Shown piece by piece: positions 1-64,000 of a DNA stretch of 64,000 bases. The stretch spans positions 1 to 64,000 of IMG/VR virus record IMGVR_UViG_3300042453_005424; one strand, 5' to 3'. The position numbers and the translations under genes are program-made. Position 1 is the first letter of the stretch, and each line of letters starts with the position of its first letter. The notes beneath the pieces are model-generated. The model saw nothing but the letters and a program-made list of their open reading frames with translations. It was not told the DNA's origin and searched no databases. Origin of the DNA: a virus.

Positions 1-2516
1 AGTTCGAATCTTATAGCCGGACCGCCAGAAATAATGTTAGGTCTAAAAACAGGGTCTAGCCCTGTAAAAGTTTTTGTATTATCTATGCTGAACGAAGTTC
101 CGCCTGGTTGTGTGGCGTAGGATGATTGAAGAGAGAAGGATAACTCGGTGGCTATAGTTGTTGTGTAATATATAAGGCGTGTAGCCGACCCGGCCGGATT
201 AGTAGCACGTAGCGTTAATGGGATAGGGGTGGAGCTAGAGTTTCCGGAAATTTGCCCGACCAAAGCGCTAGGTGTGCCAGGAGAAATCGATAAGCCGCTA
301 GGTAAACTTTGTGGCGGAGTGGTGCCAGGGTCAAAAAAGTTGTATGTAAACTCCGATGGGCTAAAAGGGTCTAGCCGAAACATATTTTCTGCGATTATTT
401 TTAAAGCGGGTGACGCATCGGTATATATATTAAGGTTACTCAACCTGAGTGGAAATAGCTCTGTATTGCCAGGACTTTGTATAATTGGTTTTGCGATATA
501 GACCAAATTAAATGTATAACTTCTAGTGATAGAAAAATCAGCTGCGGAAACAGAAAAAGTGTATTTTCTACTGGTGGTGTCCGAAACATCGCTCGCGGAA
601 AGCCGCAGTTTATTGATCGTAGGGTCTTCTGTATCTAAACTTAACGACAACCACGCCGGTTTTGCTCCTCTAATGTTTATAGTATCCACTACGAATTCTT
701 TAGGCACGTCAACACTCTCATTCAAAGATTCGCTCTGCAACAAAGTGTAGTCATTTAGTATCTCTCCGGTAGCAATAAAACCAGGGCGGGGGAAAAGAGG
801 GAGCCCTGTGTAAGGACATCCTGTTAAAGGTTCAGGAGAATCAGGGTCAGTTATATCCACAACACATACAGTCAACTCTCCTTTTGCACCGTCGTTTACT
901 ATAATACTCGGGATAAAGAATACTGCCTCGATAAAAGCGTATTCTTTGCAGCCTAAAGTCACCCAATCTCGGTTGTCTATGATTTCATCGTCTGTTCTTA
1001 GTTTACTATAACCTTGTTTTGTTAAATATTGATTTGGAGAATAATCTACCCTAAATGTTTTAGTCTCTATGGATGGATTAAAAATTGCAACGACTACAGC
1101 TATGTACGTTACGTAAATTCCATCTTTGTTATATGCTTCATTTGTAGTATATTTTACTGTAAAATAAGGATTTAAATTGTTTTCCGAAGAAACATTATAT
1201 GCTTCTATAGCACAATTTATATTATTGGTAATACCACAGTCATTAAGTTTAAAAGATAAAGGACTAGCAGAATGCTCAGGTAATTCTTCGAGCTCTATAG
1301 AAGTTTCGCTGATTACTTTTCTGATTGTGTAGTTTTTTACATCTACTGAGCTATAAGCTAAAGTTATTTTATGCCCTTCATGGAAATATTTTTTAAATTT
1401 ATCACCACAGATTATTTTGGCTGCGGTATTAACTGGGTCGGTGCATCTAGCAAAAACATCGTCGGGGTTACCCTCATCGTTGTTAAAAAAAACAGCCTGG
1501 GTTAAAACTTTACTTCCTTGGGTTGTAACTATTTTTCCGCGAGTCTCTACATTGTTCGAAGCTAGTTTATAAAGTTCTGATACTGCTGAACTAACGCGGT
1601 TTATATAGAATGCTACCGCAGCCATGCTCTCAGGAGGGCATTTAGGACTACAAAAATTTTCTAAAAGTATGCTATTACCTGCGGCGTTATTTAAAATATT
1701 TATTTGCTGAGGTGTTCCACTGTTATGCACTGTAAAATTCAAATAAGGCGCCAGGCTGTTTTGCCGCAATATCAAATCTTCAGTCGTTAATGTATTCGCT
1801 GTATAACACTCAGAATGTTTTAAAAATAAAGCCCCATTTTCGTTAGGTGTAATTTCATTTAGTTTTAATAAAACTGGAGACGCGCTACATGCATCGTATA
1901 GTCCGGCACCAAAGCCAGCCTCGACATATAACCCTGCAGCATCAGGCTCTTCAGGCTGAAATTCTGCATTGTGCCTAAACTTAACATCAGCAGAAAAATT
2001 ATTGTAAGTATGTACTAACGCTAAATTAGACCCTGCTAAAATGCGTTTTTGATAAGTTTTGAAGCTCAAACTTCTTAGTATCGGAGCACTTAAAACAACT
2101 GCGGATGTAGCTAGTTCTGACTCATCAGGTTGGTAAACTTGGTCAAATGCTGGTTTGTTTAATAACCCTGGACCAAAAATAATTTTAACTGCGAATGTCG
2201 AGTTTTGCGTTGATATAAAACTTTTTACACCGGATTCATAATGATCTAACTCGGAGTTTAAAACAGTGATCGACCCTATACCCGCCGGAATTGGATTATC
2301 TACATCTCCGAATGTTATCTTTACAGTTCCGCTGGATGTTCCTGTGTGCTCGATTCTTCTGATGTAAACACTTTTGATATTGGGAGAATATGACACAAAA
2401 AGTATATCATAAAACCAATCATCTTGAATTGGGTTTAAATTTATTGCAGTTGTGTGCCGGCGTTTAATCGGATAAGCCGTTAAACTGTTTGTTGTAATAT
2501 ACTCCAAGGCTGCCAT
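1..2516 (-). CDS. Tail tip/fibre-like protein with Ig-like C-terminal region (partial, runs off left edge)
   Basis: The frame opens at an ATG at 2516-2514 and stays open for 838 codons to the left edge, so the C-terminus is missing. The N-terminus (residues about 9-20) has an N-S-L-x-A-Y-P-I-K-R segment that resembles the start of the neighbouring protein at 2543-3430. The later part (roughly residue 590 onward) has the L-P-x-G-L-S-I and A-T-N-P-A-G-S-A signatures of putative Ig/cadherin-like (He_PIG type) domains, which in phages are common on exposed virion surfaces. It is the most downstream visible gene of the leftward tail module, so a receptor-facing or tail-tip role is inferred. There is no Shine-Dalgarno; the start is preceded by an AT-rich leader. 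Confidence 0.7.
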   Translation of the reverse strand, partial: MAALEYITTNSLTAYPIKRRHTTAINLNPIQDDWFYDILFVSYSPNIKSVYIRRIEHTGTSSGTVKITFGDVDNPIPAGIGSITVLNSELDHYESGVKSFISTQNSTFAVKIIFGPGLLNKPAFDQVYQPDESELATSAVVLSAPILRSLSFKTYQKRILAGSNLALVHTYNNFSADVKFRHNAEFQPEEPDAAGLYVEAGFGAGLYDACSASPVLLKLNEITPNENGALFLKHSECYTANTLTTEDLILRQNSLAPYLNFTVHNSGTPQQINILNNAAGNSILLENFCSPKCPPESMAAVAFYINRVSSAVSELYKLASNNVETRGKIVTTQGSKVLTQAVFFNNDEGNPDDVFARCTDPVNTAAKIICGDKFKKYFHEGHKITLAYSSVDVKNYTIRKVISETSIELEELPEHSASPLSFKLNDCGITNNINCAIEAYNVSSENNLNPYFTVKYTTNEAYNKDGIYVTYIAVVVAIFNPSIETKTFRVDYSPNQYLTKQGYSKLRTDDEIIDNRDWVTLGCKEYAFIEAVFFIPSIIVNDGAKGELTVCVVDITDPDSPEPLTGCPYTGLPLFPRPGFIATGEILNDYTLLQSESLNESVDVPKEFVVDTINIRGAKPAWLSLSLDTEDPTINKLRLSASDVSDTTSRKYTFSVSAADFSITRSYTFNLVYIAKPIIQSPGNTELFPLRLSNLNIYTDASPALKIIAENMFRLDPFSPSEFTYNFFDPGTTPPQSLPSGLSISPGTPSALVGQISGNSSSTPIPLTLRATNPAGSATRLIYYTTTIATELSFSLQSSYATQPGGTSFSIDNTKTFTGLDPVFRPNIISGGPAIRFE

Positions 2517-2542
2517 ATCATTTTAATTAATATTATAATATT

Positions 2543-3430
2543 TTATGGACAAGCGCAATTCGAGTTTACTGTAGCTAAATATGTGTTAAGCTGAGAATTA
2601 ATATTGGCATAATTAGATTTTAAATCTAAAAATTTATTTTCCAATGATGCTAATCTAGTAGTGAGTTCTTCTAAATCACTGCATCCTGAACACGGTGTGC
2701 AACACGTATCCTCCATCTCTAAAGTATATTGCATCGGGCTAGAGATTTTCAAACAATCTGTACCTAATAAATTAATATTGCCATTATTGTTAGGAGCCAC
2801 ACCATTAACAGTTTTAATACAATTAGCCTCAGCGCAAGCTTTGTTTAACCCTAAGTCATCACCTGCATCAAAAATAACTGTGTTTGTCGATATTTCGTAG
2901 CTGAATTTGTTATTTCTCCGTGTAGCTAAAACAACATCTCCTGACATCGAATACTCTCCTTCGAGGGTATCTATAAACTTTATCCTATCTACGCCTGAGA
3001 TTCCTGGTATTATCGTCCGAGGCTCTAATTCTGTAGCTCCGAGTAAAAAGCTAAAACTACCTGCAGGCTGACCTAAAAGCCCTTCTAAAGAGCCTATCTC
3101 TATTTTTCCATTAGAACCCACGTAATTGTTCGTGACGTTCATGTAATAACTTTTATCTGTGATGTGGCTATTTCCATCTATTTCAAAAGTCCCCACGATA
3201 CGATCGAGATCATCACTAATCTCAACAGTTAACTCGTTTAATCTGTTAAAAATTTTAGATATGAAGAACCTTCTCGCTACATTACTGGTGGCAGATAGAG
3301 TAAAATCTACAATTAAATTATCAGGTATTGTAAAATAACCGTCATTACTCGTAGCACTGAGACCCTCACGTATAGGGTATCTGCGAAGTGCATTTAAAGA
3401 AGTCCAATCTAAACTGTCTACCCATGGCAT
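2543..3430 (-). CDS. Virion tail-tip protein, unknown function
   Basis: This 295-residue protein has no family I can name. The N-terminus (residues about 12-60, with N-A-L-R-R-Y-P-I-R) resembles the N-terminus of the downstream partial gene starting at 2516, which suggests a shared attachment module. The middle is beta-rich and Ser/Thr/Asn-rich. Residues about 245-290 form a Leu/Asn heptad stretch that looks like a short coiled coil, preceded by a Cys cluster (C-C-T-P-C-S-G-C). It sits between the 687-residue protein and the Ig-like protein, all in one direction with short gaps, so it is probably part of the tail tip or a fibre. The start has an AT-rich leader and no clear Shine-Dalgarno. Confidence 0.65.
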   Translation of the reverse strand: MPWVDSLDWTSLNALRRYPIREGLSATSNDGYFTIPDNLIVDFTLSATSNVARRFFISKIFNRLNELTVEISDDLDRIVGTFEIDGNSHITDKSYYMNVTNNYVGSNGKIEIGSLEGLLGQPAGSFSFLLGATELEPRTIIPGISGVDRIKFIDTLEGEYSMSGDVVLATRRNNKFSYEISTNTVIFDAGDDLGLNKACAEANCIKTVNGVAPNNNGNINLLGTDCLKISSPMQYTLEMEDTCCTPCSGCSDLEELTTRLASLENKFLDLKSNYANINSQLNTYLATVNSNCACP

Positions 3431-3449
3431 ATTATTTTAAATATTTATG

Positions 3450-5513
3450 TTAAGCGTTTGATATCTCCCAGTATATACTAATCAATCCAATATTCCCTGG
3501 ATAATTAAGAGGTTCTTGGCTGGTCGAAACACGAAGAATTTTGAAATTAACAACACCGTCTTCTCTGATATTGCTGTCCGGAATACTGAGATCAGGGCTT
3601 GATAAAGTTCTGACTTGATATGCGGTGTAGCTCGACCCGGCAGCAGTTATAGGAATAACCACAGGATTCGCTGTTGGTTGAAAAGAAGTGGTGCTGACTA
3701 ACCGATTTTCTGCCGGGGAGTTGTTAAATGCTGCGCTGTCTGCAGAAGTAACCGAAGAGTATTCAAAATTTAAAGCAATGTTCCTAGCCTCGCTAGAACT
3801 GACGTAGCCTACATCTCCGAAAACATGTAACTTTAAATTAAGTTTTTTGTTATTTAAATAACCTTTCGGTAAAACTACTTTTCCAATCAACCCATAAGGA
3901 GTAGCTCCCGGAGGTGGTAATTTTATATATGAAGTAAGGCCGCGAAACTCTAATCTGGAATTAATCGGCTCGATAGAGTCTACAAACCCAGTTATACCCT
4001 CTGACAAATATGAAATATTCCATATTCCTGACCCGGCTGGAGATTCTACGACTTGTATAGGTGTATTTCCTACAACTTTTGAGACTACCGGTGTAACCGC
4101 AGCTCTAAACCCTCCTAAAGATGGTGCGTATTCCAAAGCAGCAATAGCTCTATTAGCTGTGTATGAGCTGGTAGTAGTTGTAGGAAATGTGAATGTTGGC
4201 GCAGCAAACCCTACAGGGAAAAACGGAGCTAAAATTTTAACCAGTAAATCTCCGGTGGATGATTCTAACGATGGAGTGTCTTTACTGTAAAATTTTATAA
4301 AATTATCTGTGCGGTCTGCTGTAGTGTTAAACGGAGCCAATGAACTTACTAGCTGTGTTCTCAGTGCAGGATTAAATTTGGAAAAACTTATAAAGATATT
4401 AGGTCGAGCAGTGCCTAACCCAGTTTTAATTGTGCTCCAAAGATGTGGGGCAGAGCTTGGGTATGTGGAAGCCCAAGGTACAGTTGTGTTGCTATGCCAC
4501 CACAAACCGTAGTCATTCACCGAGTAAACTCCGTCAGAGTCGTAAACATCTTTATATCTTTGAATTACTCCATTGATGGACAGCTGTATGAAATTTGAAG
4601 GAACCGGCGGTAAATGCTTTTTTAATTCCAATGCTTCTTCGCGCTCAAAAGTCTCTAAAGCTGCATCGTAATTAGGAGCCATTGGGTCCGAGATAACTGC
4701 TACACTAGGTATATTATAGTAGAACACAGCTCCTGGAGGAGCAACAAGCGAAGTAACCGAACTTACAGGCACCCAACCTAACTTGTTAAGATCCGGGTTG
4801 TTGATAGCCCATGTTGCGCCAGATTTATTAGGGACACCGGACACACGATCTAAAGCATGATATCTATAATTTATAAAAAATTGAGAAAATTCGTCTACGT
4901 TCGCGTGCAATAAAAATTTACGCTTTGACAGTGCATAGCCGATATAAACCGGAATTCCTGCAGGGTCTTTAGTGATTTTCCCTGGAGTTTTTCTCGATAA
5001 ATAATACGGGCCTACTTCAAAAGGTTCGATATTAACACCATCTTTTTGTATAAGCCCTAAAACCGGATGATCGATGTCTACCGGGAATTCACACAATCCT
5101 TCAGTAAAAATGTCTGCTGTTTTTTCCGTCGGATAAACAGTTTTTACAATACCAAACACATAATTAGATTTATTAGGTACGAATGAAGAAGATGAGTTTG
5201 ACGACGAGAATCCTGTGATTGCTTTAGCTATTCCTTCGCCGGCATTATCACTTTTGAAGTAGACAAGATTGAGCTGTCCTTTATCTATATCAGCTGTAGG
5301 ATGGATAGGTTGAGCAAAACTGATTAAAACGGACTTCCCTAGTAGAGATTCAAATTTTTCATATAAATGCTGCTCTCGTTGTGTTAGTTGATCGATAGGG
5401 ACATTCACAGTAGACTGGTCTACGGCCTCTCCATCTTTGATTCTTCTTACTGTAGGTAGCCAAGGTGTTACTAGCATAAACTGTGTTAAGGTAGAAGTAC
5501 TCTTATTCCCCAA
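3450..5513 (-). CDS. Large virion structural protein, tail fibre or tip candidate
   Basis: A 687-residue protein rich in Ser, Thr, Pro and Val, with no transmembrane segment and no catalytic motif that I recognise. Residues about 1-120 look like a small folded N-terminal domain, including a T-x-R-E-Q-H-L-Y-E-K-F-E helix. The remainder looks beta-rich, as in fibre or baseplate-decoration proteins. The start lies inside the end of the upstream gene (28 bp overlap with 5486-6055), which points to translational coupling. Its position directly after the baseplate genes suggests a tail-tip component, but the assignment rests on synteny only. Confidence 0.6.
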   Translation of the reverse strand: MGNKSTSTLTQFMLVTPWLPTVRRIKDGEAVDQSTVNVPIDQLTQREQHLYEKFESLLGKSVLISFAQPIHPTADIDKGQLNLVYFKSDNAGEGIAKAITGFSSSNSSSSFVPNKSNYVFGIVKTVYPTEKTADIFTEGLCEFPVDIDHPVLGLIQKDGVNIEPFEVGPYYLSRKTPGKITKDPAGIPVYIGYALSKRKFLLHANVDEFSQFFINYRYHALDRVSGVPNKSGATWAINNPDLNKLGWVPVSSVTSLVAPPGAVFYYNIPSVAVISDPMAPNYDAALETFEREEALELKKHLPPVPSNFIQLSINGVIQRYKDVYDSDGVYSVNDYGLWWHSNTTVPWASTYPSSAPHLWSTIKTGLGTARPNIFISFSKFNPALRTQLVSSLAPFNTTADRTDNFIKFYSKDTPSLESSTGDLLVKILAPFFPVGFAAPTFTFPTTTTSSYTANRAIAALEYAPSLGGFRAAVTPVVSKVVGNTPIQVVESPAGSGIWNISYLSEGITGFVDSIEPINSRLEFRGLTSYIKLPPPGATPYGLIGKVVLPKGYLNNKKLNLKLHVFGDVGYVSSSEARNIALNFEYSSVTSADSAAFNNSPAENRLVSTTSFQPTANPVVIPITAAGSSYTAYQVRTLSSPDLSIPDSNIREDGVVNFKILRVSTSQEPLNYPGNIGLISIYWEISNA

Positions 5514-6055
5514 GTAATTGTAAAATTAAAACTCGGGTCATATTTAATTTTATTAAAGTTTGTTCTGGAAAAAACAGTATCTCCTGCGGAAATATTCGGG
5601 TCTGCTGCCGCAACCAGGGCAACTTCGAATATATTACTAGTTGTATTAAAAGGAGCTCCTTGAATAGTTGTGGCGGATGTGATCATTGTAGAGAATAATA
5701 CTGTATTATCTGAATAACCTGAAGAGGACAAAAAGGTAGGAGGAAAAGTGAGAGGTTCTCGTAGATACCCAAAATTTCCTCCATAACTACTGAATGGCGA
5801 TGTATAGTCTATGTCTATTGCAGGAGGCGCAAAAGATGTTGAATTATTATAGCCGATATACATCCCCCAAATATTTGACTTTGGATCTCCTCCTAATCCT
5901 CTAGCAATAATTCTTGCCCCGCCTTTAAGTATTAAATTATTTTTTTCCACCAGCAATTCAGAAGTGCCGCTATTAGGGTCAACCTTCCAAATTTTTATAA
6001 ATCCGGACAATGCATTTTCTCCGCGTAATGTTTCAATGTTTCCCATAAAACTCAA
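5486..6055 (-). CDS. Small tail/baseplate-associated structural protein
   Basis: A 189-residue protein. The N-terminus has S-G-F-I-K-I-W-K-V-D and L-V-E-K-N-N-L-I-L-K-G-G-A, a pattern I associate with phage tail-fibre or baseplate accessory proteins that begin with a statement-like beta domain followed by a K-N-x-I-x-x-x-G segment. The rest is beta-rich with many Asn, Thr and Ser. It lies 16 bp after the 601-residue tail protein and overlaps the next gene by 28 bp, so it is co-translated within the tail module. The function is not established by sequence alone. Confidence 0.6.
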   Translation of the reverse strand: MSFMGNIETLRGENALSGFIKIWKVDPNSGTSELLVEKNNLILKGGARIIARGLGGDPKSNIWGMYIGYNNSTSFAPPAIDIDYTSPFSSYGGNFGYLREPLTFPPTFLSSSGYSDNTVLFSTMITSATTIQGAPFNTTSNIFEVALVAAADPNISAGDTVFSRTNFNKIKYDPSFNFTITWGIRVLLP

Positions 6056-6071
6056 TTATATTGTTTTTCTA

Positions 6072-7877
6072 TCAAAAGTCGATTAATAAGACAGATGGTA
6101 TTTCTCTTGTAGATGGTGTCCTAGGAGTATCTTCACCTATAGGCTTTACAGATAGAGGTATTTCTGTTCTAAGTGCACCATCTATAACTCTAGTGGAGGC
6201 TGTGCTCCCATTCAAGTAAACTTGTTCTAAGTTGTTGTTGTGGTGTAATGGTTGGTCATTTCTATAGGGTCCTATTGATACGCAAAATAGCCTATTAATA
6301 TAATCTTTATAGTAATCTGCGTCGGCTCCGCCAGGTAAAACAGGCCTGCTTCCTGTGGCTGCTACCGAGCCGTCTAAACTAAAAAGTTGAGAACCAAATC
6401 CAGGGATTGTCAGCCCGTGATTCATGTGGTCAATATTATCAGGAGCAATTTTAAGCGTTAGATACACTATGAGATACACATGAGCCGGGATATAGTTTTG
6501 AATATTGGGTAATAAATCAAAAAAATTACTCAACTCAAGGTCGTCATAAAAGTTTAATTTCAGTAGTAAAGTGTTATTTTTAAACACATTGGTAAAAACA
6601 AAATCTAGAGGATTTATAGCTAAAGAAAAACTTTCATCGGCTGCTCTACCTAATTTTTGTACTAGCTCCTCTTTTACGGGGGAAGCGTTTATATAATCAT
6701 GGAACGAATCAACATCTTCCGGCCTGCCTGAAATAGGGAAAGTAAATTTACCGTTTGCGTAAGTAAGAAGCTTTATCGAATTTTCAAAAAACAATTGGTG
6801 GCTTGGGTTGACCATAAAAACATGCGAAGAAAAAGCTAATTTGTTGCTTTCAATTTCATAGCGCCACCAAGCCGGGTTTATCAAAGAGTCTACTAATTTC
6901 ACACTATCTGAAAGAATTTCTCCAGCAGCTAACTTAGCTCCTACTTTTACATTACTCGCCATTCCTTTTTCTGCAGATATTTTATACACATGCTTATCAG
7001 TAATTATATAATGTGTGTTTTCCTGAAGATATATATCTTCTATTGTTTCATAATTTTCTAAAATAGTCGGGGTTTTATTAAACGCTGCGAATATGATGTT
7101 TAAAGCTTTGATGTTCGGTCCGTCAATCAATAAATTAAACAACCCGCTTATAATATTTTTATAACTTTCAGAACTCGGCAAATACAGGTCCAACAAAACT
7201 CCAAAATTAGAGTACACACTTTCTCTGTCTTCTTCAGAATTATATACCCATAGAATTATAAATTCGTCATTTGTAATTTTTCCTTCAGTGTCTACAAAAG
7301 TTTGAGGTACACCAAATTCTCCTATTATTTGTGCTCGTGGTATATAGTCATTGTTGAATAAGTTGTCGTTAAAATAGAGTACTCCATTAGAATATAAAAC
7401 GTCAACCCCCGGGATCATCACAAAAGACGGAGCTATAACTCTATTCGCTATCAGTCCAAATTTCTTGAGAGGGAAATCAGGCGTATAGCTGTACAATTTA
7501 TCTGTTGTTTGTTTTGGGGAGCCGAATCGGAAAAGTTTATTTGCATAAAATTTATCTGTGTCTGGCTGATAACCAAACACGGCGCCATTTTTTTCAAACA
7601 CAAAGGGAGCTTTACTGAACTGAGATTTTTTAATAATTATAGGTTTCCACTTTTCTTTATGGAATAAATCAACATCTTTGACAGAATATTGTTTCACCAT
7701 CTCCAATAAAGAATAATAGGCCTGAATAAGCTCTTCAGCCATACCGAGTGTATAACCTTTTAAAACATTCTTATCGTTAAAAATAGAAGTCCAGAAAGAC
7801 CCTAGCGATAAATACAGATGTTGGCCGTCAGTCGCGTCCAATGCAGGAAATTTATCGTTTAAAAAACTTATAGTCAT
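6072..7877 (-). CDS. Baseplate/tail protein downstream of baseplate J
   Basis: A 601-residue protein that directly follows the J-like baseplate gene. The N-terminal helical part (L-Y-L-S-L-G-S-F-W-T-S-I-F and later A-E-E-L-I-Q-A-Y-Y-S-L-L-E-M-V) resembles the start of phage tail proteins that sit at the baseplate periphery. The centre (residues about 205-290) has E-D-R-E-S-V-Y-S-N-F-G-V-L-L-D-L-Y and a helical stretch. The position corresponds to the tail protein I or wedge component of contractile tails, but I see no decisive motif. Start by ATG with an AT-rich leader; 12 bp gap to the J-like gene. Confidence 0.55.
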   Translation of the reverse strand: MTISFLNDKFPALDATDGQHLYLSLGSFWTSIFNDKNVLKGYTLGMAEELIQAYYSLLEMVKQYSVKDVDLFHKEKWKPIIIKKSQFSKAPFVFEKNGAVFGYQPDTDKFYANKLFRFGSPKQTTDKLYSYTPDFPLKKFGLIANRVIAPSFVMIPGVDVLYSNGVLYFNDNLFNNDYIPRAQIIGEFGVPQTFVDTEGKITNDEFIILWVYNSEEDRESVYSNFGVLLDLYLPSSESYKNIISGLFNLLIDGPNIKALNIIFAAFNKTPTILENYETIEDIYLQENTHYIITDKHVYKISAEKGMASNVKVGAKLAAGEILSDSVKLVDSLINPAWWRYEIESNKLAFSSHVFMVNPSHQLFFENSIKLLTYANGKFTFPISGRPEDVDSFHDYINASPVKEELVQKLGRAADESFSLAINPLDFVFTNVFKNNTLLLKLNFYDDLELSNFFDLLPNIQNYIPAHVYLIVYLTLKIAPDNIDHMNHGLTIPGFGSQLFSLDGSVAATGSRPVLPGGADADYYKDYINRLFCVSIGPYRNDQPLHHNNNLEQVYLNGSTASTRVIDGALRTEIPLSVKPIGEDTPRTPSTREIPSVLLIDF

Positions 7878-7889
7878 TATATATAATAA

Positions 7890-9539
7890 TCAGGCTATGT
7901 TTAATCCTATATTATCTATAGGTATAGTTATACCATTTTCAATTCTATAGTAATCTATAAAATAAAGCGTAGTTTTGGGAGTTACTCCTTTATCCAGCCG
8001 TTCAGGAATTTCAAGCACATCCGCGTCTTCTAAGTTAATATCTGACCCATCAGGACAAAGTATTCGCCCAGTCATTTTAATAGGTAAGTCCACCCGCTTA
8101 ATCCCATAGTTATGGCATATATCTACAATAGAGGACGCCTGCAACTGCTGCCCAAACGGTATCGTATTAACATACTGAAAAATGTCTTGTTTGAGTTTTT
8201 GAAGTTTTAAAGACTCGTATGTGTCTGTAGGGCGTTTTTTTAACAAATTTATATTTAAAGAAACCATGCACGGAATAACTGCTCGAATCAAATAATCAGC
8301 GCAAGCAAGACGTTCATCGTCTCTCAGAAGCATGTTCTGCATTTCCAAGATATTAGGCTGGTATTTGATCATCAATTCAAACTCTGCGGTCTCTCCCACA
8401 GGCACTTTACCATCATCATCATATTCAAACACAACAACGGCTGTTTGGTATTTAGTAAACCTAGCCTCTACCGTAGAATTAATTTCGTTATTGCGCTGGT
8501 TCGGGTATCCTTCAAACCCATAAACAATTGAAGACGGGAGCAGGGTTCCTCCTAAATTTATATCTGTGCGAAATGGGATGATTGAAGTGATATTATAGAA
8601 GCCTGGAACGTCTGTATTAGCTATACGAAGCTCCCACTGTGTATCGGTAATTTTTGTAGCTGCTTTGAGAACATTTTTAGTTTGCAGCCCTAAGCTCGAT
8701 CTTGTGTAAACATCTGCTTTTCCGAAAGTCGAAATACCTAACAAATTTTGTTTTGACCTTGTCATCTCGGGGTCGTTTGCACCGCAAACAGAAATATACT
8801 GGAACCCAGGAAACGTGTCTCTGAATCTGTTGGCTATTCCTATAGGGGACTCAAATCGGTAGTTCCCTAAATTTCTTTTTATTTTAGCTATTAACTGCTT
8901 ATCCGTCTCCACAGCTTCACCAGATAAAAAATTTCCATAAGCTTCGGCTTTAACAAAATTATTTATAGTCAATTCTGGAATAAACGCAGTTCCTGAAGAA
9001 ACTTGGTATTTGGGGTCGGCTTCTTCAGCTACTACATCTAGAATGAAATACCATAAACCATTATCAGAATACACCTGTCTTTCATTCAACGAGGCCACAG
9101 GTTCTTGAGAAACTGATATATCTTGGGCAACCAAATAATTTAAATTCAAGGCTGGTTGTGTAAATATGAAACCCTCATCAAATTGGTAATCTCCTCCTTC
9201 GCTAACAATTACTTTTATTTTGCCTGCCACTTTAACCCCTCCACTACGTGAAGTATTATAATTTGACGCAACCATATCCATAATGACTGAATAGCTGTCT
9301 TCGTCACTAGCTAGAACATTTGTTATAGCTTTGCCTTGGGATAAACTCTCTATTTTGTTGTATTGTTCGTTTTGTAAAGTCGCAGCCAACTTAATAAGTA
9401 ATTCATTAATTACAGACCCTGGGCCTACATCTATATCTGTATAATTCTGCCCAATAAATGCAGTCAATCTTGCTACTGTGTCTTCGAGTAATTCGGCCAT
9501 ATCTCTATATTTTTCTTTATTTAGGTAAGGGTACCACAA
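7890..9539 (-). CDS. Baseplate J-like wedge protein
   Basis: A 549-residue protein with the hallmarks of the baseplate J family (T4 gp6/P2 gpJ type wedge subunit). Residues about 30-60 contain D-I-D-V-G-P-G-S-V-I-N-E-L-L, matching the conserved N-terminal G-S-x-x-x-E-L/A-x-A signature. The middle has G-E-A-V-E-T-D-K-Q-L-I-A-K-I-K-R followed by the S-P-I-G-I-A-N-R-F-R-D segment, typical of the family. The C-terminal third is the conserved alpha/beta part. It overlaps the gp25-like gene by 23 bp. In contractile tails, gp25 and J proteins form the wedges around the hub, so this pair strongly supports a myovirus. Confidence 0.85.
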   Translation of the reverse strand: MWYPYLNKEKYRDMAELLEDTVARLTAFIGQNYTDIDVGPGSVINELLIKLAATLQNEQYNKIESLSQGKAITNVLASDEDSYSVIMDMVASNYNTSRSGGVKVAGKIKVIVSEGGDYQFDEGFIFTQPALNLNYLVAQDISVSQEPVASLNERQVYSDNGLWYFILDVVAEEADPKYQVSSGTAFIPELTINNFVKAEAYGNFLSGEAVETDKQLIAKIKRNLGNYRFESPIGIANRFRDTFPGFQYISVCGANDPEMTRSKQNLLGISTFGKADVYTRSSLGLQTKNVLKAATKITDTQWELRIANTDVPGFYNITSIIPFRTDINLGGTLLPSSIVYGFEGYPNQRNNEINSTVEARFTKYQTAVVVFEYDDDGKVPVGETAEFELMIKYQPNILEMQNMLLRDDERLACADYLIRAVIPCMVSLNINLLKKRPTDTYESLKLQKLKQDIFQYVNTIPFGQQLQASSIVDICHNYGIKRVDLPIKMTGRILCPDGSDINLEDADVLEIPERLDKGVTPKTTLYFIDYYRIENGITIPIDNIGLNIA

Positions 9540-10002
9540 AACTTATATTATCTCCAGCCTCTGTGTTAATCTTTACATCAAATCCTACAAACCCTCCGTA
9601 TAAAGTATAGCCCTCTAATGTTGCGTTTACTATTTTTTCATCCGGCGGGATCGCGTCGTCTGGTTGCGAAGATTGATATGCTCTGAGAGTCAATATAGCC
9701 TTGTAGTTGGCTAAGTGAAAAACTTGTTGGGCCAGAATACCGTCGGTTGGAGAAATACCTCGCTTAAGGGTGTATAAAAAGTCAGTCCCGAAAGAAGGAA
9801 AATAAGGCTGTGATTCTATATTTGTTAAAAGTATAATCGCATATTTTTGTACAAGTTTTTGTGCGCCTGTGCAAAATCTTGCGGAGCTCCCAAATTTTGG
9901 AAAAACTGTCTGAGCTTCTCGAGAAAGTGCATCAGGATATTGCAGTATGCTGATATCACGCTTTCTTCCTGTGTAATCCGTTGTGGTATTTTTTACTGCC
10001 AT
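9517..10002 (-). CDS. gp25-like baseplate wedge protein
   Basis: A 161-residue protein of the gpW/gp25 family, the short wedge component found in phage contractile tails and in type VI secretion (TssE). Residues about 40-80 carry the typical pattern of a helix, then S-Q-P-Y-F-P-S-F-G-T and a hydrophobic plus glycine tail (L-Y-T-L-K-R-G), followed by a second helix. The family is often labelled lysozyme-like, but the structural role in the baseplate is what is known. It is translationally coupled to the J-like gene (23 bp overlap). Start ATG at 10002 lies 7 bp after the upstream gene. Confidence 0.82.
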   Translation of the reverse strand: MAVKNTTTDYTGRKRDISILQYPDALSREAQTVFPKFGSSARFCTGAQKLVQKYAIILLTNIESQPYFPSFGTDFLYTLKRGISPTDGILAQQVFHLANYKAILTLRAYQSSQPDDAIPPDEKIVNATLEGYTLYGGFVGFDVKINTEAGDNISFVVPLPK

Positions 10003-10009
10003 ATGCTCT

Positions 10010-10429
10010 TTAGCCGGGTTTTTCTAAGTTTTTCTTAAATTCTTTAAAAAATCCTGCCGCATATCCTACAGCACCCATAACTCTTGCACCTTTTTGAGAC
10101 AAATCATCTCTATAAAAGTGCATTCTACCTTTGTGGCGCTGCACCCAGCATCTGTTGAAAGAATATAATACACCAATTTCTAACTTTAAAGCGCTTATAC
10201 CTTTTCGAGACTTTACCTCTTTTTCTTTGTAAGCTGTTTTATACTCAGTATTTAATTGCTTTCGATCAGTAAATTCTTTTAAATCTTTTAAAATAAGCTC
10301 TTTGTCATAAGGCATAGAATCGACCATCCAGCGGCGACCCTGCTGGTCATTTTGAAGGCGGTCTTGCGGAATATGTTCCTCTACCCACACTTTTAACTTG
10401 TCGAAAAGCTCTTCTAAAGTTTTTATCAT
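10010..10429 (-). CDS. Hypothetical protein between sigma factor and gp25
   Basis: A 139-residue charged protein rich in Lys, Glu and Asp with a helical start (I-K-T-L-E-E-L-F-D-K-L-K-V-W-V-E-E-H-I) and a C-terminal aromatic part containing H-K-G-R-M-H-F-Y-R-D-D. Its start codon overlaps the stop of the sigma-like gene by 4 bp (ATGA), so the two are coupled. I do not recognise the family. A role in baseplate assembly or as a partner of the sigma-like protein are both possible on position alone. Confidence 0.6.
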   Translation of the reverse strand: MIKTLEELFDKLKVWVEEHIPQDRLQNDQQGRRWMVDSMPYDKELILKDLKEFTDRKQLNTEYKTAYKEKEVKSRKGISALKLEIGVLYSFNRCWVQRHKGRMHFYRDDLSQKGARVMGAVGYAAGFFKEFKKNLEKPG

Positions 10430-11067
10430 TTCCAGCCCTTTGCTAATGTATTATTGATCAATTTAATTCTATTATTTAATATAGCTGTAGACAAATTTAA
10501 TTTTTTAGATATGCCTGCATTATCTAGAATTTGTTTACCTCCGAAGCCTGTTTTATGCTCGAATATTAATTTGTCTGAGGGTGACAGGTCATGATAAACA
10601 AAATGCACCCATTCATCATTACCGCTCTCGAATAAGGCCGGTGATTCAAATAAATTAGACATAGCTGATGTAGTTTTTTTGCTGCGCAGCATATTATTGA
10701 CCATTTTCATACTAAAGCCTGTATGCTCAGATAATTCTGAAACTGTTGGGTTTCTTCCTAATGTATGCTCTAAATCTTTCTCGACCCGCATCAGTTTATT
10801 AATACCGAATTGTGTATTTTCCGGAAGTCTTATAACGTTACCGTATTGTGTAGATAATCTTGATAATTTTTTCAAGTTGTTAACCAAATAAGTACTAAAT
10901 TTATACCCAGACGTAGGTTCGTACGAAGCTGCCGCATCTCGTGCCAGTTTATAAGCCTCTATTTGAACCGTTATAAGAGGAATATTCGTTGCGTACCTCG
11001 CCGCTTCTAGCTCAATTAACTTTTTGTTTTCTTTTATAAGCTTTTCTATTTCGTTTTTACTTTTCAT
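10426..11067 (-). CDS. Sigma-70-like transcription initiation factor
   Basis: A 213-residue protein that aligns by eye with sigma-70 factors over regions 2 to 4. Residues about 30-82 resemble region 2: A-x-x-x-A-A-x-S-Y-E-P-T-S-G-Y-K-F-S-T-Y-L, then N-N-L-K-K-L and V-I-R-L-P. Residues about 84-128 resemble region 3 (T-L-G-R-N-P-T-V-S-E-L-S-E-H-T-G). Residues about 160-211 contain D-L-S-P-S-D-K-L-I-F and a helix-turn-helix-like end, as in region 4. Region 1.1 is absent. In the cell it would direct a core polymerase to -35/-10 promoters. The unusual point is its place inside the baseplate genes, between hub and gp25, in a phage that also encodes RNAP pieces. A virion-packaged or late-acting specificity subunit is inferred. 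Confidence 0.75.
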   Translation of the reverse strand: MKSKNEIEKLIKENKKLIELEAARYATNIPLITVQIEAYKLARDAAASYEPTSGYKFSTYLVNNLKKLSRLSTQYGNVIRLPENTQFGINKLMRVEKDLEHTLGRNPTVSELSEHTGFSMKMVNNMLRSKKTTSAMSNLFESPALFESGNDEWVHFVYHDLSPSDKLIFEHKTGFGGKQILDNAGISKKLNLSTAILNNRIKLINNTLAKGWK

Positions 11068-11073
11068 AGTTAA

Positions 11074-12741
11074 TCACCTGGTATCTCCTAAAAATCCGCT
11101 CTGAACACCACTTTCTTTTCCTTGGTTGTAACCTAAAAATTTATCAGAGGATACACCTGCCGGGGATGACCCAATTCTACCGCACGAAAAATTTACAGTG
11201 GTCATCGCAGACCCTGTGTTGGGGCTGGACATGTCTATTCTGTGTGTCACGCCTGTAACATAAAAAGCTAATGTTAGCTTTGTTTCTCTGATATAAATTG
11301 AGCCGCCTGTGCCTGGAGCCCACTGAGGATTAAAATCCATCACGATTGTTCCTGTTCTATCTCCGTACCTATTCTGGTATAATTTAATTTCAGCATAGTT
11401 ATTCAGAACTTCGCCCACCTTCTGCACATCACCTTTCTTTTTTTCAAACTGTTGTTTATACCCAGATTGGCTTTCGCTTTTAGCCTGGTCATATTTAAGA
11501 GGAGCTTTCATCATTGAATCGCCTGGGTTATCCAACCTAGGCTTTCCTTCTTTTGAATCAGTCACGTAAGGAGCATTAGGTGAAAAAAGCATAAATGGAT
11601 TGCTTTTAACGACTAAAACTCCGGATGCCTGTGATACGTTTTTCTCGTCCATGTATTCTCCGGAGAGACCTGTATCAAATGCCGGCCCTCCCAAGTACAT
11701 ACCGTCTATATGTGTGGGTTGAGCAATAACAACTGCAGCGATATCCCTATAACCATTATCATTATAGGTATAGCTGACATAGTCTGCAGGACCCCCTTTG
11801 TTCGGAGCGCTTTGCACTTGTCCTTTACCTGGAGACCCGGAGTTTTGCTTTAAAACCGAATTAAACGGAACAACCCAACCTTTACTATTACCAAATATTA
11901 TAGAGCATCCGAGTAATTCTAAAAAGCCCATATAATTTTCAAGCAAAACATTAGAACCTTCTACAAATGCGGATTGTATAACTTTTAAAGCTGCTGGGTG
12001 TGAAGCTTTGGCTTGGGCTATGGACCCACTCTCTACAGCGCTAAGGTCTAAACTATCTAGAATTTCTTTTGCCCTAGTCAACGCTTTTTTATACCTTGGG
12101 TCCGTTAGTACTTTCTTTAAAGCCTGAGATCCGGAAGGTAATTTTTCTTTCCCAGCAAATTGAAAAGGATTATTTAATTGTATATCAACAACTAATTTTA
12201 ATAACTCTGTGTAATATTTTATTACGTTTTGAGTAAAAGGTAATTTTTGAGTCGCAGTCACATTGAACCAACTTTTAACCGCGTTAGACTCTTCGCCGGA
12301 CTGCTTGAACCCTATAGCCATCGCCGGGTTTTTATAAATATTAACCGACACTGGATGAAGCCCTGGCGTAATAGTGGTGATTTCCAATAATGTCTGAGCT
12401 TTGTTTTTTATAACTGCTTGATAAGAATTATTGCCTACAGCATTGCTTATGGATAAACCATCCAAATATCCTACAAATTTAGCTGTGCGATTTTTCTTTC
12501 CTCCATCGCCTGTATAAATAGAAACATCCACATTAATTGTTACTTCATCTTTTCGCTTGAGCTGATCTGTGCTTGTTATAACTCCCGCGCTAAAAGTGTC
12601 TATTTTAGACCCTCCTCCGCTAGAGGAAAGCTCCACCAAAGCTGTCGGAATTGCGCCTACAGCATAATTTATAGTAACACCCACAGGTGTAATTCCACTT
12701 AACCCTGATACGTTGATTTTTACGTCAGTTTGTTTTGCCAT
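11074..12741 (-). CDS. Baseplate hub / gpD-like tail protein candidate
   Basis: A 555-residue protein located after the tape measure and two small tail genes, where the hub of contractile tails is usually encoded. The N-terminal half reads as a beta-rich domain with I-D-T-F-S-A-G-V-I and F-V-G-Y-L-D-G-L-S-I-S, similar to the part of gpD/gp27-type proteins that carries the F-x-G-x-V motif. The C-terminal part has G-G-S-I-Y-I-R-E-T-K-L-T-L-A-F-Y-V-T-G-V-T-H as in the closing domain of hub proteins. The middle contains a helical insertion (residues about 160-265). Assignment is by pattern and synteny. Confidence 0.6.
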   Translation of the reverse strand: MAKQTDVKINVSGLSGITPVGVTINYAVGAIPTALVELSSSGGGSKIDTFSAGVITSTDQLKRKDEVTINVDVSIYTGDGGKKNRTAKFVGYLDGLSISNAVGNNSYQAVIKNKAQTLLEITTITPGLHPVSVNIYKNPAMAIGFKQSGEESNAVKSWFNVTATQKLPFTQNVIKYYTELLKLVVDIQLNNPFQFAGKEKLPSGSQALKKVLTDPRYKKALTRAKEILDSLDLSAVESGSIAQAKASHPAALKVIQSAFVEGSNVLLENYMGFLELLGCSIIFGNSKGWVVPFNSVLKQNSGSPGKGQVQSAPNKGGPADYVSYTYNDNGYRDIAAVVIAQPTHIDGMYLGGPAFDTGLSGEYMDEKNVSQASGVLVVKSNPFMLFSPNAPYVTDSKEGKPRLDNPGDSMMKAPLKYDQAKSESQSGYKQQFEKKKGDVQKVGEVLNNYAEIKLYQNRYGDRTGTIVMDFNPQWAPGTGGSIYIRETKLTLAFYVTGVTHRIDMSSPNTGSAMTTVNFSCGRIGSSPAGVSSDKFLGYNQGKESGVQSGFLGDTR

Positions 12742-13690
12742 ATATGTCGTTTACTTTTTCAACATAGGCTAAAAGCAGCCCTGAAAGCCTATATATATCA
12801 TTGTAATGGGACGACCACAAGTTTTCATAAGTTTTAGTTGAAGAAGTACTGTTGAACTTAAACATATCTTCAACAATCCCTCGCTCATTACTTAACCGAC
12901 TAATCAAGCCAGGTATGTCAAATTTCATCGAAGTTTCCGCAGTAAATAACCAAGACTTATTCTCGCCCGATAAAAATAAGTCTAAAGGCCCTACAATATT
13001 AAACCCTATCCCGGTATCTCCTATCTTTATATGATTAGACATGTTGTCGTCATGCGCAGATTTCGAAATAGTTATAGCCATATTTGCTGGAGAGCGCGAA
13101 TCAGCCTCTCCGAACTTATAATATCTCCTTTGCACAGGAGAAAAAATGGTGATGCTTGGTGTGCTGCCTTCCTGCCTTATCAAAAAACTATCGAAAAAAA
13201 GATTTGCCTCTAGCCGTTGTTTTAATTTTCCTGTTATGATTAAACTGAATTTATTATCAGAGCTTTTCGGTATCGATATTTTTGGAATTTTAAAATAGTC
13301 GGAAGTTGCAGACAGTTCAAATAAATCATACGTAATTCTATTGTCGTATCTCATTATTTGCGGAGTCATACCCGCCGCGTCAATAATTTTTAAATAACTA
13401 AATAAAAAAAACTGTTTATAGTAATCTGAGCATTCCTCAGGAAAAAGAATACTATGCACATTTTTTAAAGCCGGAGGCAATTCTATAACTGTGTAATTCT
13501 TATTTAAAAATACTGAAGGTGAGCTTTCTGTTATAAGCGCTCCGCCCAATATATTCGATATCTCTATAAAATATTCGTCTCGGGTTTGTAAAAAATGATT
13601 GTCATATCCCATTAAGAGATAATTTTGCACTGATGCTTTTATAACTGATAAACGCACATTAGTTAAAAGTGTAGCGAAGTGGTTAACCAT
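12725..13690 (-). CDS. Hypothetical tail protein upstream of hub gene
   Basis: A 321-residue protein with mixed alpha/beta character and no motif I can name. It overlaps the hub candidate by 17 bp and follows the 147-residue tail gene by 5 bp, so it belongs to the same translational unit between tape measure and hub. Residues about 60-115 have hydrophobic and aromatic runs but no clear transmembrane segment. A structural role in the tail tip or hub-tail junction is inferred from position only. Confidence 0.6.
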   Translation of the reverse strand: MVNHFATLLTNVRLSVIKASVQNYLLMGYDNHFLQTRDEYFIEISNILGGALITESSPSVFLNKNYTVIELPPALKNVHSILFPEECSDYYKQFFLFSYLKIIDAAGMTPQIMRYDNRITYDLFELSATSDYFKIPKISIPKSSDNKFSLIITGKLKQRLEANLFFDSFLIRQEGSTPSITIFSPVQRRYYKFGEADSRSPANMAITISKSAHDDNMSNHIKIGDTGIGFNIVGPLDLFLSGENKSWLFTAETSMKFDIPGLISRLSNERGIVEDMFKFNSTSSTKTYENLWSSHYNDIYRLSGLLLAYVEKVNDIYGKTN

Positions 13691-13695
13691 AATTA

Positions 13696-14139
13696 TTACA
13701 TTGTGTGATTAACTATGGAAAAGTTGAACACAAACTGAGCCATAGTGTCTGGTTCGCTAATCACTGATATTTGTGCTGAGTTTAGTATTACTGTTAAAGT
13801 CATGCTGCCGATACTGATTGTTTGCTCTTTACCTCTTAACCCCGAAACAGCCCCAGAAAATTTATTTAGCCCCGGGATATCTCCATCACATTTGCTAAAC
13901 ATAATTCCGGCGACATTTACTGTTCCGAGTCCTTTACCAAAATGAATAAATTTAATTACGTCGTCGAATGTTAAAAAATATTGAATTGTTTCACCTATCT
14001 GAACACTTACTTCGGTATAAATAGCTAATCCGGATTGTCCGACTATATTATCTACCTGAGGTATTTTAACTAAGTGATCTGCAGAGCCACCGCTCTTAAA
14101 CACATCATCTTTTTCTAAATTAAAAAATGCTGCAGCCAT
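13696..14139 (-). CDS. Small tail protein after tape measure
   Basis: A 147-residue, probably beta-rich protein directly after the 1087-residue tape-measure candidate. It has glycine- and valine-rich strands (G-L-G-T-V-N-V-A-G-I-M-F) and a C-terminal stretch (M-A-Q-F-V-F-N-F-S-I-V-N-H) of the kind seen in tube-like or baseplate jelly-roll proteins. Phages with contractile tails often place a tube-like initiator or distal tail component here. I cannot assign the family with certainty. Confidence 0.6.
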   Translation of the reverse strand: MAAAFFNLEKDDVFKSGGSADHLVKIPQVDNIVGQSGLAIYTEVSVQIGETIQYFLTFDDVIKFIHFGKGLGTVNVAGIMFSKCDGDIPGLNKFSGAVSGLRGKEQTISIGSMTLTVILNSAQISVISEPDTMAQFVFNFSIVNHTM

Positions 14140-14144
14140 ATAAA

Positions 14145-17100
14145 TTAACTTGTTAACGCAGATGTCAAAGCTTGAAGTGCTGAGGCTATTCCTCCTCCAC
14201 CTTCAAAAACTTCTTTAAACTGTTTCAATATATCTTTCATATCTCCCATACCTTTATCCTCAGGCGCTTGAGCTCCTGTCGCTTTTAATTTATCATCTAT
14301 TGTACTTAAACTTCCTTGGGTCTGCGATAATATAACTCCTAGCTGCCCTCCTGCGCCATCTGAATATTTTTTTCTAACTTCTTCACTGGCAAACATACCT
14401 GAGGTTGTTGAATAGTCTGCAACCATCTTCTCCACATCTACAGACCCATCTTCTTTTTTATAGTTTTCTTTTGCCCTACCGATTAACTCGGCCGCCTCTC
14501 CTGACGCTGAGCTAGCGAACTCGTCTATACGCTTTTCCGCAGTGGTCAGTGTTTCCTCTTTAGCTTTGTCTGTTTCTGCTTTAAGTAATTGTTGCCTTCT
14601 AGACTCTATAGCCGCGGCACCTAAATTTCTTACACCTCCGTTATTCGCCATATCAAAAGCTGCTTCTGACTCAAGTAATCCCATTTTTTCAGCAGTCTCT
14701 AGGGCATTAAACATAGATTGATCTAACTCATTTAGATCTTCTCCTTTATCCACCCTAGTTCTAAAATCCTGTAAGTCTCTTTTAGCGGTTTTTACGGATC
14801 CTACGGTTTTAAGCTGTACCGCAGCATTTTCCAAGTCTTCACTACTAATTTCTCCTAATTTTTCTGCTAATTCGGTATCACCGGTCTGTCTTGCTTCTGC
14901 TATTCTGCCCTGTATAACAGCGTTCACACCTTCAGCCATTTTATCCGATATAGTGGCATCCCCACCCTCCATAGCGCTCGCAGCAGCAATTCCTTCAGCC
15001 CCTTTCAAGGATTGTTCGCGCGCTTTTTTTAGTTTTGGTGAAGTAACTCCCTCTGTAGTGAATAAACCTTCTATAGCTTGAGTTATTTCTCCTATATTTT
15101 CGCCTGAAGCTACCGCGTTAACCATTTGTGTAACCATTGGTGCATTAAGCCCGCCCAGCCTTTTTGACATATCGGCTTCAGTTTTAGCTTGTGTGTCGAT
15201 CAAATTTTTAACACGAGTTTTTTGCTCTTCTGTCATAGTAGACATGTAGAGATCTTGCATAACAGAAGATCTAGCCATATTCGCAAACCTCTGCGAATCT
15301 TCTGTCATAGGCATATTTGTTAAAAGTTCCGAGTCGAAAAAAGTTCCTGCGCTTATTCCTTTAGCTTGAGCTTCCTTAAATTTTTGTTTTATTTCTTCCT
15401 CGCTAATTCCCATCATTTCCATCCCCTCATAAAATGAGCGGGTCATAGTCCCTTTTGCTCCTCGTCGCAAACTCGAACTTATGTCTTCATCAGCCAAAGC
15501 TCTTTGCTGTAAATCTGCTCGCGACATATTTGCTACAACAAGAGAAGTATCCATACCTAATTTTTCTGATACATTCGCTAAAAAATTAGGATCAGCATAA
15601 TCTTGTGGAGTAAATTCTCCTGAAGAAAATTGCTGCTTTAATTCTTCATATAACTCTGGGCTTTTTCCTTTGGCCATTTGCAACAATGCTGCAAGCCCTC
15701 CTGTATAGCCGGATTGGAGATATTCTTGCTCAGAAGTTATTTCTTTTGCAGCTATGCCTTGCGATCCTCCAGCTTTACGATAATCTTCTGGACTCATAAC
15801 TGCCCCCATTGTAGCAGCTGTTTCTATAGCCTTAACGGACATTTCTGTTACAGTAGAAGAGCTTAGGTATTGCAGCTGAGGATTATTTCTAGCCAATTCT
15901 TTAGCAGAATCGATTATACCGAACATCGCTTCTAAACTAACCCCAGCCACTCTAGCTGTGGCTTTTGCTTTGCGTAAAATATCTTCTATTCCCTGAGCAT
16001 CTTTTCCGGCGTCATTCGAAGATAACTTATTACCTAGCTTAGCGGTTTCTTCACCTAGTCTAGGATCAGGCTCTGAGGAGGGGCCTGAAGCACCTACCTT
16101 TGGAGCTTCTCCTGGTTCTGTAGGCAACACACTCGATTCTCGAGAAGATAAATCGTAAGTTGCAGTCCCTACAAAATCGTTTATTCTTTCGACTAACTGT
16201 GCTCCAGATAAATCATTGCCGAATAAAGATCTGGCTGCGTCCAAAGCTCCCCCAGCATTTTTAGAGAAGTCAGCCATAGCCGCTGCTGGAGAAGAACCTC
16301 TCCTGTCTCCCAGTAATCTCAATTCAGCGGCTTTGTTAAACGCAGATGTAAAATCTTCCAACTTAAACCCTCTAGAATTTTCAAAATTAAATCCCTTAAA
16401 ACGCCCTTTTCCTTCTCGGTAAGCTTCTCCCTCCATTGTCAATCTCTCTATAGGATCAAGCTCAGCTGTTTTTTCTAAAAGATCTCTTACTTTTTCCGTA
16501 TTTAATTGACCGTCTTTATTTTTTAATTTTTTAAGCTGCTCTTCTGTGGCTACATTGTATTTTTTAAGCTGCTCTTCTAATCGCTCATTATACTCTTTTT
16601 TAACCGATTCATCGCTCTCGTCGATTAATTTTTCTACATCCACATCAAGCATATTAACTACCTGACGTTTTCTACGTATTCTATCTTTTACATTACGTGT
16701 AATTTCTGTATCAGCTCCTCCCTCAGGGCTTGTAATATCTATCTTCTCAAGCTGCTCCATTCCTTTTTCGGTGAGCTTTCCTTCGTCGTCCAAGTCCAAC
16801 TCAATACCTAAGTCTTTAAGATAATTAATGCCAGTTTCTCCCTCTTCCAATCTGTCTGTTATAAATTTCCGTGTTTTGTCTTGCACATACTTTCTAGCCC
16901 CAGGGGTTCCATCAGGCGCTGTTTCGTACTGTTGCTCCGCATAAAAATTTTTGGCTAAAGACTGCATTACGGCTTCTGTTTCTTCGGGTGTTATCGCACC
17001 AATCCTTCCAAAATTCCCCATAATATCTGCCCCAGCCAATCCGGCGTAAGTCTGCATTTGCGCAGCCATGGGATTTCCTCCTAAAAGAGGACTCATAGCT

Positions 17101-17408
17101 CTGGCCAATAACCCGTCCGGAGAACCCATGAAACGCCCGGCCAGCCCGGTAAGAGGATTTTCACTTATTCCTAACGACTTAGAAATCTGGTTATTCATGA
17201 ACCCTGAGCGCTGTAAGTTCATAAATTGAGCAGAACGTTCTCGTTGAATAAATGCGTCATACACGCTTTGCCCGCTATCTGGGCGAGGAGTATAACCGGC
17301 CCCATACAAACCCTGCATCATCAAGTTCATCACTGGATTACCATAGTTCCTCCCGAATGGGGAATATGCCGCGTAATCTTCGTAAGGGCTAAATGTATTC
17401 ACATTCAT
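14145..17408 (-). CDS. Tape-measure protein candidate
   Basis: A 1087-residue, mostly helical protein, the longest in the tail module. It lies immediately downstream of the frameshifting chaperone pair, the canonical place for the tape measure. The first 180 residues are Gly/Met/Ala-rich with short hydrophobic runs (A-G-L-A-G-A-D-I-M-G-N-F-G-R-I-G). The centre and C-terminus are long charged helices (E-E-Q-L-K-K-L-K, A-R-Q-T-G-D-T-E-L-A-E-K). It ends with a Gly run and a small hydrophobic helix. Tape measures set tail length at about 0.15 nm per residue, so a tail of about 160 nm is expected if this is correct. No peptidase or muramidase motif was seen. Its identity rests mainly on synteny and composition. 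Confidence 0.65.
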   Translation of the reverse strand: MNVNTFSPYEDYAAYSPFGRNYGNPVMNLMMQGLYGAGYTPRPDSGQSVYDAFIQRERSAQFMNLQRSGFMNNQISKSLGISENPLTGLAGRFMGSPDGLLARAMSPLLGGNPMAAQMQTYAGLAGADIMGNFGRIGAITPEETEAVMQSLAKNFYAEQQYETAPDGTPGARKYVQDKTRKFITDRLEEGETGINYLKDLGIELDLDDEGKLTEKGMEQLEKIDITSPEGGADTEITRNVKDRIRRKRQVVNMLDVDVEKLIDESDESVKKEYNERLEEQLKKYNVATEEQLKKLKNKDGQLNTEKVRDLLEKTAELDPIERLTMEGEAYREGKGRFKGFNFENSRGFKLEDFTSAFNKAAELRLLGDRRGSSPAAAMADFSKNAGGALDAARSLFGNDLSGAQLVERINDFVGTATYDLSSRESSVLPTEPGEAPKVGASGPSSEPDPRLGEETAKLGNKLSSNDAGKDAQGIEDILRKAKATARVAGVSLEAMFGIIDSAKELARNNPQLQYLSSSTVTEMSVKAIETAATMGAVMSPEDYRKAGGSQGIAAKEITSEQEYLQSGYTGGLAALLQMAKGKSPELYEELKQQFSSGEFTPQDYADPNFLANVSEKLGMDTSLVVANMSRADLQQRALADEDISSSLRRGAKGTMTRSFYEGMEMMGISEEEIKQKFKEAQAKGISAGTFFDSELLTNMPMTEDSQRFANMARSSVMQDLYMSTMTEEQKTRVKNLIDTQAKTEADMSKRLGGLNAPMVTQMVNAVASGENIGEITQAIEGLFTTEGVTSPKLKKAREQSLKGAEGIAAASAMEGGDATISDKMAEGVNAVIQGRIAEARQTGDTELAEKLGEISSEDLENAAVQLKTVGSVKTAKRDLQDFRTRVDKGEDLNELDQSMFNALETAEKMGLLESEAAFDMANNGGVRNLGAAAIESRRQQLLKAETDKAKEETLTTAEKRIDEFASSASGEAAELIGRAKENYKKEDGSVDVEKMVADYSTTSGMFASEEVRKKYSDGAGGQLGVILSQTQGSLSTIDDKLKATGAQAPEDKGMGDMKDILKQFKEVFEGGGGIASALQALTSALTS

Positions 17409-17428
17409 TGTTTATCTGTATCTTAACA

Positions 17429-17785
17429 CTATTTTTTATTTATATTACTTAGAAAAAGTTTCCATTCAGCTAAATCTTCTTTACTCAATTGTTTCTTTTC
17501 TTGCTTTATTTTATCTTTTGCTACTATAGAAGGCAATTTTAAAGCTATCAGCATTTTATTTAATTCAAAAATAGGCTCGAACAGCTCTTTGGAGCGTTTG
17601 TCTGAAGTAGCTCTAAGCGTAGACTCAATGAATAGTTTTTCTTTAAGTAATTCAAACATCCTATCATTTTGAAGTTTATGCAAAATAATCTCTTCTCTCA
17701 ACCGAGAAGTACGCTGAGGATATTTAAAGTTCAGCCAGCCCCTAAGATAGCCTTCTATAAGGCAACTTACGCGCTGGCTTTCCAA
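17429..17785 (-). CDS. Tail assembly chaperone, frameshift extension (T part)
   Basis: This 118-codon frame is open from just after a TGA at 17806-17804 and formally begins at a TTG at 17785 that overlaps the end of the upstream gene. It is exactly in the -1 frame relative to that gene, and the only shared window contains the slippery heptamer A-AAT-TTT. I therefore read it mainly as the C-terminal extension of a G-T fusion produced by -1 frameshifting, not as an independently started gene. The sequence is charged and helical (L-R-E-E-I-I-L-H-K-L-Q-N-D, E-K-L-F-I-E-S-T-L), as expected for a tape-measure chaperone. It lies just before the tape-measure candidate. Confidence 0.7.
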   Translation of the reverse strand: MESQRVSCLIEGYLRGWLNFKYPQRTSRLREEIILHKLQNDRMFELLKEKLFIESTLRATSDKRSKELFEPIFELNKMLIALKLPSIVAKDKIKQEKKQLSKEDLAEWKLFLSNINKK

Positions 17786-18282
17786 AAATTTACAGTTTGT
17801 ACCTCATTTGTAAGTTTTATTATTTTAGCCTCAAACTTTTGGAAAGCATCCAAAAAAAGTGACAACTTATAAGTGGGCCATGATTTAAAAGACTTAGCTC
17901 TTGCTACAATATAGCTGTCGTTATCCCCTACTGTTAAATACGTATCTTTGTTAATATCAGAATATACCTTTTCGTCTACAGACACTAACGCTAAGCCTAA
18001 TCTGTATGTTGCAATTGTAATGAAATAAGCATCATTATCCATAGCTACACCAGCCTTTTTATCTGCAACTATCTGATTAACAACATCTGTGTTTTCTTGG
18101 ACGGTCAATGACCTGAATCTAACTTTTAATTGACCATCAAAAAGAGGTATTGCCTCCTCGTAAGATCTGTCGGATAAAACACTTTTTAAAAAATTTTCTT
18201 TATCTTGCTCAGTAATATCTATTCTAGCTGGTTTTTCTGTACTCATATCTATAGAAGGATTGAATGATGGTTGGTTATTCAT
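17767..18282 (-). CDS. Tail assembly chaperone (G part)
   Basis: A 171-residue acidic protein with the features of tail assembly chaperones: an N-terminal disordered start, then F-D-G-Q-L-K-V-R-F-R-S-L-T-V-Q-E-N, then helices. It precedes the tape measure and its 3' end carries a canonical -1 slippery heptamer leading into the downstream overlapping frame. In known tailed phages, the short form and a minor frameshifted long form both act in loading the tape measure and tube. The gene begins 8 bp after the spike-like gene and has its own stop TAA at 17769-17767. Confidence 0.7.
   Translation of the reverse strand: MNNQPSFNPSIDMSTEKPARIDITEQDKENFLKSVLSDRSYEEAIPLFDGQLKVRFRSLTVQENTDVVNQIVADKKAGVAMDNDAYFITIATYRLGLALVSVDEKVYSDINKDTYLTVGDNDSYIVARAKSFKSWPTYKLSLFLDAFQKFEAKIIKLTNEVQTVNFWKASA
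17785..17791 (-). promoter_or_regulatory. Programmed -1 frameshift slippery site
   Basis: On the minus strand the bases read A-AAT-TTT in the 0 frame (codons GTA AAT TTT TGG). This matches the X-XXY-YYZ rule; after slipping, the codons become AAA TTT TTG GAA. The -1 frame is open only from after the TGA at 17806-17804, and the 0 frame stops at TAA 17769-17767, so the overlap window is under 40 nt and contains this heptamer. The position at the end of the tail chaperone gene, before the tape measure, is the conserved place for such a shift in tailed phages. Confidence 0.7.
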
Positions 18283-18290
18283 TATTTTAA

Positions 18291-20639
18291 TTATTTTGAT
18301 TTTTGTACTTTGTATTGTTTCAAGGAGGATAGCGTTATATTACCTGGAGATGGTTCAGATTCAGCTTTATTGCTATAATCTTTACCTAAAGGATTAGATT
18401 CCAAATTTTTAGGTTTTTCACCTTTAAAATAAAACTGCTCAAATTTTTCTTTTCCTGGGTATGGTAGGCTGCCATTGACTTCCTCTTCCTGCCAAGGTTG
18501 TAACGAGTATAAGCTTGAAGCTAAGTCTTCTTGCTGCGCCATAGTCATAGGTATAGCATCTTCTTGGTCACTTAACTGCCCGTATTGGTCGGATTTTAAA
18601 AACTTAAACTTCAGTTTTTCGACTTTTGATTCGTCTGTAAATATCGTCATTTTTAAAGGCTCTTTTTTAAATTCTTTTAGACTATCCAACATACCTTTAA
18701 ACATCTCGGTAGGTATAACACCTTTAAGAATATCTATAAAAGGACTATCTGTATCGTACATAACACCCAAGTTATCGTCTTTTTGACCAATATTAGTTCC
18801 AGATGAGCCGGCGACATTAACACTCTGACCAGCTATTAAGTTTAAACTTTTTGGTGTGTATATAATCAAAGATTCGTCGGTTATAAAATTTAATCGTTTA
18901 TCTGGGTAGAATGTAATATCTTTTTTGCAGCGGAGGTCGATATCTTTCATACTCTCGAATAAAATTTTATCTTTTGAGTGATTCAAGATTACTTTTTCTG
19001 CGAAATTATAAATACCTAATTTAGATTTAAGGATTATTCCACCTACTTTTTCAATCGCCATCGTTTCAGGGTCTGGCGTTCCTGGAGTATTCGAAGTACC
19101 TTCTGTTTGGAAAACAATTCCACCGTCTTTACTATAATAATAATGCGCATTTTTAGATTTGACTCTAAACCCTCCTTTTGTTGAAGAAAAATCGATGTCC
19201 CATTGCGAGGCTATGCTTACAAATCCGCCAGCTTTAACCACATTGTGTCTTAAAGGCTGGGATATCAAATCTTTAGCTGGCTGTAGATAAATATTTCCGC
19301 CTTCCATCACAATAGCAGAACTCCAGGCATCGCGAATTGCGATACCTCCGTTAGGCATAAGATATATCCCGGCAGTTCTAAGTTGGTATTCTTGAAGATC
19401 TAATTTTGTTTCTTTATCTATCGGACCGAATTCAGAAATTTTATTTTCTTTCCCGATAGAATCATTCACATAAAAATCTTTTTCATGCTTTTTAAAATTT
19501 TGATAATTAAGTTTTTCATTCACATATGCCACATAATCCCTAATTTGTAGCGCATATAAAAAAGGATTTCCTTTAAACTTGTGATCGTTTTTGAACTCAA
19601 ATTTTTCTTTTTCTTCGTACTCTAACGTGCGGGCGTCGTCTCCTTTTTTATCCTCAGGAAAAGCTATGCGATGAGGAACACGAATCCATTGCGTTTTTTC
19701 GATAAATACTTCTTTAACGCTGCGAAAATGCATTCCGCCGTCCGCACCTAAGTGAATGTCGCATAGTCCGGTATCAGGCGTACCTGGAGGCTTTAAATCG
19801 TTTTTACGTGTTTCTTGAGGGTCCGGGCGGACCACAAACAAGTGAAAAAAATCGCCTACACTACCTAAAAAAACTTTAAAGCGCTCAACAGCTTTTATAC
19901 GCTCATCCTCGGTAATCTTATAAAAATCTTTTTCATCGTCGGTAGTATGTGAGCCTTCTTTAGAAAAAGTTGGAGGTGTGGCATCCGAGTTTACACAGGG
20001 TTTTCCATATAATTCGCCTGTTTTATGTGTAGCTCCAAACTCACACATTAAGCGTTTTCCGTCGTGCCATATATTGTATTCTCCGAGAGCAGTATAATGC
20101 TGAAAATTATGGCTTATAATCCTCACCATATCATCTAATAAAAAACATTGTATTTGCGCTAATTCTGATGCCTTTAAATGAGCCATTTGCTGGTACAACC
20201 CGAGCAATACTCCGAATTCATTACCTAGCACATATTCTCCATCAACTACATCAGTTGATCTTCTATTATCGTTAATAGACTGGGTGTGCTCCACATGACC
20301 CATACGATTAGCTTGGTCATCTAATGTATTTTTTTGGCCTAGCGTTGCTCTAGATGGAAGAGAATCTACTTTGAGATTGTTTTGAGGTATGCCTCCAAGA
20401 ATATAACATGTAGTCCCTGTGTTTGGTACACATAGAACTCTAGCTCCGGGTTGCGGAAGGTTAGAGTCTTTGAATCCGAAAAACGCGGCCATTGAGCTAC
20501 TAATTAAAATTCCTTGCATCATATTTCCAGCATGCGGGGTATCTGACGAGGCGTATCCCTCAGGAGCGACTATAACTGTGTTCGATCCTGCGTTAGAAGT
20601 AATTACAACTGCAGTAAATAATGTAGGTGAAGAATTCAT
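18291..20639 (-). CDS. Spike-like virion protein with OB-fold and beta-helix character
   Basis: A 782-residue protein encoded between tail tube and chaperones. Residues about 10-90 look like a small beta barrel (V-I-V-A-P-E-G-Y, then Q-P-G-A-R-V-L-C-V, then Y-I-L-G-G-I), as in the OB domain of gpV/gp5-type spikes. Residues about 480-620 contain short repeated strands with S-K-L-G-I-Y-N-F, D-I-D-L-R-C-K-K-D-I-T-F and S-L-N-L-I-A-G-Q-S-V-N-V, similar to the triple-stranded beta-helix of VgrG/gp5 spikes. The C-terminus is charged and ends in Lys. A baseplate spike or shaft is the best guess; no lysozyme motif was seen. The location away from the hub gene is unusual. Confidence 0.5.
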   Translation of the reverse strand: MNSSPTLFTAVVITSNAGSNTVIVAPEGYASSDTPHAGNMMQGILISSSMAAFFGFKDSNLPQPGARVLCVPNTGTTCYILGGIPQNNLKVDSLPSRATLGQKNTLDDQANRMGHVEHTQSINDNRRSTDVVDGEYVLGNEFGVLLGLYQQMAHLKASELAQIQCFLLDDMVRIISHNFQHYTALGEYNIWHDGKRLMCEFGATHKTGELYGKPCVNSDATPPTFSKEGSHTTDDEKDFYKITEDERIKAVERFKVFLGSVGDFFHLFVVRPDPQETRKNDLKPPGTPDTGLCDIHLGADGGMHFRSVKEVFIEKTQWIRVPHRIAFPEDKKGDDARTLEYEEKEKFEFKNDHKFKGNPFLYALQIRDYVAYVNEKLNYQNFKKHEKDFYVNDSIGKENKISEFGPIDKETKLDLQEYQLRTAGIYLMPNGGIAIRDAWSSAIVMEGGNIYLQPAKDLISQPLRHNVVKAGGFVSIASQWDIDFSSTKGGFRVKSKNAHYYYSKDGGIVFQTEGTSNTPGTPDPETMAIEKVGGIILKSKLGIYNFAEKVILNHSKDKILFESMKDIDLRCKKDITFYPDKRLNFITDESLIIYTPKSLNLIAGQSVNVAGSSGTNIGQKDDNLGVMYDTDSPFIDILKGVIPTEMFKGMLDSLKEFKKEPLKMTIFTDESKVEKLKFKFLKSDQYGQLSDQEDAIPMTMAQQEDLASSLYSLQPWQEEEVNGSLPYPGKEKFEQFYFKGEKPKNLESNPLGKDYSNKAESEPSPGNITLSSLKQYKVQKSK

Positions 20640-20657
20640 TGTTTTTTTTTAGTATAT

Positions 20658-20698
20658 AAAAAAACCTCAGCCCTTAATATATAGGACTGAGGTTTTTT
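20658..20698 (-). terminator. Rho-independent terminator after tail tube gene
   Basis: A hairpin with stem CCTCAG/CTGAGG (20665-20670 with 20687-20692), extended by a CCT/AGG inner stem, is flanked by an A-run on one side and a T-run on the other. It can work in both orientations. On the minus strand it lies 25 bp after the tail tube gene, so it would end or attenuate that transcript before the spike-like gene, leaving the tube in excess. Confidence 0.8.
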
Positions 20699-20722
20699 AT
20701 CAAGAAAATATACTGAAATATA

Positions 20723-21151
20723 TTATGCAGATAACTGAAGGAACTCGATGGTTACATTATCCATAACAGTCAAGCCTTCTGCTTCTGCTTGTACTTGGAA
20801 TTGTGTTACTATACAACCTGTAGCGGTGAGTGTTGTAGAAGCTCCGCCGCCGCAGCCGCCAGCCATAGCAAATGTGAGAGTTCCCGGCTCGCACGCTTTC
20901 CATCCAGGGCTACTGAACAGCTCGCTAGAATTTGTCGTAAGCAATCTAGCTATAGTTATTTGCCCGACAGGCATAGTGGCCCATATGGCTGCGACTCTAT
21001 TTCCAATAGTACGTCTGCGATTTATTTGCTGCGCGTAGTTAATACTGATCTGGACAGCTCCTGTTACAATTCCACCCCAGTTAATGGTGCATTTATCTGC
21101 TGTGATTGGTGTTGCGATGTCTTGATCTTTATATCCAAATAGGTCGGCCAT
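20723..21151 (-). CDS. Tail tube protein
   Basis: A 142-residue protein with the size, composition and location of a contractile-tail tube subunit. The N-terminal part has T-P-I-T-A-D-K-C-T-I-N-W-G-G, then A-V-Q-I-S-I-N-Y-x-Q-Q-I-N-R-R-R, then G-Q-I-T-I-A-R-L-L; the C-terminal half has alternating beta strands (Q-F-Q-V-Q-A-E-A-E-G-L-T-V-M-D-N-V-T-I-E-F). The gene has its own promoter candidate upstream and a strong hairpin terminator downstream, as expected for a highly abundant protein. It is three genes downstream of the sheath. The start is AT-rich with no strong Shine-Dalgarno. Confidence 0.7.
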   Translation of the reverse strand: MADLFGYKDQDIATPITADKCTINWGGIVTGAVQISINYAQQINRRRTIGNRVAAIWATMPVGQITIARLLTTNSSELFSSPGWKACEPGTLTFAMAGGCGGGASTTLTATGCIVTQFQVQAEAEGLTVMDNVTIEFLQLSA

Positions 21152-21180
21152 ATATTTATTCTAGTTAAGGTTATGTATAT

Positions 21181-21209
21181 AGTTTATGAAATTTTCTCTA
21201 CCCTTGCAA
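21181..21209 (-). promoter_or_regulatory. Sigma-70-like promoter candidate for tail tube
   Basis: On the minus strand, TTGCAA (21209-21204) and TAAACT (21186-21181) are separated by 17 bp. The -10 edge is 29 bp before the tube start. The -35 is identical to the one before the sheath gene. Confidence 0.5.
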
Positions 21210-21226
21210 GTTTATTTGTTGTTTAT

Positions 21227-21427
21227 TTAAAGTAATCCTAACGATTTTGCTATTTCATCAAAGCTAGCGTCTTCGCCTTTAGTATACCTTATCCAGCCTT
21301 GTCCTTCTCCAACTATTCTATATATTGTATTAGGCTTTCCGTCAGGAGAAAAAATTAAAACCCCTGTAGCTTTATCAGTATTTAATAATGCAGGTTCTCT
21401 AAAATCTCCAGTTACTATAACTTTCAT
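21227..21427 (-). CDS. Small hypothetical protein
   Basis: A 66-residue protein, probably beta strands at the start (K-V-I-V-T-G-D-F-R) and a short helix at the end (S-F-D-E-I-A-K-S-L-G-L-L). Its start overlaps the stop of the upstream 78-residue gene by 1 bp, so the two small genes are coupled. It sits between the sheath and the tube. Family not recognised. Confidence 0.55.
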   Translation of the reverse strand: MKVIVTGDFREPALLNTDKATGVLIFSPDGKPNTIYRIVGEGQGWIRYTKGEDASFDEIAKSLGLL

Positions 21428-21663
21428 TATAATCGAATTTTTTTCTTTGCTGCTCTCATTCTGTCATCTATAATTTCATGTTTTAACATATTGGCTAAAA
21501 TACCTACAGTAGTCGGGTCGTTTGTTTTTTCTGTAGGGAAAGTTTCGAATAACTTTCCAGCCTCGGAATGCTCCATGGCTCTTTTATATATATGGGCTGT
21601 CTGTTCGGTAGACAGCCCATATTCATTAGCGTAAGTTATGAACCCGGCTTCGAAAGCGGTCAT
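21427..21663 (-). CDS. Small protein with the GFxxRA-type helical module
   Basis: A 78-residue helical protein. Residues about 4-29 (F-E-A-G-F-I-T-Y-A-N-E-Y-G-L-S-T-E-Q-T-A) match the recurrent module F-x-x-G-F-x-x-x-A-x-x-x-G seen in several other proteins of this window. A Shine-Dalgarno (AAGGAG) lies about 9 bp before the ATG at 21663, stronger than for most neighbours. It lies 13 bp downstream of the sheath gene. Function unknown. Confidence 0.6.
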   Translation of the reverse strand: MTAFEAGFITYANEYGLSTEQTAHIYKRAMEHSEAGKLFETFPTEKTNDPTTVGILANMLKHEIIDDRMRAAKKKIRL

Positions 21664-21676
21664 ACTTTATGTCTCC

Positions 21677-24600
21677 TTAGACGATAAGCTTGAGGTTGAT
21701 GTAGTTCATCGGGTAAGGAACATTCAGTCTAACCTCTACATCAATTCTATCTTTATAGGTAGCATTTTGCTCAAGTCTTAAAATGTCATCTTTTGGAACA
21801 AAACTGACCAACTGGTTACCTGCTCTATATGTCCAGGTATTTGTCGCTCTAAAATTAAGCTGAGAGACAATAGCGGCGCGCACAACAACCAAGTTTTCTG
21901 GGTTGATGTTGAATCTGCCGATAAAAGGCTCAAGTGTAGCCTTCAGAGCATAACTGATCGAGTCTACGTTGGTAGTGATTGAATCTTCTGAAGTATTCAA
22001 ACTACGTTCATCAGTCGTCAACTGGTGGCGAACATAAGGCGTAGCCCCGACCACTTCTTGCGTGATCAGCCATATACCTTGCTCAGCCATCACGTTCAGC
22101 TCATCTTGAGTAAATTCAAGAACAACTTTGGATAAATCATCAGCTCCGAGATATTCTGTGTTAGTTAACCCTTGATGGGGCACAACACCAGACCTAAGCC
22201 CTGCAAGCCCTGCGGCTGCAAAATAACCCTGCTTGACGACGTTTCCGTACTTAAATGTGTCAGGGAAAACACAACGCACACGACGGTTATTGTATTCACC
22301 TCCGATAAGAGCAACATTATTGGCTCTTTCGGACCTTGTGTACATTCTAACTATTTGAACTTTGGTTAATGTACCTATCGCAGCCGGGAGCGGCTTGGTG
22401 ATAGTGAATGATGTTTGTGTGCGAACTGTATCGATAACAAATTCGTCATAAATCATCTTACCGTCAGGATTTAATCTAAAGTTCATGCGAAGACGATCGT
22501 TCGGGCGAATTCCGTCTTCTATGAAGGTTGCGTCGGGCACAGAAACAAGCTTGTATTGTATTCCTCCAACTGCGGGGTCATCTCCTACAGTAGCTTGATA
22601 CGGAGAACCATCTTCTTTCAAGTCATAAAGAACTTTAGAAGCCTCGTCTTTTACAGAAAGCCATGCAATTCTCCAGCGGCCTACCTCCGGAGTACTGTAG
22701 GCATTAACGTGCGAAACAACAGCGTCCTGGATAGGTCTATCGAATGTCATAGGAACAAAGCTATAAACTTTGTTGCTTTTTTCAGAGATCTTGATTGCCT
22801 TAGTGTAGCCGTTCAGGTCATTCGACTCAACACCGATAAAGTAAACCAGCATGTTGCTCGCATTCAAAACAGCGTCGTATACACCCTGGGCAAGCGGGTT
22901 GTCTGGGTGTACTGTGCCAAGCTTTGTGGTAACTTCTGCAAGGCTGCGAACCGAGTCGATAGCGTTTACATTATCTTGTAACAAATCTCGGTGCTCTACA
23001 AATAAGCTGGCTTTTGCTACAGGTAACCGAACCGGCGTACCAGCGTCTGTAAGCCTGTTATCATAGCTGGTAATTCCTCCGTTAATCGTTATATAGTTGT
23101 TATCAAGAACCCAGTTGGATGTCATCGTGACTAGATCTCGTGTAGCTGGAATCTGGATAGATTTCTGTACCACGAAAAGCTTGACTGTGTGCGACGTAGC
23201 GATAGACACCATCGCGTCAGGCATATCAGCAGAAAAGTCTACAACTCTTACACGACCCAGCTTTTCAGCCGTAACAGGAATGTAGTATGTGTCACCTGCG
23301 ATTAAACCCCCGTTGTTAGACCCTGCAGCGAATTTACCGGTTACACCAAAACTTCCAACATTGAATGCAGTGTTAAGCTGCGGGAGAACCGCAGAAGAAG
23401 TATCGATATCTGACGCAGTAATAACAATTCTTGCACATGTTTCAAAATTACCTGCCACAGGATCATAAAAAGCTCCACCTCTTTCGACTGTGAGCTTATA
23501 ATACATATCAGAAGGCCCTGTGTAGCCTCTAAGAGGATCAGCAGCAGCAGCTACAGGGTTAACCTGGGTAACTGCAGCTGTAACCTCAAGAGTCCACTTT
23601 GTACCTAAAGTAAAATTAGTGGTTCCTGTGAAATCTAACTTTACATTATTCAGGTTAAAATTATCTATGATAAGTTCGTCCGCCGCGTCGAGAGAAAGGT
23701 TGGTTCTTTCGATAAAAGCAAGGCTTTCGGACGAAACATTGAACCTTGCGTCAGCCAAATTTCCGCCAACTATAACTTCAATAGTATACTTGTCTGCTAA
23801 AATATTTCTACTGTTATAGCCTACATAAGCTGTAGAGGAGTTAGCCACAGTGACACCAGTAACGCTTCCTGTTCCTGGAACAAGCACAGGCGCGGCGCTA
23901 AAGCTTGCGGCCTGAGCAGCTGTATTATTAGCGTCATTGTATACCCCCTCAACAAAATAAGGGAGAGTTGTTCCTGTAGCTACACTCGCGTTCAAAACAA
24001 TGGCAGTATTGCTCAGACGAGCTAAAATTTTACGCACACCTCGCCCGCCGATAGTGATAAATTTTCCAACCATAGCCTCAGTGAATACCGCTGAAGCTGA
24101 TGTAAATGTAGTTGACCCGTTGGCTACACCATCGTTACCAGCCTCAAGTTCTCTACCGATTGTGGATGCCAGCGAAGCATCTTCTTTAGCTGTGTCTGCT
24201 CGAAGCGCTGTGATTTTACCCCGCACTGTGTTGCCGAGGTTATCGGTAACTTCTATGATATCGTTTAAAGAAACATCGCGACCACTAAAATAATTGGACC
24301 TGCTGTACCCATTGGCTGTTTTGAGCACCGCACTAGTAAAACGAATTTTATTTGTGTATTTCTGCCCTGTAGGTCCGCTTAAAAGAGCCACATCATCTGC
24401 GTGAGTGGCGTTAGACCCTAAATCAGGATTAGGAAAATATTGAGCTTCAACAGCTTCAGCATAAACTTTTGTATAATCCGGGTCCACAAGACCTCCTGCA
24501 GGAACATTAGGCACGTCGTAAGTTGTATCTACGTCAGGAAGATAACTATTTCCTGTAGCTAAATACGCACCATTATATGTTTTTGGTGCAGTGAAAGGCT

Positions 24601-24730
24601 TTTCTGAAGCTTCACTATAACGAGTTAATGAAAACTGAGGCCCAAGAATAAACGCGGGAAGCGGAAACTCTCTGAATACCGGTAGTTGAGTGAACTCTTG
24701 CTGAATTAAGACTCTTGGTGTGATGTACAT
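21677..24730 (-). CDS. Contractile tail sheath protein
   Basis: A 1017-residue protein whose C-terminal 130 residues are typical of tail sheaths: a T-D-E-R-S-L-N-T-S-E-D-S-I-T-T-N segment, then A-L-K-A-T-L-E-P-F-I-G-R-F-N-I, then the final D-R-I-D-V-E-V-R-L-N-V-P-Y-P-M-N. The N-terminus (V-L-I-Q-Q-E-F-T-Q-L-P) is also sheath-like. It is longer than the usual 400-700 residues, with large beta-rich inserted domains (residues about 150-700) that probably face outward. The gene has a promoter candidate and a strong AGGAGA ribosome-binding site. It establishes that the tail is contractile. Confidence 0.88.
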   Translation of the reverse strand: MYITPRVLIQQEFTQLPVFREFPLPAFILGPQFSLTRYSEASEKPFTAPKTYNGAYLATGNSYLPDVDTTYDVPNVPAGGLVDPDYTKVYAEAVEAQYFPNPDLGSNATHADDVALLSGPTGQKYTNKIRFTSAVLKTANGYSRSNYFSGRDVSLNDIIEVTDNLGNTVRGKITALRADTAKEDASLASTIGRELEAGNDGVANGSTTFTSASAVFTEAMVGKFITIGGRGVRKILARLSNTAIVLNASVATGTTLPYFVEGVYNDANNTAAQAASFSAAPVLVPGTGSVTGVTVANSSTAYVGYNSRNILADKYTIEVIVGGNLADARFNVSSESLAFIERTNLSLDAADELIIDNFNLNNVKLDFTGTTNFTLGTKWTLEVTAAVTQVNPVAAAADPLRGYTGPSDMYYKLTVERGGAFYDPVAGNFETCARIVITASDIDTSSAVLPQLNTAFNVGSFGVTGKFAAGSNNGGLIAGDTYYIPVTAEKLGRVRVVDFSADMPDAMVSIATSHTVKLFVVQKSIQIPATRDLVTMTSNWVLDNNYITINGGITSYDNRLTDAGTPVRLPVAKASLFVEHRDLLQDNVNAIDSVRSLAEVTTKLGTVHPDNPLAQGVYDAVLNASNMLVYFIGVESNDLNGYTKAIKISEKSNKVYSFVPMTFDRPIQDAVVSHVNAYSTPEVGRWRIAWLSVKDEASKVLYDLKEDGSPYQATVGDDPAVGGIQYKLVSVPDATFIEDGIRPNDRLRMNFRLNPDGKMIYDEFVIDTVRTQTSFTITKPLPAAIGTLTKVQIVRMYTRSERANNVALIGGEYNNRRVRCVFPDTFKYGNVVKQGYFAAAGLAGLRSGVVPHQGLTNTEYLGADDLSKVVLEFTQDELNVMAEQGIWLITQEVVGATPYVRHQLTTDERSLNTSEDSITTNVDSISYALKATLEPFIGRFNINPENLVVVRAAIVSQLNFRATNTWTYRAGNQLVSFVPKDDILRLEQNATYKDRIDVEVRLNVPYPMNYINLKLIV

Positions 24731-24770
24731 ATTATTTATTTCTCCTGAATGTATTTTTTATACTTAATTA

Positions 24771-24799
24771 ATTTTAGGTTAAATCGATTGCGTTTGCAA
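24771..24799 (-). promoter_or_regulatory. Sigma-70-like promoter candidate for sheath
   Basis: Minus strand: TTGCAA (24799-24794), 17 bp, TAAAAT (24776-24771), 40 bp before the sheath ATG. The gap between genes is otherwise empty. Confidence 0.6.
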
Positions 24800-24813
24800 C
24801 ACATAAATAAACT

Positions 24814-25512
24814 TTATTGCTGCTCCAACGGTTGCTCCGAGCAACTCGTAAAAACTGTATGTGTAATTGTTTTTATCTTCAAATGGTCACCCTTGATCAC
24901 TGTGCCTAGGTCAAATACTGCTTGTAAAGTAATATTAACAACAAAATGATCCTTGCTTTCTAAGTATAGCATAGGAGGATCTATAGTGAGTAGCTTAAAT
25001 TGGCGTAAACAAAAATCTTTTTTAATAATCTCCTGGTATCTAAAGAATATTTTGAAAACATACTCAGCCATTTGTTCTGCAAATCCAACGTTAGTGGCAA
25101 CCACAGATAAATTAACAGGCATGGTTATTATCGCGAATCGCGCCTTTTCTGATTCTTTCGCGTTAATACCTATTAATTGATTTATTGTCGGAAACGTATA
25201 CACTCCTTGCCCGCGTGAAACATATATCGCAGGTCGCTTTTGTATCACAGAATCTTTATAGTGATAAGCTATCTCAATAGCTATACCTGATTTAGTTTCA
25301 TCTAAATCATAAGTTTGAGAAAACACATACCCTTCTTTTTGTGGGGAGTTCTCGAGCATATAATTTTTCACTATCTCATAGCAAATATTTTGCACAGTCC
25401 ACGGGGTTAATACCATCACTCGTTTATCTGCCAAATATTTTTCACGCTCATCAATATTGAGATAAGCTATATCTGGCGATCCGCAGTATTGTTTATTTAA
25501 TGGGTCAGACAT
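24814..25512 (-). CDS. Neck/tail-completion protein candidate
   Basis: A 232-residue protein encoded between capsid and sheath. It has a central part with S-R-G-Q-G-V-Y-T-F-P-T-I-N-Q-L and a helix (A-E-Q-M-A-E-Y-V-F-K-I-F-F-R-Y-Q), followed by beta strands. This gene order (capsid, connectors, sheath) is where tail terminator or neck proteins lie in myoviruses, so that role is inferred. No catalytic or membrane feature was seen. Confidence 0.55.
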   Translation of the reverse strand: MSDPLNKQYCGSPDIAYLNIDEREKYLADKRVMVLTPWTVQNICYEIVKNYMLENSPQKEGYVFSQTYDLDETKSGIAIEIAYHYKDSVIQKRPAIYVSRGQGVYTFPTINQLIGINAKESEKARFAIITMPVNLSVVATNVGFAEQMAEYVFKIFFRYQEIIKKDFCLRQFKLLTIDPPMLYLESKDHFVVNITLQAVFDLGTVIKGDHLKIKTITHTVFTSCSEQPLEQQ

Positions 25513-25519
25513 AATTTTC

Positions 25520-26332
25520 TTACACTGTAGGTATAGGTATGGAATATATTGTGTCCGTGGGAGCTATTAAACGCAAAGTAACTTTCTGAATAACTGTTAT
25601 GCTAGTCCCTGGAAAAGATTTATATGCTTTCGACATAACACTATACCTAGAACCGTCGTCTGCATCGCACACAACGTCTCTAACTTCTAACATAGGAAAT
25701 CCCGGAAATTTTGCTAAAAAATCGAAAGTTTCTTTTACCCCTATTCCCTCTCTGTCTAATTGGCGATCTTGAGAGCTATTTTCAAAATAAAAAGCGCACG
25801 GAGCAGGATTAAAATATCCTCCATCCAATCCGACGCCATAATCTTCTTCTTTAGTGTCGGACAACGGTACACCAGAAACAGGATCCAAATTTTTAGCAAT
25901 TCTAGCCGGAGCTTTTCCGTAACTTTTCCGTTTCAACAACCAGCCTTTTTGCCCTGCATATCTGCAAGCCAGAAGCTCTTTCCGTATTATTTCTGCAGCC
26001 ATAGCATACTTGCGTAATTCTACTTTATGCGCCCCGAATGAAATTGCTTTAGAACAGTGCGTTTGACCATCTCCAGTGTATAAAATTACTCGGTAATAAT
26101 AACTCTGTCCCCATGACTGCTTCAAATTAAAATCGTCTATCGCATAAAATACATCACCTAAGTTATTCTTAACCGCGATCAATTCTGAAAAATCTGCAGT
26201 TTGTGATATTTCAAGCGAAAAATTATATGGGCGCTCCCCACGAAAAAATGGGTCCAATTCCCATTGTACCATGTGCCCATTAATATAATCAGGGATCATG
26301 GTGACTGTTTTGAATACTTTCTGAGCACTCAT
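25520..26332 (-). CDS. Neck-region structural protein
   Basis: A 270-residue protein. Residues about 20-95 resemble a fibronectin-like beta domain (W-E-L-D-P, then F-S-L-E-I-S-Q-T, then Y-Y-Y-R-V-I-L-Y-T-G-D-G). A helix follows with L-R-K-Y-A-M-A-A-E-I-I-R-K-E. The remainder contains L-D-P-V-S-G-V-P-L and a C-terminal beta part. Position suggests a neck or joining protein. I have no firm family name. Confidence 0.55.
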   Translation of the reverse strand: MSAQKVFKTVTMIPDYINGHMVQWELDPFFRGERPYNFSLEISQTADFSELIAVKNNLGDVFYAIDDFNLKQSWGQSYYYRVILYTGDGQTHCSKAISFGAHKVELRKYAMAAEIIRKELLACRYAGQKGWLLKRKSYGKAPARIAKNLDPVSGVPLSDTKEEDYGVGLDGGYFNPAPCAFYFENSSQDRQLDREGIGVKETFDFLAKFPGFPMLEVRDVVCDADDGSRYSVMSKAYKSFPGTSITVIQKVTLRLIAPTDTIYSIPIPTV

Positions 26333-26337
26333 TCGAA

Positions 26338-26565
26338 TTATTTACCTTTTAAAAATTTAGCTGCGCCCTCGGCAATAATAAAATTAGGTATAGCTACTTT
26401 GAGTGTTTTCATAGCTATGCTATATGCTCCGTCAGTAACTATTTTTTTTGCTTTGTTTTTAAATAATCTCCATCTGATATGCGATACTAATCTTTTATTG
26501 GATGGTGCGAGCTGAAGCGCCCGAATCATTCTATTGTAGTCATTTATTATAGGAGATTGTTCCAT
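26338..26565 (-). CDS. Small hypothetical neck-region protein
   Basis: A 75-residue, very basic protein (many Lys and Arg) with two predicted helices; the second (P-N-F-I-I-A-E-G-A-A-K-F-L-K) is amphipathic. It lies 5 bp before the 270-residue gene and 14 bp after the 148-residue gene in the connector block. Function unknown. Confidence 0.5.
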   Translation of the reverse strand: MEQSPIINDYNRMIRALQLAPSNKRLVSHIRWRLFKNKAKKIVTDGAYSIAMKTLKVAIPNFIIAEGAAKFLKGK

Positions 26566-26579
26566 GGAAATTATATAGC

Positions 26580-27026
26580 TTAAAACCTACGCCTATGTAT
26601 ATATTCAGAATGCACCGTCCCGTATATTTGAGCGATATTTTGGTTTATTTTGATTTGCTGACCTAATTCTTTAAAGTCTTCTTGTAAGCTTTGAGCTAGA
26701 GATGCGAATATCTGGGCTTTATCCTTGTCGTTTATCTGCACCCCGTCAGCAGCATAACTTAAGCTATTCGCCGCTTCGTTTATTGCCCCGGAGCGCAATA
26801 AATATGCCGCAGAGCCTAGCAATAAAAGAGAGCGAAATGGAAATGTCTCTACCGTATACATAAACCCTGAAGGCGGGTTCATTAAATTATAATAATCCAC
26901 AGTATTAATCATAGCTTGCTCGATCATTTCAGGCGTGAATCTAATCCCGAGCAACAAAGGATTCATCTCTTCACGGTCTTGTATAAAAAGACGTATTTCT
27001 TCGCTAGTTAATATTGGCGCAGCCAT
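26580..27026 (-). CDS. Head-tail connector candidate
   Basis: A 148-residue helical protein. It starts with L-T-S-E-E-I-R-L-F-I-Q-D and continues with F-T-P-E-M-I-E-Q-A-M-I-N-T-V-D-Y-Y-N, followed by a hydrophobic helix (R-S-L-L-L-L-G-S-A-A-Y-L-L-R-S) and long helices. This all-helical layout and the position between capsid and tail resemble head-completion or adaptor proteins. The family is inferred, not proven. Confidence 0.55.
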   Translation of the reverse strand: MAAPILTSEEIRLFIQDREEMNPLLLGIRFTPEMIEQAMINTVDYYNLMNPPSGFMYTVETFPFRSLLLLGSAAYLLRSGAINEAANSLSYAADGVQINDKDKAQIFASLAQSLQEDFKELGQQIKINQNIAQIYGTVHSEYIHRRRF

Positions 27027-27043
27027 AATATTTAAAATATAAA

Positions 27044-27322
27044 TTAAAGTTTTGTTGCTTTGATCGGTTTGGCTGGAGCGGGGGCAGAGGCTCCTGTTGT
27101 TGTAGCTGCAGTGCTTTTTCCTACAGTAGCATTGTTGCTAGGTTTAGGAAAATTTCCTTCTCTAGGGGCAGGAGCACCTGAAATAACAGGTGCTGTTTCG
27201 ATGTTAGATGGTGTTCCTCCTACACCACCTACATCTTTAGAAGGATAATTAGGCTGAATTACCATACTTGTTTTTTTCAAAAAAATATCAAATTCTTCGA
27301 GTATATTTTCCGATGTATCCAT
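27044..27322 (-). CDS. Small Pro/Ala-rich protein at head of neck operon
   Basis: A 92-residue protein: about 25 ordered residues (E-E-F-D-I-F-L-K-K-T) followed by a disordered Pro/Ala/Thr/Gly-rich tail. It is the first gene after the capsid terminator and has the best-matching promoter of the window directly upstream, with only 7 bp between the -10 box and the ATG. It may act as a linker or be a leader for the neck genes. Function unknown. Confidence 0.5.
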   Translation of the reverse strand: MDTSENILEEFDIFLKKTSMVIQPNYPSKDVGGVGGTPSNIETAPVISGAPAPREGNFPKPSNNATVGKSTAATTTGASAPAPAKPIKATKL

Positions 27323-27329
27323 AATTTAA

Positions 27330-27358
27330 ATTATATATCCAAAAGAAATTTATAGCAA
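27330..27358 (-). promoter_or_regulatory. Strong sigma-70-like promoter for neck operon
   Basis: Minus strand: TTGCTA (27358-27353), 17 bp, TATAAT (27335-27330), a perfect -10 box. Only 7 bp separate it from the ATG of the 92-residue gene, so the transcript would be leaderless or nearly so. Confidence 0.65.
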
Positions 27359-27378
27359 GAGGCATACTGCCTCTTTTT
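27359..27378 (+). terminator. Plus-strand hairpin terminator candidate
   Basis: Stem GAGGCA/TGCCTC with a 3-nt loop, followed by five T on the plus strand. It abuts the -35 element of the minus-strand promoter. No plus-strand gene precedes it, so it may block antisense transcription or be incidental. Confidence 0.5.
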
Positions 27379-27384
27379 AAATAG

Positions 27385-27407
27385 AAAAGGGGTCCGCACG
27401 GGACCCC
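27385..27407 (-). terminator. Rho-independent terminator after major capsid gene
   Basis: Minus strand: stem GGGGTCC/GGACCCC (27407-27401 with 27395-27389), 5-nt loop, followed by a T-run. It lies 37 bp after the capsid gene stop and closes the decoration-capsid transcript. Confidence 0.85.
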
Positions 27408-27443
27408 TCTCTATAACTTATCTTATCTTATCTTATTTTAACC

Positions 27444-28400
27444 TTAGACGAAGTCGATTCTGACCGCGCCCTTAACGTTACCGATAGCGAGCGAAAGGTT
27501 CATGTATTGGAAGTACTCCAAGAAGTATGCTTCGTTTTTCATGAACACAGTGAGCGGCTGTAAGCGATAATATTTACCAAAGAACTCTTCCGAAGAAAAG
27601 AGATAAATAGTTCCGTCAGGAACCAAGTCAGACTTGATTGTGTAGATGGGTTTCACGCCTAAGAGAGTCTTAGAAGGAAGGCCATTCACAAACATGTCTT
27701 GAGCAAGATCACCACCAACTTCAGAGCGACTCATCTTAACGAAGTCGTCTGCAGTAACAGTATTCATGAGCATAACACCCTTGGATTCTCCACCATCAGG
27801 CTGCGAAGGTCCAAAAGGAACGCGGAGGCGTTTGATCACTTTGAAGGCTTCTGCGACATTTTCACGAGTAATTCCGCCAGAAATGCTGCGGTATTGGGGA
27901 AGACCCATGCCGTTCAACGGGTTGACGGCGTCTCTCGTTCCGAGCACGCTATTAACACGCTCGATGAATCTAGAATCGATCTCAGCAGCAATATCCTTGG
28001 TGCTGATTTCGAGCATGATCGCACGAATGTCATAGTCGTAGCTACGAAGATGATCGATGTCCTTGTTGAACTTCGGGGATGTGATCCGTGTGAAGTAAGA
28101 AGGATAACGCGATCCGCTGAACTGATAAGCGTCCGGAACTACTCCGAGAGGAATAGTAACAGCAGGAGCTGTATCAGGCTCACGATCATTCCACTTAACC
28201 AAGAACTCGGGGTTTTCTGCCTTGTCGAGTTCGTCATTACTGATGTCGATAGGCGTCAGAATCTTTTCTGTGAAGCTCTCTTCACGAAGTTTATTACGAG
28301 TAAAAGATTGCGCTGAAACAGCGGCCTTTTTCTCTTCGCCGGCTCGAATCATTTCAACGAACGTGTCGTTGAATACTTTTTGATTTGCGATTTTTTCCAT
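27444..28400 (-). CDS. Major capsid protein
   Basis: A 318-residue protein in the expected place (after protease and decoration protein, before neck and sheath). It has an N-terminal helix and charged arm, a long central helix region (D-I-A-A-E-I-D-S-R-F-I-E-R-V-N), a Gly-rich part, then beta strands with T-L-L-G-V-K-P-I-Y-T-I-K and L-Q-P-L-T-V-F-M-K-N-E-A-Y, consistent with an HK97-type fold. Supporting signs of very high expression are the AGGAGA ribosome-binding site, a dedicated upstream promoter, a strong terminator and codon use shifted towards GC-ending codons compared with neighbours. The assignment is by context and pattern. Confidence 0.75.
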   Translation of the reverse strand: MEKIANQKVFNDTFVEMIRAGEEKKAAVSAQSFTRNKLREESFTEKILTPIDISNDELDKAENPEFLVKWNDREPDTAPAVTIPLGVVPDAYQFSGSRYPSYFTRITSPKFNKDIDHLRSYDYDIRAIMLEISTKDIAAEIDSRFIERVNSVLGTRDAVNPLNGMGLPQYRSISGGITRENVAEAFKVIKRLRVPFGPSQPDGGESKGVMLMNTVTADDFVKMSRSEVGGDLAQDMFVNGLPSKTLLGVKPIYTIKSDLVPDGTIYLFSSEEFFGKYYRLQPLTVFMKNEAYFLEYFQYMNLSLAIGNVKGAVRIDFV

Positions 28401-28421
28401 AGTATTAATTCTCCTGATCTA

Positions 28422-28904
28422 TTAAGCGTTGAGTTTCACTGCGACAAATGTCACGGCGGCGCCGGCTGCTCCTCTGGGGAGTGTGCGGAAGCCTTCAACC
28501 CAGCCAACAACCTTACTTCCAGCATTTCCGCCGGTGGCTGCGATGGTGGTTAAGTTTCCGCTGTCGTTTGTAGTGAGCGGTGTGCCTATTGCTGCGGTGG
28601 CAACAGCTGTTTCATATTTGTCTGTTTCTACGACAGAAGCGCCATCAAGCCCGAAGACACCGATTCTTCCGGACTCAACTACATCTCCATCTGTTTGGTC
28701 GTTGATAGCGAAACCTAAGAGTACATTCCCAGGCACAGCTCCTGTACCAGAGTTAGCTCCTCTAGCGACTTCGACTAAGCTAGCGCCTGCGGCAGTGAAT
28801 ACACGTACCACATGGCCGGCTTCGATTGCATTTCCCGCGACAGGCTTACCAATAAAATTTGTTTGGCGAAGACTTAAAGCAGGACCTTTTTTGAAGTTAA
28901 TCAT
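28422..28904 (-). CDS. Capsid decoration/head fibre-like protein
   Basis: A 160-residue, Ala/Gly/Val/Thr-rich protein with the beta-rich pattern of head decoration proteins: F-I-G-K-P-V-A-G-N-A-I-E-A-G-H-V-V-R-V, then L-L-G-F-A-I-N-D-Q-T-D-G-D-V-V-E-S-G-R, and a closing A-A-V-T-F-V-A-V-K-L. It is immediately upstream of the capsid gene (21 bp), has an AAGGAG ribosome-binding site and is the first gene behind a good promoter. It is expected to coat or stabilise the capsid. Confidence 0.65.
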   Translation of the reverse strand: MINFKKGPALSLRQTNFIGKPVAGNAIEAGHVVRVFTAAGASLVEVARGANSGTGAVPGNVLLGFAINDQTDGDVVESGRIGVFGLDGASVVETDKYETAVATAAIGTPLTTNDSGNLTTIAATGGNAGSKVVGWVEGFRTLPRGAAGAAVTFVAVKLNA

Positions 28905-29016
28905 ATTATTCTCCTTTAATTTTGTTTATTTGTTTTGGTTTTTTTGTTTTCTTCGCTTTTCACTCTGCTAACCGATCAAGGTCACATCAGCAATGTATTT
29001 GCAAAGCTATATTATT

Positions 29017-29045
29017 ATTATCTATAATTACTGATATTTAGTCAA
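29017..29045 (-). promoter_or_regulatory. Sigma-70-like promoter for decoration-capsid operon
   Basis: Minus strand: TTGACT (29045-29040), 17 bp, GATAAT (29022-29017). It lies 112 bp before the decoration gene, leaving a 5' leader of about 100 nt in which I see no conserved riboswitch. Confidence 0.65.
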
Positions 29046-29080
29046 TTATTTTTTTTAGATAAATCTTTAGAAAATTTAAA

Positions 29081-29656
29081 TTATTTAGAAGCTGCGGCAG
29101 CTCCTTGAAACTCTTTCGGTATAGCTTCAGGATGTCCTGTAAACCAAGCTGTTTGGCGGTCCATTTCTTCTCGGCTAATTTTTGATGGATCACTGTATAT
29201 GCTCGCGGCGGCGGCCTGAGCTGGGGATAATTTCCCTTGAGCCACATTTTCTTTTAGTTCGATAAGTCTACTAATAAAATTTTCTTTTCTTATTTGTTTA
29301 AGTGCGGATTCGCGGCCCATACCTTTACCTAGACGGTAACCTGTATAACCTGGGACAAACATAAATTTTGCTCCTCTTCCTAATAACGAGGGGCGGTCTT
29401 CGATTACTCTGGTCAACAACTTCTTTTTGAACTCTTCTGGTGTGTCCGATACATCACGGAAATGGTTGGTTTTAGCTTTTTCCCTCAGATACCCTGCCCC
29501 CATACCCAAAGCAGAAGGAAGGCCGTAGTAGCCCATTTCCATAGCAGGCCCAAAAAAAGCTTTTTTTGTTAAGGAATCTATCTGAGCCTCCGGTAAACCG
29601 GACTCAGAAGCACGCTTTAAAAATCCTTCTATAAATTTTTGCTGCAACGTGCGCAT
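29081..29656 (-). CDS. Head/cargo protein with N-terminal GFLKRA module
   Basis: A 191-residue protein that begins with the recurrent module: residues 8-33 read F-I-E-G-F-L-K-R-A-S-E-S-G-L-P-E-A-Q, followed by T-K-K-A. A Gly/Tyr-rich stretch with weak hydrophobicity follows (Y-Y-G-L-P-S-A-L-G-M-G-A-G-Y), then a basic region and Ala-rich end. The location between scaffold-like and decoration genes suggests an internal head protein. It is the best-preserved example of the tag on the minus strand. Confidence 0.65.
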   Translation of the reverse strand: MRTLQQKFIEGFLKRASESGLPEAQIDSLTKKAFFGPAMEMGYYGLPSALGMGAGYLREKAKTNHFRDVSDTPEEFKKKLLTRVIEDRPSLLGRGAKFMFVPGYTGYRLGKGMGRESALKQIRKENFISRLIELKENVAQGKLSPAQAAAASIYSDPSKISREEMDRQTAWFTGHPEAIPKEFQGAAAASK

Positions 29657-29662
29657 AAAAAA

Positions 29663-30055
29663 TTATTCGTCTAAAAGACTATAGTTTTGGTCATAACCGA
29701 ATGCTCGGCGCATCACAGGGTCTTCTGATGCTCCGGCCGATTTAACTGTGGCTACTTTACCCATATAAGCAACATCTGATGCAGTACAAACACGCTCAAC
29801 AATTTTAGCTAGATAACCGAGGTCTTCCTTGGCTTTTTTAAGGAACACTTCCTTCTCATCGCTATCAGTTATAAAATCAGAATTATATAGAGCATCAGCT
29901 GCTTTTTTCAAGGCAGCTTCGGTTTCTTGGTCTTTTTTAACTTTTTCAGCAGCTTCCTTTACTTGATAATCATGCAACTGATTTTTAAGCTCCTTGATTT
30001 CAGCTAAAGCCGATTTTACGAATTCTTCTATTTTGTTAGTTGCTTCGTTTGTCAT
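29663..30055 (-). CDS. Coiled-coil head protein
   Basis: A 130-residue, Lys/Glu/Ala-rich protein; residues about 5-60 form a long coiled coil (F-V-K-S-A-L-A-E-I-K-E-L-K-N-Q-L). It contains several K-x-A sites (V-K-S-A, V-K-E-A-A, K-K-A-A), the motif I suspect to be processed by the prohead protease. The 49-residue gene overlaps its start by 20 bp. A scaffold or core role is inferred. Confidence 0.6.
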   Translation of the reverse strand: MTNEATNKIEEFVKSALAEIKELKNQLHDYQVKEAAEKVKKDQETEAALKKAADALYNSDFITDSDEKEVFLKKAKEDLGYLAKIVERVCTASDVAYMGKVATVKSAGASEDPVMRRAFGYDQNYSLLDE

Positions 30056-30185
30056 TGTTTGCTTTATCTAGGTTTATCAAGCTGTCTATGTATTCTAAAA
30101 CTTTTTGCTTGTCTTGATCGTCTAAATAATTAAGCGCGTTTATCGCTTGCTGCTCGACAGATATTTCTGGCGATGTATCAGGCAT
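30036..30185 (-). CDS. Small acidic helical protein (49 residues)
   Basis: An ATG at 30185-30183 opens a 49-codon frame ending at TAA 30038-30036. It fills the gap between the 307-residue and 130-residue genes and overlaps the latter by 20 bp, which suggests coupling. The product is acidic and helical (Q-A-I-N-A-L-N-Y-L-D-D-Q-D-K-Q-K-V-L-E-Y). No ribosome-binding site is obvious. Function unknown. Confidence 0.5.
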   Translation of the reverse strand: MPDTSPEISVEQQAINALNYLDDQDKQKVLEYIDSLINLDKANNDKRSN

Positions 30186-30198
30186 TATAAGCTGTTAG

Positions 30199-31122
30199 TT
30201 ATTTAGTAGGTTGACCACCGACAATTTCTGTCTTGAGCTTTTCTAAAACCATGTCAGCAACAACAGAAGCTAATTTTGCCTGAGCTTCAACTTGAGCTTG
30301 CTCCTGCTTAGCTTCGGCCTGCTTAGTCTGCTCTTTTTGATAAAAACTCTCTAATTCAGCAACTTTTGCTTTAAGGGTTTTATTTTCTTCAATTGCTTGC
30401 TCGAGAGCAGCTTCTTTTAAAATAGAATCAAAGTATTCAGCTCCTGCTTCTTCTGCTTTCTTTTCGGTTAAGCTATCCTCGGATTGAAGATTCTCGGCTG
30501 CTTGGGCGATCATCAGATCAAAATCACGGCGACCGGCCTCTTTTGTAAATTCTGCTTCATTAGGAGCGGAATATTCGCTAGCGCTCTTTAAGAGAGCTGC
30601 GCAAAATTGGCGGCCTAGTTCGTAGGAAGCAACTTTAGCAGCCAGCTCTTCAACTTCAGCCTTTTTAGCCTCAGCTAAAGGAGCGCTATCGTCCGTGCTG
30701 GGCTTTTGCTCTCCTGTGGTTTGGGGTGTGTTATTTTCAGGTTTTACAGCATTTTTATCAACAGTTTCTTTGTCATCACTAATACTTTCCGATTTAACAT
30801 CTCCAGGAGTTCCCTTAACTGTATCCTGTGCTTCGCCCTGCTTGCGAATAATGTCAAGAATTTCAGCTCCCAAGGTCTCTGCTGTTTTAGGCCCGCAACA
30901 AGGTGTAGCAGAGTCGTCAGAAGGTTTCTGATGATAGCCTTGCGCTACATTTTCAGGACCTACGGAATTTTTATTAGTCGTTTCATGCTCATCGCTAATA
31001 CTGTTAGATTTCACATCTTCCCCCGGAACACCAGAAATATTTTTCTGTGCGTCGGCTGCTTGCTTTTTGACCATAGTGTGAAGTTGATTAAGGACTTCTG
31101 CGTGTTTTGTTAATTTTGCCAT
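30199..31122 (-). CDS. Scaffold-like head protein with internal repeat
   Basis: A 307-residue protein rich in Glu, Lys, Ala and Gln. Residues about 28-90 and 98-155 are two copies of a repeat around G-x-P-G-x-D-V-K-S-x-S-I-S-D and K-N-x-V-x-P-E-N. Residues about 155-195 carry a degenerate GFxxRA-type helix (F-C-A-A-L-L-K-S-A-S-E-Y). The C-terminal 90 residues are a Gln/Glu/Ala-rich coiled coil. It contains many K-x-A sites. A strong AGGAGA ribosome-binding site and promoter suggest abundant expression. Coiled-coil content and position upstream of decoration and capsid fit a scaffold or inner core protein. Confidence 0.6.
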   Translation of the reverse strand: MAKLTKHAEVLNQLHTMVKKQAADAQKNISGVPGEDVKSNSISDEHETTNKNSVGPENVAQGYHQKPSDDSATPCCGPKTAETLGAEILDIIRKQGEAQDTVKGTPGDVKSESISDDKETVDKNAVKPENNTPQTTGEQKPSTDDSAPLAEAKKAEVEELAAKVASYELGRQFCAALLKSASEYSAPNEAEFTKEAGRRDFDLMIAQAAENLQSEDSLTEKKAEEAGAEYFDSILKEAALEQAIEENKTLKAKVAELESFYQKEQTKQAEAKQEQAQVEAQAKLASVVADMVLEKLKTEIVGGQPTK

Positions 31123-31149
31123 GATTTTTGTTCTCCTGATTGTTTATAG

Positions 31150-31178
31150 ATTTTATTTTAATTTAATGAAATTGTAAA
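31150..31178 (-). promoter_or_regulatory. Sigma-70-like promoter candidate
   Basis: Minus strand: TTTACA (31178-31173), 17 bp, TAAAAT (31155-31150), 27 bp before the 307-residue gene, with an AGGAGA ribosome-binding site in between. The region is very AT-rich, so chance is a concern. Confidence 0.45.
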
Positions 31179-31181
31179 TAT

Positions 31182-32195
31182 TTATTTCTCTTCTTGTTTC
31201 TCTTTGTTATCTTCGGTTTTTCCTTTAGCTAAGTTATAAGCAACTGTTCCACCTGCAGCAGCTCCGCCTGCCGCAGCGGCACCTAACCCAATAGCTTTCT
31301 TATTACGTCTAAGAAAAGCAGCTGTATCTTTACCTTTGGTGAAAGATTCTCCGCCGCGCACCTTATCTGCTTTGTTTCCTTTTACAAACCCTTCAGCAAA
31401 ATCTTTTGCTTTATTGTACTTAGAACTAACTGTCTTACCGGCAGAGCTCGTTGCGGCTCCAAAACGCCCGGCTAATGTAGGCGCCGGAAGAGATAATGCT
31501 GAAGATTTTACAAACTCAAGAATTTCAGCATCTGAAAACCCATATTCACGAGCGCGCTCTAAAACACCTTCGTAATAAGCAGCTGTTTTTTCATCAATTT
31601 CAGAAGTCGCGTCTTTGTCTCCGCGCAATTTCTTTAAATCGCTCGAATCAATTTTACCGTTATTGTTTAAATCTAATTTGTGCTGGTCTCCTTTTAATTC
31701 AGCTGCTTGTTTTACAAAATTAACAGTTTCGTTCAACGCCTGCTCATACAAATCAACCGCTTGTTTAAAAGAGGCTCCGTGCTCCACAGCTCTCTCTAAA
31801 AATCCTTCTATATACCCAGCAGATTTAACAAAATCCAACTCGGCGCTTTTAACAGCTTCTTCTTGAGGTTGTGTTCCGAGATGCGTAGCGATTGCTTGAG
31901 CTAATTCTCCAATCTCACCATCTTCCGAAGCTGATTGGCCTCCTTGGATATCTCCAGCCAACTCAGAGGCTAACTGCTCTAATTCTTCCGGAGATAAAGA
32001 CGCAAGAAGCTGCTCCACTTCATCACCTCCCTGCGCTCCTCCTTCAACTCCAATATTTTCTTCTAACGCCTCTTGGGGCAGCTCTGGAGATGCTGCTGCT
32101 GGGGAAGGGGCAACCGGTGGAATATTCAGTTCTTCCGCAGCAAGCTTGTTTTTTAAAAATTCTGCGGCTAATTCAGTGGCTGATTTATTTGTCAT
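31182..32195 (-). CDS. Head/cargo protein with two GFxxRA modules and an EF-hand-like loop
   Basis: A 337-residue protein. Residues 1-125 are acidic and disordered. Residues about 128-153 (Y-I-E-G-F-L-E-R-A-V-E-H-G) and 207-231 (Y-Y-E-G-V-L-E-R-A-R-E-Y-G-F) are two copies of the recurrent helical module. Between them, residues 175-186 read D-L-N-N-N-G-K-I-D-S-S-D, fitting a 12-residue Ca-binding loop (D at 1, N at 3 and 5, G at 6, I at 8, D at 12) as in dockerins or EF-hands. Near the end is a Gly/Ala hydrophobic stretch (A-I-G-L-G-A-A-A-A-G-G). The protein is probably internal to the head. Confidence 0.65.
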   Translation of the reverse strand: MTNKSATELAAEFLKNKLAAEELNIPPVAPSPAAASPELPQEALEENIGVEGGAQGGDEVEQLLASLSPEELEQLASELAGDIQGGQSASEDGEIGELAQAIATHLGTQPQEEAVKSAELDFVKSAGYIEGFLERAVEHGASFKQAVDLYEQALNETVNFVKQAAELKGDQHKLDLNNNGKIDSSDLKKLRGDKDATSEIDEKTAAYYEGVLERAREYGFSDAEILEFVKSSALSLPAPTLAGRFGAATSSAGKTVSSKYNKAKDFAEGFVKGNKADKVRGGESFTKGKDTAAFLRRNKKAIGLGAAAAGGAAAGGTVAYNLAKGKTEDNKEKQEEK

Positions 32196-32220
32196 ATGTT
32201 TGTATGTTGAGTATTAAGTT

Positions 32221-32249
32221 ATATTAACTGAAAATTTGTATAACTCCAA
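32221..32249 (-). promoter_or_regulatory. Sigma-70-like promoter candidate
   Basis: Minus strand: TTGGAG (32249-32244), 17 bp, TAATAT (32226-32221), 25 bp before the 337-residue gene. It starts just after the protease gene stop at 32257. Confidence 0.5.
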
Positions 32250-32256
32250 GAATTTT

Positions 32257-33693
32257 TTAAAAATTCTGAATTATAGCGTTCAAAAGCAAGTCATCATCTA
32301 ATTTATTTTGGTCCTCAAGGTATCTCAAAGCTGCCAATTTATAAGCTGTATATTGGTCAGCTAATTCACGAACTGCGGCTTCTTTCGATATCTCCGAGTT
32401 TTCTTTTTTACCTGTTAATTTATTCTGAGGTTTGCCTACAATCGTAATTCGCAAAATTCTTTGGTGTGCAGGAGCTCCAAAAAGAGAATGCCCGTCAAAC
32501 AAACCATTCACCAATTTTTTAATCTCTTTTGGCATTATATCTGAAAAAGAGGGCTCATATTTTTCATTGTGTAAAATATCCTCATTCAAATCAGAAAAAG
32601 CAAAAGGAAGCCTAGTTTTTACTTTGCTGAATAAATCTTCGGTGTTTTTAATCTTTTTGGTTCCGAATAAATATTTTATAAAGTCTTCGAGAGAAAAAAT
32701 GACACCTTTGTCTGCTAGCGCTCTTAGTAATTTAGAAGGTTCGAATTTACGCAGCTCTTCAAGAGTATCCTCAGAAATATTGTCGCTACTTTTAATTTTA
32801 GCTGCTTCATCTCGAATAAATTTATCTCGGCTGTTTTTAACCCCGCCTTTTATAACTGTCTCAACACGCTTTTCTATCTCTGCCAGCTTGGCTACCAAAT
32901 TTCTTTTCTCACTGGCATATTTTGACACATAAAGAGTATTGTCTTCCTCAGGAACAACAAACCCTGGGTATAGATTAAAATAGTCCGCAGCTTTTTTAAT
33001 ATAAGTTCCGTCAGAAGCAACTTTTTTAAGAGACATACCTATCCTATCAGCAGGTCTGCCGACTATAGACAATTCGAACCATCTAGGATTTATATTATCC
33101 ATACTGCACATTTCGCCGCGTTTGTTGATTTCGCCTAATTTAGATGGAATATGCTCGCAACGAGATCTGTCGTCTTTAGCTTCGTGGTCGCACCAAGTAC
33201 ATTTGTCATAAGCCACTTTAGCCGCCATCGAAACATTGATTTGTTTACCTTCTGACAACTTTTGAATTTCTTCAGCACATTTATCATTATCCATTCCGAT
33301 AATTAATTCAATACGGCGCATATTTTTATTATATGCGGCAGCTTTAATATTTCCGTATTTCGGGTCTTCAGGTTTATTTTTATGGTGCCTGTTTAAAGCA
33401 CGCCCGTCGTACTTACCTTCTTTATTTTTTTTGCCTGAATATAAGAATGTTTTATAATTGTTTACACATTCGGCTTCTTTAAAAATATCGCCGTTTCTAT
33501 TAGCGCCAGTTCCTTCGTACGCACCAAGCGCAATAACTAATACATCAGTTTGTCCGGCTGTTTTCTCAGCACAAAGCTCATTGTGCGCAGCTCCTGTCTT
33601 AGCCAATGTATTTTTATTAGCCAGTATTTGTACAGGTTCTACATCCCAATTCCAATCTTCAGTAGAACTAAATTTAATTAACCCCGAGTACAT
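32257..33693 (-). CDS. Prohead (capsid maturation) protease
   Basis: A 478-residue protein. Residues about 52-75 have V-L-V-I-A-L-G-A-Y-E-G-T-G-A-N-R-N-G-D, then N-R-H-H-K-N-K (H103/H104), then K-A-A-A-Y-N-K-N-M-R-R-I-E-L-I-I, then I-N-V-S-M-A-A-K-V (S155). This His plus Ser layout with about 50 residues spacing matches herpesvirus-assemblin/S78-type prohead proteases. An insert with C165, C168, H170, C179, H181 could bind zinc. The C-terminal half is helical and may be a scaffold-like domain. It lies upstream of the capsid block, as usual. It carries several K-x-A motifs itself, consistent with self-processing. Confidence 0.72.
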   Translation of the reverse strand: MYSGLIKFSSTEDWNWDVEPVQILANKNTLAKTGAAHNELCAEKTAGQTDVLVIALGAYEGTGANRNGDIFKEAECVNNYKTFLYSGKKNKEGKYDGRALNRHHKNKPEDPKYGNIKAAAYNKNMRRIELIIGMDNDKCAEEIQKLSEGKQINVSMAAKVAYDKCTWCDHEAKDDRSRCEHIPSKLGEINKRGEMCSMDNINPRWFELSIVGRPADRIGMSLKKVASDGTYIKKAADYFNLYPGFVVPEEDNTLYVSKYASEKRNLVAKLAEIEKRVETVIKGGVKNSRDKFIRDEAAKIKSSDNISEDTLEELRKFEPSKLLRALADKGVIFSLEDFIKYLFGTKKIKNTEDLFSKVKTRLPFAFSDLNEDILHNEKYEPSFSDIMPKEIKKLVNGLFDGHSLFGAPAHQRILRITIVGKPQNKLTGKKENSEISKEAAVRELADQYTAYKLAALRYLEDQNKLDDDLLLNAIIQNF

Positions 33694-33696
33694 ATT

Positions 33697-35343
33697 TTAA
33701 TTAATTCTTTCAGCGGCATCGAAATCCCCTCTTGATTTGAGGAGTGTTTTTTTCCATTCTTTAATTTGCTCGTCTTCAAAAGCTTTATTTTGAATAGCTC
33801 GCACCAAGGCATATAATCCAGAGCCGCCTAAGGCTATCCCTGCTCCGGCCGCCAAAGGGAGACCAGCCCTTCTCAATGTTCTTCTCAGCCCTGAAGATTG
33901 AAAGTTCGGATTCTTTATATCTCTTAAAGTTGTGTTAGCAAACATATGCTCCGCAGGATTTGCCGAAGAAAAATCTTTTCCGCCATTGATTTCTTTTATA
34001 ATGTCTGATACCAGCCCTTCATTAAAATATTTGTCTGCTCCGGTGATATTTCCTTTTTCTAAAAGATCGCCAATTGCTTGATTTTTCCCAGGAACGAGAC
34101 TATTGACTATTCCACGCAACTTGTTCGCTACAGGGCTAATATATTTCTTCTGTAAAAATTTCTGTACAGCCGGATTGTTTTTCAGCTCGTGCAAATCTTC
34201 ACCAATATAAGATTTAAAAGGTTTTCCAGAATCTCTTTTCCTCTTATAACTTTCCATGAAATTTGCATAATCTTTGAGCTTTGCCTGTGCAGGAGATTGT
34301 CTGGCTTGGCTAATCAAGTTTTTTTGTGCCTGTTCTATTTCAGATATTCTAGAAGCATATTGCTCTTGTAATGTTTTTTTAGGCTTTTGGTCTCCGGTAG
34401 CCATGAGTTGCTCAAGCTTTCGATTGAAGTCTTCGCTAATAATACTTTTTTGCATCTCTAATGCGCGGTATTGCGGAGCATAACCATGAGGCTCTAAAGT
34501 ACGCATCAGATCATTGACTTTAGTTTTATAATCGGTCATCGCCGTTCCATAACCTATATCAAGATCTTTTAATTTACTTCTGTAGTAACTATCCAAATTT
34601 TCAAGAGCCCCGCCCTGCATATCTGTAGGATCTATATTCAAATCTTTTATTATTTGCTCAATAGGTTCGCCTTTTTTAGCCCTGCTCAAAGCATTAAGTT
34701 GCTCTTTCTGCGTTGCCGAATATTGCTTTCTAAAATTATCGATAGCTTCAGAACGCTGCGCTTCGAGCATATTGAATTCTCCAGGATATTTCCGCATATC
34801 CGCTACTGGGCGGCGCTCAAGGTCATCTAATCTACGAAAACGCAATTCTGGAGAAACTTTTAAATCGTCACTCAGCTCGCCAAAAGTTCTAGCTATATCT
34901 TCGCGTAAAGGACCTCTTGAAGAATCTAGTAAGTTTGTGGGATTGCTTGGATCTAAAGGGTTATTAGCGCGAGCCATTTGCGCTTTTTCTGTAGCCATCA
35001 TGTTCTGCATCTGGCGTAAATAATTAGTCGCTGCTCCGCCGGCTGCTACCCCAAGACCTATGGTGGGTGACTGCTTTAAAATATCGCTAAGTACAGATTG
35101 CGTTGGGTGCTCATCATAAAAAGTTTTTCCTTTATTGCTCTTAGTACCTGTCAAGTACTCGAGACCTACCACACCTTTTCTAACATGCTCTCGTAAAGCT
35201 TTAATTCGCTCTGCGTCATAACCTTTTAATTTACCGACATTAGAAGAAACTATTGGAGCTATCGCATGGTATAGGTCAGTGTCAAGCCCTGCGGCAGGAT
35301 TCGCTAAGTCTTCTTGAAAAGCTGTTTGTGATGGTGTTGGCAT
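33697..35343 (-). CDS. Large helical internal virion protein
   Basis: A 548-residue protein, mostly long charged helices (residues about 120-370, many E/K/Q heptads), with two short Gly/Ala hydrophobic segments: T-I-G-L-G-V-A-A-G-G-A-A near residue 95 and A-A-G-A-G-I-A-L-G-G-S-G-L-Y near residue 505. It follows the 311-residue gene by 1 bp. The mix of coiled coil and glycine zippers resembles phage ejection or inner-core proteins. No enzymatic motif recognised. Confidence 0.55.
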   Translation of the reverse strand: MPTPSQTAFQEDLANPAAGLDTDLYHAIAPIVSSNVGKLKGYDAERIKALREHVRKGVVGLEYLTGTKSNKGKTFYDEHPTQSVLSDILKQSPTIGLGVAAGGAATNYLRQMQNMMATEKAQMARANNPLDPSNPTNLLDSSRGPLREDIARTFGELSDDLKVSPELRFRRLDDLERRPVADMRKYPGEFNMLEAQRSEAIDNFRKQYSATQKEQLNALSRAKKGEPIEQIIKDLNIDPTDMQGGALENLDSYYRSKLKDLDIGYGTAMTDYKTKVNDLMRTLEPHGYAPQYRALEMQKSIISEDFNRKLEQLMATGDQKPKKTLQEQYASRISEIEQAQKNLISQARQSPAQAKLKDYANFMESYKRKRDSGKPFKSYIGEDLHELKNNPAVQKFLQKKYISPVANKLRGIVNSLVPGKNQAIGDLLEKGNITGADKYFNEGLVSDIIKEINGGKDFSSANPAEHMFANTTLRDIKNPNFQSSGLRRTLRRAGLPLAAGAGIALGGSGLYALVRAIQNKAFEDEQIKEWKKTLLKSRGDFDAAERIN

Positions 35344-35344
35344 A

Positions 35345-36280
35345 TTATGAATGTAATAAATATTGGTCAGCTGTGTTCATATCAGAAACATCTGAAATAT
35401 TGTTTGTATTTTGTAGCTTTTTCAGCGCCTGTACAGCTTCATATTTATTTTTTGCTGCGGGCATAGAAGATAATATGCCGGATAGTAATGCTGAAGTTCC
35501 TCCTAAAACTGCAGGAAGTGCAGAACGTGTTTTGTAAGATAAATTTAAAAATGGAGCTTTCCGTAGTAAATGCCCTCCAGCTAAACCTGCCGCCCCTCCT
35601 ATCCCAGCACCTAAAAGCCCTCCCTTTAGTCCGGCAATTCCTCCTGATATTACGGGGATGTCGTCGACCGCAGCATCTCGAGCTTTCAACAAATTCTCAT
35701 TATATGCTCTTCGCTGTTCCCCAGTAAAATCATCGTAAACCGGAGAAACCCCGCGGCTAGCTAACTCTTTTTTAATATTAGCAAAATCAGCGGATGTCAT
35801 ATCGCCGGGATTCTGAAAAGCTTGTTTTTTGAATGAAGAAATTTTACTTACTCCGGCTGTGCTATCTTCAAAATAGGGCTGCATCTCCATCTTATTAGGT
35901 TTATACCCGAATGCGCGACCACCGGCGTCAAGTATAGGATTTCCTAAAACTGAAGCAAAGCCCATAACAGGCATATCTACAGCAGCTGCCGAGGCTATGG
36001 GACGATTTAAAAAATTAGGTAGCCCGCGACCAATTCTCCCCATAACCCCAGATCTCTCCGCTAACCTCGGAGCCGATTTCAGTAGTTGTTTTCTAGCTAT
36101 CGAGGAGGCTACTAGAGGAAGCATAAACTTCCCTGCCTCTGCAATTAATGGGGCTACAAAAGCGAATTTATTTAACTCCTCATAGTTACTTTTATTACGT
36201 GAGTTTAATAAAATAGAATAAATTGATTGCGAGGCTGTTTTTTTATTAATAGCTTTGGATAATTTTTCACATAATTCCAT
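35345..36280 (-). CDS. Glycine-zipper virion protein
   Basis: A 311-residue protein. The C-terminal part contains a glycine zipper, G-G-I-A-G-L-K-G-G-L-L-G-A-G-I-G-G-A-A-G followed by L-A-G-G-H-L-L, then a second hydrophobic stretch (A-V-L-G-G-T-S-A-L-L-S-G-I-L). Such segments often insert in membranes. N-terminal K-K-T-A and central K-K-Q-A fit the K-x-A pattern. It lies 2 bp before the 124-residue gene and is probably a cargo or ejection protein. Confidence 0.55.
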   Translation of the reverse strand: MELCEKLSKAINKKTASQSIYSILLNSRNKSNYEELNKFAFVAPLIAEAGKFMLPLVASSIARKQLLKSAPRLAERSGVMGRIGRGLPNFLNRPIASAAAVDMPVMGFASVLGNPILDAGGRAFGYKPNKMEMQPYFEDSTAGVSKISSFKKQAFQNPGDMTSADFANIKKELASRGVSPVYDDFTGEQRRAYNENLLKARDAAVDDIPVISGGIAGLKGGLLGAGIGGAAGLAGGHLLRKAPFLNLSYKTRSALPAVLGGTSALLSGILSSMPAAKNKYEAVQALKKLQNTNNISDVSDMNTADQYLLHS

Positions 36281-36282
36281 AA

Positions 36283-36657
36283 TTAAACATTTTCTATATA
36301 TTCCCCTGTAAAAGTATCTGCGTTAGCTCTTAATGCCGAGAAAGCTGCGGTATAAGCAGCAACAAAATGGTCTTGATAAGCTTCGGCTTTTGTTTGTGTA
36401 TTTGTCGAAAAAACACCTGCTTTAGAATCAAACTCTTGAGTAAAAGGCAAATCAGATCTTATTTTAATAAATTTATCAGGCAAAGTATATTCGTCAGGAG
36501 TACCACTTAAAACTACCCCGCCCGAATTAATAGCGGGTTCTCCGAATTTACGCATTAACTCTTTATCGGATTCAGCTAATTTTTCTATATCCAGATAAAA
36601 AGTTATACTCCAAACATCATTATTTATAGTTCTTTTAATTTTTAATTGAGCCGGCAT
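36283..36657 (-). CDS. Hypothetical protein in cargo block
   Basis: A 124-residue protein with beta strands at the start (S-I-T-F-Y-L-D-I-E) and a helical end (H-F-V-A-A-Y-T-A-A-F-S-A-L-R). No motif I can name. Gaps of 2 bp and 15 bp to its neighbours place it in the same operon as the cargo proteins. Confidence 0.5.
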   Translation of the reverse strand: MPAQLKIKRTINNDVWSITFYLDIEKLAESDKELMRKFGEPAINSGGVVLSGTPDEYTLPDKFIKIRSDLPFTQEFDSKAGVFSTNTQTKAEAYQDHFVAAYTAAFSALRANADTFTGEYIENV

Positions 36658-36672
36658 AATAATTATATTCTA

Positions 36673-38118
36673 TTAAATTCTAAATTGCTCAGTCAAGCCA
36701 CTGTTAAAAGCTTGAGTGGCAATTCTGCGTTTAAGCATGTCCACATCAAGTTTAGTCATTAAATCTGCGTCATGCGCACTTAAGGCTTGTGAAGCGACCA
36801 TCGCTCTTAATTGTGCGCGTACCACTTCTTTCTCTTTAGATGTTTCTGGAGAAAGTCTTAATAACTGCTCGTAAGCTTTGGCTACTCGAACAGGGTTAAC
36901 TCTAGATAATATGGGGTCAGTGAGCATTAATTCTTGCAATAAAAGCTTTCGCTCCATATTTTCTAACGTAAGATTAGGCTTAGTAGGTCTGCTTTGCGCG
37001 GCTCCTCCGAGTCGAGATCTTAAGTTATCTACAAAAGTACCTTTTAAAAAGTCGCCTAAGGGGTCTCTGTTAAACCCCGCAGCTGTCTTTTCCGCTGCTG
37101 CCTCGATGACAGGATCTTTAGCGTATTCTTTAGCTATTGTAAACTCAGGGTCTGATACTTTTTTTTTAACTGCGTCAAGAACAGGATCTTCAGCGGCGTC
37201 TTTCTGAAGATCACCTGCAAAAGCTTTAGTCTCAGATGCATTCTCGGTAGAATTTTTTATGTCCGCCGTTTTTTTAAATTCTTTATACGCTTCTTTTGCA
37301 AAAGCTGATTCATACTTATAGTTCTCGAGCGCGTCCGCGGCTTCCTTTTCCAATGCTACAAGTTCATGAGCTGATTCTATCAAGCGGTCAAAAAGTACGG
37401 CTTCTTTAGTCGGCTCAAACATAATATAACCCTTGTCGTGAACTCCTCGCTCCTCTTCTCGAGCAGCTGTCTTATGGATTAAGTCCAAATAAGGCACAGC
37501 CAGTTCTCCGTATTTAGAAAAAACTTGCGACTCAAATTCTTCAAAAGACGTTCTTGCGGCTGCATCTTTTCTAAACTCATGAGTCAACGCACAAAAAACA
37601 TCATTCAAGTGTAACTCAGCGGCCACCTTATGTATCTCTGTCTCCTCTACCTGACGAGCTAATTTTTCTATATACTGCGCTGACTTCTCGTAAAGAGTTT
37701 CGACTCTGGTTGGAAAGCTGTCATGCTGCTCGTCAGAATTCGCTATCTCCAAATATGCTTGTTTATACTGAGGGTTGTTAAGAATTCGGTTGTAGTTAAA
37801 AACTACGTCGTCAGAATCCGGAGTTATAAAGTTATCTGCTAATGTTTTAGCCGCGCTTTTTTCACTCACGCTCAATGCATCGGTAATAACTTTTGGAATA
37901 TCCGCTATAGCGAATTCTTCTGCCCGATCTTCCGCTGTTTTAAAATGCCGATAATGTAATGCCACGTTCAAAGCTTCGCCTGTACGTTGGATGTAATTCG
38001 GGTTTAGATCCATTTCTTCAGCCACTTTTTTAAGAGCTTCTGTAGGAGAATTCCCTTGGTTTACATATTGCACAGCTTCGTTCAATGCAGTTTTAATTAA
38101 AATATTAGGCTCTTCCAT
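36673..38118 (-). CDS. Helical virion/cargo protein with many K-x-A sites
   Basis: A 481-residue all-helical protein. Its N-terminus (S-P-T-E-A-L-K-K-V-A-E-E-M-D-L-N-P-N-Y-I, then E-A-L-N-V-A-L) resembles the start of virion proteins I recall from other large phages, but I cannot name the family. Sites such as H-K-V-A-A, H-K-T-A-A, E-K-E-A-A, Q-K-D-A-A and E-K-T-A-A are spread along it, more than in any tail protein here. This suggests extensive processing in the head. No membrane segment or enzyme motif seen. Confidence 0.55.
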   Translation of the reverse strand: MEEPNILIKTALNEAVQYVNQGNSPTEALKKVAEEMDLNPNYIQRTGEALNVALHYRHFKTAEDRAEEFAIADIPKVITDALSVSEKSAAKTLADNFITPDSDDVVFNYNRILNNPQYKQAYLEIANSDEQHDSFPTRVETLYEKSAQYIEKLARQVEETEIHKVAAELHLNDVFCALTHEFRKDAAARTSFEEFESQVFSKYGELAVPYLDLIHKTAAREEERGVHDKGYIMFEPTKEAVLFDRLIESAHELVALEKEAADALENYKYESAFAKEAYKEFKKTADIKNSTENASETKAFAGDLQKDAAEDPVLDAVKKKVSDPEFTIAKEYAKDPVIEAAAEKTAAGFNRDPLGDFLKGTFVDNLRSRLGGAAQSRPTKPNLTLENMERKLLLQELMLTDPILSRVNPVRVAKAYEQLLRLSPETSKEKEVVRAQLRAMVASQALSAHDADLMTKLDVDMLKRRIATQAFNSGLTEQFRI

Positions 38119-38145
38119 AATTTATAATTGTAACAGGTTTAAAAA

Positions 38146-39237
38146 CTATTTCAATTCAGTAATTGATTTATATTCCGGTAAGGTATTTTCTTTTAAAGCC
38201 AGCTGAGAAATTAATTTCAACGCTATTTCATCCTCTTCCTGCATATTTGTGTCAAAATCAACTTTGTCGTTAAGTATTCTAGTTGTACTTGCATCTAAAT
38301 TTCTAACTTTAGCTTGGAAATATTTGATTTCCTCTTTTTTAATTAAAAACGACGCCAAGTTATTTATAACACTATTATAGTTTAAAGCATCTTTCTTATC
38401 TTCGATAGAAAAATATAAAGATGTAACGTTATCTATCATCGAATCACCTAAATAAGCATTAAGTCGTTCTCTTTCTTCGTAAGTTAAGCTGTGTGGGTCT
38501 GCATCTGCTTTTAACCCTAATTCTCCTAACGAACCTATGATTTTATAATATCTTCTATCAATATCGCTTATAATTTGATTATCTGCTAATTGTGTAAAAT
38601 ACGCTGCGCGAGCTACAACCTCGGTGGGAGCATTTGAAAAGTCAAAAAACAGTTCTCTGAGTGCGCGAACCTGTTTAGGATATAATCTATGCCTTTTAGC
38701 TATTTCACTATCCGAAAGACCTGCAAAAATACAATAACCTATTACGCAACATGTCCTCCGATGATCTTTAGAACTATGAAACTTGACCGCAAAGTCATAT
38801 TCTGAATAATATTTAATTTTAGCTGTGTGATATAAAAAATTGCGTAAAGGCTCGTCTAAAATCAAATCTATAAATTTACAATTCCAAAGCTTGATGTCGT
38901 CTGATTTATACGTAGGAACAAAAAGTTTTTTATCCCCCTGTTTTTTAAGTTTTTTATTGAACAGTTTAAAAAACATACTCTTCTGATCCATGGTTAATTT
39001 CGAAATGGCCTTAGATATGAATGGTGTGAAAGAATAAGCTAACGCCGCGTTATTCAACAAATCTTGGTTACTTGTAAGATACCTGCGCAACCGATTAGCT
39101 CCATCTCTAGGCTTATCCCTACAATAAGCCAAATTAGCTCTGTGGGGCTCTAAATAAATTAGATACCGCCAATTAGGAAAATTAAAAAATGAGCCTATTT
39201 GATTAAGCGTAATAGGCATTAATGTTTTAAGCTTCAT
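38146..39237 (-). CDS. HTH-containing protein, possible DNA-binding virion protein
   Basis: A 363-residue basic protein. Residues about 165-200 contain C-I-F-A-G-L-S-D-S-E-I-A-K-R-H-R-L-Y, followed by P-K-Q-V-R-A-L-R-E-L-F-F-D-F. This looks like a helix-turn-helix with a trailing aromatic helix, as in small phage DNA-binding proteins. The rest is helical. It overlaps the upstream 318-residue gene by 11 bp. The role could be DNA packaging, genome organisation or transcription with the neighbouring RNAP; none is proven. Confidence 0.5.
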   Translation of the reverse strand: MKLKTLMPITLNQIGSFFNFPNWRYLIYLEPHRANLAYCRDKPRDGANRLRRYLTSNQDLLNNAALAYSFTPFISKAISKLTMDQKSMFFKLFNKKLKKQGDKKLFVPTYKSDDIKLWNCKFIDLILDEPLRNFLYHTAKIKYYSEYDFAVKFHSSKDHRRTCCVIGYCIFAGLSDSEIAKRHRLYPKQVRALRELFFDFSNAPTEVVARAAYFTQLADNQIISDIDRRYYKIIGSLGELGLKADADPHSLTYEERERLNAYLGDSMIDNVTSLYFSIEDKKDALNYNSVINNLASFLIKKEEIKYFQAKVRNLDASTTRILNDKVDFDTNMQEEDEIALKLISQLALKENTLPEYKSITELK

Positions 39238-40183
39238 GCGGTCCGAGGCCCTGCGTTATGCTGCCTAATACTCCTCCTACAGCAGCCATAGGCAGAGCTG
39301 TCCTTTTTATAGCCTTTGGCGTATTTCTCAACATATTTAAAAAATCTTTTTTAATAACATTCACGGGCGCACCTCGCTTACCGCTAAACGCAGACCATAA
39401 GGATCTAGGTGCGTCAACCAGAGGAGCTGCTGCTCCAGTAATTCCTCCCAAAGCGCCGCCTAAACCTACCCCTAAAAGTCCGTTTTTTAAATTACTTAAA
39501 ATAAAATCATTTTTTTCTGTATTATTCCGCCTAGTCACGCTTAATAAATCAGCTACAGGAAAGCTAGAAAGATATGGCTGAGCTTCTATCACGCGGGCGG
39601 CGTCCTCGAGCGCGGCGTCAGGTAGCTTTGTTTTGCCTGCCAAAAAAGGAACAGCCGTACCGCTAGCTGCGCCTAAGATTGCTCCCGTGGCTGTATCATT
39701 GATCACGCCGTGTGTAAACTTTTTACGGTGGGCATGCTCATTATTAAATATACGCTTCGTTGTTTTGACTGGAGAAAAAGGTAATCTTAATTTACCTCCT
39801 GGTCCTCTTAATCCTCTGAACCCCATCAACCGTATTGCTGACGACAATAAAAAACTGGCAGGAATTCCGCCTAGCCCCATAGACAAAGAGTTGCTAAGCA
39901 TCTGTTTTCCAATTTCAGATTTAGCTTCTTTAGTATTTTTTATTTTTTCAATAGCCCTACGGACTTGAGCTTTGCGGGTCTCTGTGTTTCTAGAAATAAC
40001 AGCCAAGGAAGTCGGGACGTCTTCAAAAAGCCCAGCCACAGTCTTTAATCTGCCTGGGAAGTCTCCCATAAAATCAGCAGCATTATACTTATTAGGTTGA
40101 GTAAAATAAATATTTTCGCGCAATAATTTTAAAGCTAAATAACGCTTTAATAAACTATTATCATTTTCAATAGGAGTATCCAT
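39227..40183 (-). CDS. Glycine-zipper virion protein
   Basis: A 318-residue protein with at least three Gly/Ala hydrophobic segments: A-T-G-A-I-L-G-A-A-S-G-T-A-V-P-F near residue 165, L-L-G-V-G-L-G-G-A-L-G-G-I-T-G-A near residue 235, and A-A-V-G-G-V-L-G-S-I-T near the end. Such glycine zippers are typical of membrane-inserting phage ejection proteins. N-terminal half is basic. It is encoded between the 729-residue protein and the HTH protein, with an 11 bp overlap into the latter. Confidence 0.55.
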   Translation of the reverse strand: MDTPIENDNSLLKRYLALKLLRENIYFTQPNKYNAADFMGDFPGRLKTVAGLFEDVPTSLAVISRNTETRKAQVRRAIEKIKNTKEAKSEIGKQMLSNSLSMGLGGIPASFLLSSAIRLMGFRGLRGPGGKLRLPFSPVKTTKRIFNNEHAHRKKFTHGVINDTATGAILGAASGTAVPFLAGKTKLPDAALEDAARVIEAQPYLSSFPVADLLSVTRRNNTEKNDFILSNLKNGLLGVGLGGALGGITGAAAPLVDAPRSLWSAFSGKRGAPVNVIKKDFLNMLRNTPKAIKRTALPMAAVGGVLGSITQGLGPHEA

Positions 40184-40203
40184 TTAAGTTACTCATGCGC
40201 GTA

Positions 40204-42393
40204 TTACATATCAAAATTATCTGCTTTTGACATGTTTATGGATAACTCCGGAGATTTCCGTTTTAAGAAAATTACCAGCTCCCCTAAATTTTTGAAAACG
40301 CTGGTAACTAATTCCACTAATTCAGGTAAATCGCCTCTGCCATACATATCTTTAAATTTATCTGTTTCCCAGTGGAGTAAAAATAAAATTCTACCAAGCC
40401 TATCCATAGCTTCAATGATGGATGGAAGGTACTCAGAAACTTTATCCCCTACTGAAACATATTTCGCTAAAGCTCCGATTGTATGCGCGTCAAATATTTC
40501 TTTTTGGTTGTTCTGCGCTAATTGAATCGCTTGTTGAACAACTCTCGGGTCTACCCCTTCTACGTCTGGCATAACACCTAACCCCTTACGAGTAGGATCT
40601 TGCGTATAGCTAATATCTGAGGAAAGCATGTTCTCCATACCTACCCCAGTAGTTGTGGCCTGTCCAAATTCGTTGGTATAGGGTGATTCCTCCAACGGCT
40701 GGGGGTACATATCTCCGGTGTAAGCTTGTTTTATATGCCCTTTTTTTGATATCCCTGGGACAAGAGAGTCTATTATTTTTTCAGACTCTTCAAAAGGTAA
40801 CCCAAACTCCATAGTCATGGCAATTTTTGCGCTAACAGGGTCATCATACTTTTTCTTAGCTCCGTTTATATCTATAAAATATTCGCTGCCGTTTGTGCGC
40901 ACAGACATAGGCAAAATATTTTTTTCAGTCAACAAATTATTTAAAGCACGTATCGATCCAGGCTCATGTCTGGTGTCTTCGTCGATCTTATCACCTCCCG
41001 CCTCTGCGGACACAGTGCTTAATTTTCCAGAACTAGGCTCAATCTTAAGTAATTTATACCCGGACGGGACATAAATTAAATTATCCTTATATTCCAGTTT
41101 ATCGCCAGGTTTTTTTGTAATCACCAAAAATACTTCTTTCGCCTGTTTGGGGTGGTTATAAAAATTACCTCTAGGAAGATCATGCACACTTCCGGGGCGG
41201 TCAGTTTTTCCACGATATTCTATACAATCGCAACCATGGTCATAAGCTCTATAAGGCTCTGCAGAAATTCTTCGAATTCCAGAAGCATCTTTGAAATTAG
41301 CTGTTATGTAAAACGGCTGGGTAGCATTTAAATTTTCATTTATTAATACATAAATATTTGAACCTGGACGAGCCTCGGCTGCGTCGACCATCATTTTATG
41401 CACATCAGAATAATCGGCTATCTTAAAATGGTCTTTAATAAATACTTTGGTGCTATCCTTTATATACGCGCTTCCTTTTCCGGACTCTAAATCGATAACA
41501 ATAGCGTCATCTGTAGAAAAATTTTGCTGAAGCTGCTTCGGACGAACTAAAACTAAACCATACCGCAAATTACCTGTAGCTGTAATATATGAATAAAATC
41601 CAGAATCTACAGGATTTGAAAAAGTCTTTTCATAATCTATAGCTCCAAACTTTGATTTTTCTCCAGCCTCTCGGTTGTCCAAAATGACAAACCCTTGGGT
41701 CAACAAAGTTTCTTTTTGCTGAGCAGTTAAATTCTTTACTTGCTCCTTATTCTCTTTTTTTACAAGTTTCAATTTGGCTGGAGCATTGTCTCCTGAGCGA
41801 TATTTATCTCCATCGTCTAAACTAATAGCTTCGGCGACCTTCTCCATAGGATAAAATCTCATAACAGCCTCACAAAAGTCTGCGTCTTTCTCCAATAAGT
41901 TTGCGAATGCCTTTTTGGTTGGGTTGCCGGAATCTCTTACATAATCGATAACTGAAGCGACTGTATATTTTCCGGTACGTGGAGGAACAACAAGCTGTCT
42001 GTAATCTCCCTGAGCCACATCGCGCATTATGTCAGATCTGCTTTCGTCTGAGTTTTCTCCCAGTCCTAGCAATTCCTCTTTTATGAACATTTCAGCAAAG
42101 TCTTCATTCAACGGATAAAATTGCTCGTTGTTTTTACTGTAGAGTAAATCAAGAGTTTTAACCTTACCATTAATAAAAAACACCGGAACAAATAAAATTT
42201 GCCCATTAGCCGAGCGAAAACCAAAAACCCCTAGAGCTTTCGTATTGTCTTCATTCTTTTTTACAATCTCAAATCCCACCAAATACGGGATTAAATTTTT
42301 GAGGGTATCTTGAAGACGTTGGTAAGCTAGTTGGAAAAAAGCCCCTTCGAGTTGGTCGTCTGCTGCTGCTTTTATTAAATTTGTTTTAGGCAT
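40204..42393 (-). CDS. Large virion protein next to RNAP genes
   Basis: A 729-residue protein. The start has L-I-K-A-A-A-D-D-Q-L-E-G. The middle is mixed alpha/beta with R-A-Y-D-H-G-C-D-C-I-E-Y. The C-terminal 90 residues are helical with D-R-L-G-R-I-L-F-L-L-H-W-E-T and L-G-E-L-V-I-F-L-K-R-K. I recall similar C-termini in large phages but cannot name the family. It begins a transcription unit behind its own promoter and follows the beta' C-terminal gene, so an RNAP-associated or internal virion role is possible. Not a portal as far as I can tell. Confidence 0.5.
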   Translation of the reverse strand: MPKTNLIKAAADDQLEGAFFQLAYQRLQDTLKNLIPYLVGFEIVKKNEDNTKALGVFGFRSANGQILFVPVFFINGKVKTLDLLYSKNNEQFYPLNEDFAEMFIKEELLGLGENSDESRSDIMRDVAQGDYRQLVVPPRTGKYTVASVIDYVRDSGNPTKKAFANLLEKDADFCEAVMRFYPMEKVAEAISLDDGDKYRSGDNAPAKLKLVKKENKEQVKNLTAQQKETLLTQGFVILDNREAGEKSKFGAIDYEKTFSNPVDSGFYSYITATGNLRYGLVLVRPKQLQQNFSTDDAIVIDLESGKGSAYIKDSTKVFIKDHFKIADYSDVHKMMVDAAEARPGSNIYVLINENLNATQPFYITANFKDASGIRRISAEPYRAYDHGCDCIEYRGKTDRPGSVHDLPRGNFYNHPKQAKEVFLVITKKPGDKLEYKDNLIYVPSGYKLLKIEPSSGKLSTVSAEAGGDKIDEDTRHEPGSIRALNNLLTEKNILPMSVRTNGSEYFIDINGAKKKYDDPVSAKIAMTMEFGLPFEESEKIIDSLVPGISKKGHIKQAYTGDMYPQPLEESPYTNEFGQATTTGVGMENMLSSDISYTQDPTRKGLGVMPDVEGVDPRVVQQAIQLAQNNQKEIFDAHTIGALAKYVSVGDKVSEYLPSIIEAMDRLGRILFLLHWETDKFKDMYGRGDLPELVELVTSVFKNLGELVIFLKRKSPELSINMSKADNFDM

Positions 42394-42423
42394 AAATATA
42401 ATCCGGCTATTATTGATTTACTA

Positions 42424-42452
42424 ATTTTATTTATTTTTTGCTTGTATATCAA
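42424..42452 (-). promoter_or_regulatory. Sigma-70-like promoter candidate
   Basis: Minus strand: TTGATA (42452-42447), 17 bp, TAAAAT (42429-42424), 30 bp before the 729-residue gene and 14 bp after the stop of the beta' C-terminal gene. Confidence 0.55.
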
Positions 42453-42466
42453 GACTCTTCTTACTG

Positions 42467-44326
42467 TTAGTAAATGTCTTCCTTTTCCCCAAATCCTACA
42501 CCATACGCTAACCCAGGTATAGGACTTGGTCCTTTAACATCTGAAACGGATCCTTTATTTACCATGTTTACAAATCTTTTCGCCAAATTGGTACTGTTCA
42601 GAACATGCATCCAATCTTCATGATGCTCAGGTATATCCAATAAACGCACCATCACAGGCTCAAAGTTGGGAGGATTGTCGTTCACCAACACAGCTTCAAT
42701 CCCATTATCTTTTAAATCTTTGATTACCCTGGAAGTTATTTTTGTACCTAGTGTGTAATGCAGCTCGGGTTTTTCCAGATATTTTCCGTAAGCAAAGTCT
42801 AACCTGAGATCTTTGGAATTTTCTCTAGGTTTATAATTTTTTTCAACGGCTGAATAGGAAACGATCTGGTCTGGTAGGTAATCGCCTAAACCTTCGGGAT
42901 CTGTTATTTGCACATGGTCGATAGCGGCTTTGGCTATAAGTTCAAAATTTCTACGATTGACACTTAAATTACTATCGTCGAAAGCTTTTTTCATCGCTTC
43001 CATATAATACTTTCTACCGTCTCCTATTCCTCTGTATTTAACAACTTCTCGAGGGTCTATTAAACCTGAGCTTAAAGCGTCTCCCTGCTCTACACTATCC
43101 CCGACAGAAACTGTAGGCTCTTGGTCTAACCCGATATAATGTTCGGTATTGTTGACTTTTATAAAATATCCTCCTGCCGCAGCAGGCTCGATTTTCGTAA
43201 TAAAGCCATCTTCTTGAGCTAACGGCGCTTTACCTAAAAATTGTTTTGGGACATTCGCCAATTGATTTATTAATTTAAACCCTTGCTGACTAGTTCCTAG
43301 TGTAGTAGCTGCACCTCCAGAATGTCTGGCTTTCATAGCGCTTTCAGTTAGTGGTTCTGCTACAGCTGTTCCTGCGACCAACCCAACATAACTATCTAAG
43401 GCGGCCATTCCTTTTTCGCGCACCCCAACACACATTTGGCAAAGTCCGCCCGCATGATGTTTTTTGTTAGCTTGACACGTCATCGGAGAACGTATGGTTA
43501 TACTTTTAATGTTTTTATTCGCGAGGTTATTTAACATTTTCAATGTAACCTCATTATTTCTATTATACTCGTCAACAGGTTTTGCTAAAAAAGAGCCCAC
43601 CGATTCTTTATCTTTCACACTAACGGATATTCCATTCATGGTGTCGCAATCATGCTCCACAACTTGAAGAGGCATGAGAGCGCGTGCGAATTGCTTTGAA
43701 CCATACCCGCCTTGGGCTACGGAAATTTTTTTCAAAACTTCTCCAGATCTTGTACCGAATGATGTTGTCAGATATTCAGGTAGAGTTAATCCCTCTGCAT
43801 AAGAACTTTTTATCGGTAAATCCATTTTAGGTTTACCGTCAGCATCCACAACAACACCTTGTGTAGCTATTGTTCCTCGATACTGCGCGGGAGATCCTCT
43901 TGAACCGGCAATAATAATTTTAGCTAAAGATTTATTCGAACTAAGCCCTTTTGACAAAATATCTTTTTCGATATTAGTCATCATGTCATTGTATTTATCG
44001 AATATCTTTTTATTTTTTACAGATTCTGAGTCATCACTTTTTTCTATTTTTGCTTTGAATGCGTCGAAATCCTCCCAAAGCTTATCCTTATCTATAGGAG
44101 ATACTAAATCTTTTAATGTGAGTGATGTTCCTTCTCGTGTGGCAATCTCGAAACCTAACCTTGTTAAATCCGATGTAATTTTACTGTATTCGGTCGGAGC
44201 TTTAGCAGCTAGTGCGCTAAAAAATTTAGAAAGCCCTTTTTTGTCTAAAACTTCATCGTCTATCAAATCATGAAACTGCGAAGGAGTAAAAAACTTAAGC
44301 AAAACTTTACCTACTGTGGTTACCAT
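42467..44326 (-). CDS. RNA polymerase beta' subunit, C-terminal half
   Basis: A 619-residue protein colinear with the C-terminal half of bacterial beta'. Residues 1-70 match the region with T-T-V-G-K-V-L-L and L-G-F-E-I-A-T-R-E-G-T-S. Residues about 140-150 are A-G-S-R-G-S-P-A-Q-Y-R. Residues about 178-222 correspond to E-G-L-T-x-x-E-Y and the bridge helix. Four Cys of the second zinc site are present (C227, C284, C296, C299). The trigger loop (residues about 326-340, M-K-A-R-H-S-G-G-A-A) keeps Met331 and His335, so it looks catalytically able. The break from the N-terminal half is close to the rpoC1/rpoC2 break of cyanobacteria. Two small genes and one Gln-rich gene separate it from the fused beta/beta' gene. 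Confidence 0.88.
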   Translation of the reverse strand: MVTTVGKVLLKFFTPSQFHDLIDDEVLDKKGLSKFFSALAAKAPTEYSKITSDLTRLGFEIATREGTSLTLKDLVSPIDKDKLWEDFDAFKAKIEKSDDSESVKNKKIFDKYNDMMTNIEKDILSKGLSSNKSLAKIIIAGSRGSPAQYRGTIATQGVVVDADGKPKMDLPIKSSYAEGLTLPEYLTTSFGTRSGEVLKKISVAQGGYGSKQFARALMPLQVVEHDCDTMNGISVSVKDKESVGSFLAKPVDEYNRNNEVTLKMLNNLANKNIKSITIRSPMTCQANKKHHAGGLCQMCVGVREKGMAALDSYVGLVAGTAVAEPLTESAMKARHSGGAATTLGTSQQGFKLINQLANVPKQFLGKAPLAQEDGFITKIEPAAAGGYFIKVNNTEHYIGLDQEPTVSVGDSVEQGDALSSGLIDPREVVKYRGIGDGRKYYMEAMKKAFDDSNLSVNRRNFELIAKAAIDHVQITDPEGLGDYLPDQIVSYSAVEKNYKPRENSKDLRLDFAYGKYLEKPELHYTLGTKITSRVIKDLKDNGIEAVLVNDNPPNFEPVMVRLLDIPEHHEDWMHVLNSTNLAKRFVNMVNKGSVSDVKGPSPIPGLAYGVGFGEKEDIY

Positions 44327-44328
44327 TG

Positions 44329-44760
44329 TTAAACAAACCTTTCGTCCGCCCCCAAAAAGCGGGCGCGAAGTGCTTCATAAAATGTAACCCCTGGAACCAA
44401 CACTCTTGCAACTTTTTGCTGCGGAATAAAATTATTAGAAATAACATTATTAGTCTTAGCTGTAGAAGAATCTTTTGGCTTTCCCACAGTGTTTTTCTCT
44501 TCGTCTAACATATTTTGCACGGATAATTCTTGAAATGCATCATCCATTAGCTGCCCTTCAAAATTATCCGCAGTTTGCTGCTTCGGTGTGGCTGTGGTTA
44601 CATCCGGTTCTGCTAATTCGTAGTTATCTCCATTATTTACCGTGAAAGGATCCCTGTGATCTTCGGCCAACTTTTCCTTTATATAACAAGCGTAGTCGTA
44701 ATTTGGATCTTGCTCAACTACACTATCTAAAAAAACGGATAATTTAGTCAAATCGAACAT
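44329..44760 (-). CDS. Small protein between RNAP genes
   Basis: A 143-residue acidic protein, mostly disordered in the centre (Thr/Gln/Asp/Asn-rich), with a helical start (L-S-V-F-L-D-S-V-V-E-Q-D) and a compact end (P-G-V-T-F-Y-E-A-L-R-A-R-F). It lies 2 bp before the beta' C-terminal gene. A tether or accessory subunit of the polymerase is possible but unproven. No family recognised. Confidence 0.55.
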   Translation of the reverse strand: MFDLTKLSVFLDSVVEQDPNYDYACYIKEKLAEDHRDPFTVNNGDNYELAEPDVTTATPKQQTADNFEGQLMDDAFQELSVQNMLDEEKNTVGKPKDSSTAKTNNVISNNFIPQQKVARVLVPGVTFYEALRARFLGADERFV

Positions 44761-44778
44761 ATTTTTAAATTAATGAAA

Positions 44779-45648
44779 TTAACCTACCGCATTCATAGCC
44801 TGCGGGTATATTCCTCCTGCGGACCCCATCAAGGCTTCTTGTTGCTGTGAGTTTTGCTGCTGACTCTGCTGTTTTTCAAGTTCAGCCTTTTGTTTAACAG
44901 CTTCCATTTTTTGGTTATGTTGGTCTGCCAGTTGTTTAACTTTCAGTAATGAAGCTGTGGCAGACCCTTTCCCTATCAAATCCAGTAATTCTCGTACCGA
45001 TAAATTAACGCGTACATTATCCAGCTCATTCTTTGCTTCTACAGCAGAAGCTTCGGCAGAAGAAGCGTCATCCATGGCTGCTGGGGTATTTTGGCTGGTT
45101 CCGAAAAGCCCTGCAGCGTCTTCGTAGGATGCTTGCGCTTCCATAGGCGCTGCTTGCCCGACAGCTCCGCCATTCATCTGAGGAGCCAATTGTTGTAAAA
45201 TAGCCGCCAGCTGTTGTTCTCTTTGCTCAGGAGGTAACGCTTGAAGTTGAGTCAATAGGGGAGTGATTTGCTGCTGCAGCTCAGGGGGAATTTGCTGTAA
45301 AGCTGTTGTGACCTCGTCCCATAAACTTTGTTGAGGAGCAGCTTGTTGAGGAGCAGCTTGTTGAGGAGCAGCTTGTTGAGGAGCAGCTTGTTGAGGAGCA
45401 GCTTGTTGAGGAGCAGCTTGTTGAGGAGCAGCTTGTTGAGGAGCAGCTTGTTGAGGAGCAGCTTGTTGCTGTTCTTGTAGCTGCTGAGCAACTTGAGGGT
45501 TAGGTATGAAAGCAACTTTTTCGCTGCTGTCTGCGGTAGCTGTGTCTGTAGATGAAAATAGCGCCGTTAATGTTGTCTTGGCGGAGTTTTCTGCGGCTTC
45601 TTTAACTATTAAGTTGTTATATTGGTTTATCAAATCTACGATTTTCAT
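44779..45648 (-). CDS. Gln/Ala/Pro-repeat protein in RNAP cluster
   Basis: A 289-residue protein. Residues about 60-110 are nine perfect tandem copies of Q-Q-A-A-P, encoded by a 15-bp tandem DNA repeat. They are followed by L-x-Q-L-Q-A-L-P-P-E-Q-R-E-Q-Q and, near the end, a Lys/Gln-rich coiled coil (A-E-L-E-K-Q-Q-S-Q-Q-Q). The N-terminus contains L-I-V-K-E-A-A, fitting the K-x-A pattern. It is translated together with its neighbours (4 bp overlap with the upstream 66-residue gene). Perhaps a flexible linker or scaffold protein. Confidence 0.6.
   Translation of the reverse strand: MKIVDLINQYNNLIVKEAAENSAKTTLTALFSSTDTATADSSEKVAFIPNPQVAQQLQEQQQAAPQQAAPQQAAPQQAAPQQAAPQQAAPQQAAPQQAAPQQAAPQQSLWDEVTTALQQIPPELQQQITPLLTQLQALPPEQREQQLAAILQQLAPQMNGGAVGQAAPMEAQASYEDAAGLFGTSQNTPAAMDDASSAEASAVEAKNELDNVRVNLSVRELLDLIGKGSATASLLKVKQLADQHNQKMEAVKQKAELEKQQSQQQNSQQQEALMGSAGGIYPQAMNAVG
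45328..45462 (-). repeat. Tandem 15-bp repeat (nine copies) coding QQAAP
   Basis: On the plus strand the unit TTGTTGAGGAGCAGC is repeated nine times without interruption (135 bp), within the 289-residue gene. Each unit encodes Q-Q-A-A-P on the minus strand. The near-perfect DNA identity indicates recent expansion by slippage, so copy number probably varies. Confidence 0.9.
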
Positions 45649-45845
45649 AAGGCATTTTCTAATTCTATAATTTTAAATATTTTGTTTTGGAGCTCCGTTT
45701 TTATTTTACTTAATTTTCCTTGTTCTCGTGTATAGCTAAGGTTATGCTTACCTTTGTCTATAAGTACTAATTCCTGTAGATATTTTTGCAACTCCTCATA
45801 TTTATCAACTTCAGATAATTGAAGCCATTCAGTTTCGTCAAGCAT
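45645..45845 (-). CDS. Small coiled-coil protein
   Basis: A 66-residue helical protein (K-Y-E-E-L-Q-K-Y-L-Q-E-L, then T-E-L-Q-N-K-I-F-K-I-I-E-L-E-N). It lies 40 bp after the fused RNAP gene and its end overlaps the Gln-rich gene by 4 bp. Composition suggests a short coiled-coil partner or adaptor. Function unknown. Confidence 0.5.
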   Translation of the reverse strand: MLDETEWLQLSEVDKYEELQKYLQELVLIDKGKHNLSYTREQGKLSKIKTELQNKIFKIIELENAL

Positions 45846-45885
45846 AACTTAAAAGAATAGAAAGATAAAGATTAATCTATCTGAT

Positions 45886-48876
45886 TCAAACTTCAACGCG
45901 GTCGCCAACATCTAATTTACCGGCTAAAAAATCTCTTACAACTTCTTGCGCTGAGCTATATTTAATAGGTTTATTTTTTTTATCTTCAAAACTTGCAGCG
46001 AATAAACCTGTAGCGGCCTCGTTCGAAGGAGTGAATATCGGGCTGAATGTTCTGTGGTAGATTAAATTTTTCTCAGGCAATAGCTTTTCTTTGATTTCAT
46101 CTTTAGCTTCTTCTGTCGCCGGAACTTGCACATTCAACTGATCTCCATCACAATCAGCGCCGAAACCTTTAAACACCAAAGGATTTAATTTAACTGAAAA
46201 ATCTTTAGGATCAATATTTGTCTTTAGATAGAAACCTTGAAAATTATATTTAGATAATTGCGGATCTCGAGTAACAATTCCTGGGCGGTCCTCCATCTCT
46301 AGCTGGAGTGCATTAAGCGCCAACGGATGTTTTGTATCTAAGTATTCTCTAGCTTTAGTTGCAGGTATTCCTTGTTTAACCAATCTTCGAATTATAAAAG
46401 GAGCATATATACTCCAAGCAACATTTTGAGGAATGCTCGCTTGATTCAGATCTAACTTCGAATCAGGCAATAACACAGCTCTTCCTACCAAATCAATTGG
46501 TTTGTTAACAACTTTTGCCTGAAACATGGATTCTTTGGCTGACCCGCCGTGAACGCCTAACGCAGTAGCTAGTAAACCTTTATACCCTTTCTCTTTACTT
46601 TTTTGAGATATTGGGTCACCTAAACCATATATAGCTTGAGCACCTTCGTAAATTTTCTGTTTTGCCGCTCTAATGTGTTCAGGAGAAATATCCTCTATTT
46701 TTTCAGCATCTTTCAAAGATTTATTGACAAGCATCAAATCTTTATATAGCTCATTAATATCTGCCGAAAGAACTTGATCTCCCTGTATAATAATAGGGCG
46801 ATACTGTGCAGGAATAATTGGGATTTTAGATAACAACATATCACTAGGCTTGAGCCCGTGTGATTTAAGCATAGTTAAAAAGCTTAAACTTTTGACTGCC
46901 TCGTCTCTTCCGGATTTACGTTTGGTAGCAATAAATTGTTTAAGCTCATCAATTTTATTCTCTACATCTATAGCTTCTAATTTCTTTTCAAGCTCACCAC
47001 TAGCGATAGCCGCTGTATAATTCGCCTTGGTCATTTTTAACATTTTACGTAAATGTTCTTCAGCCATAGGATTAGGTATTTTATGACTCAACTCAATGTG
47101 ATTGAAATTATCTCCGTACAACCCAACATATGTAGGGTCAAAAAGGCCGTGCTCCTCATGCTGCAATTCATCTTTTTTTAACTTGTACGTGAGAGGATTT
47201 TTAATTTCCCCTGATGATAATGAAACAATATCTTTATCGGTTTGAGGAAAAATATGAAATTTTGAACCTTCCTGCTGAACATTAATTCCTGCTCCACGAA
47301 GATGCCCAAGAAACTTATTAAATATAAATGGTACTTTTGGAGGGGGTGGAGGATACCCTAATTTGAGGGCAGTCCAATAATCATCGTTTTTAGTAGAGCG
47401 CACCGTAGCGATATCCCTAAGCACTGCTTTCGCGTCATTCGATAAAGCAACCGTCGTAGCCAAGTTACCTATTCGTTTAGCTTTTTCTGTTGTTCCGGCC
47501 TTTGAAGGCTGCATATTCACATCATATGTAGTTGCAGCAGATCTAGCAGAAATTTTGTCCTCAGCTATATGGTGTAACCTGTTAAAATAAAGAGGTCCTG
47601 TTAGCACTTCGACCTGTTTGCCTGAAATTGGATCATAAAGCTTTTCAGTGTCTTTAATTCCTGCTTTGTCCAACGCGTCTATTACTTTTTGCACCGCAGA
47701 ACCTTCAGTAAATCCGGTCATATTGAGAGCTTTGCCTTTTTTCTGTGCTAATTTACCTAGCCCGATTGTATTCACCAACCCAGGAGCAACGCGAGAAGTG
47801 ATGCTCATGGAATTAAGGATAACATCCACAGGTTTGCCGTCTTCGTCTTGTGGCATTTGCGTATCAGCAGCGATGTGTACCACTCCTTTAGCTCCGAACG
47901 GCATATTCAATTTATCCCCAAACCCCATAGGGCGCTTTGTTTTAACAGTTACAGTTATAAGTTTACCTGTGTTAACTGAGTCAACCACTGTTCCTTCGTG
48001 CTCATATTCCCATGTTGTAGAAATATCATTAAAAGCATTTCTAATCACTTTAGATAACTTTCCAAGTTGTATATCCAATGATTTAAGTGTTTTAGGCTGG
48101 AAAGCCAGGATCACGGGATCTCCAGGTCGCAAAACTGTTCCTTTTTTTACTACTCCCTGAGAATCTATGGTATCTAATTGATCGTTATAGAACTTGTTAG
48201 GAAACAATGAAATATGCTGATTTTTATCTGTGGAAACTCCTCTAGCCACCTCTAAACGAATAGGGATGAGTTGCTCTCCTTCGAGTTTTTTTGCTGCAGA
48301 TTCAGATATAACCAAAGCATCCTCAAAATTAAGAGAGCGATAAGGCATAACCGCGGTTTTCAAATTCATACCTAGGGCTAAGTTGCCTTTATCATCTGAA
48401 TAATTCGAGGTAGCCAATAATTGCCCTTTTTCTACCTTGTCTCCTATTGAAACCGTAGGTTTGTGGTCTATATAACTTTCTCTTCCGACGATATAATTTG
48501 AATATCTGTCGTGCGTATGCTCTTTACCTGAAGAGTCTTTGATAACAATGGTATCATCATTAATTTTTGCAACTTTACCTGCAACTGACGATCTGATGCT
48601 TACTAAATTTCCAAAAAGCTGGTTAAAACTCTGTTTTCCTCCTTTAGGAGCTGACTGAACTAACGGAGCTTCTCGATTAGTTAACGTCATAGCTTGCAAC
48701 GAAGACTTATCCCCGATCAAAACGCGAGCCCCAGAAACAGAGCTGATTCCTGGAATTAAATTGGTTACAGGACTAAAAAACTCGGAAGGATCTGGTATAG
48801 TATATTTGGCTTTTTCAGATGAGGAAACTTTTTTTAATTTCCCTGCCACCAGCATATATTTATAATTTTTACCCAT
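45886..48876 (-). CDS. RNA polymerase beta(C-terminal)-beta'(N-terminal) fusion
   Basis: A 996-residue protein. Residues about 35-510 follow the C-terminal half of bacterial beta: L-I-P-G-I-S-S-V-S-G-A-R, N-F-E-D-A-L-V-I-S-E (183-192), G-D-K-L-N-M-P-F-G-A-K-G-V (320-332, with K322 and K330 at the positions of the two active-site lysines) and L-H-H-I-A-E-D-K-I-S-A-R-S (434-446). From about residue 510 the sequence follows the N-terminal part of beta': P-I-I-P-A-Q-Y-R-P (686-694), then G-A-D-C-D-G-D-Q (906-913), which keeps all three catalytic Asp (D908, D910, D912) of N-A-D-F-D-G-D. The N-terminal half of beta is absent here; a fragment lies at 57,047-57,712. A promoter sits 8 bp upstream, so the mRNA would be leaderless. 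Confidence 0.9.
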   Translation of the reverse strand: MGKNYKYMLVAGKLKKVSSSEKAKYTIPDPSEFFSPVTNLIPGISSVSGARVLIGDKSSLQAMTLTNREAPLVQSAPKGGKQSFNQLFGNLVSIRSSVAGKVAKINDDTIVIKDSSGKEHTHDRYSNYIVGRESYIDHKPTVSIGDKVEKGQLLATSNYSDDKGNLALGMNLKTAVMPYRSLNFEDALVISESAAKKLEGEQLIPIRLEVARGVSTDKNQHISLFPNKFYNDQLDTIDSQGVVKKGTVLRPGDPVILAFQPKTLKSLDIQLGKLSKVIRNAFNDISTTWEYEHEGTVVDSVNTGKLITVTVKTKRPMGFGDKLNMPFGAKGVVHIAADTQMPQDEDGKPVDVILNSMSITSRVAPGLVNTIGLGKLAQKKGKALNMTGFTEGSAVQKVIDALDKAGIKDTEKLYDPISGKQVEVLTGPLYFNRLHHIAEDKISARSAATTYDVNMQPSKAGTTEKAKRIGNLATTVALSNDAKAVLRDIATVRSTKNDDYWTALKLGYPPPPPKVPFIFNKFLGHLRGAGINVQQEGSKFHIFPQTDKDIVSLSSGEIKNPLTYKLKKDELQHEEHGLFDPTYVGLYGDNFNHIELSHKIPNPMAEEHLRKMLKMTKANYTAAIASGELEKKLEAIDVENKIDELKQFIATKRKSGRDEAVKSLSFLTMLKSHGLKPSDMLLSKIPIIPAQYRPIIIQGDQVLSADINELYKDLMLVNKSLKDAEKIEDISPEHIRAAKQKIYEGAQAIYGLGDPISQKSKEKGYKGLLATALGVHGGSAKESMFQAKVVNKPIDLVGRAVLLPDSKLDLNQASIPQNVAWSIYAPFIIRRLVKQGIPATKAREYLDTKHPLALNALQLEMEDRPGIVTRDPQLSKYNFQGFYLKTNIDPKDFSVKLNPLVFKGFGADCDGDQLNVQVPATEEAKDEIKEKLLPEKNLIYHRTFSPIFTPSNEAATGLFAASFEDKKNKPIKYSSAQEVVRDFLAGKLDVGDRVEV

Positions 48877-48884
48877 TTAAACTA

Positions 48885-48913
48885 ATATTACCTTACCAAA
48901 TATGAAAGATCAA
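48885..48913 (-). promoter_or_regulatory. Sigma-70-like promoter for RNAP operon
   Basis: Minus strand: TTGATC (48913-48908), 17 bp, TAATAT (48890-48885). The -10 edge is only 8 bp before the ATG of the fused RNAP gene, so a leaderless mRNA is predicted. Confidence 0.55.
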
Positions 48914-48930
48914 CCAACGGAATTAATTTT

Positions 48931-49308
48931 TTAGTTTTTTTTTGTTTTTTTATCTTTAATTTTTTTGTTAGACGGAATGTCGGCATCTTCGTCTATAAAC
49001 CTCAAACCGCACCGCCAAAGCACCTCAGCCATATCGTCGGATATAACATCTACAATATCGTTATCTATCTCCCATATAGCGCAATGAATCAGCTCGTCTA
49101 TAAGTGTGGCTAACAGTTTTTTACCTCGTTCTCCGCGGTCTATAAAAACTCCCTTGTTCTTAGTCTCCGGATGATCGGTTAGCCCTCGGGCTTCTCTCAG
49201 TTTTTTTAAACCGAATTTATACCTTTTTCCACGCACTGTGATTGATTTCACTTTTTCGATAGCTCTCATAAATAAACATAATTTACTAGATTTACCTGAA
49301 TGGTTCAA
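48931..49308 (-). CDS. Small protein with degenerate HExxH-like helix
   Basis: A 125-residue protein. Residues about 68-104 contain L-I-D-E-L-I-H-C-A-I-W-E-I-D and then A-E-V-L-W-R-C-G-L-R-F. This layout resembles small phage metallopeptidase-like proteins in which H-E-x-x-H-A is followed by an L-W-x-L-G segment, but here the first His is Asp (D-E-L-I-H), so zinc catalysis is doubtful. An internal ATG at residue 14 is an equally possible start. The C-terminus is Lys-rich. It is the last minus-strand gene before the strand switch. Confidence 0.5.
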   Translation of the reverse strand: MNHSGKSSKLCLFMRAIEKVKSITVRGKRYKFGLKKLREARGLTDHPETKNKGVFIDRGERGKKLLATLIDELIHCAIWEIDNDIVDVISDDMAEVLWRCGLRFIDEDADIPSNKKIKDKKTKKN

Positions 49309-49515
49309 GCCACAAACAAGAAAACTGGTATACAGTCTATGGTAGATCTGCTTTCCCTCATATCAACAGATGCTTTCTCCCCCTTGACTCCACGATAATT
49401 GATGAGTAGAGTTAGCTCCGATATGTCTAAGAGCATATAGGCACCTGACAGCAATGTACTCAATCGAGCCTGAAAAGAGTTGAGTAGTGTGCTGCACAAT
49501 AAACATACATACAAA
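49309..49515. promoter_or_regulatory. Divergent intergenic region at the strand switch
   Basis: About 200 bp separate the leftward and rightward gene blocks. On the plus strand TTGACT (49384-49389), 17 bp and TAGAGT (49407-49412) form a plausible promoter for the rightward operon. On the minus strand TTGATA (49366-49361), 16 bp and TACCAT (49344-49339) is a weaker candidate for the leftward gene. No clear hairpin terminator or origin-like iteron was seen. Confidence 0.4.
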
Positions 49516-50688
49516 ATGTCATTGGCCATCGAATCAGCAAAACTAACGAGAATAGAAGAAATATTAGTCACCCGAGAAACTTCTCCAGTTGAAAATCCAC
49601 CTCCGAAACTGACTCAATATAAAAACTCGGTATGGGAAGGAGAGAGCGCGCCTACCGAATACACAATCGCTAAGTTTATCGAAACAGAGCAATCCAGAAC
49701 TCATTCAGACGAATTAGTCTCTTCCAAGGCTTCAACAGTATCTAGCAAGCCAGTTAAAGGCATACTCGATATAAACTGGGCGAATCCGAGGGATTGGGTT
49801 AGAAACTGGAAAGTTATTCCTCTCGACGAAAGACTGCTTATAAAAACATTGTTTACCTCACCACTAGCCAAAAACGGAAATCGCTACGGGCTAAAGCGGT
49901 TTAATCTCGGAAGTCATCTAATGCAGTGCATAGGAGTCGATATGACCAACATTATCGGAAACGGTATTTGTGCTGTGAAATCGAATCTAATAAACGAGCT
50001 GGGATACTATAGCGATTACTGCGCGAACAACCGGGCCATGGATCCTAAAACCTGCCGAAGGGCTTTTGCTAAATTCATGAAAGACAACAATCCTCAAAAA
50101 CTGTTCGAATCTGGGTATGTAGCCTTTCACGCTGTTGTAAACTCCGGAGAAACCTTGAAACACTTGGATAACGATATCGAAAGCTATAAGAAGAAATTAT
50201 GGAGCTTTTACGGAAAAAACTGTAAAGTTTTCCGAAAGCTGAAAAAGAAAAAACTGGTTTCCTATATGATTTATGTTCACGAAATGTCTACTCGAAATCT
50301 TTTGAGCAAAGAGTTGAACCCGCATACGCACGTTATGTTCTTTTTCAAAGACCCTGGGCTCGGAGGTTCAGAGCTTGAATGGATGAGCCGTGAGATTGTC
50401 CGAGAGTTCAACAATATCTCTGAAGAAGGAATTATGAGTCCTAGCACCGAAGTAGTCGGGGACTCGGGCGAAAGAGCTGTTCGAGTAGCAAAAAAGTGGA
50501 ACTCGAACACGAAGAAATCCGTAGGCTACTATTTCAGGGTATGTTCCACAGTAGAAAACTACCTGAAAGAAATAACCCCGGAAAACATACGAGAATTAAA
50601 TATAGCCACTCGCGAAAATTGGTGGGTAGTTCGTCAACTTATGAGTGGAAAGTCCCAGCGGAGATTCGGTTATACAAGAATACGTTAG
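49516..50688 (+). CDS. HUH-endonuclease/Rep-like protein
   Basis: About 390 residues from the ATG at 49516 (a TTG at 49480 is an alternative start; neither has a clear ribosome-binding site). The central part has a basic stretch (R-K-L-K-K-K-K-L-V-S-Y-M-I-Y-V-H-E-M-S) and then N-P-H-T-H-V-M-F-F-F, with the H-x-H plus hydrophobic run that forms the metal site of HUH nucleases. About 65 residues later is K-K-S-V-G-Y-Y-F-R-V, where a catalytic Tyr could lie (Y338/Y339). This is the arrangement of rolling-circle Rep proteins. The function is not proven, and such a gene leading a virion-type operon is unusual. Codon use is GC-richer than the leftward block. Confidence 0.45.
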   Translation: MSLAIESAKLTRIEEILVTRETSPVENPPPKLTQYKNSVWEGESAPTEYTIAKFIETEQSRTHSDELVSSKASTVSSKPVKGILDINWANPRDWVRNWKVIPLDERLLIKTLFTSPLAKNGNRYGLKRFNLGSHLMQCIGVDMTNIIGNGICAVKSNLINELGYYSDYCANNRAMDPKTCRRAFAKFMKDNNPQKLFESGYVAFHAVVNSGETLKHLDNDIESYKKKLWSFYGKNCKVFRKLKKKKLVSYMIYVHEMSTRNLLSKELNPHTHVMFFFKDPGLGGSELEWMSREIVREFNNISEEGIMSPSTEVVGDSGERAVRVAKKWNSNTKKSVGYYFRVCSTVENYLKEITPENIRELNIATRENWWVVRQLMSGKSQRRFGYTRIR

Positions 50689-50827
50689 AAACAAGCGCGA
50701 ACCAGTTTTGTTAAATAAAAGTTTTTACCTAGGCTTTCGAGCACGCACATCTACTTTGTTGCAAACCACAAAAGATTTCGATACAATTATAAAAACCGGA
50801 GCATACCCAAATTTTAACCAACAAACC

Positions 50828-52810
50828 ATGCACATTGATTCAACACACGCTCACTCGCCGGAAAACGCCGAACTGAACAACACTATGGAAAAAGCGTCTC
50901 AAGAAAAAAAGGCGGTTACCTTAATAGAAGCCGCCATCGCGCCATTCTTAACCGGAGCTGTCGGAGCAGGAATTGGGGCTTTAGCCAACAAGGAGGATCG
51001 ATCCGCTGGGGCACGGCGAGGAGCGTTAGTCGGAGCCTCGCTGCCTCTAGGAGCACTCGGCGGTATAGTAGCTTCTGGAAATACCGGCGCTTTGGCAGGA
51101 CCGTTAGCCGGGGCAGCTTTGGCTGGAGGAATAACACATCATCTCACAGGAAAGAATAAAACGGATGAGCGCCCGAAAGCTTCAGAGCTATCCGAAGAAG
51201 AAATCCTAGCTCAGCTCAACAGCACCGATCTGAGCAATTCGGAATTCGAACGAGGATTCAAAGAAGCTTGCGTAGAACTAGGTGCGGACCGAGAGTTCGC
51301 CGAAGGCTTTATCGCTCAAACAACAAAAGAAGCTGAAATCGCTGAAGGGCAGTATTTAAACCATGTTCAAAACGAGCTTTCGAAGCTCGCTGAAGAATTC
51401 GGTGAAAACGCCAGCTTTTCCATAAGCGAAATCAACGAGTTTACTAAATCCATGAGCTTGTTTAAAGAGGCTGCGGAGAAAGAAGCAAGAATGTTCTGGA
51501 AAGGCCTCGAAGAAGAACTTCAAAAGCAAGGATACGACAGAGATTTTGTGGATGGAATGAAGTATGAGCTTACCTCCACGGAGTTAAATTCGATTATAGA
51601 GAATAACTTTGAAAAAAGTGCTAGCATGGGTTCTTTTTTAAGAATGGCTCTGAGTCCAACACTTTGGAAACGTCCAGGAGCGCAGCTTAAAGGAATAGGC
51701 GCCGGAATCACAAGTGGTGCGAAAGGAGTTCAGAAGTTCGTGAGTGATTTGGCAAAAGCTCCGGGCGGAGCCGTAACCAACCAAGCAGGCGAGGCTGTTA
51801 TGCACAGTTCCGCGCCAAAACATATTCCGGGCTCGAGAACCAAAGCTTACGCAGATGCTTACGAAGCAGCTCTCGGAGCAAAGCCGCTTGCCCCGAAAGG
51901 CCAAGGAATAATAGACTCAGCAAGAGACTCGGCTATTTCACAAGGAAGCACTGCACTTAGAAGAACAGGTGACGATGCTTTTCAGCAGGAAATGTATAAC
52001 CTGAGCCGTGAAGCCAGAAATAGCGGCCCTGGGGGCGCTGCGGCCCGGGATGCTCTCGATAGGTTAGGAAAAGGAGACTTCGGAGGGATTGCCGGGCGAA
52101 TGGGTATGGACCCGACAAAAATGAACCAGTTCGCAGGAATGAGCGCAGATGATATACGTAGAGCTAACATTCCGTCCGAGGATGTGCTCGGAGCGGCTCA
52201 GCGATACGGGGCCGATGCGACTGCGTCCGGGTTTAACATGAGTGGAATACCTATGCCTAAAATGAACCCGAACGTGTTTCACGGAGGAGCCCCTAATCGT
52301 TGGTTTAGATTTTCTCCAGGAAAAGCTATGGGTTACGGGCTTACCGGAGCGCTAGGCGGGTCTATGCTCGGACCTCTAGGAACTGTGGCAGGAGGGCTGG
52401 GCGGAGCAGCTCTCGGAGGCTTGGGTGTGGGGGGAGCAGCCCTCGGAACCGGAGCCGCGGCAGCAGCAGGAACCTACGGGGCTGGAAAAGTCCTAGGGCT
52501 CTGGGGGAAAGACAAAGCTACCGATTTGAGCGGCGCCCCAACGGACCGGAATAGAGCTATTCCGATGCTTAAAAACAATTGGACCGGAGGCGTGGGTGGT
52601 CTCATAGTTGCGAGTTTGCTCGCGAATCAATTAGGGCTTCAAGGACCTATGGCATGGATTGTTCCTCTCCTGGGCGGAGTGCTTGGGTACAACTATTTTC
52701 CGCAGCTTATGAACAAATGGAAAGACCCTTACGGCTACGGAGCAAACGCAGTCTCGGGCGGAGCAGCTTTCCAGAACGCGGCCTCGCCGATAACTCCTAG
52801 GCAACCATGA
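50828..52810 (+). CDS. Large glycine-zipper protein with GFxxRA-type module
   Basis: About 660 residues from the ATG at 50828; the frame extends upstream to a GTG at 50645 that overlaps the previous gene, and another ATG lies at 50885, so the start is uncertain. Residues about 40-103 are Gly/Ala hydrophobic (G-A-V-G-A-G-I-G-A-L, then L-G-G-I-V-A-S-G). Residues about 140-168 carry F-E-R-G-F-K-E-A-C-V-E-L-G. Residues about 490-560 are a long Gly-rich stretch (A-L-G-G-S-M-L-G-P-L-G-T-V-A-G-G) and the end has a hydrophobic helix (W-I-V-P-L-L-G-G-V-L-G). This combination suggests membrane-inserting virion cargo. Confidence 0.6.
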   Translation: MHIDSTHAHSPENAELNNTMEKASQEKKAVTLIEAAIAPFLTGAVGAGIGALANKEDRSAGARRGALVGASLPLGALGGIVASGNTGALAGPLAGAALAGGITHHLTGKNKTDERPKASELSEEEILAQLNSTDLSNSEFERGFKEACVELGADREFAEGFIAQTTKEAEIAEGQYLNHVQNELSKLAEEFGENASFSISEINEFTKSMSLFKEAAEKEARMFWKGLEEELQKQGYDRDFVDGMKYELTSTELNSIIENNFEKSASMGSFLRMALSPTLWKRPGAQLKGIGAGITSGAKGVQKFVSDLAKAPGGAVTNQAGEAVMHSSAPKHIPGSRTKAYADAYEAALGAKPLAPKGQGIIDSARDSAISQGSTALRRTGDDAFQQEMYNLSREARNSGPGGAAARDALDRLGKGDFGGIAGRMGMDPTKMNQFAGMSADDIRRANIPSEDVLGAAQRYGADATASGFNMSGIPMPKMNPNVFHGGAPNRWFRFSPGKAMGYGLTGALGGSMLGPLGTVAGGLGGAALGGLGVGGAALGTGAAAAAGTYGAGKVLGLWGKDKATDLSGAPTDRNRAIPMLKNNWTGGVGGLIVASLLANQLGLQGPMAWIVPLLGGVLGYNYFPQLMNKWKDPYGYGANAVSGGAAFQNAASPITPRQP

Positions 52811-53388
52811 TGTATCTCCACCTAGATTCTTTTATTGCCGGGGTTGTGCAAGGACTTAAAAAGGAAGCCGGTGTGGACATGGGTGCTATGCCTATAAACG
52901 AAAATATCCTCCCGAATATCTCTTCTCAAGCCAAATGGAGATATGTAAAAACAAAAGATGGTCTTCGGCTTACGGATGGAAATCACGTGTATACTTTCGG
53001 AATTCCTGAAGAATACCCTCAAGAGAGCTCTAGAGTTCTTCGAATGAACGACGAAAATTTATTGAATTTCGAGGCCGACGCTCTCTCGAAAGGAACCGCA
53101 CAAATACATCGTGCCTCTCCTGACAATATATATCTTACTTTGGCCGACGGAGAAAAAAATCCTACCTTCGCACTTCAGCACGAAACAGAGAAGCAATGGC
53201 GGTATACTCCATCTAAAAAGTTTGTGGAAAAATTGCGAGCCTCTGGTGCTCCAGTCAGTGCGCCCTCTTCTCTCAGTGAAACCGAGAAAAGCCATGCCGG
53301 GGAAAATTTAACGCTAATCAGCCCAGAAAGCCTTTTGGATGGAGGAAAGGACGAGCTCAGAAATTCTTTTGAACCTTCGAGAGGCTAA
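52807..53388 (+). CDS. Hypothetical virion-type protein
   Basis: A 193-residue protein that begins with S-F-I-A-G-V-V-Q-G-L-K-K-E-A-G-V-D, a shortened form of the recurrent helical module with a K-x-A site. The middle (residues about 40-135) is beta-rich with W-R-Y-V-K-T-K-D-G-L-R-L. The end is Ser/Glu-rich. Its ATG overlaps the upstream stop (ATGA), showing translational coupling. Function unknown; probably cargo like its neighbours. Confidence 0.55.
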   Translation: MMYLHLDSFIAGVVQGLKKEAGVDMGAMPINENILPNISSQAKWRYVKTKDGLRLTDGNHVYTFGIPEEYPQESSRVLRMNDENLLNFEADALSKGTAQIHRASPDNIYLTLADGEKNPTFALQHETEKQWRYTPSKKFVEKLRASGAPVSAPSSLSETEKSHAGENLTLISPESLLDGGKDELRNSFEPSRG

Positions 53389-53394
53389 AGCGCC

Positions 53395-53787
53395 ATGAAC
53401 AAAACAGCTTTTCCAGAGTTAAATACTTCTCCTTTTAGTATCGGAGGAAGATCTCCATACGGGCGCCCTCTTATGGGACCTGACATGATTAGCGATCCGG
53501 TTAAAGTTATGCAGCTCGTAAGTCAAGACAAAGGGATATCCCGCGGGCAAAAACAATCAGTTATTACTATGCTTAATTCTCCGGAATTCGTGGACCATAT
53601 ACTGGTAGGTGCTGCCGGAGCAGCGTTAGGGAATGCTATAGCCAAATATTCAAATATACCTCAACCGGCTAGAACTTTGTTGAGCTTGGCGGGCTTCGGA
53701 ATAGGTAATATAATATACAACACATTACAAAACAGAGAATTTATTTCTTATGACCAAGAAACAGCCAAAGCAAAAATAAAATTATAA
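53395..53787 (+). CDS. Small glycine-zipper protein
   Basis: A 130-residue protein. It starts N-K-T-A-F-P-E-L. Residues about 66-110 hold two hydrophobic stretches, V-G-A-A-G-A-A-L-G-N-A-I-A-K and L-S-L-A-G-F-G-I-G-N-I-I-Y, with G-x-x-x-G spacing, so it may insert in a membrane as a hairpin. The C-terminus is Lys-rich. It lies 6 bp after the previous gene. Confidence 0.55.
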   Translation: MNKTAFPELNTSPFSIGGRSPYGRPLMGPDMISDPVKVMQLVSQDKGISRGQKQSVITMLNSPEFVDHILVGAAGAALGNAIAKYSNIPQPARTLLSLAGFGIGNIIYNTLQNREFISYDQETAKAKIKL

Positions 53788-53791
53788 AATT

Positions 53792-54148
53792 ATGGAATTA
53801 ACAGAATATTCATCAGCAATTAAAAACGAGCTAGCTTTGGAGTTAGCTAAAAATGGCCACACGCTCGAAGATTTCGAAAACGGTCTAGCTTCCTTGAACA
53901 CAGGCGAAGGTGTTTTAAAAGTTGCTACAATCGAGGCCGGACTACTTCCGGGAGTTTTGAGCGGTGTTCAACAAGCTCCGGGACTCATATTCAAAACATT
54001 TGCCGCTGGTGGAGCTTTAGGAGGTTTAGCTGCGGACGAAATGGACAGCTCTGTAGACGAATTGAATAAATCGCTTGACCGAGAGCGTGAAAAGATTAAA
54101 TTAGTCAAAAGAATCACTGAAAACTTAAAGAGAGAGCATGGGTTATAA
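53792..54148 (+). CDS. Small membrane-hairpin-like protein
   Basis: A 118-residue protein: N-terminal helical part (K-N-E-L-A-L-E-L-A-K-N-G-H-T-L-E-D-F), then V-L-K-V-A fitting the K-x-A pattern, then a hydrophobic Gly/Ala segment (F-K-T-F-A-A-G-G-A-L-G-G-L-A) and a charged C-terminal helix. It overlaps the next gene by 11 bp. Similar in layout to the other cargo candidates. Confidence 0.55.
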   Translation: MELTEYSSAIKNELALELAKNGHTLEDFENGLASLNTGEGVLKVATIEAGLLPGVLSGVQQAPGLIFKTFAAGGALGGLAADEMDSSVDELNKSLDREREKIKLVKRITENLKREHGL

Positions 54149-54533
54149 TCAAGACTACACAGCAAAACAGTCCGAAGCCACCGAGCACTTTGATTTCGGG
54201 AGTTCGTCAGGCGACCCGCTTAATTCCGTAAGCAGAAAACGAAACATCCGAAACGAAGTGACTAACAAGGGAGGATTCGACCCTGAGGTAATCATCGATG
54301 CGTTCGAAAAATCTAGAGGAATTCGCTCCCGGCAAAAGAACGAGTTAGAAAATTATAAATTTAAAAACATTATATTAGACCCTGAGAAACAAAAGGATCA
54401 AGATATGCTTAATGAGTTGATGAACAATAAGAAATATCTTATTACTTTATGGAAAGACACGTGGACGCAGCAGGGAAGTTTTCGAGTATTTATTATATAC
54501 GGCGCGAAAGAAGACGAATCAGCTAAAACGTAA
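54138..54533 (+). CDS. Hypothetical protein
   Basis: A 131-residue charged protein with a central part R-K-R-N-I-R-N-E-V-T-N and a C-terminal beta-like part (G-S-F-R-V-F-I-I-Y-G-A-K). Overlaps the upstream gene by 11 bp, so it is co-translated. No family recognised. It closes the GC-richer block; the following gap holds a promoter candidate. Confidence 0.5.
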   Translation: MGYNQDYTAKQSEATEHFDFGSSSGDPLNSVSRKRNIRNEVTNKGGFDPEVIIDAFEKSRGIRSRQKNELENYKFKNIILDPEKQKDQDMLNELMNNKKYLITLWKDTWTQQGSFRVFIIYGAKEDESAKT

Positions 54534-54584
54534 CAAAAATCTCGGGCGAAGAATCATTTCGAGCCGGACTGCGTAGAATTTGAT

Positions 54585-54613
54585 TTACTTATAAACACCT
54601 ATAATTGTATACT
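54585..54613 (+). promoter_or_regulatory. Promoter candidate for 54.6-57.7 kb genes
   Basis: TTACTT (54585-54590), 17 bp, TATACT (54608-54613), 14 bp before the ATG at 54628. The same TATACTGTA string occurs just before the small gene at 58,440. Overlapping alternative: TATAAT at 54599-54604 with a poor -35. Confidence 0.4.
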
Positions 54614-54627
54614 GTAGATGAATACTT

Positions 54628-55809
54628 ATGAACGAACAGATCCGGAATTTATTAAAAAAATCGCGTTGTTGGGAAGGTTATAAGCCTGTTCCAGGTAAAA
54701 AGCCTTATACCAAAGATTCTTGTGCGCCGGTGGAAAAGAAGGACCCGGAGAAAGCAGGTAGCACCAACATTCCACTCTCACCTGAAGAGAGCTATCTGGC
54801 TTCGCAGTTAATAGGAAAAAGTCTTTTTAGCGCTATCCAATTAGCTAAAGAAAAAGAAAGACAACAGAACATTTTAAGCCAAGAGCTGATAGGTGCAGAC
54901 GGGGGAGATATATTACGTATTCCTATACCTAAGAAACTTCTGCCTAATCCTACAGGGCAGAAACAAGCCTCTCATACTCCTTCGCCAGAAGCTATGTCAG
55001 CTATGCAGGATTTAATAGCTTATAATAATTATGTTCGTAAACACGGTAATCCTGATGCTTATGATGAAAAAATAAGACGAGGATTAGATCCGTTACTTAA
55101 TAGGGTTTCGATGTCGCAGGGTAACCTGCACCGTTTAGGTGATGCCGGGATTATGTCTATTTTTCCTTTTGGAAAAGCACATAAACAAAGAAAACAATAC
55201 GACCAAGACATAGACTGGATCAATAGCGAGTTGAAGAAATCCGCAAACGACGATTATTCTGATGCGCTTCACACGAACCACGAACCTGGTGTTTTAGCCC
55301 GAGCGCTGAAGTTAAATACACACCCTGTTAAAAAAATAATGGGAATGCAGAGCGGATTTCGCGACGCTAAAAAAGAATTTTATTTCCAAGAAAAAGCGCA
55401 AATTGCCCAAGAGCTGATGAATGCTCAAAAAGAATACATTGAGCTTCTGGAAAGAATCAAAACCGGTGAAGAAAAGCTCGGTAAAGCCTCGAGTACTCCA
55501 TGTGTTGACGCTTTTTGCAACGGAATAGCCCATAGCGCGCTTTTTGGAGAGGAGGCTGCGGCAAAAACCGCTGGTGCTGAAAACGTGGATATCTCCGACG
55601 GATCAATAAACCGTCTGCTGAAAGATACTTTTAGCGCAGTGAAAAAACCTTTTCAACCTGCGGTAGATACTGCGGCAAGCGGGTTACTTGCCACTTCGGC
55701 TGGAACAGCATATTTAACATATTTATTGCGTAAAAGAATGCGTGAAGAACCTGAAAAATATATGCAGGAAAAATTGCCTACCAGAGTGGAGCTGCAGCCT
55801 TATGAGTAA
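54628..55809 (+). CDS. Virion-type protein with CW-x-GY-x-PVPGKKPY motif
   Basis: A 393-residue protein. Residues about 13-33 read R-C-W-E-G-Y-K-P-V-P-G-K-K-P-Y-T-K-D-S-C, a short Cys-flanked motif I recall from other phage and algal-virus proteins of aquatic origin, with unknown role. The middle is helical and basic. Residues about 290-320 hold D-A-F-C-N-G-I-A-H-S-A and A-A-A-K-T-A-G, which may be a diverged form of the recurrent helical tag. A hydrophobic stretch near the end (A-A-S-G-L-L-A-T-S-A-G-T-A-Y-L) suggests a membrane anchor. Overlaps the next gene by 8 bp. Confidence 0.6.
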   Translation: MNEQIRNLLKKSRCWEGYKPVPGKKPYTKDSCAPVEKKDPEKAGSTNIPLSPEESYLASQLIGKSLFSAIQLAKEKERQQNILSQELIGADGGDILRIPIPKKLLPNPTGQKQASHTPSPEAMSAMQDLIAYNNYVRKHGNPDAYDEKIRRGLDPLLNRVSMSQGNLHRLGDAGIMSIFPFGKAHKQRKQYDQDIDWINSELKKSANDDYSDALHTNHEPGVLARALKLNTHPVKKIMGMQSGFRDAKKEFYFQEKAQIAQELMNAQKEYIELLERIKTGEEKLGKASSTPCVDAFCNGIAHSALFGEEAAAKTAGAENVDISDGSINRLLKDTFSAVKKPFQPAVDTAASGLLATSAGTAYLTYLLRKRMREEPEKYMQEKLPTRVELQPYE

Positions 55810-56161
55810 CCTCAAAGCAGCTTTTAACGCGGGGTTTTTAAAACGTGCCGAGGCTCGAGGTTTTCGAGAAGATCAGGCAGCCATGCTTCTAGGCAAAACA
55901 GCAGGAAACGGTGCATTGATAGGACGATTAATGAGTACAGCAAAAAACCTCCACAATGTTTGGCCAGCCATGTCTAAAACAAGCCCTGCGGCATACGATA
56001 AAATGTATAATACGTATAATACACTCAAAGGGCTCATGAGCCAGGGAATAGCTCCCAAAACAAACCCTAGCAGAAGAACAATACAGGCTGATTATACTAG
56101 GCTGTTGAAACACCGAGTGAATAATTTGAATCCCCAGGCGAGCAAACTTCAATCAAAGTAA
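55802..56161 (+). CDS. Small protein with N-terminal GFLKRA module
   Basis: 119 residues from the ATG at 55802, which overlaps the stop of the previous gene. Residues 8-33 read F-N-A-G-F-L-K-R-A-E-A-R-G-F-R-E-D-Q, followed by L-L-G-K-T-A-G, the clearest copy of the recurrent tag on the plus strand, again at the extreme N-terminus and ending in K-x-A. The rest is basic and helical. The longer frame starting further upstream is not needed. Confidence 0.65.
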   Translation: MSNLKAAFNAGFLKRAEARGFREDQAAMLLGKTAGNGALIGRLMSTAKNLHNVWPAMSKTSPAAYDKMYNTYNTLKGLMSQGIAPKTNPSRRTIQADYTRLLKHRVNNLNPQASKLQSK

Positions 56162-56168
56162 CTGCACA

Positions 56169-56792
56169 ATGAATTTAGACTGGACTGCATGCAATAAAGG
56201 AATAGCTGATGAACTAGAGAAACACGCCCGCTGGGGAGCTATTGGTAACGCAGCTAAGCAAGTTTTTAATTTAGGCAGAAAAGCTTTTTTACCTGCAGCC
56301 GCCGCTGGTGGTGCTTTTACGTTAGGAAAAGGTTTGTATAACAAATATAGGGATATCACAGGAACTATAGACGGTGTAGGAAATGCTATAAACAAGCTGG
56401 CTCCGGTAGGCCTTATGGCTATGCTGGCATCAGGTATGCGCAAAAGCGCACCCCAACTTCCCACACCTGCGCCTAGAGGAGCCTTTGATGCTAAGTCTTT
56501 ATTGGGTGTTAACCCTGCCGGGGTGTCTACACTAACCTCACCTAAAGTAGGTCCTATGAATATAAAAATTGCGAATCCTCTTTATGACCCTTTGCTTTGG
56601 GCTGCGAGAAATCGCGTAGCTAACCATGTTTTAAACGAAGTAACAAAGACAAGTCCGTCAGGGGCTGGTGAAAGAGCAAAACTAACCGAAGAAAATCCTA
56701 AAAAAATTGAATTAACCTCTAAATATCCTGAGCTTGCAAAGTTATTAGAAGACGAAGAAAACAAAGCTTATTTAAACAAATTGCTAGCATAA
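56169..56792 (+). CDS. Glycine-zipper protein
   Basis: A 207-residue protein. The N-terminus has K-G-I-A-D-E-L-E-K-H-A, a weak match to the recurrent module. Residues about 42-58 are A-A-A-A-G-G-A-F-T-L-G-K-G and residues about 72-90 a second hydrophobic helix (L-A-P-V-G-L-M-A-M-L-A-S-G). The C-terminal 40 residues are charged and helical. It lies 7 bp after the previous gene. Probably cargo. Confidence 0.55.
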   Translation: MNLDWTACNKGIADELEKHARWGAIGNAAKQVFNLGRKAFLPAAAAGGAFTLGKGLYNKYRDITGTIDGVGNAINKLAPVGLMAMLASGMRKSAPQLPTPAPRGAFDAKSLLGVNPAGVSTLTSPKVGPMNIKIANPLYDPLLWAARNRVANHVLNEVTKTSPSGAGERAKLTEENPKKIELTSKYPELAKLLEDEENKAYLNKLLA

Positions 56793-56841
56793 TAATAATT
56801 GCTTGCACTGATGCTCCGGAAAGATTAGTTTAATTTTAATT

Positions 56842-57069
56842 ATGCCGGCAGAAAATAAGCAAATATATATCCCAGAGCTGTTCGTCAAAGGAACATACAT
56901 AGAAGAAGTGGGTACAGCACAAGATAAAGTGGTTTATCCAGGAGCGGAATTCAACATAGCGTTAACTATGAAAGATTTTGAAAATTCGGAAGATTACCAC
57001 ACAGTATGGATAGCGATAACAAAAGCGATTAAATCAAAACTAAACAATGGAAACCTCACCTGCCCCTAA
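56842..57069 (+). CDS. Small protein overlapping RNAP beta fragment
   Basis: A 75-residue protein, beta-like at the start (Q-I-Y-I-P-E-L-F-V-K-G-T-Y-I) and helical at the end (V-W-I-A-I-T-K-A-I-K-S). Its last 23 bp overlap the start of the beta N-terminal gene, so the two are probably translated together. No family recognised. A role with the RNAP fragment is only suggested by coupling. Confidence 0.5.
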   Translation: MPAENKQIYIPELFVKGTYIEEVGTAQDKVVYPGAEFNIALTMKDFENSEDYHTVWIAITKAIKSKLNNGNLTCP

Positions 57070-57712
57070 AAATACGCGAGCACTTTTTGACCCAGAAAAT
57101 TTGCGTAATATGTTGTTTGAAACTGCTGTAAGCAGTTTTGATAAAAAGTTAAATGCTATCGAAACGCCAGACTTTAAATTAGTCGCTAAAAATTTAACAG
57201 TTGAGGTCCCGCAGATAACTATATCAGCGCAAAAAAAAGCTATTTTAGAAAAAAAGGATCTAACCGTACCACTCAAAGGAACCGTAGATCTTATACATAA
57301 GCCGACAGGAAAAGTGGTAGAAACCAAGAAAACAACGATTGCGCAAATTCCGTATGTAACAAATCATAATACTGTAATATATAATGGTTCAGAGTATGAG
57401 CCTGTTAACCAACAACGGCTTCTCCCAGGTATATACTCCAGAATAAGGCAAGACGGTATAGCTGAAGCCCACATCAATCCTGAAAGTAGAACAGGTATGG
57501 CTGGCAGGATATTGTTTTTGCCGGATAAACAACTATTCGTTTTTATGGTGAGAAATTCTCAAATAAAGCTCTACGGAATTTTACACGACCTAGGAATACC
57601 TGACGCTATGATAAAAAAAGCTTGGGGAGAAAAAATTTACTCAGCTAATAGAATATTTTATACAGGAGATGAAATTGACAAGCTCTACGGTGTGCTTATC
57701 GGAGATGAATGA
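57047..57712 (+). CDS. RNA polymerase beta subunit, N-terminal fragment
   Basis: A 221-residue protein resembling the N-terminal part (protrusion) of bacterial beta. Residues about 97-131 read I-A-Q-I-P-Y-V-T-N-H-N-T-V-I-Y-N-G and then E-P-V-N-Q-Q-R-L-L-P-G-I-Y-S, matching the conserved I-G-x-I-P-x-M-T-x-x-G-T-F-I-x-N-G-x-E-R-V-x-x-x-Q-x-x-R-S-P-G. Residues about 137-200 follow the P-E-S-x-x-G / L-x-x-x-L region. It ends before the lobe and fork regions. It is 8 kb away from the fused beta-beta' gene and on the opposite strand, so the polymerase is assembled from separate chains. The middle of beta is not found in this window. Confidence 0.75.
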   Translation: METSPAPKNTRALFDPENLRNMLFETAVSSFDKKLNAIETPDFKLVAKNLTVEVPQITISAQKKAILEKKDLTVPLKGTVDLIHKPTGKVVETKKTTIAQIPYVTNHNTVIYNGSEYEPVNQQRLLPGIYSRIRQDGIAEAHINPESRTGMAGRILFLPDKQLFVFMVRNSQIKLYGILHDLGIPDAMIKKAWGEKIYSANRIFYTGDEIDKLYGVLIGDE

Positions 57713-57722
57713 TATTATGTAG

Positions 57723-57750
57723 TTGCGAGCTGCAAGAAACATGATACAAT
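57723..57750 (+). promoter_or_regulatory. Promoter candidate for the 131-residue gene
   Basis: TTGCGA (57723-57728), 16 bp, TACAAT (57745-57750), about 110 bp before the ATG at 57860. The leader contains a short hairpin (GAAATA/TATTTC). Confidence 0.5.
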
Positions 57751-57859
57751 AATTAATAGCAATGGAGCAGATCCTCGATCCCTCTGGGAAATAGCAAAAT
57801 ATTTCCTGTTGCGTTTGGACTTTTCGTTGCTATATTAACAATCAACCAAACTTAAATAT

Positions 57860-58255
57860 ATGGCAGACAAAAACATTAAAAAAACCAAAGTAGCCACCCA
57901 CGATGTTGGAGGGCTCAAAAGCACAAGATACGAAAAAATTCAAGTAAGCTATGGAACAATTGCCACGACAGATTGGACATGGGGAACGACTGGTGCCGGA
58001 GATGACGTACTGATCTTTTCCGAAGTTCCTTCTCAGGATATTATTCGCGCCACGATCGTACTTCACCGTACAAGCCCTGTTGTTTTGGATATCTATCCCG
58101 GAACAAATACAGCTGCAGTGATTGACTGGGTTGTCGGAGGAACAGCTGCTGATCGCCCGCAGATTAGTTATGTTATCAACTATGTTCGAGGAACAGGTTC
58201 GGTAGGAACTTCTGGCCCCGGAGATCTTCTTCGCGTTAGACCTAAAGTTTCCTAA
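57860..58255 (+). CDS. Abundant beta-rich virion protein candidate
   Basis: A 131-residue protein with alternating beta strands (S-Y-G-T-I-A-T-T-D-W-T-W, then I-R-A-T-I-V-L-H-R-T-S-P-V-V-L-D-I-Y-P-G) and no membrane segment. It has its own promoter candidate, a 110-nt leader and a very strong terminator, and uses codons similar to the capsid gene. This monocistronic layout suggests an abundant structural protein, perhaps a decoration or fibre protein. No family recognised. Confidence 0.6.
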   Translation: MADKNIKKTKVATHDVGGLKSTRYEKIQVSYGTIATTDWTWGTTGAGDDVLIFSEVPSQDIIRATIVLHRTSPVVLDIYPGTNTAAVIDWVVGGTAADRPQISYVINYVRGTGSVGTSGPGDLLRVRPKVS

Positions 58256-58282
58256 AAAACTTACTGTAATCGTAGCTATTAT

Positions 58283-58307
58283 AAAAAGGGCCTTCGGGCC
58301 CTTTTTT
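58283..58307 (+). terminator. Rho-independent terminator with UUCG loop
   Basis: Stem GGGCC/GGCCC (58288-58292 and 58297-58301), TTCG tetraloop, flanked by an A-run and followed by six T. Textbook terminator 28 bp after the 131-residue gene. Confidence 0.92.
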
Positions 58308-58439
58308 AGTAGCTTATAAAATTTGCTTAATTTTTTGCTTGCAGCCGAACAGATTTTATTGAATATTGGAGCAAGCTTTTAAATCGCCGGTAATAAATAG
58401 CTACTTAAAATTTTAATCTTAATCTTATACTGTATAAAA

Positions 58440-58607
58440 ATGCCTGAACCTTTAAGCACAAAAGAAAAAGTTTTTAACCTAGTTATAGAATTAGAGGATA
58501 TTAAAAAAGCCAAAAGATCCGCAGTAAAAAGTTATAACGAAGATATCAAAAGAATCTCTGATGAAATAAAAGAACTTATTGACGGCGAGGATGAAAAAAA
58601 GGCCTAA
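58440..58607 (+). CDS. Small charged helical protein (55 residues)
   Basis: ATG at 58440-58442 to TAA at 58605-58607. The product is Lys/Glu-rich and helical (E-K-V-F-N-L-V-I-E-L-E-D-I-K-K), probably a coiled coil. A TATACTGTA string lies just upstream. It leads the 92-residue coiled-coil gene. Function unknown. Confidence 0.55.
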   Translation: MPEPLSTKEKVFNLVIELEDIKKAKRSAVKSYNEDIKRISDEIKELIDGEDEKKA

Positions 58608-58637
58608 CCGTTTTAACTTAAACATAATAATAATTTA

Positions 58638-58916
58638 ATGAGTAACACTAAAGTAGAATTACCTGTAGTCACAGAAACAAGCACCGAAGGAAAGCACCCG
58701 TCTATTCTTTTAGTAGCTGACGGCCTTCGTCAAGCTGAAGAAAATTTAAAAGACCAAGAAGCTAATATTAAAAAATTTACAGAACAGCTTCAAAATCTGC
58801 ATAGTTTGAGGATCGCGACTATGGCTCAAAGGAATTTGCTTCTTGAGCTTCAAAATAAAATCGTAGAGTTGGAGCAGCTTCAACCTTCCGCACCCAAGCC
58901 TACGGCTGCAGAATAA
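58638..58916 (+). CDS. Coiled-coil protein
   Basis: A 92-residue protein; residues about 25-82 form a continuous coiled coil (A-E-E-N-L-K-D-Q-E-A-N-I-K-K-F, then L-L-L-E-L-Q-N-K-I-V-E-L). The N- and C-termini are disordered. It lies 30 bp after the 55-residue gene and 20 bp before a membrane protein. Function unknown; perhaps a tether. Confidence 0.55.
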   Translation: MSNTKVELPVVTETSTEGKHPSILLVADGLRQAEENLKDQEANIKKFTEQLQNLHSLRIATMAQRNLLLELQNKIVELEQLQPSAPKPTAAE

Positions 58917-58936
58917 CGTAAAATTTTGAGTTAGCG

Positions 58937-59275
58937 ATGATTATAGATTTTGCCATCGTAGCTTTGGTATTAAGCTATTTTTTAGTAGTCTGGCTAAAAA
59001 CGGACGCGTTTGCTGAATACATGATATTATTTAGATTAACAAAATTATTTCATATGGAAGAATATAAGCAATTACGCGCAGACGGCTACGATGGAAACTA
59101 TATCGATTTTTTAGTAGAATATTATAAAGATAAATTTTTTGTCAGGCTTTTGTCATGCCCTGTGTGTTTGAGTTTTTGGTTAGGAATGGCAGCTATAGCT
59201 ATAAATGGGCTAGGAGCAATAATTGTTCCTCCTTTGGTGTTGTTTTCATATCTGCTATTTAATAAACTAATGTAA
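58937..59275 (+). CDS. Membrane protein with CPVC-x-SFW motif
   Basis: A 112-residue protein with an N-terminal transmembrane helix (I-V-A-L-V-L-S-Y-F-L-V-V-W-L), a hydrophilic middle and a C-terminal membrane region preceded by S-C-P-V-C-L-S-F-W-L-G. That motif is the hallmark of small phage membrane proteins I associate with the DUF1360-like group; function unknown. It ends 1 bp into the start of the cysteine-repeat gene (TAATG), so the two are coupled. Confidence 0.65.
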   Translation: MIIDFAIVALVLSYFLVVWLKTDAFAEYMILFRLTKLFHMEEYKQLRADGYDGNYIDFLVEYYKDKFFVRLLSCPVCLSFWLGMAAIAINGLGAIIVPPLVLFSYLLFNKLM

Positions 59276-61290
59276 TGTCATTAGAAGTTAAACCCGATAC
59301 GGTTAAATTTGGCGACGATCCCGCCAGACCTAAAAAATATTACGCGACTTATATCCCTCCCGTAGAGTCGGGAGGCCCTGCTTGCGAACTACCGAATCCT
59401 TTAACTTATACTAGCGAGCTGCAGAGCGCGCTCCCGATGAATCAAACTTGTACGTTTGAATTCCCGGAAGCCATAGCTATCCCTCCGATATATAATCCTC
59501 CTCCACCTAAAATCATAGCGTGTGAAGCATTCACCGCGACTACATCTCTTATAGCCAGTGGAGCAGCCAAATCCACCATATTAAATCTAATTGCTGCAGG
59601 ACCTAAAGAATGTGGAATAGAATTGACGGGTATCATAGATGTCCAGGCTTGCGAAGAATTTACTGCTAATGTGGATATAGACTTCGGATCTTCGCATCGT
59701 AAAGCCGGAAGTTCCGCAGCCATTACATCTACAAGCTCTCCACAATGCGGACTGAACCTCACAGGCTATTTTGATGTATTGGTTTGTGAAGAATTGACCG
59801 TTAACACAGATGTCCAGTTTAGTGGTGCTGCTGATAAAGGAAGCTCACTTCTATTAGGTAAAACTAGTGAAGCTCCTCTTTGTGGTCTAGACTTAACCGG
59901 GTTAATTAATGTGCAAGCTTGCGAAACATTCGAAGCTAGTGCGGATATAACCTTCGGAGGTGCGAACGAAAAAGGCGGCAGTTCAATAAGTTTAGTCTCT
60001 CGAAATCAGCCTGAATGCGGGCTAGAATTGACCGGCGTTATAAACGCTTTAGCTTGTGAAGAATTGACCGTTAACACAGATGTCCAGTTTGGTGGTGCTG
60101 CAGAAAAAGGAGGGAGCTCAATTGTATTAAATACAACTAGTGAAGCTCCTCTTTGTGGTCTAAACTTAACCGGCAATATAAATGTTTTGGCTTGCGAAAC
60201 ATTCGAGGCCGACGGGACAATATCTATAACTGGTGCAGGAGTTTCCGGAGGGCCTATAACTGTTACATCTCGAACTGTACCTGCCTGCGGGTTAACTTTA
60301 AGCGGTGATGTATCTATCGATGTATGTGAAACATTCGACGCCAGTGGAAGCTTGGATGTGACCGGCATGTCCGGAGCGTCAGGACAACTGAGCGTGGTTT
60401 CTCGAGGGAAGCCTGCCTGTGGGGTAGATATTAACGGGCAAATTGTATTACCACAGGTTTGTGAAAATTTTCAACTGAGTGTGTCTGGAGGTTCTATATC
60501 TATAAGTATAAGTAGCCCTTGCGGCGGGAACAGTGGTACAATTAATTTAAATCCTGCGGTTTCAGTTATGGGTCCGCCGACTTGCGGTGCGACGATAGCG
60601 CTCGGGAGTGGCTCGATAAGCTTAGATGTAGGTAATGTTCAATGTGAACAAAATAATTATCAGTCTAGTAGCTGGGGCGGGGGCAGCAGTAGCTGGGGCG
60701 GGTGCAGCAGTAGCTGGGGTTGCTGCGGATGTGTTACCAGCACTGGGCAAGGTTGTTGTGCAGGCTGTACATATAGCGCTTGTTGCGGCAGCTACTACGA
60801 CCCGTCGTCAAATCCCGATGGTTGCTGTACATATAGCCAGTGCTGCTGGCTTAGCGAGTCTAGCGGCGGAGGAAGTAGTAAAAATAGCGCTATTGTTCCA
60901 GCGTCATGGCAAAAAACAGGCTACACAGCACTTTCTGTTGTTGAAGCCCCGGAGGTAAGATTTGAAGATGTGTTTGACGTTACTCTATACAGCGAAGAAG
61001 AACTTGTTCCTATAGACCCTAGATTTGTGGAAGTTTGTGAGCCTGGCACATTGCGTGTTTGCGGCGTAGTTGCAGAAGAACCTGTCTTAATTGGAGCCAA
61101 AGTAAAAGAAGATTTGATTCGTATAAAAGTTAAACAAATCGATGAAGAAAAATGGCCTCTGCAGGCTACACTTAAATTAACCGGAGTTAGAAGAGGGTTC
61201 GACTGGTATCGTTTTCCTGCAAGAACAAAAGCTCAATACGTTGCGAATGAAGCATTCATCAATTCTGCTTATCCTCCATTTAGAGAATAA
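59275..61290 (+). CDS. Two-cysteine tandem-repeat protein with CC-rich tail
   Basis: A 671-residue protein. Residues about 82-435 are seven to eight repeats of about 45 residues, each starting A/V-C-E-x-F/L-x and containing C-G-L/I-x-L-T/S-G about 33 residues later, so two Cys per repeat. They look like beta-solenoid or beta-sandwich units, and a 270-bp higher-order duplication is visible. Residues about 460-540 are Ser/Gly/Trp/Cys-rich with many adjacent Cys (G-C-C-G-C, C-C-T-Y-S-Q-C-C-W). The last 110 residues are a folded domain (G-F-D-W-Y-R-F-P-A-R-T-K-A-Q-Y). No signal peptide. Possibly a disulfide-rich fibre or a metal-binding protein. Confidence 0.7.
   Translation: MSLEVKPDTVKFGDDPARPKKYYATYIPPVESGGPACELPNPLTYTSELQSALPMNQTCTFEFPEAIAIPPIYNPPPPKIIACEAFTATTSLIASGAAKSTILNLIAAGPKECGIELTGIIDVQACEEFTANVDIDFGSSHRKAGSSAAITSTSSPQCGLNLTGYFDVLVCEELTVNTDVQFSGAADKGSSLLLGKTSEAPLCGLDLTGLINVQACETFEASADITFGGANEKGGSSISLVSRNQPECGLELTGVINALACEELTVNTDVQFGGAAEKGGSSIVLNTTSEAPLCGLNLTGNINVLACETFEADGTISITGAGVSGGPITVTSRTVPACGLTLSGDVSIDVCETFDASGSLDVTGMSGASGQLSVVSRGKPACGVDINGQIVLPQVCENFQLSVSGGSISISISSPCGGNSGTINLNPAVSVMGPPTCGATIALGSGSISLDVGNVQCEQNNYQSSSWGGGSSSWGGCSSSWGCCGCVTSTGQGCCAGCTYSACCGSYYDPSSNPDGCCTYSQCCWLSESSGGGSSKNSAIVPASWQKTGYTALSVVEAPEVRFEDVFDVTLYSEEELVPIDPRFVEVCEPGTLRVCGVVAEEPVLIGAKVKEDLIRIKVKQIDEEKWPLQATLKLTGVRRGFDWYRFPARTKAQYVANEAFINSAYPPFRE
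59518..60590 (+). repeat. Protein-level tandem repeats with 270-bp higher-order period
   Basis: Approximately 45-residue units repeat through this region. The segment beginning at 59785 and the one beginning at 60055 are nearly identical over about 50 bp, exactly 270 bp apart, showing that pairs of units were duplicated. Later units are more diverged. Confidence 0.75.
60821..60865 (+). repeat. 45-bp perfect repeat, copy 1
   Basis: Identical to 61366-61410 in the next gene; encodes C-C-T-Y-S-Q-C-C-W-L-S-E-S-S. Part of the CC-rich segment. Confidence 0.9.
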
Positions 61291-61295
61291 ATAAT

Positions 61296-62069
61296 ATGAT
61301 CACCGGTTATGCTACATATGATGGAGGAAGCTACGGATCAAATAAAGAGAGCGGTTGTTGCTCCAGTTGCTGTACATATAGCCAGTGCTGCTGGCTTAGC
61401 GAGTCTAGCGCCGTTCCGGATGGGCCAGATGGGCCAGACTATGATTATGGTTACGGCTGCTGTACATATAGCACCTGCTGCGGCTGTGGTGGTACGGCCA
61501 CCACCGCCACCAAAAAAACAAGCCTCAACTATACTAGCTCCAGCTCTGGCACATTCATTATAGGTGCTCGTGAAAATGAGCGATATCTTCACATGGGGCA
61601 TTTTCCTATAACCGCTATCAAAACTATCAAACCTTCACAAGTTTTAACCAATGGTGAAGAAACATATAATTCAAACGTCGATAATTATGATGTGTCTATT
61701 GTGGGGTTGGTCCACGGCATAAATTTAGAGGAAAATGCAATATCTGTAAGTTTTATAGAGAATGGTGAATTTAAAACTTATAACTTAGCCACAGTAGAAA
61801 TTGTGGAACCTATATCCACCTCGATAAACGGAGCAAAAAACTATGGAAGACGCACAGGGAATTCGGACAGCTCTGTTTTTGCTTTTTCTAACCCTTTCTC
61901 GTATGAAATGTTGACCACCATTAAACTAACTGTACGGACGTCAGGATTAGGTTTAGGCGCTACCGATAGAGAAATCACAGAATCTGATGGAGCAGTCTTA
62001 ACCGCGACTAATAACGCGGAAGTTTATAAATTGATTGCTTATGGAAATGAAGTGTGTAGTTTTAAATAA
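61296..62069 (+). CDS. Second CC-rich protein
   Basis: A 257-residue protein. Residues about 15-65 are Cys-rich (S-G-C-C-S-S-C-C-T-Y-S-Q-C-C-W, and later C-C-T-Y-S-T-C-C-G-C-G-G) with a Asp/Gly/Pro spacer, closely related to the tail of the preceding protein, including a 45-bp perfect DNA repeat. The following 190 residues are beta-rich with no recognised motif. The start lies 5 bp after the previous stop. Shared CC modules suggest the two proteins interact or bind metal together. Confidence 0.65.
   Translation: MITGYATYDGGSYGSNKESGCCSSCCTYSQCCWLSESSAVPDGPDGPDYDYGYGCCTYSTCCGCGGTATTATKKTSLNYTSSSSGTFIIGARENERYLHMGHFPITAIKTIKPSQVLTNGEETYNSNVDNYDVSIVGLVHGINLEENAISVSFIENGEFKTYNLATVEIVEPISTSINGAKNYGRRTGNSDSSVFAFSNPFSYEMLTTIKLTVRTSGLGLGATDREITESDGAVLTATNNAEVYKLIAYGNEVCSFK
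61366..61410 (+). repeat. 45-bp perfect repeat, copy 2
   Basis: Identical to 60821-60865, 545 bp upstream, in the same reading frame sense. A shorter related string (GCTGTACATATAGC) occurs again at about 61,460 and 60,764. Confidence 0.9.
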
Positions 62070-62071
62070 CT

Positions 62072-62551
62072 ATGACGAACATACGTCCGGCACCAAATCA
62101 TTTTGAAGCTCAACTTTTTGCAGCTATAGCTAGAAGTAACGATAAAACTGCGGAAAAAATTCCCAGTAAACTAAAAAGCAAGTTGTACAGCAAAGCGCAA
62201 TTATGTCGTGATGAAGCATATAAAACTCCAGGATTTGCACAAGCTGTGATATCAGCTGGGGAGGATTATGGAGCATTTGTAGAGCTACACGAAGATAACT
62301 ACTTGGCTATATGTAAACAATACGCATATTGTTCAAACAAGCTTGAGCCAATTCAACTCGCGAGTAGTGACACTGAAGACACACAGCTGCCTGTTATCGC
62401 TCGCATTCAAGATTGTGTTAGAAATACTGCTGCTGAAAACAGCTTTAAAATCGAGCAATTTAGCAACGACATAGATTTTAAAGCTGCGGGCGAGGTAATT
62501 AAAGCGTACACAGACAATTTATTTATATACGAAAATGACTCCGGGAAATAA
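62072..62551 (+). CDS. Hypothetical protein
   Basis: A 159-residue, mostly helical protein with F-E-A-Q-L-F-A-A-I-A-R-S near the start and several Cys in the middle. It overlaps the next gene by 17 bp and follows the CC-rich gene by 2 bp. I do not recognise the family. Confidence 0.55.
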   Translation: MTNIRPAPNHFEAQLFAAIARSNDKTAEKIPSKLKSKLYSKAQLCRDEAYKTPGFAQAVISAGEDYGAFVELHEDNYLAICKQYAYCSNKLEPIQLASSDTEDTQLPVIARIQDCVRNTAAENSFKIEQFSNDIDFKAAGEVIKAYTDNLFIYENDSGK

Positions 62552-63263
62552 ACTTATTAAACACATTTTAGAAATTCCTGAAAATTACCCCGATGTTTCC
62601 GACAAAGAAATATATGAGCTTTATAATCATTCGCTCATGATCTCCGGGACAAAAGGTTTAAAAGTTAAAGTAAATGCTGCTGCGGGATTCGAAGTGGAGC
62701 CATCTTGGGCTTTAGGTACCCCTAGTTGTAGGAAAATAGCTGTTAAAATTTTGAAAGCGAAAGTCGACAAGCACAACATTCGTCAAATTGTAGTTGGCGG
62801 ACACAGAGACCATGCTGTGCTATGGGCTCTACTAGCCGCAGCGCCGGAGGCAAATATAGCTTTCTTAAACATGAGTGAAGTAACAGAAAATGCAGATAAA
62901 AAAGAGAAATTTTCGGCTAATACAGGGCTTTATGGACATTTAGATAAGGATGTTCCAACTTGGCTCATAGGAGGAAAACTTATATTAGGCAGGGCTTATG
63001 CTGAGCAAATACATATTTTAAAAAACACATATGGGTTTAATATTTCAGGACTTTTAACTCTATTTTCAACAATCAATGGAGGTGGGATGAACGTTATGCG
63101 TACTGTGCAGTACCTTTGCGATATAGACAAAAAAGATAATACAGGCAGCAAAAACAAATTTATCTATGATTATTGTATAGGAATTTCTAATAAACCTAAG
63201 AAATCTGAAGAGATTAGCACAATACCTTTCTGGACTTCGAACAATATAACTTATGCTACTTAG
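62535..63263 (+). CDS. Possible PRTase-like protein
   Basis: A 242-residue protein. The order of elements recalls type I phosphoribosyltransferases: a G-T-P-S-C-R-K-I-A-V-K-I-L helix, I-V-V-G-G-H-R-D-H-A-V-L-W-A-L-L, then P-T-W-L-I-G-G-K-L-I-L-G-R-A-Y-A-E-Q-I followed by Y-G-F-N-I-S-G-L-L-T-L-F. However, the acidic D-D-x-x-T-x-G-x-S PRPP loop is not present; G-G-K-L-I-L-G-R occupies its place. It may be an inactive or diverged relative, or unrelated. It overlaps the next gene by 11 bp. Confidence 0.4.
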   Translation: MTPGNKLIKHILEIPENYPDVSDKEIYELYNHSLMISGTKGLKVKVNAAAGFEVEPSWALGTPSCRKIAVKILKAKVDKHNIRQIVVGGHRDHAVLWALLAAAPEANIAFLNMSEVTENADKKEKFSANTGLYGHLDKDVPTWLIGGKLILGRAYAEQIHILKNTYGFNISGLLTLFSTINGGGMNVMRTVQYLCDIDKKDNTGSKNKFIYDYCIGISNKPKKSEEISTIPFWTSNNITYAT

Positions 63264-64000
63264 CGCGACCAAAATATCCTCTGTTGAAGAAAAATTAGAC
63301 TTGCTTGAACGCTTGTTTGAAAAAAATGCTATCTTAATAGCTTACGAATATGCGCAGAACAAAAACTGGAAGCAAATACTCGCAAGCGATGCTATAATCA
63401 ACGCATTCGAAATCCCAGAAGATAAATTGTATACGATTTATGTTCCATCAAGATTTATTCGTAGGTTTAAAGCAGCTTACAGGGCAAGCCATCCAGCGAG
63501 GTGCATTCGCAGTCTAACTATTAGTGAGAAAGAAAATTTTGCTGTATGTGCTCATGGATTACCTCCTATGCTGCATCTGAGAGACTTCACACAAAGAGAA
63601 ATTTTACTCAGTAAAAAGAATTATATTAGCGAAAAATTGAATGGGATGAATATCGAGATATTTAAACATCAAAATTTATATATTGTTAAAAACAAGCAGA
63701 AGATTTTGCTAGCTTCTAAAGATTTAGAAGAACTTAATGTTCCGGAGGGAACGGCTGTCGGAGCGCGAATTCGAGCATTCCTTGATTATCTAGAGCGGGC
63801 AACGAGAAACCAGCAGGTTTTAACATTCGTTATTTGCGCACCCAGGAAACAATGGAGAGCGCAATACGCGGAAGAATGCGGGAGCGAAAATTCATGGCTA
63901 TCCAGGTTAAATATAAACAAAACAACTTCTTGTGATTTTATTCCCGTGATAGATTATCCAGAAACTAAAGTTGCGCTAACAGGTATAGTTAATTTTCCTT
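63253..64000 (+). CDS. Possible RNA-ligase-like protein (partial, cut by right edge)
   Basis: An ATG at 63253-63255 opens a frame that stays open for 249 codons to the end of the window. Residues about 95-145 read C-A-H-G-L-P-P-M-L-H-L-R-D-F and then I-S-E-K-L-N-G-M-N-I-E-I-F, similar to the nucleotidyltransferase motif I of RNA ligases (K-x-x-G within E-K-x-x-G). Later motifs cannot be confirmed because the gene is incomplete. Overlap with the previous gene suggests an operon. Identity is tentative. Confidence 0.4.
   Translation, partial: MLLSATKISSVEEKLDLLERLFEKNAILIAYEYAQNKNWKQILASDAIINAFEIPEDKLYTIYVPSRFIRRFKAAYRASHPARCIRSLTISEKENFAVCAHGLPPMLHLRDFTQREILLSKKNYISEKLNGMNIEIFKHQNLYIVKNKQKILLASKDLEELNVPEGTAVGARIRAFLDYLERATRNQQVLTFVICAPRKQWRAQYAEECGSENSWLSRLNINKTTSCDFIPVIDYPETKVALTGIVNFP

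What the first reader, a model, noticed from the sequence alone, without database searches (positions are those of the whole stretch)
45886..48876. RNA polymerase beta/beta' fusion split in an unusual place
The gene joins the C-terminal half of beta to the N-terminal half of beta', keeping the beta active-site lysines and the D-x-D-G-D triad. The beta' C-terminal half is separate (42,467-44,326) and the beta N-terminus is on the opposite strand (57,047-57,712). Known phage multisubunit RNAPs are split, and some bacteria fuse rpoB-rpoC, but a beta(C)-beta'(N) chimera with detached ends is an unusual topology.
Basis: partly seen in the sequence, partly recalled or inferred. Interest (0 to 1): 0.85.

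Follow-up and report, generated by a model that had tools for sequence, protein, structure and literature searches.

The report
Phage RNA polymerase cut into four
A large uncultured phage builds its RNA polymerase from four separate protein chains, one of which welds the back half of the beta subunit to the front half of beta-prime; its relatives show that this is what remains of a polymerase that was once a single continuous chain and was later cut apart.

Summary
The 996-aa protein at 45,886-48,876(-) is βC joined to β'N at residue ~537/538, with the catalytic lysines and DxDGD intact. β'C (42,467-44,326) and βN (57,047-57,712, +) are as described. So β is cut in three, and the enzyme is βN | βM | βC-β'N | β'C.

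The layout recurs in about 25 other viral contigs, with separate conserved genes under purifying selection. Relatives explain it. In the same phage lineage (shared capsid protein), most RNAPs are one β-β' chain of ~2,000-2,150 aa (type I) or β-β'N plus β'C (type II: Salmonella phage Arash, Vibrio phage D69). A tree rooted on bacteria nests the window clade inside type II, so full fusion came first and fission later. All ~108 phage RNAPs keep the β-β' junction.

Mechanism: a σ-dependent core without α, probably packaged in the virion. Arash's homologues are among its most abundant virion proteins. Inteins, group I introns and homing endonucleases in relatives suggest how the cuts arose. It is a new variant of a known kind; I found no published description.

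The parts
45886..48876 (-). βC-β'N fusion gene, 996 aa
   Evidence: Pfam Rpb2_6, Rpb1_1 and Rpb1_2 in one ORF; whole homologues at 49-78% identity in other contigs; AlphaFold model pLDDT 82.9, pTM 0.70, matching RNAP β in the PDB at E 1.9e-37
47266..48876 (-). β C-terminal part (residues 1-537, E. coli β ~622-1342)
   Evidence: alignment with E. coli RpoB/RpoC
45886..47265 (-). β' N-terminal part (residues 538-996, E. coli β' 1-~550) without the N-terminal zinc finger
   Evidence: alignment with E. coli and Staphylococcus RpoC
47887..47913 (-). catalytic lysines K322 and K330 of the β barrel (GDK...KGV)
   Evidence: invariant in 7 and in 24 aligned relatives
46141..46155 (-). Mg-binding triad D908-C-D910-G-D912 of the β' barrel
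   Evidence: invariant D-x-D-G-D
48885..48913 (-). σ70-like promoter TTGATC-N17-TAATAT, 8 nt before the fusion's ATG
   Evidence: pattern present in 6 of 13 clade members versus 0.1 expected after shuffling, but the pattern was chosen after viewing
42467..44326 (-). β'C gene, 619 aa
   Evidence: Pfam Rpb1_5 E 3.2e-15; homologue of Arash Gp216; present in 8 of 8 relatives
57047..57712 (+). βN gene, 221 aa (protrusion and first part of the lobe). The βM gene, which joins it in sequence to the fusion, lies past the window at record position 64,252-64,944 (-)
   Evidence: homology to Arash Gp206 36-222; Foldseek to RNAP β N-terminus; conserved in 7 of 8 relatives
10426..11067 (-). σ70-family protein, 213 aa, likely promoter-specificity subunit
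   Evidence: Pfam Sigma70_r3 E 1.3e-8; homologous to the Arash gene at 12.0-12.3 kb annotated as RNA polymerase sigma factor; a σ-r3 protein in 10 of 10 genomes checked
40204..42393 (-). 729-aa gene after β'C, homologue of Arash virion protein Gp218
   Evidence: blastp to the Arash gp218 locus; Gp218 in the Arash virion (PMC10585845)
32257..33693 (-). probable head maturation protease
   Evidence: phrog_18299 E 5.9e-9; homologue of the Arash gp222 locus
27444..28400 (-). major capsid protein, the marker that ties the whole lineage together
   Evidence: homologue of Arash Gp226; found in 14 of 15 genomes carrying type I-IV RNAPs

Best explanation
This is the catalytic core of a phage-encoded, bacterial-type RNA polymerase that assembles from four chains (βN, βM, βC-β'N, β'C) without α subunits and is directed by a phage σ-like protein. 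Its ancestor was a single continuous β-β' chain. First β' was cut after its catalytic barrel. Then, in this clade, β was cut twice more, and the βN gene now lies in a block of genes inverted relative to the fusion. The pieces are independently expressed proteins that reassemble non-covalently, with the uncut βC-β'N chain keeping both catalytic barrels in one polypeptide. The enzyme is most likely packaged in the virion and injected to start early transcription. Shown: homology, near-gapless tiling, conservation, order of events on the tree, one RNAP and one σ-like gene per genome, no α found. Inferred: assembly, activity, virion packaging, role of homing elements in the cuts.
For: The three β pieces and β'N tile the 1,525-aa Arash chain end to end with no piece missing. 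βM is found as a separate ORF in 7 of 8 relatives, and so is βN; β'C in 8 of 8. dN is 0.10-0.37 with synonymous sites near saturation in all four genes. Architecture survey: type I single chain, type II β-β'N plus β'C, type III window clade, type IV β-β'(first ~90 aa) plus β'-middle. Trees rooted on bacterial RpoB+RpoC: types II+III+IV form one clade (SH-aLRT 99), type III is one clade (100) nested beside type II lineages, 4 architecture changes, the minimum possible. Shared capsid protein in 14 of 15 genomes. One RNAP per genome, one σ-r3 protein over the cut-off in each, no α. Arash virion proteome: Gp206 is the protein with the most spectra (3,516), Gp216 1,210, σ Gp10 467 (PMC10585845). 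Mobile elements: intein plus LAGLIDADG in type I chains L063 and L084; group I introns in L135 and cultured Vibrio phage D181; LAGLIDADG genes abutting both ends of the fusion in L045.
Against: No experiment exists for this phage. Virion packaging is transferred from Arash at about 32% identity, and the Arash authors note that abundant proteins may simply carry over. No complex could be modelled here. Intron and intein positions in extant relatives do not coincide exactly with the cuts, so the role of mobile elements is circumstantial. The branch to bacteria is long, and the order of deep type I branches is weakly supported.
Confidence: 0.82

Rival explanations
1. The enzyme works as described but is a non-virion polymerase made after infection for late genes, not a packaged one.
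For: The σ70-like promoters in front of βM and the fusion fit ordinary expression during infection. The genes sit in the late structural cluster, where location alone does not prove packaging.
Against: The orthologous Arash chains lead the virion spectral counts together with σ (PMC10585845). Only one RNAP is found per genome, so no separate virion enzyme of this type is seen.
Confidence: 0.18
2. A single chain is restored after transcription or translation, by trans-splicing introns or split inteins, so the enzyme is not really in pieces.
For: Group I introns and inteins do occur in RNAP genes of the same lineage.
Against: The pieces tile the Arash chain with no extra splicing domain at their ends. 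No Rfam match over threshold in the window, and none to an intron at the piece ends in permissive scans. βM and the fusion often have their own promoters. Each piece starts with its own start codon and ends with its own stop across relatives.
Confidence: 0.04
3. β and β' were each split first, as in φKZ-type phages, and the βC and β'N halves were fused secondarily.
For: φKZ-type RNAPs are split, and their β' cut follows the DPBB as here (PMC7598289).
Against: Type I chains are unsplit and branch deepest among the phage RNAPs, and the bacterial outgroup is unsplit, so splitting is derived. The β-β' junction is fused in all ~108 phage taxa, including those with no β cut.
Confidence: 0.05
4. The pieces are decaying remnants of a dead polymerase.
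For: Gene fragmentation is a common route of decay.
Against: Strong purifying selection in all four genes, intact catalytic residues, the same cut sites in 20 or more contigs, and no intact second copy found.
Confidence: 0.02

Closest known systems
Salmonella phage Arash Gp206 + Gp216 (OQ632216) and Vibrio phages D69, D148, D181
   Same: Same β-β' junction, same β'C cut, homologous σ and capsid proteins, 31-32% identity over the whole 996-aa chain
   Different: There β is continuous with β'N in one chain of about 1,525 aa (interrupted in D181 by a group I intron); here β is cut at two more places. The Arash record annotates Gp206 simply as 'subunit beta'.
φKZ/AR9-type jumbo phage vRNAP and nvRNAP
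   Same: Split β and β' pieces, no α, β' cut after the catalytic barrel, virion form (PMC7598289, PMC7824862)
   Different: β and β' are never in one chain in those descriptions, no σ factor is known there, two RNAPs per phage; here βC and β'N are fused, a σ-like gene is present and one RNAP was found per genome
Fused rpoB-rpoC of some bacteria (Helicobacter, Wolbachia; from memory)
   Same: Fusion at the natural β/β' boundary
   Different: Those are single chains with β intact; here the same junction survives after three cuts, and the β' zinc finger is absent
crAss-like and YonO single-chain phage RNAPs
   Same: Both catalytic barrels in one polypeptide
   Different: Those are highly divergent (PMC7481178 could not match crAss RNAP to COG0085/COG0086); this lineage matches cellular β and β' profiles strongly
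mReC phages (Weinheimer and Aylward 2020)
   Same: Uncultured tailed phages with cellular-like β and β'
   Different: Described as encoding both subunits, with no mention of fusion; their capsid proteins match PF07068, which was not found in 15 genomes of this lineage
YerA41 and Cobetia phage Carin-5 RNAPs
   Same: Phage β/β' genes, with β'N and β'C separate in YerA41
   Different: β is a separate gene in both

Membership tests
Two-barrel (cellular-type) RNA polymerase | β barrel with two catalytic lysines and β' barrel with DxDGD | tested here: met
   invariant K322, K330, D908, D910, D912
Two-barrel (cellular-type) RNA polymerase | complete set of β and β' domains in the genome | tested here: met
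   four pieces tile the full Arash β-β'N chain plus β'C
Two-barrel (cellular-type) RNA polymerase | RNA synthesis | not testable with these tools
   no experiment available
Arash/D69 phage RNAP lineage | β C-terminus fused to β' N-terminus, β'C separate | tested here: met
Arash/D69 phage RNAP lineage | homologous major capsid protein and σ | tested here: met
Arash/D69 phage RNAP lineage | β uncut | tested here: not met
   βN and βM are separate genes
Arash/D69 phage RNAP lineage | polymerase present in virions | not testable with these tools
   shown for Arash only (PMC10585845)
φKZ/AR9-type jumbo phage RNAP | β' split after the DPBB | tested here: met
   fusion ends near E. coli β' 550, β'C starts near 570; site described in PMC7598289
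φKZ/AR9-type jumbo phage RNAP | β-like and β'-like parts in different chains | tested here: not met
φKZ/AR9-type jumbo phage RNAP | two RNAPs per genome and no σ homologue | tested here: not met
   one RNAP and a σ-r3 protein in each of 10 records; several records may be incomplete
mReC phages | NADxDGD motif, β and β' each at least 800 aa | tested here: not met
   GADCDGD; β cut in three, β' in two
mReC phages | capsid protein of family PF07068 | tested here: inconclusive
   0 of 15 genomes, but nothing rang in the controls either
rpoB-rpoC fusion | β and β' joined at the natural boundary | tested here: met
   junction at fusion residue 537/538
rpoB-rpoC fusion | single full-length chain | tested here: not met
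   true of type I relatives, not of the window

The most novel reading that the evidence does not exclude
An undescribed lineage of tailed phages carries β-β' as one ~2,000-aa polymerase chain and has repeatedly cut it at different places; the window clade is the most fragmented form seen, a four-chain σ-dependent virion polymerase in which no chain corresponds to a cellular subunit. It shows that phage RNAP fragmentation can be a late, secondary process rather than a relic of an ancient multi-piece enzyme.
Probability: 0.65. Interest if true: 0.8.

Novelty: new variant of a known kind. Interest (0 to 1): 0.72.

Why it matters
RNAP β and β' are among the most conserved proteins of cells. This lineage is a natural cutting experiment: it keeps the β/β' junction fused while cutting elsewhere, and so maps which joints of the enzyme tolerate breakage. 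It bears on an open dispute. PMC7824862 argues that the split RNAPs of jumbo phages are pre-LUCA relics, whereas others propose intron mobility followed by rearrangement (reported in PMC7598289). In this lineage the order is readable: fusion first, fission later, with introns, inteins and homing endonucleases in the same genes. Cultured relatives (Arash, Vibrio D69 and D181) make it testable. Two of the three cuts lie in or near regions where E. coli β or β' is known to tolerate splitting (from memory, Severinov and co-workers).

Tried and rejected
1. Reading βN plus the fusion as complete β: rejected, because about 230 aa were missing until βM was found at 64,252-64,944. 2. PHROG families 24349 and 25354 as phage β and β' of a close relative: dropped, because both ring in all 14 control genomes and look like ordinary RpoB and RpoC. 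3. L135 as an independent second fission giving the same chimera: rejected, because it is a group I intron with an HNH gene inside a continuous gene; the same holds for D181. 4. Trans-splicing introns at the window's pieces: no support. 5. Inteins as exact markers of the cut sites: they sit at model positions 775 and 1364-1385 (other inserts, not shown to be inteins, elsewhere), while the cuts are at 221, 451 and 1447, so no coincidence. 6. Using Arash and D69 in the structure job: the tool does not accept them, so the alignments were rebuilt from IMG/VR loci only. 8. Literature searches for fused or single-chain β-β' phage RNAPs found no description, in an open-access library without bioRxiv holdings.

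Full report
WHAT IS THERE. The 996-aa ORF at 45,886-48,876(-) matches Pfam β domain 6 (133-459, E 1.4e-48) followed by β' domains 1 and 2 (658-726, 863-930; E 3e-11 and 4e-13). Aligned with E. coli, the β C-terminus ends at fusion residue 537 and β' starts at 538; the N-terminal zinc finger of β' is absent here and in the other phage chains shown. The catalytic lysines (K322, K330) and the D-x-D-G-D triad (908-912) are invariant across relatives. The 619-aa ORF at 42,467-44,326 is β'C (Rpb1_5 E 3e-15). The 221-aa + strand ORF at 57,047-57,712 is βN by homology to phage Arash, by structure (model pLDDT 84.9, Foldseek to RNAP β N-terminal domains E 1e-10) and by conservation.

THE MISSING PIECE. 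A profile search of the parent record (74,454 bases) found a fourth piece at 64,252-64,944(-), 230 aa, with Pfam Rpb2_3. Concatenated as βN + βM + fusion, the pieces tile the 1,525-aa Arash protein Gp206 almost without gap or overlap. In E. coli numbering the cuts lie in the lobe (around β 225-375, a region partly missing in this phage), at about β 621/622, and at about β' 550/570 (the first range also uses the hit boundaries). The last is near the cut after the DPBB shared by φKZ-type and cyanobacterial RNAPs (PMC7598289).

IT IS NOT AN ARTEFACT. A first scan found 8 relatives at 68-78% identity with the same fusion ORF of about 995-999 aa. βM and βN are separate genes in 7 of 8 of these and β'C in 8 of 8, each with one match per record. 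Wider scans bring the clade to about 25 contigs besides the window. All four genes are under purifying selection (dN 0.10-0.37 with synonymous sites near saturation). In the window clade βN lies opposite to the fusion; in the more distant member L045 (49% identity) βN lies with the fusion and βM opposite, so the strand of a piece is a matter of later inversion.

WHERE IT COMES FROM. Five profiles (βN, βM, βC, β'N, β'C) run over the ORFs of up to 80 loci per scan gave a clear series. Type I: one chain of about 2,000-2,150 aa. Type II: β-β'N of about 1,450-1,600 aa plus β'C of about 600 aa (Arash, D69). Type III: the window clade. Type IV: β plus the first ~90 residues of β' (about 1,110-1,150 aa), with the rest of β'N in a separate gene of about 380 aa. 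Trees of the concatenated segments rooted on bacterial RpoB+RpoC place type I deepest, II+III+IV as one clade (SH-aLRT 99), and III (100) next to the type II contigs L048, L065 and L070 (99-100); four architecture changes suffice, the minimum possible. The outgroup has β and β' each unsplit, so both the β' cut and the β cuts are derived whatever the exact order of type I branches. The β-β' junction is fused in all ~108 dereplicated phage taxa. Fourteen of 15 genomes spanning types I-IV carry a homologue of this phage's capsid protein, so these are phages of one lineage. Caveat: the loci are the best-scoring 80 of 196 and of 104 confirmed candidates in the two scans, not a census.

HOW THE CUTS MAY HAVE ARISEN. 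The same genes are full of homing elements in relatives. Type I chains L063 and L084 contain an intein with a LAGLIDADG domain. The β gene of L135 and of cultured Vibrio phage D181 holds a group I intron (107.7 and 100.7 bits) with an endonuclease gene behind it. In L045, LAGLIDADG genes abut both ends of the fusion, exactly at two cut sites, and an ORF with DUF723 (associated with homing endonucleases, from memory) lies just upstream of βM. This fits the proposal, reported in PMC7598289 for φKZ-type RNAPs, that splits follow intron mobility, deletion and rearrangement. It is circumstantial: extant introns and inteins do not sit exactly at the window's cuts, and no intron match was found at the window's pieces.

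HOW IT PROBABLY WORKS. One RNAP, at least one σ-region-3 protein (one over the cut-off in each) and no α were found in each of 10 records. The window's σ-like gene is at 10,426-11,067 (Sigma70_r3 E 1.3e-8), homologous to an early-genome Arash gene annotated as sigma factor, which by position should be virion protein Gp10. In Arash, Gp206 has the most spectra of any virion protein (3,516), with Gp216 at 1,210 and σ Gp10 at 467 (PMC10585845). The window's RNAP genes sit in the structural cluster in the order β'C - Gp218 homologue - protease - capsid, as in Arash. I therefore infer a packaged polymerase that starts early transcription. βM in 12 of 13 and the fusion in 6 of 13 members carry a σ70-like promoter 6-8 nt before the ATG; the pattern was chosen after viewing and the sequences are related, so this is suggestive only. 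It would give each piece its own near-leaderless mRNA. The AlphaFold model of the fusion (pLDDT 82.9, pTM 0.70) matches RNAP β in the PDB over the β part (E 1.9e-37). The complex itself could not be modelled.

KNOWN OR NEW. Arash was published as an orphan phage; the passages read call Gp206 'subunit beta' and Gp216 'beta' subunit' and do not mention a fusion. The mReC paper does not mention fused subunits in its phages. No paper found describes fused or serially cut β-β' phage RNAPs. The library is open-access only, so earlier description elsewhere is possible. Filed as a new variant of phage-encoded two-barrel RNAP.

Noticed in passing
L063, L084 (intein plus LAGLIDADG in type I β-β' chains); other large inserts in L049, L095, L106, L137, L158: Inteins and other large inserts at several positions of single-chain phage RNAPs, including positions close to the catalytic DxDGD region.
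   Followed up: partly
L208:6015-6295 and L208:2218-2425 (Vibrio phage D181): Two group I introns close together, one inside the RNAP β gene and one upstream next to another endonuclease gene; the first breaks the annotated RNAP gene into two 'hypothetical proteins'.
   Followed up: partly
L143-L191 (many), e.g. L155, L172, L189: Type IV RNAPs: β carries only the first ~90 residues of β', and the catalytic β' barrel is a separate gene of about 380 aa, sometimes with unrelated genes in between.
   Followed up: partly
window 44,779-45,648 (-): A protein with a run of QQAAP repeats lies between the fusion and β'C; a similar Q-rich protein lies at the same place in L045.
   Followed up: no
window 59,275-62,069 (+): Two adjacent Cys-rich repetitive proteins (671 and 257 aa) without assignment; a similar Cys-rich gene lies near βN also in L207.
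   Followed up: no
window 49,480-50,688 (+): 402-aa ORF beside the strand switch with no Pfam or PHROG match; possibly a replication initiator-like protein by eye.
   Followed up: no
phages collection records OR844998, OR846602, OR849902, CAKLQF020000005: Records named as phages that carry ordinary bacterial rpoB/rpoC, probably host contamination; useful here as outgroups but misleading in phage databases.
   Followed up: partly
window, upstream of 24 genes: Few Shine-Dalgarno-like motifs (4 of 24), and -10-like boxes directly before some start codons: possible leaderless transcripts.
   Followed up: partly
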